Shown: positions 1 to 64,000 of the stretch, piece after piece | How positions within the stretch are numbered: position 1 is the first letter of the stretch | Layout: each line of letters begins with the position of its first letter | Assembly (NCBI GenBank): GCA_964017045.1 | Contig: OZ024804.1 | Coordinates: forward strand, 26,948,348 to 27,012,347 | Reading direction: 5' to 3' | From: Omphiscola glabra | Lineage: Eukaryota; Mollusca; Gastropoda; Lymnaeidae | DNA length: 64,000 nucleotides | Position numbers and translations under genes: made by a program | Notes under the pieces: generated by a model | Told to the model about the DNA's origin: nothing | The model's input: only the letters and a program-made list of their open reading frames with translations | The model's database searches: none

Positions 1-194
1 AATTTAAAACTACTTCATAAATTAATTCAGAAATAGCTTATTGGTATGTTTTGAACATTTAAGTGTAATTTTAACAAATTTATGAATTAATATTTATTTT
101 ATACACAAAATCCATAAATGTAAAACAGATACAAGTGGAGCTGAACAAACTCTAGCAAGTAATCTCTTTATTTTCAATAAGATTTATCATTTAC
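1..194 (-). other. Start of intron downstream of exon 66
   Basis: AT-rich intronic sequence starting with donor GTAAAT at 194. It continues outside the window. No other feature seen. Confidence 0.8.
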
Positions 195-311
195 CTGAGA
201 TTCGTACTCCTTTTCTCTCCTGTTTGCCACTTCGTTGCGTATGAGATCTCCAATGTATTCTATCACCATGGTGTGCTTCTCCAAGTCATGGGCTGCGTAC
301 AGGCCAAGTCC
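195..311 (-). CDS. KMT2C/KMT2D: Exon 66: first 39 residues of SET domain (gene continues off window)
   Basis: Encodes [20 protein letters not shown] and [19 protein letters not shown], the start of the SET catalytic domain with GLGLYA and EYIG(D/E)(L/I)IR. The catalytic NHSCDPN, the YDY motif and the post-SET cysteines must lie below position 195 or outside the window. Donor CAG|GTAAAT at 194 is intact. Confidence 0.97.
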
Positions 312-3300
312 CTATTGATAGTGTGGAGGTGATTAGTAGATACATTTTAAAAAAGGATTGAGTACTAGTATTACTAGCAACAACCAGAGTCAATTTTTCT
401 CCCTGCAAATGTGACAAGACATGACATATACACGGTATATAAAAAAAACAAGAACTGAAGGGGCCTCATATTTAATAAAAAAAATAATGCAATATCCAAG
501 ACAAATAAAACAATAAAAATATGGGTTTAAATAGATGCTCCTCTATAGGCAAACAGATCGGGGGAATAGACTCTTCAGCCCAGTAAGGCTACTATAATTG
601 TGGTGAAGATGCAAGCCCAGAGTTAAAACCATCAAAACAAATGTCAAATGACAGCAATCTAGTTGCCTTTCTTTTTTCGTCTATAAAGTTTTGCTTTTTC
701 TAGGCAAATGAATATGATGTATTTTATCACACATACTGATTATTTGACTTTTATTATGAAGTTAATTAACTGACAATTTTTAAATAAGAGTACATCTCAA
801 CAATTTACCATTGGGGACAAAGATAATCTCAAGTAAAGCTCCACAAGTTAATATTAGGGACAAGGACATTAGGATCACAAGTTTTGATATTTTTTTAAAG
901 TGCAAAAACCACAAAATATTTGCACCAGCACTGATAATGTGTCCAAATAATATAGAGCAGCCTCTTAGAGAAGCCTCTTAGGGAAGCCAGGGAAAGTGGT
1001 GATGTGAAAGCACTGAATTAAAGTTTTAAAAAAATAGAAGCAAATGTAAACACTTGATTGTCTGTTGTTAAATGAAGTCTATTTAAACAGAACTTGTCCC
1101 CATTCATTTTTTAAATTTTTATTTGAAAATCTCCCCTCCTCCCTCTATAAAATTGGTAAATCAAAATATCCACCTAATTGTGAGAGGTTAATTAGTCTAA
1201 ATGTAAAATTTTTTAAAACTCTGTAGAGATATAAACATATACAGAGAATTAAGAGAGAAGAAAAGCCTAAATCCTAAGTTTAAGAGAATGTTTCCCATAA
1301 GGAGGAAAAAAAAAGTGTTGCATTTCTCATTGCATGACTTTAAAATATAAATGATCATTAAAAGCCTTTTGATTTTACCTGAATACGTGACCTGCCTAGG
1401 TAGACAAGTGTCTTCCAGTCAGTCTTAAGCTTTCTGTATTGCTGGGACTTGGAGTGGACAAACTGTTTCATGTAAGGGGAGTTGATGTCACCTGTTACTC
1501 CAGTCACAGTTGAGGGGAGGGATCGTGAGTTTGTGGACTGAAGAGTGTGTGGCCTACAAGAGAAAAGAAAATTAAGAAAGTAACTAAAAGTCTTAGCCTA
1601 AATTGACTTAATAGAGTCTTTATCATAGTTAATGGATGTAAGGGCTAAAGATATACCATTTTCTATTTCTTATTTTATTTTCCTGAAATTGCTCCATCAA
1701 ATATAAATTTAAGAACACAAACATATTTTGTACAGAAAAACTTTACTTATAGTGTTCATTAGAATTTAGCTTCTTTGAATTCACTCCAATCTCATTTTGA
1801 ATAAGTATCAATATTTTCAACACTGACCAAATGAAATAATAAAAGTTTAAAAATGCACAAATTTTAACATGGCCACTTCCTGTTAAGAGCTTTAAGAATT
1901 ATCACTTGAGACTTTATGAATAGAATATTGCTGAATTCTAACTTATACATTTTACAGCCCCATGAACTAGCTTGAAACTGCAATAAAAATTACTGTTTCA
2001 TGCATAACAGATTTCATGTCAAGAAAGTGACAGGATTCTGCTAACCCAACTGGTTAGATAGGTAAGACTTTCCTTGCTGATTGGATCTTTTTATATTAAA
2101 CATGTGGTTCTTCTTGAAATTAAATTGCTAATTATCCTGAATATTTAAGAATATTACACTTTTAAGAATATTACACTTTTAAGAACATCTCTGACGCATT
2201 CTTACCGCCTGAAATGTGTTCTGAGTTTAGGCTCAGAACGCGCACATCCAGTTGGATTTATGGCAGGGGGCATTTCAATGAGAGGGGAGCGACCATATTT
2301 GAAATTGTAGTTCTGCAGAAGATCTGTTCCAGGAAGCTGTTGAAATTAATAATTTAAAGATTTAAATGCCTAAAATATGTGAATGAAATTATGCGCGAGT
2401 GATACCATTATCTTGACAGTCACTAAAACCTTCTCTTTAAATAATACAGAGCTGCAAAAAAAGAACTTACAGACTCCAAGACTTTGACAAGGTTTGGATC
2501 AGTCAAGCCAAAGAGTTCCTCTGCTGCCTTAAAGCTGGGGAATGTCTTCACCAAGTCTGCCTCCTTCCTCATGCGTTCCAAGGGTTTCAAGATGTGCATC
2601 CACACAGCTTTAAAAAAGAAAAAAATCCCAAAATAAGAGCATTATTTAAGCAATGACAGGAAAGCCTTTAATCTCAATTTTAATCTCATTCTTTAATCTC
2701 AATCTTTAATTGCAATCTTTAGTCTCAATCTTTAGTCTCAATCTTTAATCTCAATCTTTAGTCTCAATCTTTAATCTCAATCTTTAGTCTCAATCTTTAA
2801 TCTCAATCTTTAATCTCAATCTTTAATCTCAACCTTTAATCTCAATCTTTAGTCTCAATCTTTAATCACAATATATAATCTCAATCTTTAATCTCAACCT
2901 TTACTCAATCTTTAGTCTCAATCTTTAATCTCAATCTTTAATCTCAATCTTTAATCTCAATAACAGTGCAAATAAAAGCCAACCTAAATTTTTATTTTTA
3001 AGAGAACTGGTAAAGAACATTTATTTTACCTGCTGGACTGGTGTCCTTGAAGACACGTTCATCGTGGTTACCATCCACAATCTGTATTCTAAATTCAGGT
3101 TCTCCTTCATTATCGTGGATGCTGCACACGTAGCGACAACGCTTGTACAAAGAGTAAAAACTCCAGTAGAAGCGGCTGGTGCGGAATCCAACCTTGGAGA
3201 AACAGATGACATATGAGATAGAAACAGATGACATATGAGATAAACAGAACAGATTTAAAAAATTTATTTTTATACACTTTAAAATATCAGCCTGTTAAAA

Positions 3301-6300
3301 AAATAAATAATTAATTAATACATTTTAAAAAGCAGTTTTAATACTCCACCACCCCGCCACCCTCTTTTAATTAAAAAAAAAAAAAATCTATTCTAGCTAA
3401 ATTTAGTTTTATAAAATCAGCAGTTACATAGTTAATATTTCAACAAATATTTATTTAGCTAGTAAAATCTTTTTTTTTTAATTTATTTTGTGGGGGAGTC
3501 CTTTAAAATGTGTTCATTTATGATTCTTAGTACGATAAGAGAACATAATTCCAAGTGGTACATGGGATATTAATGAAATGATCCATTCAAGGATACATTA
3601 AACTTCTAGAACACTACAACTATTAGCCCAGCCAATCTTACAGGGTAGATGTAATCTTTGGTGTTGAATTTTCCACAGAGGATCTGATGTGGGAGAAGTT
3701 GGCCGATGCTGTGCAAGATAAGGGAGCCGATGCGTAGACTACAATGGCCATCTTCCTGGTGGAACATGCTGTGAAAACAAAGGGTAGGAATTTGAGGTGG
3801 ATAATGGAAAAATTATTATTAAGACAGTGTGTGCTGGTTTGATGACACTGAATGTCTTGGTTTTAATATAACTATACCCTAGTGTTTTGATAAAACCCGA
3901 AAATTTAAAGATACCATGAAGTGCCAATTAAAACTGACTTTTTTTGTCAAGGCAGATCAACAAATAAATTTAAGGAGTTTATGAGTTAAACATCTTTCAC
4001 AGAAAAACATGACTGCAGGTCTTAGTAAAAGTTTTTAAGAAAAATTAATTATCTACTAATGGTGTTTTGGGTTATTATTATTGTTAATAAAAGGATTGTG
4101 TAAAATATCAATACTTTACTTTGATGGTAAACTGTGCAAAATTTAACAAAACTTCCACTGGCTGTTTCCTATGAAAAGAGTGTTACTTTTTCAAACAATA
4201 CGAGTTTTCTTTATAATTTATGAGATGGACAGTACTTGTGACGTAATACTACTAATAATCTGACGGTTAGAAGCACATTTACAGCTTACCTGGCCACTTG
4301 TCTGTCTTCATCTCTGTTGATGTAAACCCTTCGCAGAACAACCAGACTGGTCATTTCATTACCCAGGGCCAATTTTGGTATATGATTGGGGCACAGTAAA
4401 GTCTGTAAATGTTTAGAGAGTTGGCAATTGATTACGGAGATCCCTTTTGATCAAGGGTCGCACCAGTGTGAGGAATCAACATTAACAATTTTTAAAAAAA
4501 TATTATTTTATGTAATGATAGGACTCAGATCAAAGTCTAGGACAGGAACAGTGTATTAAAATACTTTCTGCAGATATCCTCCATGCAGGCTACTGATTAC
4601 ATTATGTGAACTCAAAAAAAGCTGCAGGAGTTATTAATATAGCTTTAAAAAACTGCTTGTTTTACCTTATCTTGGTAGAACATGCAGCCCCTCAGTCTGG
4701 CGCATGGCAGGTGGTAGGCATTGGTGCAGCGTGGCTTGAAGCATGCCAAGGTAGCTCCAGTCTTACGACAAGCCACACATTCACTTGTCGCGCTGCGCTG
4801 GAAGGCTAGGTCTACATTCATGAGAGCTCCATTGAGGGTCTCATAAACATCGTAAGACCAGAGAGCACAGTTGAGGTGAACCCACTTGCTGACATCCATA
4901 TTGAGAAGTCTGCAGAAGATAAAAATGTTGAGATAGAATTCTTCTCGTCTACCATATGATACAAGCCTTAAATGACATTACTTGTTTATTTAATGTTTAC
5001 AAATGTAAGCTGAAATTTTACATGACTAGAAAATAATTACTTTTTTGAAAAGAGAAAAATAATTGGATACATTTTTAAATTACCAGTTAATGCTCTAAAA
5101 AAAATGTTTTATATTTTAGCAGTAAAAAATTCATTCATATTTTGCATTGTTACCTAACAAATAATTTCAAAATACATTTTAATTTTATAACTATGATGCA
5201 TGATGAATGCATAATAATTGACCTGTAAAAAAACTATTCATAAATCAAACTTGGTTTATGATTCCTCCTATGCACCTTTTATTAAAACAAACATTTTTAA
5301 TGAAGCTATCTTAAATTGATTCTCTTACTTAGAAATTGATGTAATTTTGTTTTGTTGAAATGTGTTCCCATGAGTAATGTGCATTTAAACAATAACAATA
5401 AGCTTTTTATTAATTTAATCCAGCCCTCACCTGCTAGGACCATCACTGTCACCATCACCAATATTCTGACACAGCATGCATTTTCTGGTGTCCAAAATAT
5501 CTGGCTTGGGGCGATGGATCATGCCAAGCACTTGCCATAGCTTGTCCAGTTCACACTCTGTCACAGATGGCCGTTTTGTGATGCTGTCGAGCAGATCTTG
5601 ATTGCCTCTTTTCCACCTCAAGCCTCGCCACTTTTTCACGAGAGGCTGTGGACAGTGCAAATAACATTTAAAGACATTTCAAACATGAACAGTTCAGTGC
5701 AATAGAATGTAGGCAGGGGTTGGCAACTTTTCTAGAAACGGGGGGCAGAGTAAATTATTTCTTTTTTTAGTGCCCAGCCTTATTAGTACTATGCCACTAA
5801 TGATTTATTTTGTAAATGTGGAAGGCTTGGATAGTTTAGGCTTGTGGGTCATGGACCAAGCTTTTTAGGTTATTACGTTAGGAATTCTGAAATAAGAAAG
5901 CAGATTTAAAGATATTTTATGTAATTTAATTTTTTTTCAAATACTTTCCACGGATAATTAGACTGAACAGTCATGTCTGCCATTCTTTATAAAACTCAGA
6001 TGACAATGGTGCAAGCAAAAATGATATATATGAAAAAAAATTTCTAACAAAAAATTAACTTGTGTAAAATTAACCTTAGAATAAGCTATGTCTGAAATTT
6101 GACTACTGGATCTCCTGTGGCGTTTTGCTGGCTTGAAAGCTGCAGGACTGGTAGAGGGGAAAGGAGATGTTGGTGTCGTTGACGGTGTTCCAGGACTACC
6201 CGATAGGTCACCTGGGGTGTCAGGCTCAGCTGGTGACAAGGCGGTGTCTGCAGCGACGGCAGCAATGATCTCATCCACGTTGGATGAAACTGTTGCGCTG

Positions 6301-9300
6301 CTAGGCGTCAGCGCCCCAGATGGCATTTCAAGCTTGACGCTGACAATCGGTGGGCTTTGAGAGGTTGAGGGAGTACATTCCAGTTCCTTGAGTCGCAGCT
6401 GAGCCTGGCGCTGCCTAGCTTCTAGTGCTGCAGAGAACTGCATGGAACAGTTCATGGAGCAAAAAATCATCTCCTCATCTCCACAGTCCTGATGGAGGAG
6501 ACAAATTGTTAGCTCATTAAACAATAAACTACATGTTTTGATGTAAAAAAAATTATAATGTAAACAATACAATTATGGACCGATTATGGATATGATTATT
6601 AGATTATAAACTTTTTTTTAAAAAAATCATGAAAATTTGGCTATGTAATTAAAATTAATATTATTTTGTTATCAATAATTTAAAGGCTATGATACAAAAT
6701 ATTGTTTCCCACTTTTTTTAGAACTTGTTAGTATCATGTGGACTGCTGCTAGAAAAATGACTTAAATATTCACAAGCCATGAAGACAAATCTAGTCTTAA
6801 GGCCACTTACCGAGTCTTGTTCTACTAGAATGAAGACAAATCTAGTCTTAAGGCCACTTACCGAGTCTTGTTCTACTAGAATGAAGACAAATCTAGTCTT
6901 AAGGCCACTTACCGAGTCTTGTTCTACTAGAATGAAGACAAATCTAATCTTAAGGCCACTTACCGAGTCTTGTTCTCCTAGAATGAAGACAAATCTAGTC
7001 TTAAGGCCACTTACCGAGTCTTGTTCTACTAGAATGGGGAATTCCCTCTTGTACTTGGCTATACCAGAGCACAAAACAAATACATCACAGTGTTGACAGA
7101 ACCTGGGTCGTGTGGACATCAATGTATGGATATTTACTGCCTCCTCTTTATCTGCAAAGAAAAAAAAAACACAAAAAAAACCCAACATTACAACCTTTTG
7201 AAAATTCACATAAGATGATAAAGCAATAGTAAAAATTAAACAAAAAATTTTTTGAGTGGAAAATTTCAAAATAATCAAGCAATAGCTCATACGTGTGAGG
7301 GACATGCGGAACATCTCAGGTGATGGGCTCCTGGTTATTTCATACGTTGGTGGTACAGCAATTTTTAACAGGTCAGCAATGGCTGATATTACAGCACCAA
7401 TGTCCTGGGCAGCTCCAGTTGACAAGGTCAGTGTGACAGAAACCTGGGGAATTTAATTAATTTTGAATTTCAGGTACACTAATAAATTAAAATATTATAA
7501 ATGCCAACATACATCAAGAACATCATCCTTACATCAAGAACATCATCCTTACATCAAGAACATCATCCTTACATCAAGAACATCATCCTTACATCAAGAA
7601 CATCCTCCTTACATCAAGAACAATTTATAATATTTCAATTACTTCGATTTAAATAATAAACAAATATAAATAAATGGTTTAATTTAGCATCCCTTCAAAG
7701 AAAAAGCTGATTAGGGTTGTTTTTTGCTTACCTTAATAAAAAAAGGATCATCTTAAACACAACAGGACAAAAATGGGAAGATTACCTGTTGGTCTAATGC
7801 TGGATCTAAGAAAGGCTGGGCAAGACCTGAGGTCAAATTTGGCAGATTGACGGTGAGGTCACGACCAGGTTGCTCCATGCCGCCCGATGGGCCAAGACCA
7901 AGTTCAAGGTCATTGCTGTCCTGCTTGATGAGCCCAAACTCTTGTTTGATACTAGCATCAAGGATTTGTTGATCTTTCATTGATGTTAGAGCTGCAAGAG
8001 AAAACATAAGTGAATTGAAATGTTTTTAAATGTAATTCCCCAGATGTATCTTATCTTTTCTATAATATTTAAATCCTTCTTTTTATAACTGTATAATGTG
8101 GTTTTAATAACCAAGAATAGCTGGAAAAAAACTCTATATATGAGGTTAATATGTCAGACCTGTTTACCCGTAAACTCTTAAAATCGTACAACATCATAAT
8201 AAAAACGTTCAATACATTATCTTAATAAAAAACACACACAGTATATATAATATATACACCTCAAAATCGTACATCATACGCCAAAATCATAAGAGTAAAC
8301 AGGTCTGACTTGTAGATATGTGGTCCATTTTAGTCAAATTATTACTCATTACAAATGATCTTTGTGACCCAGAACCTTGGTTTACACCATGGTTTCACAG
8401 CTAACTAATTAAAAAATCTACATTCAAGTAGGTGACTATCTGTGGACATACATGGTTTAACTGCCAGCGGGTGAACCAGGGGTACCACTGGTGAAGTTGT
8501 GTCTTCCAGTTTAACATCATTATTAGCCGCTGGGTCAATAGGTCGCAGGCCGGGGTATTCTGGTTCTTGTTCGTTGAAGCCAAACTCAGGAGAAGAGGAG
8601 GAGACAATTGTGTCGGGTGTCTCCCTTTCTTCTTTCCTGTTTAGGTTGGAGTGACAAGTTTAACTGTTAAGCTTATGATTTTAAAAATGTCAAGCTATCT
8701 CAAATATTATAATTTATAGTGAATGCATCCAAGTATGTGTGTCCACACCTTTAAGTGAAAATTTGAGGACACAAAAAATTAAACTACATGCACAAGGTAT
8801 TTTGGATTCCGTATGTTTAGAGAGAAATGTGAAGAAATGAAGGGAAATTATTTCAATTTTTCTCTTAAATTTTAATTTCAATTTATTTATTTGTTTCAGA
8901 GGGGTGGCCTGACCTACAATGTAAATTATAATTTTAAGTTTGGAAAAATAAAAAAAAAGAATTATATCATTAAAAGCTAACTTTGCTCACAATCACAAAA
9001 ATTGACTTAAAATATGAAGGATTTTTTTAAATTTGTGAACCTATGAAGGTGATCAGCTTTCATAATAAATTTGGTTGAGTAAAATTATTAGTGGGTTGAC
9101 CAGGGATTTAAAAAAAAATTGTCTATTACTTATTTATCAAGACATTATATTACTGTCTGCCAATTTTCAAAGCTTGTATAACATTTCAATGTTTGCTGTT
9201 GAAATTCTTTCTCAAATTAAACTAGTTTATAAATATCTACCTAATAATTTTAATTTTGTACAAACGGTTTGTTAAAATAAAACAGCTACTTTGCAAAAAC

Positions 9301-12300
9301 CTTAATTCATATTGAGAGCCATTAATAAGGCAATTATTACCTCTCCCTCATCATCTGTTCTGATTTAATCTCAATGCGAGGTAATGGAGGTAAGACCAGA
9401 CGAGGACTTGTTCGAGGGCCTGGCCTTCCAGCTTGCAGACCTCCGTCTTGTACCTTCAGTATTTGCATTGGATCTGTTAGGGGAAACAAATATCACTGAA
9501 TCAAACTATTGGTTCTCTCAACAAAAACACACAAAAAAGGTTTTCTTTGTGACTTCATCAATAGATAAGATAATAAATTGTTGCTGTTAGTTCTCATTTT
9601 GACTTGATCATCGATGAGATAATGGACAAAAAAATCCTTTTAGCATACACATTTTTTTAACTAATTTTGAAAAAAAAAAAATTTGCTTGTCAGGGAGTTT
9701 AAGTTTTAAAAAAGCTATAAAAATATCACCACAATGATTCGTGGCTATCGGCATGCTAAGGCTTTGTGTTTTCATAAATAGGTCGCTAGAAATAGCTGTA
9801 GTAATATTTAGCCTAGTGACAACCCACTGTAGACTAGTCTTTCAGTGCTGGTGACGTAATTAATTTGTTCGGCAACAAACCTCCCCCACCCTCATCGGTA
9901 GGGGAAAAATAGTTTTATCGGGGTCTCTTAAAATTGTAGTTCTGACCGGTCTCGCGTAGAATCGTAAAGACATCTCAAAAGCGTACATTGTACGCCAAAA
10001 TCATACAAGTAAACAGTTCTGCTAAACTACTTTTCAACATTAAAAGCTTTTGAAGTTATTTATCAGATATTAGATTTCATGAAACCATCTTGTGCATGAT
10101 ATACTTAAAGTCAAAACATTTTGTCCATTACCTCCTATACCCTGCATCATCCTAAGTTTTGCTTCATTTGCACGCTGTCGTTGGGCAATGATCTCAGCTG
10201 ATGGTACAGTAGGGCGAAGTCCAGGTGGCGGTTGTGGAAACAACAAACTTCCATACATGTCCTCAATGCCATCAATGTACGCACTGCAGAAACGTCCTTT
10301 CAGTGACGATATGCCTGAATGGCATAAAACAAAGTTTTAATCCACTTGGAAAAAACTTATTTTAATATTCAATTTCTTAGTCTATACATTTCCTAAATAG
10401 ATTTTATATTTGTATTTGAAAGCACACACAAAGATAATGAAGAGTGTTCTTAAATCAATTATTACAGTCATGCACATTGCTCTACCCTGTGAGCATCTTC
10501 TGGCCACAGTGGATAAGTTCCTAAGCTGCTGTCAGACTAACGTAGCTGCTGTCAGACCAACATAGCAGCTATTGATGCAAATGAATTCACAAAAGCTGTT
10601 AATCTCTTAGTTACATTTATTTGTTAAAACCCTCAATTTTTCATCATTTTAATAGTATCCCCCAATGTCTTCCAATTTTAGCTATTTTAAAACTGATGTG
10701 AAATACCATGCCACTGACCAGTGAGATTGGGTGCCCCCTTGATGGGTAAAATTGACATTGCTGTGGCTATGATAGGTTCCTGAAGTTGGATGGAGGGCAT
10801 GTTGTGAAGCTGCTGCAGAAATGTTTCCCTCTGGGCGTCCAGCTCTTTTGACTGGTTCTCTTTTAGCTAAATAAAGGATGGTAAATGAGCTCAGAGTCAG
10901 AAGCAAAAACATGAGCAAAGGTTTCATTGCAACATGTTTCATTCACTGAATTTTGCCAGTCATCAGTTTGCCAGTCTTCAGTTTGTCAGTCTACTGTTTG
11001 TCAGTCTACAGTTTGTCAGTCCACAGTTTGCCAGTCTACAGTTTGCCAGTCTACAGTTATTTGGAAAAGCACAGCTCAAATATAAAATCATTAATTCTTT
11101 AACTTTCTACCTCCCCCTCCAAGCTCTTTGATATATTAACTGCCTTCAAAGAAAGCAAAGCTCATTTTCACAATAAAGACATTCATAGATTGTTATAACA
11201 TTGGCAATATAACATATTATTGTCCACCTTGCTTACAAACATATTTAAAATTCACATGGAATTCTTGGTTAAAAAGATAATCTAGAGCAGGCCTGCACAA
11301 CTCAAAATGTAAGGCGAGCCGTAATACTTCATGAAACACTTGTGCAGGCCAAAGGAAAATAGGACAGGACTTGTGCGGGCCAAAACAAAATAGGTCAGGG
11401 GGAAAGCTATTAGGAAAATAATAAGAAAAAGAATATTTTGTTACTTCGCGGGCCACAAAGTGAGTGCTGCTGCCCACAGGCCGTATGATGTGCAGGTCTG
11501 ATCTAGATTTAGAGTTTGAATATACCAAGAAAACCGTGTTAGTTTTGAAAGGACATTAAAAATAAGACAAGTGTCAGGAAGCTGTGGCTACCTTGGCTTT
11601 TTTGCTCCTTTTCCTGGGAATCTCCACACCAATTTCTCCAACAACTTTAGTTTTTCGTTTCTTCTTCTCTGATGGAGCCAGAGTGCTGCCAACAATCTTC
11701 CTCTTATTTTTTCGGGACACCTCATATTCTTGTCTCTTCTGTTCATATTCTTGCCGCCTCATTTCTGCAAAAAGACAAAATAAATTATTCAAATGGGTAT
11801 CTTAACAAAACATAACACAAAGTTGAGGAAAAGCATTTCGAAAGAGGTCCATAAATATAATATAATGTTATAAGGGCAGATTTTAAATGCCCCATTACCA
11901 CAAATATCTGAAAGGAGACAGATTGTTTTTTTAAAAATCAACTCTTCCATGTTTTGCTGAATAATTAAATACCCAAAATCTTCTCCTTTTCCTCTGGTGT
12001 TTTTGCTTCCCATTCTGGTGTAGAGATCTCAGTTTCTTTACACAGAGGCATGGAGTCAATCATTTCGAGTTGACGCTGTTGCTCAGGGGTCAATGAGGGC
12101 AGACTATCTTCACTCTGCTTACCGGTAATTAAAAAAAATAAAAATAGTTTTTAAAACTCTGTGAAACAATATTTGTGCTTCACCGTAAGGATTTAAAAGT
12201 GTTGTTAATATAAAAATATCATTTGATGATTTAAAAAGAAATTAATTGTCCAGTAGTTAACAGGTTTGAAAAAATGAGCTTACATCTGGAGTTGTCAGTT

Positions 12301-15300
12301 GGCGACCACCCTGTCCAGTGCCTAGAAGTTGCTTCAAGAGTTCATTGTGTGGTGTTTTTGCATCCAGGTCAAGGTCATCACGGGTGATAGAGCCATCTTT
12401 TCAAACAAAGAAATATTTCTTAGATTCAATACTTTTTTTTTAAAAAAAACAGACATAATAAATTGAGATGAAAATGCACAAACAGTGCACAAATTAATTT
12501 TATATCTTTTGAGACAAGAACCAAAAAATAAAGCGAGCTAAGAAAATTTCCACATTATAAAACTCAAATAGACAACAAGGCATTGAGAAAAATAATTGCT
12601 AAGTCAATGGTTCTAATGAAAAGATTACTACTATTGATAGCTTACCAGCTGACACAGAGTCCTCACTGGGCTCCAGCTTGACATGTCCGCCAACACTAAC
12701 ACAACTGTCAGACATTGGGGAAGTCAATCCAGACCTGGACATCATTGGACCACCATCACCCATCATGTGCTGGGGCTGGTGAATAGCCATAAATCCACTT
12801 GGGTCACCAGGATGCATGCCCTGGTTGTATGGTCTGAGTGAGAGTAAAAAAAAATTCAATGTTAATTCAGTGATAAACAATGTTTTAAAGAAATTATTTC
12901 ATGGTCTCAAATTTTTTTTAACCCTCTTGAAACAGCTGGGCTAATGTTGTAAGTAATATTGTAAAATTAATAATGTCTGACAGTGACACTGAACAAACCA
13001 TCCTTACTGATTTTGATATTCTAGCAGTGAATCTGACACTGATGCAAAACAACCAGGAAAGTAATGAAGAAGACCAAAATGATGATGTACACGATAATGT
13101 TGTGAACCCTTGGTTTGTTATTAGGGGTTCTCAACTGGATAGAGATGACCCCTCTGAATTTGTAGATAATATAGGTCCTATAAATGGCATAAGCACACCA
13201 CTTGAGTACTTTATGTTTTTTTTACAATAAATATCACTCCAATTTTTATGAGAGAGACCAATAGTTAAACAGACAACTTTCTCAGTAACATCCAGCTTAA
13301 GAGAAGGTCCTTAGGTCATAATTGGAGGCCTGTTACAGAGAGTGTCTGTAGCTACTGAAAAATAGCAGAGGGCAGGGAAAGGAGTAGAACCATGTGCCAG
13401 AGGTGTCTGAAGGCCGTCTATGGGCCAGAGGTGTCTGAAGGCCGTCTATGGGCCAGAGGTGTCTGAAGGGCCTCCATGGGCCAGAGGTGTCTGAAGGCCG
13501 TCTATGGGCCTTGTTTCCCAAAACGCAAAAGTGTTAGGACCTATTCAGGCTACATCCATAAAAAATATTCACACAATTGATACAAGTAAATCATGTTTAT
13601 TCTAAATTTAACCAAAAAATTACACCCATTAATTATGAAAGTCAGGATAGCTCATTTACATAAATATTGATATTTCAGTTTGATTCATAAAGATTGTATT
13701 AATTCATTCAATTTCCTACAACAATATATACAGTTTTATTTCTGTAAAGCAAATAGTTTATTTTTTATAAATTTTTTTGCAATGCAAGTGGCGAGCTCGT
13801 AATTTTGGCACAGACCCCCCCAAAATAGGCTCAACCCAAAAACATTAAGCTACATTAAATCTAGTTCTAAGATAAAGCATAAATTTACCTTGGCTTGCCT
13901 AGCATTGCTGGGTCGCCTCCCATGCCTGACATACCCATTGAATTGCCAGAAGGGAGAGAATTCACGAAGCTCTTGTCATCAGGAATATTATCCAGATGAC
14001 GAAGAGGCTGCGTCTGCATGTTGGGTGACATCTGGGGTGACATGTGAGGTGACATCTGTGGAGATGTCATCTGTGAAGGGGGAGTAGAGCCGGGTGGCGT
14101 CATTCCTCTCATCATCATCTGCCGGTAATGTGGTGCCATGTGGCGGGCTTCACCCGTGGCCATCATGCGAAGCTGTGCTGCCATGCGTGGATCACCCATC
14201 ATCTGCTGGAACATCTGCGGTCTTTGATGATGTGGGACAGGCATCTGGGACCCCATTGTTGTGCTGACACCAGGATGACCGGGAGGATGGAAATTGGCCA
14301 GTGAGGCTAAGGGCCCCCCACCACTGCTCATTGAGTTTGGAGGGTAAGGTGATGGTGGACCACCTTGCATCATCGGATGGTGTTGACCCATCATTTGAGG
14401 TCGTTGCATACCATGGGGGGAAGACTGCATGGGATGGTTTGACTGGGGCATACCATGAGGGGCTACTGACATTGCATGAGATGTGATCGGCATCCCGTGT
14501 GACGAAGGCGGCATATCTTGCATGCCCGGGTGTGTTGGGGACATGAACTGGTGAGGTGGCATTCTGGGCCGCATCCCAGGGTGTTCAGGGCTCATCATTT
14601 CTGGTGGCATCTGTCTGTGCTGAGGATGTGGCATCCCACGTGGAGGGCGTGGCATCCTACTCATGTCTCCAACCATTCCAAAGTGTGGAGGACGCTGTCG
14701 ATGAATTCCAGTGCCTGTAGGGGACATCGGGTGAGGAGACATTCCATAAGGCGGAGCTGTTGACATGTCTGGGTGCATCCTGGGTGGAAATCGGGCTCCT
14801 TGCATGAATTGCTGCTGAGGTGGTCCACTGATGGGCATGTAGCCTTGGGGTGGCTGACCAGTTGGTGTTTTGGGGGAAACACCTGGAGATGAGCCCATGG
14901 ACCTAGGGCCCATCATACCTTGGAAAGAAAAGTCTACACGAATATATAGCAAGCAAATAATTTTCTGTACATTACTTCATAAATGATATATTATGTGAGT
15001 GCCCGTAATAGGTTTCAAATTTGAACCTATTTCAAGTTTTTTCATGCAAGATCATAATATAACCTCAGAGACACTTAAATTGTGTATTTCCATAAAAGAA
15101 TCAATACCAACCCTGCATTAATTATCATTGATGAATACAAACTAAGGTGTGTATTTTTCATATTTCTACATCTCAACAATTAGGTTAAAATCTGAAAGTG
15201 TTTAAGGATCCAAAATAGCCTAGCAATTGTAAATTTATTTTAAGTGACTAAAGTGCAGTATATTGGAAAGCGTTCTCAAATAAATTTAGATAAAAAATGA

Positions 15301-18300
15301 ATTTGTTAATTATGAGAACATAAAATATTTTATGCCTCAACTTTATGTAAACAGTAGTAATAAACTATTTCAATACTGGTGAATCCACAATGTATGAAGC
15401 TTATGAAATCCTTACCTGTGTAGGGCTGATGTGGAGAGGTATGTAGAGGACTATGATCGGAGGATGGAGACATATCTGACATGAATGGTGATCGCTGCTC
15501 CTGAGATGACTGGTGTGTCGATGTCGGTATAGCTGTGCCGGCTGATGATAAAGCAGACTGTGACACTTGCTGCAACATGTCAAGTGGGGGCCGTGTCATA
15601 CGTGTAGGGTGGTATGACTGATGTGGAGAAAATCCTGTCTGGGACTGTGGCATATATGCATTGTTTTGTTGGTGCATTTGCTGGGACTGTTGGTGCATTT
15701 GCTGAGCATGCTGCATTTGTTGTTCATGCTGCAGTTGCTGTGGGCCTACTTGGGGATGTTGCTGCTGTGGGCCGGCTTGAGGATGTTGAGGATGCTGCTG
15801 TTGTCCAGGTTGAGAATGCTGCTGAGGTCCGGACTGTGCATGCTGCTGAGGTCCAGACTGTGCGTGTTGCTGAGGTCCGGACTGTGCATGCTGCTGAGGA
15901 CCGGTAAGTGAATGCTGCTGTGGCGTACCATGAGAAAGTTGTTGACCCCCGAGAGGATGATGCTGTGGCATTTGCTGCATCTGAGGATGTTGTATCTGAC
16001 CAGGATGTTGCTGAAGTTGTTGTGGCTGCTGCATCTGGGGTCTTTGTTGCTGCTGAACCATGCCACGGCCCATCTGCTGCAGGTGTTGCTGTTGCATTGT
16101 TTGATGCTGTGGAGACATGCCCATCTGACCACCTGGAGTGGAGTAGTACGAACTGCCTGGATAACCCCCATTATCTGTGGATGCTGTAGTGGCTGCAGAC
16201 ATGGAAGATGCTGAAGGAGGTCGTGGAGTCGAGTTACTTCTGCTGTCTTGGCTCCCAGGCCGGGACGGTGGCTCTGAATCTACATCGGGTTCAAAAGAAG
16301 ATTCTCCCGAGGCAACAGCATCAATGGTTGACTGAAGTCTCTCCAAGGCTTGAACATCAGTTGTGTAGGACCGGATCACCTGGTTGGGTAATCATTATTT
16401 TTAGACATTAAATTTAAAATTGTCATGTTAATGAGATTAGTGCAATTCTTGCAAGAACAAGACATTTTTTTTTAAAGCACAAAAACTGCCCTAAAGACCC
16501 ATCTCTTCAAACTGTACTATAAAGACACATTCTCACCCCCCTCTGACTGCAACGTTCGATTCTGCTGGGTGCTGTCCATAGCTAGACAGGGGTGGATAGA
16601 ACTAAGGTGGTGAGGTCAAGCTTTTCACCAATTATTGTTTTTAAATTTATACGTTTATGTAATTGCTAATTGTTATGTAAACGCAGTGAGTCTAGCCCTC
16701 GGCTGAAGTACTGCACTATATAAAACCACCTAATAATAATAATATACAATTAGAATGCCATAATAAAATTAACATTTGAAGTTCTTGAATCAGCATATCT
16801 GTAACTAAAATTTGAAACAATTTAACATTGGACACAATAATAAAATATAAATGTAGCCGTTTTACTAAACTGGAAAAGCCTAATTTTTCACCAAAAAAAG
16901 TTGTTAAAATTGTGTATTAACTTTTTTCTTTAGAACCTCAAATCTTGCCATAGCTAACTAAGTTTTATCAACATTTCTTTCATAAAATGAAATAAAATAT
17001 TCTTTTTCCAACTTTGTAGTTGTTGATTGTGGCAAATTGTGGGTTAGTGCCATAATGATAGAGTTTTGGGAAACTGTTGAGTTTGATGAACAGTAATCAT
17101 TTATTTTTTTTGGACAACAAAATAAATGTGATCTGTTTTCACAAATTGTTTCAAATTATTGTTTGTTTTTTTGTTGTTTTTTTTAATACAGTTAATACTG
17201 TCCTTAAAACATGAACACCCTAAGCTCACTTTTCAAAATACTAATTTGGAGATAAATGTCTGATTATGATTCATCTTAGTTGACATTCTCAGACATTTCA
17301 AAATACTAATTTGGAGATAAAAGTCTGATTATGATTCATCTTAGATGACATTCTCAGACATTTCAAAATTAAAGAAGGTTCAAATAAAAAACGACACAAA
17401 TATTGAAGATTTATTATCATTAAACTAGCATCATTATTATTTATTAAAAAGTTTGAAACATACTGTGGGAATCTTGCATACCCATTATTTTATGTTCTGC
17501 CCTTTCTTTGTTTGTATGCAGGCTGATTATTTTTTCAGGGACTAATCAAAAATACTTTGGTAAATAGAAAATTTAATTTTTTTTTTTATTGACATTTAAA
17601 TTTTTTTTTTTTTTTTTTGAAGTATGTCCAAATTTTGGTAAAACTTGCTTGCCAATGGACATTTCCCAGTTTTTCCACTTTTGGGAAGTTCTTATTTGCT
17701 GTTTGATTTAATTCAAGTAAGTTTAGTAGGGCTAATTAAAATGGATCCAATAAGTATTTTTTTTTTAGAAATATATAATATTTTGAATCTGAATAATTTC
17801 ATTCCCTTCAATTCATGATAATGTCATCCAAGCCATGTTTACAAACCCAAACCATATTACCGACCAATGATATGAAACAGGAACAACCTCAATTCCACTT
17901 CCCTCCCCGATATTAAACATGCTTTTTTCTAAGTGGTCATATCCCATATCTTTGTAATTTACAACTTAACTTTAAAAATTGACCTTACTGTAAAAACAAA
18001 ATGACAAATTTAAAATAAAAATCTTTAAAAACTTCCATCATTTTAAAATTCCACCACATGGACCAACTATCTGAAGATGTCCTCTGCTATAGTGTCATTT
18101 TACTTCACAAAATATTTACCACCTGGCAAGAAAGCAAATTATCAAACATTTTCAATAATGCTTACAGATGAATGAATATCTTACCTTTTTTGTTCCTTCA
18201 CTTGTGTTTTTGCTTGATCCAACATTTATCTTGACAATGTCTGTATCAGGAGACTTTGTGTAAGTCACATTTTTAAACAGATTAGATCCTGGCTTTGAGC

Positions 18301-21300
18301 TGAAAGGTTCTGTAGTTGGTGTAGCAGGCCCTGACGATGGTATGTTAGGTGGCATCGGTGTGGTCACCGCAGGAGATGGCGATGCCGATAATGACTGGGA
18401 TACAGGAGGTGGCGGTGGTGGAGTCTGCTGAGGTGCTGACATGGGTGGGTGTGAAGCAGAAGTGCTTTGATGTGATGATACAGTGGGTGGTTCAGAGTTT
18501 AAGTCCAGAGTTTTGACACTGTAAACAGGTGCCGGTGTGGCAGAGGAAGTGATGGTTGAACCGGATGGACTGTTGATGACAGCAGTTGATGTTGATGAAA
18601 TGTAACTTGTTGACTCACAACGAGAAGTCACCACAGATGCAGTGCGCTTGACTTTCTCTTTGTAAGAAGGTCCTGATATTAGTTCAGCAGTGCCGTCGGA
18701 CGACTTCCTGATCTTCAGCTTGAGATCACCTTCTAGTTTACTTCGGGAAGAAACAGATGAAAAGTCCCCTCGTGGGTTGGAAGGACTCTCACAAAATAGT
18801 TGAGGTTGGGACTGACCATCCATACGTATCCGCAAAGGAGGAATAACAGGCCGTGACTCATTTGATGAACTTCGTGAGACACTTGAAGGAGAAGGACTAT
18901 TGTTGTTAGCTTGTGCATTATTGTCCGAGGTAACTTGTGCTGATTTGGATGATTGAGACGAGTAGTATGATGGTGAAGGGGGAATTGCACTTTGCACTTT
19001 AGGCACTGTAGGTGTGGTGACTGGGGCAGTGATAGCAGCTTGTGGAAGGGATGATGATGATGATGAAGAAGATACAGAAGAACTAAAACTAGGGGCTTGG
19101 GTCTGAGCAGTCGATGAGATGGGCAATACTGATGAGGGCTTGGCAAAAGTTTTTATAACTTCAGAAATGGGAGACGACGATGGTTGACTTGTTGCTGTGG
19201 ACTCGGAAGCACAGTTTACATCTGATGTCTTGGTCTGTTTTATCATAGATTCTGTTCTGCTGTCCCCTGGACCCAATGTTTCGTGTCCTCCTTTTGCATT
19301 TCCACTCCCAGGCTGCACAACTGAGGGAATGACAGATTCTTGTTCTAAAACTGAAGATGATTTTTCAGCTGGTGATTGTTTAGAGCTATTTTCAATGTCT
19401 TTAGCTGGTGTTTGGGTGCTTTGCCCATTTGTTTGTGTTGCTGGCATCGAATGTGCGGGAGGAATGACTGATTGCTCATTTAATGTCGGAGTCGAGGATG
19501 CTAATCCTGACAATGAGAATGCTGATAATGTGTCAGAGGGAAGAATGGGTACGTTGGATGGTTCTGATGTATCTGAGTCGATCCGAGGTTTGAAGTTTGC
19601 AAGAGAAAGAGAGACGACCTCAAGCTGGGATGAGATTTGGGAGTGAATGGGAGAGATCATTGTGACATTTGTGTGGGGTGAGGCCTTCTCTGGGGTGACA
19701 GGGAGTGCAGTACCTTGGTTTGAAGTTGGTAATGAAGTGACAGCTTCACCGGTGTCCATTTTACTTTCGGTTGTCTCAGGTTTATCAGTTCTTTCAATTT
19801 GAGGGTCATTCTTTACTGCAGTATTTATGTTTTGTGCTTCAGCAGATTTGTCTGATTTCATTTGAAAATCTCTACTGCTATCTGAATTGAAATTGCTTGT
19901 TTCAGAAAAAGAGTTATCTAAACTTGCTGAAGTTGAATCTTGCATAGGTTTTTCTGAATTGGCAGCTTTTGATTTTCGTGTTGGTGCTGTTGTGGAATTT
20001 TTATCCTCTTCATCATCTGTTCCACAATGAATACCATCGTCACAAACCTTTTTCTTTGTGGCACTACTGCTTTCTTCTTCATCATCTGTTCCACAATGAA
20101 TGCCATCGTCACAAACCTTTTTCTTTGTGGCACTACTGCTTTCTTCTTCATCATCTGTTCCACAATGAATGCCATCGTCACAAACCTTTTTCTTTGTGGC
20201 ACTACTGCTTTCTTCTTCATCATCTGTTCCACAATGAATACCATCGTCACAAACCTTTTTCTTTGCTTTACTACTTCTCTCTTCCTCATCATCTGTTCCA
20301 CAATGAATACCATCGTCACAAACCTTTTTCTTAGTGGCACTACTGCTTTCTTCCTCATCATCTGTTCCACAATGAATACCATCGTCACAAACATTTTTCT
20401 TTGCTTTACTACTGCTCTCTTCCTCATCATCTGTTCCACAATGAATACCATCGTCACAAACCTTTTTCTTTGCTTTACTACTTCTCTCTTCCTCATCATC
20501 TGTTCCACAATGAATACCATCGTCACAAACCTTTTTCTTTGTGGCACTACTGCTTTCTTCCTCATCATCTGTTCCACAATGGATACCATCGTCACAAACC
20601 TTTTTCTTCTTTGTGGCACTACACCTCTCTTCCTCATCGTCTGTTCCACAATGAATGCCATCGTCACAAACCTTTTTCTTAGTAGCACTACTGCTTTCTT
20701 CCTCATCATCTGTTCCACAATGGATACCATCGTCACAAACCTTTTTCTTAGTAGCACTACTGCTTTCTTCCTCATCATCTGTTCCACAATGAATACCATC
20801 GTCACAAACCTTTTTCTTAGAAGCACTACTGCTTTCTTCCTCATCATCTGTTCCACAATGGATGCCATCGTCACAAACCTTTTTCTTCTTTATGTCACTA
20901 CATCTCTCTTCCTCATCGTCTGTTCCACAATGAATGCCATCGTCACAAACCTTTTTCTTAGAAGCACTACTGCTTTCTTCCTCATCATCTGTTCCACAAT
21001 GAATACCATCGTCACAAACCTTTTTCTTAGTAGCACTACTGCTTTCTTCCTCATCATCTGTTCCACAATGAATACCATCGTCACAAACCTTTTTCTTTGC
21101 TTTACTACTGCTCTCTTCCTCATCATCTGTTCCACAATGGATGCCATCGTAACAAACCTTTTTCTTCTTTACGTCACTATATCTCTCTTCCTCATCGTCT
21201 GTTCCACAATGAATGCCATCGTCACAAACCTTTTTCTTAGAAGCACTACTGCTTTCTTCCTCATCATCTGTTCCACAATGAATACCATCGTCACAAACCT

Positions 21301-24300
21301 TTTTCTTAGTAGCACTACTGCTTTCTTCCTCATCATCTGTTCCACAATGGATACCATCGTCACAAACCTTTTTCTTAGTAGCACTACTGCTTTCTTTCTC
21401 ATCATCTGTTCCACAATGAATACCATCGCCACAAACCTTTTTCTTAGAAGCACTACTGCTTTCTTCCTCATCATCTGTTCCACAATGGATGCCATCGTCA
21501 CAAACCTTTTTCTTCTTTATGTCACTACATCTCTCTTCCTCGTCGTCTGTTCCACAATGAATGCCATCGTCACAAACCTTTTTCTTAGAAGCACTACTGT
21601 TTTCTTCTTCATCATCTGTTCCACAATGAATACCATCGTCACAAACCTTTTTCTTAGTAGCACTACTGCTTTCTTCCTCATCATCTGTTCCACAATGAAT
21701 ACCATCGTCACAAACCTTTTTCTTAGTAGCACTACTGCTTTCTTCCTCATCATCTGTTCCACAGTGAATACCATCGTCACAGGTCTTTTTTGAGCTATCA
21801 CTTTGAATTTCAGAACTGTTCACTTCACCTAAAGGTAACGCTAATTCTAATTTAGTTTCCGGAATGCTGGTGTTTGTTGATGCTGCCGTAGGTTTTTGAG
21901 CACCAGTGTTTTGGCCATGGCTGTTTGCCTCAGCTGGAATGTTCGATGGTGAAGAACTGGATGATGAAGCTGGTGTGCTTTGTGTAGATGAAGTTGCTGC
22001 AGATGTAAATAAATTTGCAGGGGATGCGGTATATAAAGTTGTGCCTAAATTTGCAGCAGCTGCTGCCTGCCCAGCTGATACTTGAGATGTGGCTATATGA
22101 GAAGCTGACGTTGGTGTTTGCGGTAATGAATCTGTGCCAGCTGTTGATGATGTTGGTGGAGCACTTGATGATGCTGAAGGAGTTGCAGATGTTGATATAG
22201 ACATTTTTGTCAGAGATGAAGAAATTGTGCTTGAAGGAAGAGAACCCTGTTGTAGAGCCATTATATGAGGGGGAGGCTGGTATGAGGTGGCTTGAGGTGT
22301 GGGTGGCAGATGAGTCAGGGGAGGTGCTTGATTCACCTGCTGTTGGTGTTGACCAGGAGGCACGGTCTGGTTAGCCTGGGCGCTCAGCGGCATTTGTGAG
22401 TGATGAGTTAAGTGGGGGGGCATACCTGGACCAGATCCGGGCATGCGCTGTTGCATCATAGCATGGGGAGACATGTGCTGGTCAGAGCCTTGCATTCGTG
22501 GTTCAGGGGGCATCCGGGGAGGAAAACCAGGCATGTGTGAATACTGAGGATGACTAGCTCTCAAATGAGGGGGTCGATTAAGAAATGATTGAGGAGGCTG
22601 TGCTACACCAGGTGGAAATCTTTGCCTTTGTGGGTAGGGATGCAGCTGTGGGTACCTAGGAGAACCCATTGCAGTCATCTGCTGGGGGTCCATTGGGTGA
22701 CGCTGACCTTCAGCCATACCCGGAAACTGCTGCTGGTAATGCTGCATTCTGGCCAGATTTTGTAGCTGCTGGCTCTGCTGGAACCGCGGATCGATCGGTC
22801 CACCATGGGGAGGCATATGCAGAGGCATTCGTTGTGAATGTGGAGGGGGGTGTGCGAGAGATGTTTGGCTGCCAGAACTACTCTGAGGTTCACTAGAGGC
22901 AGACCCGGCAGCTAAAGCAGGGACATAACCACCAGATGGTGGGTTCTTACCTTCTCCCTGTAAGTTGCGCTGCTTATCTATGCCCTGTCCACATGAGACT
23001 TCTGGATTTCCACCGGCTTGTGTGGTCATGTGTGAGTCAAGTGTCTGGGCAGAAGGTGCATTAGTCAATGATAATCCCGATGGCACCCCAGATATTGAGC
23101 AGGCCTGAGATTTATCTGGCTCGGGCGGGATAACAGGCTGGGCACGCGCTGGACTACGGCTACGTGGAGATTTACCTCCTCTTGCGCTGCTTGGACTTGA
23201 AGGATTTTGCAGCTCTTTTTGTGAGTTATTGAGGATTTCTAAAATACGTCTTTCTGTTTCTGACTGTGGTCTGGGCAGTTCAGCAGGTTTTGTAGTGGAT
23301 CCTGTGCTGCTCATTGAGCTCATGCTGGATGACTGACTGCTCATCTGACCTAAAATTGTGTAAGAAACAAACACAGTGCCGAGTGATATCTTTGCACTAA
23401 CACAGGTATCTCATTCATCTTATAACCATTTAGATAACTAGAAAATTAATTTTTGACATAAACTCATTCAATCCTGGCCCAGAAATCTAGCACTGAGAAT
23501 CCCCTGAGAATCCCAAGGATTAAACTGCATGCATCATTTTTTGCTTCATTCTTTTGTGATCAAGTAACGCAAAGCAGGTAATTTTACTTCAATAAGGAAA
23601 ATGCAACAAGAATATTTCCAACATAATCCATTTGTGGATACAAAAATGTACAAATATGTAACTTATACCTAGTAGAGCTTGACTGGGAATAGAAGGAGGG
23701 AGAGGTTGCGACTGGGCACTTTCCAATTCATCCGATTTCTTTTTCTTTTTCCTCTTCTTCTTTTCTTTTTGCCCTGTCTGGGTGCCAGAGGGCATGTCCG
23801 ACACTTGTGTTGTGGGCATGTTACTGGGTCCTAATAACAAAAACGTTGATCACAAAAATGAAGCATGACTGCAATATATTTACACAAGCAGTTTAAAAAC
23901 CCAACAAATAAAGTTCTAAATGTTAAATTACAATCAATTGAAAAGGGGTGAGAAAAAAATCGTCTACATCTTTTTAAAGAAGCAGAAGAAACAGCAAGCA
24001 GTATTTAAACCCTTTTATTTTTTAAAAATATACAGTTGTCAATTTTTTTTTTTTTAAATTCAACATTTTTGTGTCTTAATCCCAATCAATTGTGGGCGCT
24101 CAGAAATGTTATCATTATAAACCCCAGCCAAAGGTGAACAACTCCACCCTTTAGGGCAGATAACTTTCACCCTTTACGGCAGGTAACTTTATAGAGAATT
24201 TTTTAAACATATCTATTTAAAAGTATAGTTATATGAAATAAATATGATTTGCATTGGTTGTTTTATATGTTTCATCATATTATTTCCCAATGCTTTTGTT

Positions 24301-27300
24301 GTGTAAATTTTAAAAATCAATTTACCAAGTTCTTGACTAGTCATGATCACAACAGTAAAATAATTTTTAAAATCTGCCATTAAAACCCGACCCAACAATA
24401 CAAATATTTAAAAAATGTCAGTCATGTCCCTGGGGCAAGTTTCTCAGGAGATTTTCATTTAAATGGCAATTTTAGTGTTTTCTATATAGCAACGTGTAAA
24501 CAGAGGTTTGAGTTATGAATTAGGCTGTTACTGGGTTACTCATTACTCATTTAGACTCACAGTTGGTGGCTATGTTTTATTCCCTACCTTGCTGAAATTG
24601 CATCCCCTGCTGGAATGGCATTCGGCTTGGCTCCATGCCAGGTGCATGAGCCTGGCCCTGTGGAAACATTGGGGGGCCTCCTGGGTAGGGAGGCAATCGA
24701 GAGGTAGGACTGGGACCTTGTGCCGTGCCTTCTGGGAAACCTGCAGCTCCTGGTGCTGTGAATACAGTGTCATTGAGTTATTTCTCTTTGGTCGTCAAGT
24801 TATTTCATATGATAGCAATGCAAGTATTAGCAAATAGCTTTACAATTATCAAATTTTCATTACTTCTTTCTTTATCTCTTTAAAGAAAAAAATGTACAGT
24901 TCATTTTCAGAAGACACTAAATTATACACATTGGATTAGACTATTTATTTTTTTAGTTTAAGAAAATGTTCATTAATTGAAGAAATTTGTTTTCAAAAAT
25001 TAAAATGGATTTATTGTAGTATTTTAAATCATGTAATACTATACTAGAATTATTTTTGAAATTATGAAACAATTCTTACGTCGTGGAAACCTGGGGCCTT
25101 CGAATGGAATGTTTCGTTCTCTGAAGAACTGCATTGCCCCCATCCCTTCAATAGGACCTGCAAGTTTTAAGCTCACTGAGAATTGGTTGTTACTTTCAGT
25201 AAACTATAACTTATTTTTCCAAGTATGTCAGTAATGATCCCATGCACACCCGTAATAATTTATTTATAAATGATAACCTCTATCCCCCAGAACTTAAAAA
25301 AAAGTTTTTTTAAATATTAATAGCATCCCCAAGACGCTTTGGAGACAGTTGAAAAAAATAATAGGGTATTTTTTCAGTGATGAAAATGAAGATGGAAGGC
25401 ACTGTGGTGATTCAATGAATACATAGAAATAGATGTGAAAAAAAGGGAGGGGGGGGGGGAATATTTATTTCCTGATTAAGCAGATTCAGGTTGTCCCCCT
25501 TTGTGAAAGTCTTGTATTTGTTGCAGTTTTATACAGTGCAAACTCTTCATTTTGTATGGCTGAATGTAGATGCAGAACATCCACTTAAGCTTTTATTGGT
25601 AATACAAATTATTTTTTAAAAGGATAAGATAACAGTGACCAAACATGTCTGACAATTAAACACACCTCTAGGACCTTGGGTTCCTGGACCTGGTTGAACC
25701 GGGGCCATTGGCTGCCCCCCTTGAGGGCCTGGGGTCATTGGCGGTCCGGGAGTCATCGGTGGTCCGGGAGTCATCGGCGGCTGACCCATTGGAGACGGTG
25801 GCGGACCTGTGGGAGTGTGCGGTCCCCCAGGGGTTGAGCTGGTGGAGGGCGGCACACTAGTTGGCGCTGCAGGGCTGGGTGCCATGCCTGTCGGGGTAAG
25901 GTTTCCCCCGGTGCTACTAGCGGTCGGGGAGGCTGCTGCATCAGAAGGGCTGGCTATGTTGAATGCCGGCCTAATAGGTTGGGGCCCAGCACCTGGCGGT
26001 GCCATTGCTGGTGGTGGACCACCAGGATTTTGAGGGGCTGTGGGAGGTCCGGCAACACCAGGAGGCAGTGGAGCTCTTTGAATTTGTTCCCTCTGTTGGA
26101 AAGCCTCGCTGAAAGGGTTATTGTCCTGTAACACAAGAAGCATCATCAATGTTAACAAAAGATGATGAGCCATGTCTCATAACAGAAAAAAAATTATGAA
26201 ACAAAAAAGACAAATTGTACACTGACATAAACACCAATAAAAAAAAAACCAATAGCCCTCAAGCACAATTGGGACAGATACAAATCAGTGTGATAATAAC
26301 CTAGCCTGAATCAAACGTAAATGAACACAGAACATGGCTATTTCAAAGAGACTACAAAACGCTACAAAAACAGAAAGCACGAAATAAACAAAGATTGCAG
26401 ATAACAAAAATTATATTTAAAAAATTATGTAAATGTTGATGTGTCAGCAGAAAATGAGACAAGTGTTTATTTAATTCGTCAGGTTCTTTTTTTTTTTTTT
26501 TTTTTGGTTTGTAAATTTAGAGATTTTTCAAGTTAAGTCACTTTTTTTTATGTATACATCCTCTTTCAAAATTAATTTTAAAAGTAAAAACTTATCATTT
26601 TTGACTGGATAGCTTTTTAATAAAAAATCAAATCTTAGTTGTGAACATGGTGTCAGTCCGTGTCTCATTTGATGGTGGCACATCACATTTATCAGGGCTA
26701 ATACATACTCCGATAATTGTCGTCGGAGGCCGCATCCTATTTTGTTGCTGCTGCTGCTGCTGGATACGTATACGGTTGTGCATATATGCCTCATATTCCT
26801 GCCTTGCCGTGGGGCTAAGTCTTACTGAGTTATGCCCCCCTGGGGTGCGGGGATGGGGTATGGGCATGGCGGACCCAGGCATGGGTGTCTCAGACATACC
26901 ACCACTCCACATGCGGCCAAACTGCTCCTGTTGAGAGGGGGTAGTTTTTGTTGCTTTTGGTATTTTTTTTTGTCTCAAGGATTTCAAAATGTATACTTTG
27001 AGTCTGCTTGCGTGCACTTGATCTCTGTAATTCCACTAGAGTGACTTACAGTATAACTCAAATAAAATATGCATTGTGTTAAGTCTTCCAATCTAAAACT
27101 ATCAATTAATGAAGAGTGCTATTTCCCCCTCTGACGGTGTACAAATTAAGAGAATTTCTTTTAAATCTAAAAAAAAATTCTTTTAAAAATACTTATTTAT
27201 ATTTTTTGTTTCTTATCTTGTTTATTACTCTGATGAATTATGGATGGAATCTACTTGACTGAAACAGAGCCCACTTAGTGAAATTAAGATAAAATGCTGG

Positions 27301-30300
27301 AGAAGATGCTGGGTATGGTCTTACAATCAGAATACTATTTACCGCCACATACACTTTGATTCCCAAACACATTTTGTGTAGATATTACTTATTCCTATAA
27401 AGCTAACAATTCAGTTTTTGGTTTGTTTTGTTTTTTTAAATTAAAAAAAGTCATCCCCTTTTTTTCTGTTCTTGCTATTTGCAGAGAAGAAATTTCTGTT
27501 ATTAATGTGTTCTCCATCAAAGTGATAAACTAAGAGTTTACATGACAAATCACTCAATCTGCAGCAACAACAGCCTGAGATAATATACCTTTAACCCTTT
27601 TAGAATTAGGAATGTTTAACCATTAGGTTCCCAAAGCTTTGAAAAATTTGCTTCCAATAAGGTGATAACGCTCCAATTCTTACGTTCTTCTAAGTGGTAC
27701 TCTCTCACTGGGGCTTTTTAAGCATTATGATTACAATGAACAATACCACTTATGAATATAAAAGTTATTGCTGAATTGTAACAAAACTTTTTAAAGTTAC
27801 ACATTAGGACTGAGATAAAAATGTGAGCTAATTGTGACCTCACTTAAATGTACTGCAATGTGATGGATGATTCCAGGTAATTCGGGCAGGCACTATGGGA
27901 ACTTAATGGTTAAAACTCAACAAAAGATAACATCTTTATCACCTAGTCATTGAAACAAAACAAAAACAGAAAAAAATCAAACCAAAAAAAAATTAAACAA
28001 TATGATAATCTTAGCAGCAACAAACTCTTTACCAACACCAACAACAACTGATTTGTAGGTACAGGGGCCATCAGACACACGGGGGCCATCAGACACACGG
28101 ACACCAAAAGACAAACCTGTTGTTTGTTTTTGTATTCTTGCATCAGGTGTTGGTGCTGCCTCAGTAGCTTGCGCTGGGCCTCCAGCTGCTTCTGCAGCCC
28201 TGACTGTTCAGTGCCTATCCGTTCTAGTTCTGCAGTGTCCACTGGATTGAGTTCCTGGCCATTTTTCTTGGCCTGATTGGCATTTTAAAAAAAAGAAAAT
28301 TATTAAGAATGCTCCATCCTGCTTTAATCCTAATAATAGATTTTCTTTCTTCCTCTAAAACCTAACCATTTCCAAATCCAGACTTTGAGCATGATTGTTT
28401 GCTAGAATTCCATTTTTTAAGGAAATTAAAAATTTAATTCCATTGTTTTCATATTAATTTATTTTAACTATATGAAATTCATCATACGGCACAGCAGTAT
28501 ATTGCATGATTAAAAGTTGATTGCAACAAGTACTTCATGTTTTAAATTTATGAGTTGAATGACACAGTGATTAATAAGTTTACAGAATATTATGAGGCAC
28601 CTGTTTATTTACCAAAGTGAGAACACAAGATTTTATACCTTTCTGTGACTGCCGTTAACAACTTGCCGCAGCAGGTAATAATTATATTGCTTAAACAAAG
28701 ACACTTGACATATATAATATACTTTCATGAGACTCACCAATCTTTGCCTTGCCTGAATTGTCTTCTTGCTTCGCTTAAGTTTGTTGACCTGTCCCTCAAA
28801 TATCTTGACTTGACTCTCCAGGTAAATAGCCTGCTTGTTAAGCCAGTCTTCGTATTGGGCAGCTTGCCTTTCATACTCAGGACCCATTTCACCTAAATTA
28901 AGACAAGAACATTATTATTTTAACATTCTCTTGTGATCTGGTTGAATTGGGCTCAGCAGTTGACAAGTATTCATGACACCACACCCTTACTTCTGGGATT
29001 TGATTTAATCATATTTTTTTTTACATTCAAGTGCAGTGATAAAGTAAAACAAATATAGGTTCAAACTATAGTTAACCCTTTAACTGTCAAGAACATTTTT
29101 TCTATAGCGTCAAGCCATTTTTGACAATTTCATGTGCTTGTCAAAAATGACAAAAATCTCAAAATGAATTCAAAGACCCTAACAAGTATACATTTGCTGA
29201 AGGTAAATTTGGTATGAAAAGAATTTGTTTTTATATTATGTATGTTGATATTTGTTGTGAGCTGGATTTGTTATGAATGTTTTTGATAGGGCCAGTTGTT
29301 GATCGTGGGAGTGTTTTGTGAGTTGTTGATCATGAGGTCAGAGTTGGTTCGTCGTGTTGAGCTTTCGTGTATGCTTGGTGTTTGTGTGTGAAATGATCGT
29401 TAGTTGAGATTAGTAGAGCCAGGAGTTAATCGAGAGAGTAGTCGAGAGTAAAATCAGTGCCATTGTAGTGATATGTTTGAGCAGAGGACGTTTTCTTGAA
29501 GTGGTAGCTCGTCTGTGTAAATAACTGTTAAAGAACTGTTGTATTTTCATCCTGGAGTTTGTGATTATATCCTGGGATAGTGTTGTAATCCCTAGATCAC
29601 ATGGAGGCTACTGACCGTGCAGTAAACGTAACTAGTGCAAGTTTTATTAAAGTGTAAGAATGAAGATCCTAACATGTGAAGACTTAAGAAGGCTGTATCA
29701 TCTGTGACTCTAGACTAACGAAAGTAGGCCACAACAATACTGACCTTGTCCTTTACAGAGTGAGTAAAATTTAGTACTCAACTCATGAATTCGACCGACC
29801 CTAAATACTCCATAAATTGTTCAAACTCACAAAATCAAGTTTTTTTAGATACTAGAAGCAAAAGTATTTTAAAAATTTCAAGTTATAGTTACTGAAAATA
29901 TATATTGTATTGAAAATTGTAATATTGGTGAATTTTTTTTCATTCTTTACCTTCAAATTTCTGTCATACAAAATGCAAGGGGGAAGAAACAAAATTAGTT
30001 AAAACAAAACATTTTTAATTGAAGTTATTAAATCCATTTTTTTTATTAATTCATACTCCAGAACATACACAAACGTAAATATCTTTGGGGTCAGTCTTTG
30101 GGGTCAGTCTTTGGGGTCAGTCTTTGGGGTCAGTCTTTGGGGTCAGTCTTTAGATCCAATAAGTGTCTGTCTCTGTTCCATTTCCACCCTTTCCCAAACG
30201 AATTTGCCTGTAACAATAAGACTAAGCTTAGGGATAAAATTGTCAAGATCTGCCTCTTATCTTGACATGACCGCTAGAGCTAATACTGTCATTTCTAGCA

Positions 30301-33300
30301 TGTGCAATATCTCTGCAATCTTTGCTTTCATTTTAATAATTCCAATAAAGAAATTATGTGTTAATTTTAAAATCTAGAGGGGCACTCTCCAGCATCAGTC
30401 TTTATGGCGGTCAAAAAATTTGAGAAAATTTCCCACCCGATTAATCACAAAAAAATCCCTGATAAAAGCAATTAAACACACTAATAGAAATGAAGCAAAC
30501 TCATTTATATAGAGTTATACAGTAAATCATTTGCATTTTTAATGACGATTTTGCTAGCGTGACACCACAGGCAAGGGTATAACGGCCGATGATTGACGTT
30601 ATGACAGTTATAGGGTTAATAACAAAGATAAATGTAAAATCTTCTAGTAGTTCAGTGCACTCTTATCAAGTCAGTATCAGGGATTAAACTAAATGTTTCA
30701 GATTTCAAAACACAAGAGCACCAACCTGTTGGTGGACTAACTGGAGTGGGAGGACCAATGGGCATCTGATGTCCCGCTGGAGGTACAGCATTATTTGGAC
30801 TTGGTCCCCTGATCTCCGGCGGGCCCTGGAAAGGCATGGGTGGCCTCTGATTCATTCCAGGGTGCATCATGCGAGGGTTGAATCCTGTATGTGATATGAC
30901 AAAGTCACAATCATCAGCATAATGGGTTTCAGTTTAAAACTTTCCAATTTTTATTTTCAGCGCTTTTCTCCAAGATTGGGGTGGGTTACCTTTAACCAAA
31001 GCCCTTTTCTCCAAGCTTGGTGTGGGTTACCTTTAACCAAAGCACTTTTCTCCAACCTTGGGGTGGGTTACCTTTAACCAAAGCGATTTTCTCCAAGCTT
31101 GGGGTGGGTTACCTTTAACCAACAATCAAACTGACCAGTGGTGCAACGAGGATATGGACACCTGCAGCTTACAGAACAAGACAGAAGTGAACAAACCTTG
31201 TTGAAACTGGATGTTATCAGGTGAGGGATTCCATCCTCCTCCATTGTCCGGTGGGCCAGGTATACGCATACCTGGATGCTCCATCCTCATCTGCATTGCC
31301 ATGTTGTGAGGGGGAGGGCCAACACCTGAGACAGGTGGCATACCTGTGGGCATGCCCTGTTCTCCTCCCACCTCTCTCCTGTGCATCATGGCCTGTTGCT
31401 CTGACTGACGCTTCTGTTCTTCCTTCTCCTTTGCAAAGACAGAAAATTGGGTAAAAACATAACTTTGAAAATGCATATTCCATTTTCTCAACTTTGACAC
31501 AAATAAAACATTTAAAGAGTAATCAGGATAATTAGATTTTTCTTCAGCTGAACACTAAATAATTTCAAAGGTAAGTCTGGAACACATAATGTATTTGAGG
31601 TAATCTGTTAACGATATTTAAATTAGCTATAATCCTACCTGTTCAAGAAGTTCATCCAGCAAGGTGGATGCCTGACCCTGTGGGCCTCCTGATGGGGGGC
31701 CTCCGGGAAATGGTGGTCCCAGCTGACGGGGACCCATGCCCCTCACAGGTTGTGGTGGGTGAGAAAGTCTTGGAGGCTGGCCAGGGAAATGCTGCCGGTT
31801 GATGTGGGACATCTGCTGCATGCCAGGATGCGTAGGGGACTGCGGTGGTGGAGGGCCTCTCATGCCTGAAATTTAAAAAAAAAGTTTATATTGGGCTTGA
31901 GCATTACTGGACGCTAAGTGTAAGACGAATAGGTGAGTACCTTTAAGGACTGGATGACTGCGAGACTTGTGTTCAAAGTATGACATTTGATAAGTAAGGA
32001 TCAAGAGGTTCTGACAGATGATGACATCAAAATAAGGGTAGGAAAGGCACGGGCAGCCTTCCAACAGCTCAAGAATGTCTGGGCCTCCAAACACCTAAAT
32101 ACCAAACTGAAGATCAGAACCTTCAGCACCATGGTGAAACCGGTTCTACTGTATGGTGCAGAAACATGGAGAACCACTGCTGGGAATATGAAGAGAATCC
32201 AGTCCTTCATCAACAACTGCTTAAGAAGGATTCTCGGGATTCACTGGCCCGACAGAATCAGCAACCAGAAACTGTGGCAGCGGACAAAGCAAGAACCGGT
32301 AGAACAAGAGATCCTCCAGAGAAGATGGAGATGGATTGGCCATTCGCTCAGGAAACCTGCCTCCAGCATAACTAGACAAGCCTTGAATTGGAACCCTCAA
32401 GGAAAACGGAAAAGAGGCAGGCCTAGGAACACTTGGCGCCGTGAAGTGGAGGCGGATACCAAGAAACTTGGCCACACTTGGGGGAGGCTGGAGAGATTGG
32501 CTCAGGAAGGTGATGCCTGGAGGGCTCTTGTAGGCGGCCTATGTCCTAAACACAAACGTCGATGAAGATCGGCTGCTGTTCCTCGAGGACGAAAAAGGCG
32601 AAAGAGAAGAAGAGAGAAGTGTAAGACAAATAGGTGAGTACCTTTAAGGACTGGATGACTATGAGACTTGTATTTAAAGTATGACATTTCATAAGTAAGG
32701 ATCAAGAGGTTTTCAAATCACCTCTGGGCGGCATAGCTTGATACATGGGATGTGGACGGCCATCTTGCATAGCCATAGGTTGTGACATGCGGGGCCCGAG
32801 TCCTTCCATTCCCTCTATACCCCCTTCTCCAGGACGAGAAAACCTGGTAGGCTGTCCATCTTGAGGCCTAGAGAAAAAAATTATAATTAAACATAAGTTT
32901 AGGACAAGACAAAGCTGAAGAAATATGTATTTACTGAAAACAGAACACACAACATTTTCATTCATAAGAAGCTTACATAGTTGGGTATAGGACCTGACAT
33001 AATCAGTATATCATATAATTGGGTGAAGGTCCTCTCACTGATGTCACAAAAACTGGATATGACATAAAGGATAAGTAGAACATTACTCTCCTTCATAGAA
33101 TTAAAACATTTTGACACGTGCCTCACCGGATGTAATAAATTTTTGTCAAAAGGACATAACAATTTTGTTTAAATTTATGTCATGAAATAACTGTACCTTA
33201 TGCCATGGGGCTGTCCATACATGGGGGGGCCTCTGGGACCTCCAGGGTGGCCCATCTGATTAAAGCCCCCTGGACCCCTTGGTACCATGCCCCCAGTTGG

Positions 33301-36300
33301 ATACCCAGGTGACATCATATGTGGCGGTCCTGGTGACAAGCTGAAATGAATGGTTGAAACAAAAAATGTTACAAAAAATTAGATTTGACTTTTTTTGAAA
33401 GCTCAACTGTGAATAATTTAATAGCATTAAAAGGAAAGTAGTCAAAGGGAATTTTGGGTAAGAAGGATTTGGGGTTAACAAAATGAATTTAAATAACTGT
33501 AATTAAGGCACATCCGGAAATTTGCTTAAAGAAATTTGGTTGACGGATAATTAATTGACGGAAATTTGGTCGAATCTTGTTTTCAGTTTACACGTTAAAA
33601 TTTTGCATAAAATTTCTTTTTGAACAAATTATTTTGTTTTACTATATAGTATAGTGCATTCAAAAAGATATTTAACATTGGGAGACTTGATTTAAAAATG
33701 TAAAACTCCACTTAAAAAGTAAATATGTAGGGTAATAGTTAAAAATAAATTTCCATTAATTGTAAAAAAATTAATGACTGAAAGGGGAAAATAGCACCAG
33801 CCAATTTTGTTAACAGAATCTTTACAGGCTGCAATCAATACATTCTCATATAATATTTTATTTTTTAATGTGTTTAACATGACTGACACCACATTAATTC
33901 TACACCTTTGGTTAAAGATTGTTTTTTGTTGTAATAATCAAGACAAATTTGAAATGTATGAGTACCATGGTACTCAATCATAATGTAGGCATCACAGTGA
34001 ATAATTTCTATAGTTGATATTTTTTTATGGCACTATACACAACACAAATTGCAGCACATGTTTTATTTGCTCTGTAACAGTACACTCTAACGTGACAAAG
34101 GAGTTGGGAAGCCACTGAGGTAACAGTGACAGGATTTTCACTTACTTTGCAAATGACGGTTGTGATGACATGGGGTATGGTGAATGCGGTGCTGACCCTG
34201 GTCCCTGGCCGTAGCTTTGTGATGATGACGGTGGGCTGAAAGGTATCTGAACATTCCCAGTGGAGAATGGGGACAACTGTGGGCCGCCGGGTGTCATGGG
34301 CTGACTATGAGGAGAAGCTGAGTGACGTCCACTTAACAATGCATTGAACGGGGACTGGATCCCTGGAGTACGTGGCGATGGTTGTCCACTTCTTGGAGAG
34401 TGCATAATCTGTTAAGAAAAAAATGTTCTTACTTGGTTATTTTCTAAATGCAAGTTTTGAGCGAGTAAAAACATATTACCATTCATTTAGTTGGAAAAAT
34501 GTACAAATTTTAATTGACATTTTTTTTTTTTTGTAAAAACTTGGATACAGAAAGAGCTTTCCAAAAGTCAATTTAAGATATTTATGTACAGAATTAGACT
34601 TTGTTTTGCATTAGCTCTGCGGTTTTCTTCAACCTCTTTCATCTTACAACACACTAAACTTAACTATTTGAGTTCCGTCAACACACCAATTAATTCATTT
34701 TTGGCCTTTTCGATGAATAACAGTTTGGAAGAAAATTAGTTTTCAATAATTTTACCTGGATCAATTTATGTTTATTTAAACCTTAAGCTAAAATTTCCAC
34801 AGACAAATTTTTCTTCTTCAATCTTTATTGATTAATATAAACTGTTGCAACACACTTGAAAAACAATGCTCTAAATTTATTTTTATAACTATCAATATTT
34901 AAAAATGAAATGTGAAAAGTTGAGACAACATATTTTTCCATTTACTTTATTGAGTCTGGATTGTTTATTTATTTTTTTATTTTTTAAGACACATTTTTTT
35001 TGAATTGGCCGAAAATCTACTTCTTTAACTGGACTTTATTGTAAAATAAAATTTTAAAAGCTTAACTATTTTAAAGATATTTTGTTTTTAAATACTGGAC
35101 TTGAGTGGATTGGCTAACCTTGGGAGATGGAAGTCCAGAAGAAGACGGCTGAGGTGGGACTTGAGAAGGGGACATTTGCATATGTGGTGATGCAAGATTG
35201 GGGATGAATTGGGTCCTGGAAAGACCCAATCCACCCGGGTCCATCCCAAGTGGTTTGATATCAGCTCCACTTGAATCTCCGCCCGTCAGCCTGAACAAAG
35301 TCATAGAAAATATATTATTAAGAGAGATCAAAGCAAAAAAAACAATTTTATCATATGTTAGATTAAAATGCATTTTTTTTTTACTTTCTGATTTTGAGAG
35401 CTGTAAATGAACTGCTGAGACAAATTGTTCGCTGCCGTTTATAGCCAGTGTTTTCCTTCTCACAAGAATAGCCAACTTAATTGCCTAAAGTGACAACTGT
35501 GGAGAATAGAACGCTGTGTATAGGTTGGGTCCCTTTTATTATGGCCACAGAAAAAAATCGCAGGGTCAAACACTTCTTTCCTCGTAGCCCCTACAGAGCT
35601 TATGTGTTGTATGATTCAAATTACAAGTGATGAAAAAGTTCAGGTATCTTTATTTACTGGCTTCGCATGTATGAAAGTCTAAAATGCATATGAAATATCA
35701 CTGCTGTCCAGAATAAAATAGGTGTAAGAAAATCCTACACATTCTATCACAAAAAGTATAGGAACAGAACTCTTAGCCAAAATATGATAATTCCCTATCC
35801 AAAAATATAAATTCACTCCTATCTAAAAAAAAATAATATTCACTCTCACTCACAAATATGTATACAGTCTTATTAACACAGGTTTTTTTAACACTCAGGT
35901 GTGGTGGCTGAGTTAAATTCATGATTAAAGGGGAAATTACAATAGGAAAAAAATACATCGTTCACTCACATAATATCACAAATATTATGACCTGACACAG
36001 AAGAACTACATCACATAATCTGACAGTGACAACAACTCTGGACTAATTTGAACCCACTGACTCCTTGGGCAAGTGGAAGGCAATTTTAGGCCAACAAATA
36101 CACTTATTATATCAAGCCGTACAATATTAATTAATGAATGAGAAAAATGTTAGCATCATCTGATTATGTAAATAAATCTTCAGAATTTTTTATGCCTGAA
36201 ATCTTTTTAATTATGTGTATTAATCAATAACTTATATATGAAGAGCTTATTTTCAAAACGCGGTATCCTCCATTTTTAAAAAAATGAAAAAACCTAACCA

Positions 36301-39300
36301 TTTTGTAGAGCAAACCAGGTTCGTTTAGGACATGGTAAATTCTATGTACTAAACACATTATATTCCTATTTTATTCGTGTCTAAAAATGATTTAATCCTC
36401 TAAACGCTTTATTAATTTTTTGTAAAAAGTTGAATAATCTCAAAACCCCCAAAATGGATATACAGCATTTTGAAAATCATCTCTTCATATGATATTATTA
36501 ATCCACATTAGTTAATTAATTAGTCTATCTGTTAGCTATTCCACAACCATATTAAAATAATATGTATTTTACAAAAGACTTACCTGGCCGTCATTGCTTC
36601 TGTTCCCTGCAACATTGCTGCAATCTGGCCAACTTCTGTCTTCTCCTTCTCTTTCTCCTCTGCTGTCTTCATTGCATCCCCATCTTCTTTATCTTTATTG
36701 GCTTCAGATTTCTGTTTTTGGCTAAATTCCAAAAATTGGGCTTGGAAGTCAGCTGAGCTTCTGGTCTTTGAACCATCTCCATCTTTCTCTTCTTTCACTT
36801 CATCTTTGCTGTACATGTTAAAAAATAAGATTTAAATCAATGCTACATATTCAATTAACATGGATTGTTGTGTTCTGCATTAATATTGCAACATTGCTGA
36901 TGTTATTCCATACAGTAGCGGTTCACAAACTCTAAAAAAGTTTTTCTTTTAAATTTTATTTATTTTTTATTATGAGTACCCCTCCAATATTTCCCTTACC
37001 TCACTCATGCCTAAATTCCCCCCTCCAATATTTCCCTTACCTCACTCATGCCTAAATTCCCCCCTCCAATATTTCCCTTACCTCACTCATGCCTAAATTC
37101 CCCCCTCCAATTTTTCCCTTACCTCACTCATGCCTAAATTCCCCCCTCCAATATTTCCCTTACCTCACTCACGCCTAAATTCCCCCCCTCCAATATTTCC
37201 CTTACCTCACTCACGCCTAAATTTCCCCCCCTCCAATATTTCCCTTACCTCACTCACGCCTAATTCCCTCCCTCCAATATTTCCCTTACCTCACTCACGC
37301 CTAAATTCCCCCCCTCCAATATTTCCCTTACCTCACCCACGCCTAAATTAAAGTACTAAAAAATAAATTAGTTAAATAATCAAATGAAGCAGATAAAGCA
37401 AAAAAAATTTAAAGGCTCTTTTTAAATCTTTTATTTTACAAAGTTATTTTTTTCCTTCTTTTTTTTTTTATACAAATAATAGAGCTAAAAATAATCTCAC
37501 AAATAAACATTGCCATATAATGTTTGGCCATAAAACGTGAGAAGAAAAGAAAATCAATAAAAACTATCAATATCTGACTTAAATATAAAATACAGTGTTG
37601 TCATAATTAATTTAATTCGAACAATAATTTTGTGGATACAATTAGTTGTTGATATATATTGTTAAATATTGAGAACAAAATACATATTTTGCAGTTTTCA
37701 GCCATTGTCAATATAATTTGTCCCTAACCCCAAGCAGTACCCACAGGATGGGAACCACTGCCATAGAGCATAAAATGTTAAGTTTCTTCTAGACATGTAT
37801 AACTCACCATGAAATTATTATCATGGCTATATTACAAATGGTTCATTTTAAAATAATCTTTTTATTAAATTAAATGTGTTAGCAGGGATAGGAAATTTTA
37901 AAGCCATACAAATGCTCAGTTTAAAAGTATCTTTTTAAAAAAGATTACGGATCAATTATATGAAATTAATTATTATTGCTTAGATTTAAAAACTGGATAA
38001 TAAAATGATATCTTTTAAAACTTCAGTCACAAGAAATTATACTCACACATCATCTGATTTATCCTGGTCAGATTTCTTGGGGTCGCCAGCATGACTCTCA
38101 TCGATGAAATCCAAATGTTCAAACATTTTGTCATCCAAATCCAAGTCCAGATCTGGGTCAGCGTACTTAAGAATGTCAAACGTTCCATCGGCGCCTGGGG
38201 AAAACCATTCTAGGTTTGATGATTTGGGGGATAAAGATTTGTTAAAATTAAAGAAATAAAGAGAGAAGTGGGGTAAGTTTTTAAAAAAAAAATCGAGGAA
38301 AAAAAAAATTAAGTAAATAGATACTGGTTATCTGAACTTAACAAACTTTCTTTTAACAAAATGTTTCCTCAATATTAATTGGTGTCTATTTCAATTAAAA
38401 CTCAACCCAAGCTTTAGTAAATTATATAGTCTTCAATCAGCTGGTAAATAAATAAGCTTCAAGAAGGGAGAAAAAGGTGACTAATTCACCAACTATATTA
38501 AAGACAAAAACACAGCATTGAAAGGTCTCAGCTACAAGTTTTTTTAACACAGAGACAATGTGCACTGACATAAAAAAAAAAGGAACTTAACTGCAATAAT
38601 CAGTGCTTTGTTTGATCTTTATTTAAACTTCTCTCTCATTTAAAAAAAATAGTTTGTGCCGTATAATCTTAAGTTATTAGGTTTACAATTGTTAAAAATA
38701 AGGCAGAAAAATTTACAAAAGTACATTTCTGATTAATTTACTTTAACGCGGTAATCTATATACTTACTTAGTAAGTCATCATCTTCATTTTTGTCTTCTT
38801 CAGATGAGAGAGAAGGTTTTGTGCCTTTCTCGTCAATCCCTTCCAACAAGGTGTCCGGTTCAACCGCAGTTGAACTGTCTTCTGGTATTGGTGTCTTTGA
38901 TGTTGAGGCTTGTGGGCTTCCAGGACCTGTGAAATAATGATCACAAGGTTAAACTTATTACCATCATGTGACAGCACGACATTTTGAAAAGCTCTAGTCA
39001 AAAATTTTTTTTAAACTGGAACACAGTTTTGCAATACTTGAAGCTACAAAACCCAGTTGACTTTAACTGTGAGTTTTAAAACCTACAGCAATTCTTTAGG
39101 ATGCGCCTCATTTAAATTGGAGATCTTTGTACGTCTTTTTACTCCAAATTAACACATCAGTGGCGACTCACCTGAAAATATCTCATCTTCTCCGGTCTGT
39201 TGAGATGCAGGTGCATGTCTGGCCATACCTGGATGGCCTTCTCCAGCAACTCCTGATGGTGTCAAGGAGAGAGGCGGTTGCTGCATGGGTTGCTGCTGCT

Positions 39301-42300
39301 GTTGTTGTGTCTGAGCTGATGGGTAAGGAGGCAAGTTGACCATATGAAGGGGCCCTTGAATGGGAGTTCCAGGTGGACCAGACGATTCCCCCATCTGTAA
39401 ATGGTATGGTGTGCGCTGATCTGGAACCATTGCCTCCTGTTGTTAAAACAAAAAAAAGGCAAATTAATATAATATGTATTACTTCACTTTTATAAACAAC
39501 CTAATTTTGAACTGATTTGTCAATTTAGTGAAGAGAATAATATTTGTAATGAAGCTATTATTTCTTACACATCAGAGAAATTAAGACTCAAAATTTATTA
39601 ACAAACTTTATAATATGCTTATTATAATTCTAAAATTTTTGAAAGAATAACAATGACTTAAATGTGGGGATAGAGAAACACACAAAAGTGTGAGCAGTGA
39701 GGAAATATTAGTATCGCGATACAAGTTTGATTTGTTTCTTTCATCACATTCTTTCACCCGTTCATGCGTCGTAATCCAACCGAACCGAACACAAGTCACT
39801 TCTCCAAAAGCAATGTAAACTTTAATCCAGAAACATATATATCACGGACCTGTTTACTCTTACGATTTTGGCGTACAATGTATGATTTTGAGGTGTATAC
39901 ATTATATATACTGTATGTTTATTGTTTTAATTAAAATAATTTATTAAATGATTTTGTGATGATATTGTATGATTTTAAGAGTTTGAGGGTAAACAGGTCT
40001 GATATCAGGCTGTACAATATGAATCAAACACATGTATAATGCAGCTCGATATAAGTAGATGAATATAAGACAATATTTATCAACAATGTTCTCTCACCAA
40101 CTGCCAAATGAATGGCATGTACACCAAACACAGACAAAGCTTACAATAAATACAGTCACCATACACCACGAGCCTAAAGGCGGAAAAGCGTTTATTAACT
40201 AAACTAACACACGACACACTGTAATAACAAAACACAATTATTCTGTGCACAATTACTAGTGAATAACCATACTCAACAATTATTTCTTTTTTAATCATCA
40301 CCAAAAAGATTAAGAACCACTTTTCTAGACTGAGCTGATTTTGTTCTTATGGCTTCCCATTAATTAAATGAAAAAAAAATTGAAATTAAGCTTAATCGTT
40401 GACAATCTGCTGATGACAACTTTTAAAACCAAATTTTTGTTAAAGAGTGAAAATGATCAAGATTAGGTAAGGTTGAAGAGAAAGCAGTTACCTGAGGGGA
40501 GCTTACATATTGCTCTGAAAGAGGTTGTCTAGGCATGAAGTTGGGGAAGAATGGTGGACGGGGCCCTTGAGGATTCATGCCAGGCTGTGGTCCTCTCATA
40601 AAGCTGTGTGGTGATGGACCACAGAAGGGTGGTCGTGGTGGAAATCCTTCAATAGTTTCTAGAATTTAAAAACATATTTTACTATTAGAACAAGGTACAC
40701 AAAAAAAATTTCAAAGCAAATAAATAATGGTAAATATTTTTAAAAATAAATTTCTTTATGAGCATTTGGTAAAAAAAAAAAATTAATTAGAATTTTGCAG
40801 TAGCTCCTCTTGTATGTCATATATATATATATATATATATATACAGTAATAAACAAAAAATTTACATTGCTATTTCTAAATGTAAATGTTTTCTTTCATA
40901 CAATTTGCTTCCTCAAATTAACTATCCAGGAGAAAATATTTACAGTGACATGTTTGCAAAAAGCTAAATTTCAACATCCTTAGAGTATCAATTCTTGCTG
41001 ACTCTGGCATAACATTTCCATCAGATCTGGTCTGACTCAGCATTACTATAATAATTCACACTCTGATATTAAAAACATTATTTGTTTTAATATGATTGAG
41101 AAAATGTGGGGAAAATATGCCTCAGATGTAAACAATATAAATAAATCAACTAAAAAAACATAAGCAATGTATCAATTTTTTCCCCTTCAAATTCCAGGCA
41201 CCATTTCATTAACTTTTTTTAAAGCAGATTAAATTAAAATAAAATGTGCTAAGATGTACCTATTTATATTTAAAATGTTGTAATAAGATAATTTTGATTA
41301 AATGCTGTGATAAAGGTACCAGCTGGGACTACTATAGGAAATGGATCGGACTTTATGAAATATGTAAAAGTCACCAGCACGGGAAATCTTATTTTGTTTC
41401 AGTGGCACTTAATGTAGCTGCCGTCCAATGGGCAGACTACTTCACAGTTCACTTCCATGCACTGGTCCATTGAGAAGAAGGGACCTAAACTGCTCATACC
41501 TGGCCCGTCTTGCCACCCAGTGGAAGGCCCTGTCATCATTCTTTCAGCCTCTTCTTGTTTTTTAGCCATTCTTTGTTTAGTCTGTTGACCTAAGATCACA
41601 CGTAACTGCTGATGATGTATGTTACCTGGATTCTCACCTCCATCCTATAAGAATGAAAAACAGAAAGCAATGTCTGAAAAAAGGCTGGTAAATACAATAA
41701 TTGTTTTACATAACACCACATTTTAAAAAATGTGAATTCTTTAAGTAAATTTTTAATTTAAGTCTTCTTTTTAAATTACAAATAAAAAAATGACCAATCA
41801 TTTTTCTGTGTATTTTAAAGAGATTAAGACAAGCAAAAAACAAAGATAATTTTTTCTATAAAATGCCAGCCTTTACCATTCCTCACAAAACACAAATGGA
41901 GGAAAAAGTAATTTCTTGTAACAATTATAAAGTTACATTTTTTTTAAAGGAAAGTTTCAATTTAATTTGAAATTGAGGGAAATTAACACATAAACACAGG
42001 TAATGCAAACAAAGAAATATTATTTGTCACTAGTTGTTTATTGATTATTTAAAAGAAAATCATTTTGGGTTATGAGGAAATTTTGTATAATTTTAGGTTC
42101 AGAACTATTCAAATGATTATTAAGGAATATAAACCTGATGTCATTATACTCTATAAGTGGTCTGAAATTACTGCCACGCACTTATTGGCCCCGTCCCCCA
42201 AATGTTACTTTTGAAACAATATTCCAATGTATAATAATATACCTCAAATATAATTATAACTTTAAAAATTCCAAATCAAAGCCAGGATTTCTTTATTAAA

Positions 42301-45300
42301 TCTAAAATTAACTGATCAGCCTTAGAACATGCAAGATGCATCAAGATAAATACAATATATATATATATGCAGGGGGGGGGGGGTGAGAGGTAAAGGGTTC
42401 TCAATGTTAGCAAGGCACAAGATGAAATAACCACATGCAAGATATTCTAATGACATTCATCTCATACCATTGGGAGCATTCATGCAGTGTTAATAAAAGT
42501 TGCAAGGGTAACAATCATTAAGAGGGAGTTGAGATCTGTATGCACTGATTGCCATAATACCAGGTGTTCATGAAACATTTTCTTGGCACCTTATATATGG
42601 TGGCAATTGAGATCTGTTCCATGATAACTATATAGAGAAACATTATCCCATTATGAAGTAAGGAAAAAGCTTTTTATTAGATCAACAAAACAAAGCAAAG
42701 AATGTTTTGACTTTACCAGATTATTTTTTTTAAACATATATAAGAAAAAAACTTCTTCAAAATAAGCAATTAGCAAAATTTAAAAAAAAAAACATAAAAT
42801 AAGGATGGAAAAATATTTTAGCCAAATCATTCTTTGGTTTTGTTTTATTGTCAGCAAAGCATCATGATACTTCAAAACATTTTAGTTGATATCATTTAGC
42901 TTGATTGCAAACTTCTTCTCATCAACACCTTAACTGATACATTTTATTATTTTTATGTTCATTCACAACAATGGTAAAAGTGTTCTGATTTTGGGTTACC
43001 CATCCCCAGCAGCTGCTGACTATACTAATGAATTTCATTTAAGTTTCCCCACCCTGTAATCAGATATGAAAGGATTGGCAGTTGGAATTGGCAGACAGGG
43101 AGAATATAAATGGCATGCAGCCACTTAGAGTTGGCCTTACTTATGAGCAGAAAGGAACTTATAACTCGGTCATTTTCACCTTCCCTGCCAGACGAAACCC
43201 CAACTTATTTACTCCTCAATCCTTTATTATTTTTTTCTAACAAAGTCCAGAAAATATTTTTCAAATCATTTTAACTTGACATGATATGGAGTAATTATTT
43301 CCAATTATTTCTTATCTCAGATATCTCTATGATGCCTTTAATTATTTTTAGTTACCTTTTAAAAATCAATTGCCAAGAATGTTTAAAAAGAAAAAATTTA
43401 AGATGTATAAGAGTTAAATATTTTAATGTTAGTTCTTCCATCTGTTTTAAAAGGAATTTACAATCTAGAACTTCTTTTTTTCTTCTTTAATAAACTAAAT
43501 TTTTCATTCCTAAACTGGTTTGATTTGTCTTCCTTTAACTGATATGTCATCCTTTTCCCCCAAACATTAGCCATGCAGTATAATCAAAGCACATATTATA
43601 TACCAGTGAAACATATAGTTTGTTGGAACTGAATACAGATACTAACAAGAACTGTCCAAACAAATTGCAGAGATAAAGAGGGATGTGGGATAGTGTTTGC
43701 ATGTGTTTGTGTGTGGGAGGGGGTGGGTATGAGATTGCCCATAAGCAATATGACAATGTCGTATTCCTGAAAAGCATGCCAGAAGTTATTAGCATTTACA
43801 GTGCTGACATTGGATTCATTCATTCAATCCTTTTATATAATAAACATTAGACCTTTATTTCTATTTGGAAATTATCATCAGTGAATTTACTTTATCATTT
43901 GTTAAAATAATTTCTATTTTTTAAAAAACATAAATATTTCCTGGCAAAGACTTTAAACAGTCTTGATTCTTCTTAACATTTAATAATAATCACAACGCCA
44001 AAAAAGCTGATTTACGTTAATTAAACTGAAAGTGCTTTATTTATACACTTTGATCACATTACGTATTTAATAAAAAATAATGGATTATACAGTGCCAAGG
44101 TTAAATTTTAAACAATTTAAGACCCTTTACATAAACAAAAAAAATTAAAAATGCCAACCCATGCATTAATAGATGACATTTTTATGTGACTTTTCCACTC
44201 TCTTAAAATAGGTTAACTAATCACACACAAACACACACCAAAAAAAGAAAAAAGAAAAGAGACTGGTTAAGCATAAACTGAGTAAATAAGGCAAGCACAG
44301 ATTATTTTGTTTCACTTATTGGTCAAGGTTGGTACATGTCAGGTTCAGGAGTTCGTGGGTCAAAGGTTAAAGGGTTAGCTGGGTTTTGGGTGCCACAGAC
44401 TTACCGGGTAGTTAAGCATGAAAGGGAAAGCCCATGGCGACCGAGGTAATAGATTGTTACGCCTGAGGGCCATCTCAATAGGCCTCTGATGCTAAGGCAA
44501 AGTGGTGAGTAACAAACACACAGATGTTTATATAGATATAATATTAGTAAACAAACAAAAGAACAGAGAATGAAAAAAAAAGACAGTTGAAAGATAGAAA
44601 AAGTACTGATTTAATTAAATGAGCATTAAAGAAATCACCACAAACAAAATTTAAAAATGTGAGAAAAAACGTGTTGGGTGCCGTTGCTTCCTGTTATAAG
44701 CTTGTCGTGCAGTTTTAAAAATGCCTAATATTTCTGCAATGTGAGTTATCAAATTTTCTTATGACTTAGTATTCCTATATTACGCCTTTTTTAAATATTA
44801 ACAACCCCCTTTTTTTAAACGATGAATGCAATAAGCTAAATGAAAGGTATTTATTTTTTAATAGATCTGTTCGTATTTTTCATCTTAAAGCTTTTTTATA
44901 AGAATATGGAACTTTAAATTTTTTTCTCAATGTCTATAATAGGGATCTCAAACTCAATGAGGCCTCCAGTTTATTTGGTCCTCCCAGGTTTATTCTATTG
45001 CCCGCAAAATGATTTGTGTTGCATACTGTGATATTTGAGAGCTACTTTTAAGGTCATAATACTACCGAGTGGTAGGACATTAAATTATCGTCTTTGATTG
45101 CCTAACTGATAGCCTTAATTTGAGACCAGACTGGACTTTTATCATCTCCTTATTAACAATTGGAAGAAGTAACAAATCAACCATAAAAAAAAACATTAGT
45201 TCATTTAATGTAAAACATTTCTTGAATAAATAAAGTGAAATTAAAAATTCTTGAATTTGCACTTGCAAAACAACTTTATTTTTACTTTCAAGAGCCACGC

Positions 45301-46594
45301 TTTTACAATCCAAATTGGCCAAGTAATGTCTCACACGCAGCTGGGAAATCATAAGAAAACATTTCCAATATTTGCATATCCTTGATTAAAGAGCAAGCTA
45401 TTTAAAACTTTTTAAGGGAATTATTTAAATAGTTGTTGTAAAAGGATCATTCAATAAGGTCAAGTTACCTATAATACATTTTTCTGAATTGTGGTTGTTA
45501 AATCTAAAATCCCCTTTTTTTTTAATTTATAAAAAAATAATTATGTTTATGTCATTAATCTACTGAAATGTTAATCTCCTAGAAAAAAATCTAGTATAAA
45601 AAGAAATTATCAGGAAAATAAAAACAACAACAAAGAAGCATTCTCATTCAAGGCAACAATCAATTCAGGTGACACTTCAACTGACTTGATGTTAGTTCAC
45701 ACACACACAAACAGCAAGCCTAGTAGTAGACATTCAGTCATTGCTTTGTACTGTTTGTAGCAGTAAATATTGTTATAGTGTGTAAAACATTGGTTACAGC
45801 TCAGCACAAACTCTAAATCTAATACTAGCCAATTGACTTGGGGTTTTTATTATTTCTGAAACTACTGATACAGCTCATGAGGGGTTCTTCCAGAATACAT
45901 GTTCTAGGGCTCCTCAATTTTTCTTCTGTTAATACTTGTTTACATGCAGTGCAAAATATGAAGCAAATTTAGTAATGCTAACTTTTAAAAAATCTAAATA
46001 TTATAACTGTTAATATCTCGGCTCATTTGAGATGAAGGTTTAGAAAATTACTGGAGCACATGGTGCTCCAATAAAAAATACTTAAAACCCACATATTGTT
46101 TAAATGTAAGAACAACATTAAAGATTACATATATTTTAAAAAAATGAGAGATAGGACAACTAGACTGGCTTTAGATCTGTTCAACAATAGGGGGAGAAAA
46201 AAAGACTACAAAAGCAAGTAAATATATCTTTTTCTTTTCATTTTCAAAATAGAGGTATGCCATTAAATAAACACTAAAGCTTTGAGAAAAGAATAACATT
46301 GAAATTTTAAGAAAATAAAATGAAATGCCAAAGTTTTCAGACCAATAAACTGTATATGGCTTATATATTAGCTTCTAGAAAAAATAATTATTGGGAAATG
46401 TTTTTGTGAACATCTCTTCTTAACAAAAGAAAACGTTTTTAAAAAAAAAATGAAAAAAAAAAACGTGAAAATGTTACTTAAAAGTAACTGATAGTCTTTT
46501 CATACAATTATTCACAACTCTGCCTAACAATTTAAAGGCCTGATAAATAAACTATATGTGTGATCTACAATATAGCCCATGTAATTAGAACCAG

Positions 46595-46648
<54 letters not shown>

Positions 46649-49600
46649 AACAGACATATTCTAGTACTTTTGCCTAGTTATTTGTCTTCATATTTTGATT
46701 TCATAAAAATTGAACATGTTAGGATTATGCCCATCATTCAGCAATCTTGATACTAATTTTTTTTTATCCTCTCCGCTTTAAAAAAGAAGCATTTGCTACA
46801 ATTCAATTTAATGACATGCACCTGCAGTCATGGGTACATATCCACCCACTAGAAATATACTAAAAAATATTTATCTGTTAATTTATGATATCCATTGCAG
46901 GGACTAAGATCTTCAAAGTGGACACTTCCCTTACACAGCTGTTGGTGTGCCATAATATGCTTAACAAGTTGACATTTTCAACTATTTCTTTTCTTATTTA
47001 TTCATATCATTCAGCACTGCAGTGGTAAACAGTGATTTTACAATTGTTGCTGTTCAAAATGTTTTAATTTTTTTCTTCTAAAAAAGTTATTATGGGCAAC
47101 TTCCTATTAGGATATGAGATGTGAACAAATGAAAAGAGATAATATAAAATATTCAAACAGTAAAGATTCTTACCTCTGATAGTTGCATGGGCATCCTCCC
47201 CCCTCGGTACATCTGCATAGTGTCAGGTCCCACTTCTCCCATGGGGTGATGCATAGGCTGATCCATTTGTGGCCGAGGGGTGCCCATTTGCATGCTGTAA
47301 GGATCTGGCAGACTGTTGGATCTAACCAGGGGGTGTCTAATGAATTTAAGTGAAGCTATGTTATAATTGTTTTGGTCATATTTCTTGTGGAGATGAAGTT
47401 CATGCAGTTAACATTATTTCAAAACTATCATTTTCACAATTGACAGACATATTTTTTTGTGATTCAACATCTATGAATGGAGAGTTTTAGAAAAAATTAA
47501 CATTTCAATATTTACCTGAATGTTGGATCCGACATTCTTACGGGAGAACCAGGGTATGGTGACCCCTGTCCAGGACCAATGGATGTGGGAGTCAGTGGGG
47601 GTCTCATCTGAGGAGAACCCCCAGGAAACATATCCCCTCTCTGTCGGGCAGGGTTGAAGGGGTCAGGCGTCAGTGGACCAGGAGAGATAAATGGATCGTC
47701 CTGCTGTGCTGGTGTCTGTGGCGTGTTGGGTGGAAATGCATAGGGATCTACTGAAGATCTGGGCTGGTTGGAATCTCCAAGGGGATTAGAGGCATCTGCT
47801 GTGCCAGGCATGCTTATACGGGGTCCAGGACCTAAAGAGCGATGGCAGTGACCAAAATATACTATCAATAAATAATAATAAAGATTATATCTCCTAAATA
47901 AGTATTTGCACAATATTACATAGAGTTTTTATTTTACAGTAATGAGATCTTGAATGCGTGAAATAATAAGGCATATTAAACTGTTATTTAGGTTTTAAAC
48001 CAGGAAACAGGTAACACCCTAGGGTGCCTTATTAATGTTCCAATGGTGACACAAAACTGAAGAAAAAAAAAGGCTTTAAACAAAATAATAGAAAGAAGGG
48101 CTTAACAGGGTGCAGTTTTTTTACACTGGGTCCAGGTATTTTGAGAAAATACCCGGTGGGTCCCAGTGTTACAAAAAAAAGTTCACTTCTTATTCTCAAT
48201 ATATGTCAGCCTTTAAACAATAGGCTACAGACTGTCCTACACCATACCTGTGGCTCTTTATTGATTAATATGATAGTCACCTCCCCTAAAGAAAAAAATC
48301 AACCTTTTTACCAGAATTCAACAGTACCGTATGAATTCGCTGCGTGACACAACTTTTTTTTTACTCAGTACTAATAGTATAAAACATGTGGAGGGGTGAT
48401 TGTGTGGTGGTGTGTGTGTTTTTTTGCTGTGTTTTGAAGAGGAAGCCGCCGTACCAGAAGCAAAATATACATAAGAGATTTAAAAAATAAGAATTTATGG
48501 CTTGCTGAATTGCCAATATTTTTAACATATGTCTAAAAATGTGACCAAACTTACCTTGCAGCCTTCTTGGTCCTCCCATAAAAATATCCTGACCAGGTGT
48601 TGGGGGACCTTGAGCAAACATTTCTGAATTAGGTCTTACACGAGGCCCCATCCCAGGGGCCGTAAACAATCCTTCATCATCACGGGGGCTGGATGCCCCA
48701 AATGCTTGGACTCCAGGCAGTCTATGAGATGGCCTAGGGATGGGCCTAGTCTGTGCTGATGAAAAAGGATCAGACTGACTGGGTGATGGAAAAGCGTAAG
48801 GGTCCTGAGACATACCCGAAGTTGGTGGTGAAAACACCTGGTCATTTTGAGAACCTTGATGTTCTTGGGGGGCTGGTGCGCCTGCTGGCTTGCTACCATC
48901 CTCTTGCCATGACAGTCTCGGGTAGTGACTAGTACCGGGATGAGGGCTCATGACAGGACTAGAAACTATGAGATGTAATAATAAGAATGCCAATTGGTCA
49001 TTAGGCAGATTAAAAGATCTAAAGTATCTGTGTATACAAGTGAGGTGAAGCTTTATAAGAAAAATTACAAAGTTAATAGCTTTAAATCCACATAACTGCA
49101 ATATTATTTCAAGGCAATATTATTTCAAGTTGTCATTCACAACGCTAAAGCTCTTCACTTTTATTAACTTATTTATGACTACTACCCAACTTCCCATCAA
49201 TACAGCAATGACAGATCAGAGAAAGATGCTACAAAAAAAGACACTGAGCAAAAGACACAATCCTACCATCCGGATAGTGTTCCCCAGGAGGTAGCGGTGG
49301 GGGAGCTGGAGGTGGAGGCATGGCCTCACTGTCCTGCTGTTTCTGGATCTCCTGCCGTCTCTGTAACTCCTGGGTAACCTGCTGGCAGTAACGTAAATCT
49401 TTTTTTTATAAAGCTTATTAAATAAAATAAATCATTCTACTCAAAGCTCACACAAGTAAAATCAATGAAGTCTGAAGGCAATTTAAATTGTTCATTTTCA
49501 AGTTTAACTTCTGCATATTAGACAAAAAGGGAACTACCCCCCCCCCCCCCCCCAACACCCCCACCCCACTTGGACAATTTTAAAATTGCTTGATCATATT

Positions 49601-52600
49601 TGGGACACCATTTTTTTTATGACTTTGCTCTATATTTGTGCTCTTAAAAAATAATATTGCCATATATGATTATCATCTACAAAGTTAAGAATTCCTGACA
49701 TTTAAATGCACTAATATAATGCAACACTAAATGTATAAAATTCTTAGCATTGTTCTAAAAATGTATGTATATGCCAAACTTCATTAATATTCCTTGTTCA
49801 ACTTATTATTACAATGGATTTACACTTCATAACACTACACATACTGTCTAATAAAAAATATCAATTAAATATTTGCAAGCTTTCTGATTCTTATGGGTTC
49901 TTTAAATTACACTGTAAAATAATGTTTTAGAAAGTATTTAAAAAATCCACAGTAGATGATTAGAGGATCTTTGGTACATGCCAAATAAAAATTCATTTTT
50001 AAAAATTACTCTTCATTTGTAATAATAAAAACTTCCTAGGGAATATAATTTCATGCAAAATATTTTTTTTTTTCAATTGAGAAGTGTATTGAGTTTCCAT
50101 TTATTAGCTGAGATCAGAGATCAACTGAATTGGCCTGGGTTCACTGTGTAAATATGTGAACAGTAAAAAAAAAACTTACTGCATATAAAAAAAATCATAA
50201 TTTAAAATTTTATTTTTAAATTTTTCAAAAATGCAACATAACCGGCTGAATTTTTTATTTAAAAAAATTAGCTATAATTTCTAGTATAGATTTTGTTAGT
50301 AGTTATTAAACAGGTAGCAACAGTTATTCAAGAGTTGACTACGTTTCTAAATAAGATGAGCAATGTTGAAAAACTCAAGTCACATTAAAAACTAATTAAT
50401 AATGCAGAATTAGTAAAAGAATTTATCTTGCTATTGAAAGTAAAATACAAAACTTCCTTCCAATGCTTTTTTAAAAAAATACTTTTTAGCAGACAATAAA
50501 ATATAAATCATCCTTTTAAAGGAAAGAACATCTTTATTTAAATGTTTAAGGAAAACATTTTTCCTAATTATTAACGTTTGGATTCATCCACACAAAAGAG
50601 CCATTTTTTAAAGAAAAATAATAAATAATAATTTATATTAACATGCACAGAAGAGTTAGTGAGTTAGCAAGTTAAAAGTGTCTCTCTGCAAAAAATGACC
50701 AACTCTGAGTATCCTGGGTAAGGAACAGCTATAAATCTATCAAACCAGTTGCGAGCACGTCACAATTTTGTGTTAGTTTTACTTGCATTTAATGAGTGAT
50801 TTCAACTCAACCTACATTTTTGGACTTTATGGCAGCTTTTTTCTGTAAGATACAGACAGAACAAACATCAAACATATACAGATGACTGGAGAATACTGGA
50901 CCAGATTTATTGCATTATTTGTCCTCAATAATTACATCTGCTAAACTTTTGGCATCTATTTGGTTTAAATCACTGAACAACAATTAGATAATCATTTTAA
51001 ATTTAATATCATTAAGATTTATGATATAATGGTTCCATTCAATTTCAAAATCTTTAATGTAGTGGACATGCAGGATGGGAAAGACATGACCTGTGACAAA
51101 ATTGTCTGAAATCTTGTAAATAAGAAAGGTGAACGTGTCAAATTCCACCCCATCTAATTTTCTAAGAAGAAATTTTAAAAAAATGAATGGTATAAAGAGC
51201 ACAATTAATCTGTTTTTCTTTTAAAAAATGTCATCGTATAGTATGCTATTTTAAGTAAGGGACACACAACCCAATATTGAAGCAGAAATTAAATACTCTT
51301 GTCCCCTTTGTTAAATTTTGAAAAGCTAGTCTATTAAATGGCTTGTAAAATAAATTATCTGCACTTCACTGTACAACAATTTCAGTCTCAATAAATTTTT
51401 GACATGCATTATACAAAAAAAAAAATTATCAGGAAATTTTGCCACACATTGCCATATCAAATCCAAAAAGTTGCAATCATTTTGACAAGACAATAGGGTA
51501 GGAAAAGCAAACGAACCAATAATTTTATCATAACACTGACACAATTTTCTTTTTAAATTTTTTTAACTTGTTTCACTTAGGGTAAAGGTTAAACTAAGGA
51601 ATGTACTTTACACTGGAGAGATAACAGCAAGCAATATATACATATATATTTACATATGTGAGTTTTTTTATTTAAACAGGATGTGGGGGTGATGAATATA
51701 TGAGATTGCAGTATTATTTAATGGCACTTATCAATAGGACATAGCAGTATAAACAATTGAACATTATAGATTCAACTACAGACCAAAAATTTATATCCAA
51801 GAAATTATTTGTGTTGTTTTATTAAGTATTTAACCTGAAGCATGGGAAACAACAAAAGTTGACTTTAAATGTGATAAATAAATTTAAAGAGGTTAAAACC
51901 ATTTCCCAATATGAAAGGTATTAGTTTTTTCTCATTGAGAAGAAGGAAAATTAAAGCAATGTTGTTAGATAATATAAAAGCTGGCTGAGAAAGCAGAGTT
52001 ATTATTTTAAACTGGGCCCTTTATTCTTCTAAGAGTCACTGGGATTTCTTCTACAAGACCCAATTTTATTTGCATGAGTTGTAGTGTAAGAGGTAAAAGA
52101 GAGAGCAAATATTTCATGTCTTACCTTCTGAGCTTTTTGAACACGACTGCTTGTTCTGTTTTTGCGGGCCTTAGACTGTGAAATAATTTACTCAGTTATC
52201 GAATGTACCTGATACATTTTTTCCTGATATCAAACAAGAGAGGTCCTAAAGAGCTATTATTTAAATGAAGTGTAGAAATTTAATTAGAACCTGCAGAACT
52301 CATATTTGAACCCAAATATTTTTTTTTTAAATGAAAAATGAAACTGTTCAGCTCTATGAGGTAGTATTATCAATGTAGTTTAACTGCATGCCCCCATATT
52401 GAACAACACCCTCCCCAATGATTTTAAAGAAAGTTTCCATCAAATAAGACATTTTAAAAATAATAAGTCTCTATCAAAGAAATATTACATGATGATCTAT
52501 TATAATTGCAAACCAACATTTTTAATAACTGAAACAAGATGGTCTAAACTACTGCTGGTTGCAAGGCTCTATAAATGTATAGCTAAGGAAAATAATAAAT

Positions 52601-55600
52601 ACCAAATATGGAGCCTTCTCCTCAGGAGTAAGTTTTCTCCACAGCTTGGCAATTTGCTTAGATCTCTCTGACCAATCTGAAAACAAATAAAGCAAATTTT
52701 ATTATAATGAGATCACAGTCAATTTTAAATTTTTAAAAAAAAAATTAATAATTTAACATTTTAGTCAACATACAAACTAAAACAAAACATTGAAACATAA
52801 GAGATTTATATAAGAAAATGACAAAATTATATTTTAACAAATAATGATTTATCTTTGAGAATCATTTAACAGTTTTTTTTTTTTTTACAAAATCATGTTT
52901 GCACCAATTTTAAGTTAAATTTATTTCATAAAACTTTTTTTTAAACTCAGATAAAACATTTGCCTTCTGCATTATGAAACATTTAAATTTTAAATTAATT
53001 TTTTTTAATGTACAAAAAAAAAACAAGGATAACTGACCAGGATATTTTTGTTTCAAATCTGGATGACACATGTTGACATAAAGCACACATGAGATTGTGG
53101 CCTGGTCTCCCATCTCCTCCTCCTGCTCCCATTTTAGAATTGTCCTTTTGTTACTATCGCCAACATCTTCATCAACCATTCCCCATGGGGGGATGGAACC
53201 TGGAGGCCCTTGGGGGCTTAAGCCAGATGTAAAGTTCTGGCCCATCTGCTGTCTGTTGAAAAAAAAAATGCGGTGAAGTTTAAAATTTTGTTTACACATC
53301 TACTTAAGAAATGGCTTGAAAAATCTAAAATACTATCTATAACATTGTAATCATTGGTTATTAAATTATTTCATTTCCCCATTCATTGACTACTGACTGT
53401 GACTAAAATTGTAAGTAACCAATTTTGTTACTTCCAAGATAAATACTTTTAAAAAGTGTGATTTTTTAAGAAATAAATAAAAAAAATTAAAATTTAAAAA
53501 ATGGCGTGACTTTTTATATCAGATATTAATTTTTTATAATGAATTTTTCAATGTTGAGTTAGAGGTCTTTAAAAAATCCTAAATATGGATAACTCATAGT
53601 GAAATCACACAAAAAACTTACTGGTATGTAGAGTTGAATGGCATTCCAAATGGGGGCAAACCAGAAGGGCCTGAAGCAGACTGATTTCCCATTGTGCCTC
53701 TTATTCCGGGGCCACCCTGAGATGGAGACATACCCATAATTGGGGCTGTATGTTGAGGGGGGCACTGAGGTGGTCCTGAGCTGGGTCCTGGAATTCCCGA
53801 AGGAAGCGACATGTGGAATGGTCCTGTGGATTTATTTATATAATGAAAACTTTTTTTCCCCTCTTATCTAATATATACTGATGTCATTTACTGTGCAAAT
53901 ATTGATTTTTTAAAAGCAAACTGTCAAACTCCTGTTTATACTAGATAGGTTAATTAATCAAGTTCTTTCACATTTTGTTATACGGCGTACTAGCACTGAT
54001 AATAATAAATGCAACTTTAATATATAATGTAAATTCAGACTGTTAATTCCATTTACACATGTATTGTGCAGCTCGCTATCAGAGAGAAATAAAACACGAC
54101 CTCCTTCCACAAAGTTCTTTTCACGACTGCCGCACTACTAAAACATGCGTCACAAAACAGACTAATACGTCATAATAAGCATAAAAATATGTCACCAACT
54201 CAAGCGCAGGAAGAATGTTCACTAACTAATTAATCTATCAAAAATAAACTGTACGTAATCAAACATAATATCCAGTCTCAATAATTTTTAATGAATGGGG
54301 AAGGCACAATGTTGTTGAGATGATTTAGAGCAGTGGTCCTCAACCTTCCTTATGCAGCGACCCTTTAATACAGTTCGTCATGTTGTGGCGACCCCCAACC
54401 ACAAAATTATTTTTGTTGCTACTTCATAACTGTAGAGTATATGTGTTTTCCGATGGTCTTAGGCGACCCCTGGGAAAGGGTCATTCGACCCCCAAAGTGG
54501 TCGCGACCCACAGGTTGAGAACCACTGGTTTAGAGAAAGATATGACCCTCTGTGACAGTGCATGAGATAGTTAATGCTTAAGGACAATGGTCATATAATT
54601 CTATTTGTCATTTGCCTTCATGGACGGCTGGATTGTTGACAAAGCTTATCCTTCCTATTTACAATAAGTAGTACCCAGTCCATATCTTAATAAATGTCTA
54701 AAATATTTTAACTACTCTGCTCACCTGCAGGGGTATTAGAGTCTCCATGCTGATTTGTATGAGAGTCTAGGACATTGGAGAATATATCTTCCACTGTCTT
54801 ACTATCAAAGTGAACTAAGCCTGAAATTAATATAATTTTAACAAATGAATTTTTTTTTAATTCAATGTTGGCTTTCAAAAAATTATCAGTTAGTGTTTAT
54901 TATTATATTTTAATTATTATTTCAAAATATCTAAAGAAAATTTTAACCTCAATGGTTCCCCAACTTTTCTGTACTTGCTGTCTTTTTTCTATTATTTGTA
55001 TCTATCTAAAACCCCATTTTAAAGAATGATATAGTCAGAGTTTTTAGTTCCACATAGAAGTCATTTCACTTCCTGTTGATTAAATATTCTTCAACCATTC
55101 ATTTTTTATTCAGTTCAAATTGTTAATGTTTTTTTAAAAAAAACATGACTCATTTACTATAAGAGCAATTTTTTGTTTTCAGTTTACAAACGGAAATAAA
55201 AACATTCATTGATCATGCGTGAAAATTGTGTAATTATTAAAATGGAAACCAAATAAATATGTTACAATAAGATTACCAATACAAACTTCATATTAAATGA
55301 TTTACCTGAGTATTTACCTGCAGAAAATATGTTATCGACATCGAAGCCTTTGGCAATATCAGAGTTGAGCATGTTAGTTATATTATCTGGCAATTCACTA
55401 GGTTTGCTGGGAACTGGGTCTTTACTGGTCACAGTCTCCATGCCATCTAAAGACAAGCCTGAGATAGTGAATATATTTTAAGACATATATAATGAAATGG
55501 CAAAAGTTAACTCTTTCAAACTTGGCTGTGATATTGCAATGAGTTTTACACAAATGGAAAATTAGCATACAATTGCTCAGAGTCTTCTATGTAGGTCTTA

Positions 55601-58600
55601 AGGTAGGCAAATGTCTCTTAAATGTTAGTATTATTCTTTAAAATTAATCACTTAAATTTATGTTTAAATTATAGTTAAATAGAATTACTTGATTTAATAT
55701 AGATAAGTAATGGATGAATGAATAAGTGATAATTATTTATTGTGATAATTATTTATTAACTACCTTCATCTTTCAACTCGTCGTTGATGAGACTAAAAAT
55801 GTCATCATTTAAAATTTCTTTCAAGTCTGTCTCGTCTGCACGATAATCACAAAATTAAAGAATATCAAAACATGGACAAAAAAGGGAAGTAACAACTAAT
55901 ATGGCATTATTATGCATCCGACTGAAGTAATATAAAAATGTAAAAAAAAAAATGGGTGGAACACTTGAACGAATTACTAAAGAGAACTCCACCCACACAC
56001 ACACCAGATATACAACCAGAAGATTTACAAACAGAAGACAGTGTCCCAAAAAAAAAGGAAGAAATAGCCTTGGCTATCAAGCAGCTCAAAATAGGGAAAG
56101 CAACAGGACTGCATAAAATCACAACAGAGATGATGAGTGCAGATATAGATACAATAGTCAAGATGCTGCACCCTCTGTTTGAAAAGATATGCAAAGAAGT
56201 GAGAGTTCCAAAAGATTGGAAAGAAGAATACCTCATCAAGATACCAAAGAAAGGGAATCTCAGCAACTGTGCTAGCTACAGAGGAATAACACTGCTGTCT
56301 GTACCAGAAAAGGTTTTTAACAGAGTTATTTTGAACAATTGAAGGATCAGGTTGACACCCAACTTGGAGAATTAACAGGCTGGCTTCCGCCCAAACAGAT
56401 CATGCACAGATCGAACTACAAACTACGAATCATTGTAGACAATTCTATTGATTGGAACTCCCCCCCATACCTAAAACTATCTACTAAGAAAAGGCCTTTG
56501 ATAGCCTGGACAGACAAAGCTTGGGGGCACTTCTCCAGCATCATGGGGTACCAGGAAAATTAGTCAGGGTCATTAAGAGTTCTTATGAAGAAATGACATG
56601 CAGGGTGATACTTGAAGGTAGACTCACAAATGATTTTAAAGTGGAAACAGGAGTCAGTTAAGGATGTCTCTTGTCCCCCTATCTATTCATCCTTGCCATT
56701 GACTGGATGACAAAATACACAGACTAAAAGAGGAATGGGATACAGTGGACACCCTGGGAACAACTGATTGACCTAGACTTTGCAGATGACATTGCTATTC
56801 TGCCCCCCAACCAGCAACAAATGCAGGAAAAGACAAAAGATGTGGCCACCATGTCAGCGCAGCTCAGACTCAATATATATAAAAGGAAGACAAAGGTCAT
56901 GAAGGTAAACTCAGCCAACCAAGAGGATATCTTTCTGGCAGGAAATGCAATGGAAGAAGTGGAGGCCTTCACATACTTAGGCAGAACAATCGACATAAAT
57001 GGTGGATCTGAAGTGGATGTAAGGGCTAGAATTGGAAAGGTTAGGTCAGCATTTGTGCTATTAAATAAAATATGGGAGTCAAAGGAGCTGACTCTGCAAA
57101 CCAAAGTCAGAATTTTCAACACAGATGTAAAAACAGTACTACAACTGCGAGAATTACGCAGAAAGTAAAGACCTTCATAAACGCTTGCCTTAGAAAGATC
57201 CTGAACATCAAGTGGCCAAACACCATCACCAACAAAGACTTACTGGAAAAGACATACCAGGAGTCTATTGCTGAAGACATCATAAGGAAAAGAAGGAGAA
57301 AGATAAGGCACACTCTTCAAAAAACCCCAGATAACATCACCAGACAATCCCTAACATGGAATCCATTGGTAAAAAGTAAGAGAGGAAGGCCTAAGTATAC
57401 ATAGAGATGCAAGCTAGAGGCAGACACACAAAGTATGGGAAACACCTCAATGCAACTAGAAAGGAAAACACAGGACCGAGATGAATGGAAAATTCTTGTA
57501 GATAACCTATGCCCCAGACGGGGTACAAGGCATAAGTAAGTATCTGAAGAATATGGGGTACAGTGCTTTATAAAACCAATAATAATAATAATATCTATTA
57601 ACATATCTCGCTCAAATACCACCCACCCCAAGTCATCTTTTTTTGGCATAAAAATCTAGTAAAGGATAATCTATAACCTTTTTGAAATATATTTTCAAAA
57701 AAACATTTTATTTGAAAAAGATTTTAAGCTGTCATTTCCTAGCAGAAAAGAATAATAAGGAGCCTCGTGCACCGTTGTTTCAAGCTAAAAATGTTAGTTC
57801 ACATAAAATATTTAAAGTATCTTTAAATTATCTTTGAGTAAAAAAATATAACTTTACAGCTGAATGTTACAATTATTATATAACTTTATAGCTGAATATT
57901 ACAATTATATAACTTTATAGCTGAATATTACAATTATATAACTTTATAGCTGAATATTACAATTATTATATAACTTTATAGCTGAATATTACAATTATTA
58001 TATAACTTTAGAGCTGAATTTTACAAATGTTGGTGTCCTATTGCAAAACCTGCTGTCACTTTTAAAAAAAAATGAGTTATCTATCTTGGCTGGTTAATTA
58101 AGTGTCAATCTACAGTATTTTGTGTTTTAAATGATAAAAAAGACTTATGTAAGTCTAAAATTCACCATTTAAAAATACATAAATGCTATATTCGCTATAT
58201 AAATTAATTTACAAAAACTCATTTTTCTCTAAATGAAAAAGAAGTTACTTAGCAGGGTTTGCAATTGGACTCCTCAAATATTCTCAATTTAAAAAGCATC
58301 CCTGATTAAACTTACCTAAACTGTGGATATCCTCACCCTGTTCAGAGCCTGACATTGATGTCGCGGGCCTTGGCAGAGTACCAGTAGGTGGCACAGGAAC
58401 AGGTGTAGATGCCTCTATATCTGATCCCATTTTCAAAATTGGCACATCTGTAAGAAAAAATCAAATTCAAAAAGCTTTACACTGTGAAACCCATTAATTC
58501 AGGAGAACAATTTAGTGCAGGTGGTGGCTTGTTGTAAATTAGCAAGAACTACAAACAGTTAGTGGAAAAAATATGCTGCTTCCTTGTGACAGAAAATTTC

Positions 58601-61600
58601 TCCTTACAAGATACATAGCCTTGTGTGCAGCCCAGTAAACATTTGCATGGGAAAAAGAGGAACAGCATTGTATTGAGTCACCAAGGGGACACATAAAATC
58701 TACAAACCTGCAGCAGGCAGCATTTTCACTGGACTGGATCTATCTTGGTCTGAATCTGATTCTGTCTTCAACAATCCTTTTGTGGACTCTTTTGTCTGTT
58801 CCAGGATACCTTTTCCAAAGAATGCTTCCTGAATAGGACAAGTTTGATTTTTTTTTAAGGCCAAATGAGACTTAAGGAGATTTTATTTTTATATAAAAAC
58901 ATTTTAACTCTTTCCGTGCCAAGCCCCTATTTATCGTAGATTTGACTGGTCACGCTTGTGCCAAGCCACGATACATCGTCGAAATTTATTTATATAGTTT
59001 ATTTCCTTGCCTGTGGCTATTAATCCGACTTTTTATGTTCTTAAACAAAGGGTAACTCTTCCTACTTCCTTCCTGTTAGAAGTAGGGCATGTTTACATGT
59101 GTTTTTTCTAATAATAGTTCAATTTGTGTTGAAACTTTTGTAAACAAAGCAATGGCCACGCCTACTCCAGGCCAATCAGCTGTTGCTAGACCACGTAATA
59201 ATCAAGTTTGCAAACAAAAGAGCTTTTATTGCTAATTATTGATGCTGAAACAGCAGACAATAACCATGAATCATTTGAATCTGATTACAGTGATGATTTT
59301 GAGCTTTCTGAGCATCCTGATGGGTCGGTAAATCCCAAATGAAAATAGTAATACAATGGCGAAAGTGATAGTAGTAGTGGTGATTGTCTGCACTTTCATA
59401 AAAATTTCAAAACATTTTTAAAATTAAAAAAATACCACAGATGCATAGAGCATAGAAAAAGGATTACATTAACACCAAGATCAACTTTCTAGCTCAAGTG
59501 GTTCAAAAGTTATGTGTTTTTTTTCAAAATCACTTTGTTGCTATGGCAACAGTGAGGCTTCAGATAATACTAAACCTAACATTACAAAAATGTGTATAAC
59601 TCTGTCACTAAATATTTTCAAAATATAAAATGCATTATGATAAAAAATGGAGATACTTTCTGAGGATTGAAGCAGAATAGGATACCAGCTACACAGACCA
59701 TATGGTAGTCTGGTAAGTTCAGATTTGGGGCACTATTTTAAAATAATAAAATAATTTGATCTCATAATATTACCAGTAAAACTTTTACTATTGTCAAATT
59801 GTTTTATCTGTTACATATGATTATTCTCTGTCTAATTTCCTTTAATTTGATATGAAATACATATATTTTGCTAAAAGACAAGTATTCATAATTAATTAAT
59901 AGATAATAGCACCCTAAAAAATTTCCACTGGCCGAAAACTGGTCTGGCACGAACGTGGAAAACCCCCTGGCATGGAAAGAGTTAAAACTGAAACCTTAAT
60001 CTATATCAAATTTTTTTTTTCCCACTGAGCAAATGAAAAAGAGGACATGAGCTAACCTGCATGTAGAAAGGAAAAGCTTCCTCTAATTTGGATTTTTTAA
60101 CTTTCCTTCTCCTCTTGGGTTTATCCACTTTTTCTCCAGCTTGATCTGCACCTGTGAACCAGGATATATTGTGTTAGAGCAAACAGTTTTGATGAACCTT
60201 ACATAATTATACAACTTTGGATGCTAATAATACTTAATAGAAAAAATCAACGAAGATCATACAAACATCAGAAATAAAAACATTTATGGCAAATAATTCT
60301 CAAGTATGTGTTCAATATAAAACAGCTAGATACAATTGTATAACCATTTAAATTTATTTTGTTGACAAAATGAAATATACATTAACTCCAAACTTATTTA
60401 ATTCAATTTTTTAAAACTATCATTGAGCCTTACCTCTTAAGATATATTACAAGGTTCTTTAAAAATGTAAGTGTTTTTATTCATCCATTACCTTTCTCTT
60501 GGTCTTCTTGCTCCTCATAGGAAGCCTGTCGCTTGGCCAACCATTGCCTTGACCTTTGTCTTACAATAAAACCCCCAACACCTGGGAAAACATTGAAAGA
60601 TGTTTAATTTTTGTTTGTTTGTTTGATGTCAACCACATGTTCTTAATCTGAAAGTTTTTAGCAATGAAAGAAAAATCATCCTTTTCTAGGCAGAATGAAC
60701 AAATGAAGATATTTACCAAGACCAAAAACTCTTCTGGGTTTCCGTTTCTTCACTCCGTCTTCCCCAACTTCATCTTGTGCTGCCTGATCCATGCTCTCCC
60801 CTACAGCTCCTGACATTCCAGAAACAGATGGATCTTCCGGTTCATCTAGTTCTATGGAATTTACCAACATGAAATAAAAATTACTTTCAGACTTAATTAA
60901 GTAACGCTTAAAATGAAATTATTCTTGAGGAGTTGATATTCATAAAGTCCAATTTTTTTTAAGTTGACAAAAGTAAAATTAGTAGTAGAACAATTGCAAA
61001 CTATTGTAGCATCCTAGGTTATATTTCTCTAAAATTACCGTCTATCTTTTTTGTTTAAGATTAAGGTATCACAGCAAACTATTGTTACCCTTAAATCAAA
61101 CACTGCTTCCATGTTATATTATGTATGCTAAATTAATCATATATGGCACAAGACCCTCAAAAGTCTGCATCCTTTCAAACTTTTTAAAAACCATGCTATC
61201 TCATAGCGATATAATGATCAAACAAAATAATAATACTTACGAGATGCCCTTCTTGGCTGCTGCGTAGGCTTTAACTTTTTGGGGTTTGTGATGACTTGTT
61301 GCCTTTGCTTTATCTGATTGAGACCACTTGCAAACAGATACACACCGTCAACAAAAAACTGTCTCGGGGGTTCTGGAACCGGTTGTAAAAATGGCATAGG
61401 CGGAGGTGTTGGAGCCCGCTCTTCTTTTGGTGGAGATGGAGGTGGTGGTGGAGGTGGGGGCACTGAAGGAAAAAAGTATTTTTATTTTTAACAAAGTTTT
61501 CTTTTTTGTTGCTAAATAAAATATTTCTAAATGTAAAAACCTAATAAAAATTCAAATCAATAAATACCAAATAAATAAGTCAACCATTTAAAAAAAACTA

Positions 61601-63691: not shown

Positions 63692-64000
63692 CTTTGTTGA
63701 TAGAAGAAAATCAAAATTTTACACATGAAATACAATACATCTTTATTGTGAAAGCACTGTTTCCAAGACTTAGACAGTTTTTAATAAATGAGAGCAAGCA
63801 TGGATTTTTTGAGTAAGCAACAATATGATTAATCTGAGAGGAGTGTGCCCAAGACCTTGTCTTACATGAGAGCTACCTTGGTACTTTTTGAAAGTGACAG
63901 AAATAGTGTGATCTCACAGGGTGTAAGGCTTGATAGAGGAGGTTAGGTTTTGTATCTGATACTGAGAGCCTCAGTTAAAAGTACTTGAATAAATTGACTT
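63692..64000 (-). other. Intron upstream of exon 1 of window
   Basis: No coding exon could be recognised in these 309 bases. They end at the acceptor AAAG at 63692-63693. Upstream PHD exons presumably lie beyond 64000. Confidence 0.75.

What the first reader, a model, noticed from the sequence alone, without database searches (positions are those of the whole stretch)
20001..21786. 26-copy [14 protein letters not shown] array inside a KMT2C/D protein
A 66/69-bp coding minisatellite adds about 595 residues to the central region of a deeply conserved chromatin enzyme. Each unit has two cysteines five residues apart (C-DDGIH-C) with Asp, His and Glu close by, a Ser-rich spacer and a lysine cluster. 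A regular acidic/basic array with potential metal ligands (C, D, H, C) is unusual. The cysteine pair and DGIH are almost invariant while the spacer varies, which suggests constraint on the core. I know of no such repeat in vertebrate KMT2C/D. Function is unknown: metal binding, phase separation or phospho-regulation are guesses.
Basis: partly seen in the sequence, partly recalled or inferred. Interest (0 to 1): 0.88.

Follow-up and report, generated by a model that had tools for sequence, protein, structure and literature searches.

The report
Conserved cysteine-pair array in snail KMT2C
A snail gene for a major histone-modifying enzyme carries 26 copies of a short cysteine-paired motif, and the same motif recurs in that enzyme in other molluscs and a ribbon worm with different spacers and copy numbers, so its core looks selected although its function is unknown.

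Summary
The array is real: 26 in-frame units at 19979-21781, minus strand, in one exon of a KMT2C/D gene that follows Physella acuta KMT2C in order. Copies differ mostly silently in the core (pN/pS 0.02; 7 synonymous, 3 non-synonymous variants) but freely in the spacer (0.56; 2 and 12). It is not peculiar to this snail: of 11 spiralian KMT2C/D proteins retrieved, 8 carry C-x-D-G-x-H-C, Patella and Solemya a variant, the annelid Owenia none. Copy number runs from 1 to 48, spacers differ widely, and both cysteines persist in 273 of 281 units. All ten homologous arrays lie between the same two conserved blocks; that interval is 23% glutamine in the one mammalian KMT2D mapped and is probably the condensate-linked region. 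None of 140 non-spiralian proteins retrieved has the strict motif; two crinoids have a non-collinear look-alike. The charge pattern is not shared, so it is unlikely to be the common function. Best reading: a multivalent thiol (metal or redox) sticker in KMT2C's disordered hub; a docking motif is the main rival. No chemistry was tested, and Solemya's loss of Asp and His argues against a strict four-ligand metal site.

The parts
19979..21781 (-). 26-unit array, consensus [23 protein letters not shown] (21 x 69 bp, 4 x 72 bp, last 66 bp); TRF also reports a 279-bp higher-order period
18185..23349 (-). single KMT2C/D exon that carries the array, 5,165 bp, acceptor and donor consensus at its ends
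   Evidence: same frame matches Physella KMT2C on both sides of the array
28117..28890 (-). two exon matches of conserved block U (Physella residues 2881-2983), the upstream boundary of the interval that holds the array
10136..12114 (-). exon matches around conserved block D (Physella residues about 5526-5738), the downstream boundary of that interval
15330..16391 (-). Q/P-rich ORF with a 24/48-bp repeat in the same interval
4645..4977 (-). ORF with the extended PHD finger (zf-HC5HC2H_2), 91% identical to Physella KMT2C over the 75% matched

Best explanation
Shown: this is a gastropod KMT2C/D gene close to that of Physella, with an in-frame array whose core is under purifying selection, and the same core recurs, with lineage-specific copy number and spacers, in the same interval of KMT2C/D in other molluscs and a nemertean. 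Inferred: the array is a multivalent thiol module. Each unit is a disordered 7-9 residue loop (C-x-D-G-x-H-C-G-T) whose two cysteines, usually helped by Asp and His, bind a soft metal such as Zn(II) or Cu(I), within a unit or across two units, or pair oxidatively. Tens of copies would make reversible cross-links in the KMT2C interval that corresponds to the glutamine-rich, probably condensate-linked interval of vertebrate KMT2D, tying assembly of the enhancer H3K4-methylation complex to nuclear metal or redox state. Minisatellite slippage changes copy number and spacer; selection holds the core.
For: Core pN/pS 0.02 against 0.56 in the spacer, units 1-25; distinct variants 7 synonymous to 3 non-synonymous in the core (P = 0.0014 at kappa 2) against 2 to 12 in the spacer, Fisher P = 0.010. 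Variable core sites by codon position 2, 1, 7 of 14 each, spacer 3, 4, 4 of 9 each; the five other frames of the core give 1-4 synonymous to 5-8 non-synonymous. 281 units in 11 species: both Cys in 273; deviations from each species' own consensus are 32 and 36 at positions 2 and 5 and 3-10 at the other seven, so the steady positions are Cys, Asp, Gly, His, Cys, Gly, Thr, of which Cys, Asp, His and Cys could bind metal. Stretches of 2,699 residues flanking the arrays hold 0-15 Cys in nine species, for example 0 in Littorina against 42 in its 438-residue array. Ten of 10 homologous arrays lie between blocks U and D. The interval is 23% Gln in pika KMT2D, and a review states that MLL4 phase separation depends on its disordered region and that Gln4092Ter impairs it (PMC10423695, passages read).
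Against: No metal, redox or condensate measurement was possible. Solemya keeps 48 copies with the Cys pair but mostly Gln or Arg, Pro and Gln for Asp, Gly and His; Patella has one copy with Gly for His, so Asp and His are dispensable at least there. His and Cys are adjacent, awkward for one mononuclear site (general knowledge). AlphaFold2 on four units gave mean pLDDT 37.2 and no secondary structure, without metal. No Pfam family passes its cut-off (best row for this array DUF5648, 22.2 bits against 25) and no PDB chain matches at E up to 10. The selection test rests on 24 distinct variants and units are not independent. The link to the vertebrate condensate region rests on one mapped mammalian KMT2D and on human numbering being close to pika's.
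Confidence: 0.42

Rival explanations
1. Docking array: C-x-D-G-x-H-C-G-T is a short linear motif read by a partner protein; copy number sets avidity, as with the heptads of the RNA polymerase II tail.
For: Short steady core with free spacers and species-specific copy number; low-confidence, unstructured prediction; one other genomic match to the DNA pattern besides the 26 in the array.
Against: Position 5, the only hydrophobic candidate, is I, K, G, Q, L, N, F, H or V across units, so there is no fixed hydrophobic anchor; the steady residues are mostly Cys and Gly.
Confidence: 0.3
2. Phospho-regulated array: the Thr after the second Cys is the functional site, CK2-like (TDDE) in gastropods and proline-directed (TPP) in bivalves, with Glu in its place in the nemertean.
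For: Thr at position 9 in 233 of 281 units and Glu or Asp in 47.
Against: Does not explain why both cysteines are the most constant residues; the kinase class would have switched between classes of mollusc. The kinase consensus sequences are recalled, not tested.
Confidence: 0.1
3. Neutral coding minisatellite: slippage in a tolerant disordered region, with recent homogenisation making the core look conserved.
For: The window has many minisatellites (34 TRF rows, some overlapping); this snail and Physella share none of their 11 and 7 spacer kinds, so turnover is fast.
Against: Silent variation in the core is plentiful while amino-acid change is rare; the core consensus is identical in Physella although the 150-residue flanks are 44% and 35% identical, and it recurs in bivalves and a nemertean.
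Confidence: 0.06
4. The core is conserved at DNA level (recombination or slippage signal), not as protein.
For: Tandem turnover clearly occurs.
Against: Seven of ten core variants are silent third-position changes. DNA of the homologues was not seen.
Confidence: 0.02

Closest known systems
Vertebrate KMT2D (MLL4) glutamine-rich disordered interval
   Same: Same gene family and same interval between blocks U and D; low complexity; the MLL4 disordered region is linked to condensates in print (PMC10423695, passages).
   Different: No cysteine pairs: pika KMT2D interval 0.2% Cys and 23% Gln. Only one KMT2D was mapped.
Multi-domain metallothioneins of the land snail Alinda biplicata
   Same: Enlarged cysteine-rich metal proteins with several repeated domains in a snail (abstract of PMC7084494 read).
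   Different: Those are dedicated metal-handling proteins with dense cysteines; here two cysteines per 12-27 residues inside a chromatin enzyme; no metallothionein model above cut-off.
RNA polymerase II C-terminal heptad array (recalled)
   Same: Short disordered repeats with a fixed core and variable number inside a core nuclear enzyme.
   Different: No cysteine chemistry; no sequence relation claimed.
LDL-receptor class A modules (recalled) and granulin (sub-threshold row for the Pecten piece)
   Same: Superficial C-DG-C and acidic resemblance.
   Different: Those are multi-cysteine modules of oxidising compartments (recalled); not matched above cut-off.

Membership tests
KMT2C/D histone H3K4 methyltransferase | C-terminal extended PHD finger | tested here: met
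   PDB KMT2D construct 4.5e-27; Pfam zf-HC5HC2H_2 above cut-off; 91% to Physella KMT2C
KMT2C/D histone H3K4 methyltransferase | SET end and order of parts along the whole protein | tested here: met
   Physella KMT2C matched piecewise in order from residue 2 to 6707 over 79 kb, gaps between; the last pieces, SET included, lie before the window start. A FYRC domain search of the genome did not complete
KMT2C/D histone H3K4 methyltransferase | H3K4 methylation activity | not testable with these tools
   no assay
Metallothionein | match to a Pfam metallothionein model | tested here: not met
   only a sub-threshold row for the Lineus piece, 10.5 bits against 27; none for the window array
Metallothionein | metal-thiolate binding | not testable with these tools
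   no assay
Known zinc-finger family | match to a curated zinc-finger model over the array | tested here: not met
   none above cut-off; a sub-threshold row zf_VAL1_N for the Pecten piece, 16 bits against 27; no PDB chain at E up to 10
Spiralian KMT2C Cys-pair array (group proposed here) | two cysteines five residues apart, in the interval between blocks U and D of KMT2C/D | tested here: met
   26 of 26 units; 10 of 10 homologous arrays or single copies in the interval; exon order in the window agrees

The most novel reading that the evidence does not exclude
Spiralian KMT2C/D is a metal- or redox-gated chromatin enzyme: an ancient CxDGxHCGT loop, already present before molluscs and nemerteans split, is amplified lineage by lineage into a tunable thiol cross-linker in the condensate-forming interval, so that enhancer methylation responds to nuclear zinc, copper or oxidant, with array length as a fast-evolving dial.
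Probability: 0.25. Interest if true: 0.88.

Novelty: new variant of a known kind. Interest (0 to 1): 0.74.

Why it matters
A deeply conserved enhancer enzyme seems to have acquired, in one large branch of animals, a conserved cysteine-pair motif that has been repeatedly multiplied while what surrounds it was rewritten. Eleven species supply the same core with different spacers, copy number and charge, a natural experiment on what a disordered region needs. It makes directly testable whether a chromatin regulator can be controlled through thiol or metal chemistry, and offers a fast-evolving length variable in a developmental regulator.

Tried and rejected
Charge pattern as the shared function: net charge per 100 residues is -15.7 here, -18.5 Physella, -19.7 Littorina, -36.6 Haliotis (41 residues), -42.9 Patella (14 residues), -21.1 Lineus, but -10.0 Mya, -9.1 Argopecten, -8.4 Pecten, -1.1 Dreissena and +1.4 Solemya. 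An acidic array is therefore common outside bivalves, but not universal; the lysine cluster is a gastropod feature.

Structure prediction gave mean pLDDT 37.2, uninformative beyond lack of predicted structure; no fold search was run on it and the second prediction job was not used. A second similar array in the genome: an 18-bp repeat on C17 reading CGDGIP in one frame (L051) is open in several frames on both strands and looks like an ordinary minisatellite. The one other CxDGxHCGT DNA match, on C8, shows no evident long ORF context. Low-complexity blastp for synteny was noise and was replaced by composition-corrected blastp. Papers: no paper in the held library carries the motif strings searched; searches of KMT2D with mollusc and tandem repeat, KMT2C with spiralian, trithorax-related with lophotrochozoan and a looser one (58 papers, 10 listed) showed no such repeat in the listings seen; of these only PMC12153100 (passages) and PMC7084494 (abstract) were opened. 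Searches were background searches; from them only PMC10423695 was used (passages). Papers not held were not seen.

Limits: one search listed only the best 120 of 1006 proteins, so more spiralian homologues may be among those not listed; the array-word search added only Dreissena. The 151 proteins include several isoforms and are mostly vertebrate. Homologue proteins are gene predictions; no DNA of theirs and no RNA of this species was seen. Unit 26 was left out of the selection test. Unit counts depend on the rule used (at least 5 of 9 matches to the species consensus; one search's pattern gives slightly lower counts in five species: Littorina, Argopecten, Mya, Dreissena, Solemya by one, and Lineus by one).
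Full report
Observation. The minus strand of 19979-21781 reads as 26 head-to-tail units with consensus [23 protein letters not shown]: 21 of 69 bp, four of 72 bp with one extra Lys, and a last unit of 66 bp, [22 protein letters not shown]. TRF also reports a 279-bp higher-order period. The array lies in one exon, 18185-23349, with consensus splice sites at both ends and no GTRAG inside the array.

The gene. Physella acuta KMT2C (P0001, 6,707 aa) matches piecewise and in order, on the same strand, from residue 2 at coordinate 77834 (beyond the window end) to residue 6707 at -1283 (before its start); some stretches find no match and PHD fingers cross-match (neighbouring DNA). The ePHD ORF at 4645-4977 matches a PDB KMT2D construct at 4.5e-27 and Pfam zf-HC5HC2H_2 above cut-off. 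So this is KMT2C/D of a gastropod near Physella, a hygrophilan (taxonomy; kinship inferred).

Uniqueness. In the 744.8-Mb genome the repeat DNA was found only at this locus (that search gives lower bounds). The degenerate pattern for CxDGxHCGT has 27 matches, 26 in the array; its reversed control has none.

Selection within the array. Among units 1-25 the 14-codon core has 7 synonymous and 3 non-synonymous distinct variants, where 78% non-synonymous is expected at kappa 2 (P = 0.0014; 0.0004 at kappa 1, 0.004 at kappa 4). The nine spacer codons have 2 and 12, no sign of constraint. Pairwise pN/pS is 0.02 for the core and 0.56 for the spacer; Fisher P for core against spacer 0.010. The three core amino-acid changes are singletons; five of the seven silent ones are shared by four to nine units, two are singletons. 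The five other frames of the core give 1-4 synonymous and 5-8 non-synonymous variants (the closest, one antisense frame, 4 and 5); variable core sites fall 2, 1, 7 on codon positions 1-3 of 14 each, spacer sites 3, 4, 4 of 9 each. Units are not independent, so P values are guides.

Homologues. A search with the ePHD (37 proteins) and one with the C-terminal 686 residues of Haliotis KMT2C (best 120 of 1006 listed) gave 150 distinct proteins; an array search added Dreissena, 151 in all. Strict C.DG.HC occurs in 8 of 151: Physella, Littorina, Haliotis, Pecten, Argopecten, Mya, Dreissena and the nemertean Lineus. Patella has one CIDGHGCGTDDE; Solemya has 48 units of CTQPGQCNTPPP type. Of 11 retrieved spiralian proteins only the annelid Owenia has none. 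Three bird proteins have three C-x5-C sites near residue 145, far from this interval.

Unit anatomy. By a rule that favours no single position (at least 5 of 9 matches to the species' own consensus) there are 281 units in 11 species: this snail 26, Physella 20, Littorina 21, Haliotis 2, Patella 1, Pecten 31, Argopecten 30, Mya 31, Dreissena 24, Solemya 48, Lineus 47. Both Cys in 273. Deviations from own consensus at positions 1-9: 4, 32, 10, 7, 36, 3, 4, 3, 3; the ten at position 3 are all in Solemya. Main repeat periods run from 12 to 27 residues. Spacers: acidic, Ser and Lys here and in Physella, AENPTKK in Littorina, PPPSEK or PPPENQQG in scallops, PPPQQE in Dreissena, ENENQE in Lineus. This snail and Physella share no spacer kind (11 and 7 kinds), the core consensus is the same, and the 150-residue flanks are 44% and 35% identical. 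Spacers turn over quickly; the core stays.

Place. Block U (Haliotis 3271-3377, also in vertebrates) and block D (Haliotis 5110-5244) were found in ten of ten array-bearing homologues and the array lies between them in all ten; D is weak in Mya and Dreissena, E about 1e-4. In the window U-matching exons are at 28117-28890 and D-matching ones at 10136-12114. The U-D interval is 556-1,099 residues in the seven array-free species where both blocks were found and 1,494-2,834 in the ten others. It is 23% Gln in pika KMT2D, 12% in shark and hamster KMT2C, 19% in the crinoid Antedon. Human residue 4092 would fall inside if human numbering is close to pika's (inference). A review reports that MLL4 phase separation depends on its disordered region and that Gln4092Ter impairs it (PMC10423695, passages). 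The 2,000 residues upstream and 700 downstream of the arrays hold 0-15 Cys in nine species; the seven large arrays among them hold 42-96.

Mechanism. The steady positions are Cys, Asp, Gly, His, Cys, Gly, Thr; positions 2 and 5 accept many residues. A ligand loop would look like that, and it speaks less for a docking peptide, which usually keeps a hydrophobic anchor. The charge pattern is not shared by all. Solemya is the strongest evidence against a strict four-ligand site: Asp, Gly and His are gone from its units but both Cys are kept in 48 of 48. The safest common denominator is a thiol pair. I commit to a multivalent thiol sticker, metal or redox, in the KMT2C hub interval at 0.42, with a docking array at 0.30. 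Everything about chemistry and condensates is inference.

Origin. CTDGKHCG is found in Lineus and in the first Mya unit, in the same interval, so a common origin before the mollusc-nemertean split seems likelier than convergence; the one annelid seen lacks it. The crinoids Antedon and Anneissia have single CDGIHGC and CCGxGNC motifs; in Antedon these lie upstream of block U, so they are not collinear with the arrays. Whether they are related is open.

Novelty. No Pfam model passes its cut-off (sub-threshold rows: DUF5648 for this array, zf_VAL1_N and granulin for the Pecten piece, a metallothionein model for the Lineus piece), no PDB chain matches, and no held paper carries the strings searched. 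It is a new, lineage-specific module in a known enzyme.

Noticed in passing
P0026 residues 2246-2360; P0029 residues 2289-2402: Two crinoid KMT2C proteins carry single CDGIHGC(PGDE or PGDK) and CCGxGNCSP motifs; in Antedon they lie upstream of block U, unlike the spiralian arrays.
   Followed up: partly
P0039 residues 4166-4820: Solemya velum has 48 Cys-pair units in which Asp, Gly and His of the core are replaced (CTQPGQCNTPPP): a natural variant test of the metal-ligand idea.
   Followed up: partly
window 31984-32565 and 55944-57404, strand +: Reverse-transcriptase-related fragments (DUF6451 above cut-off, RVT_1 below) on the strand opposite to the gene, apparently in introns.
   Followed up: no
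window 2666-2961, 6779-7036, 36979-37349, 57846-58026: Other minisatellites (13, 51, 41 and 32 bp) within the KMT2C locus, apparently intronic.
   Followed up: no
L051 2503-3144 (G000:C17): An 18-bp repeat reading CGDGIP in one frame; open in several frames on both strands, so probably not coding.
   Followed up: partly
P0001 residues about 4887-4987; window 15330-16391: A very Gln-rich stretch (63 Q in 100 residues in Physella) in the same interval as the array, with a Q/P-rich repeat ORF at the corresponding place in the window.
   Followed up: no
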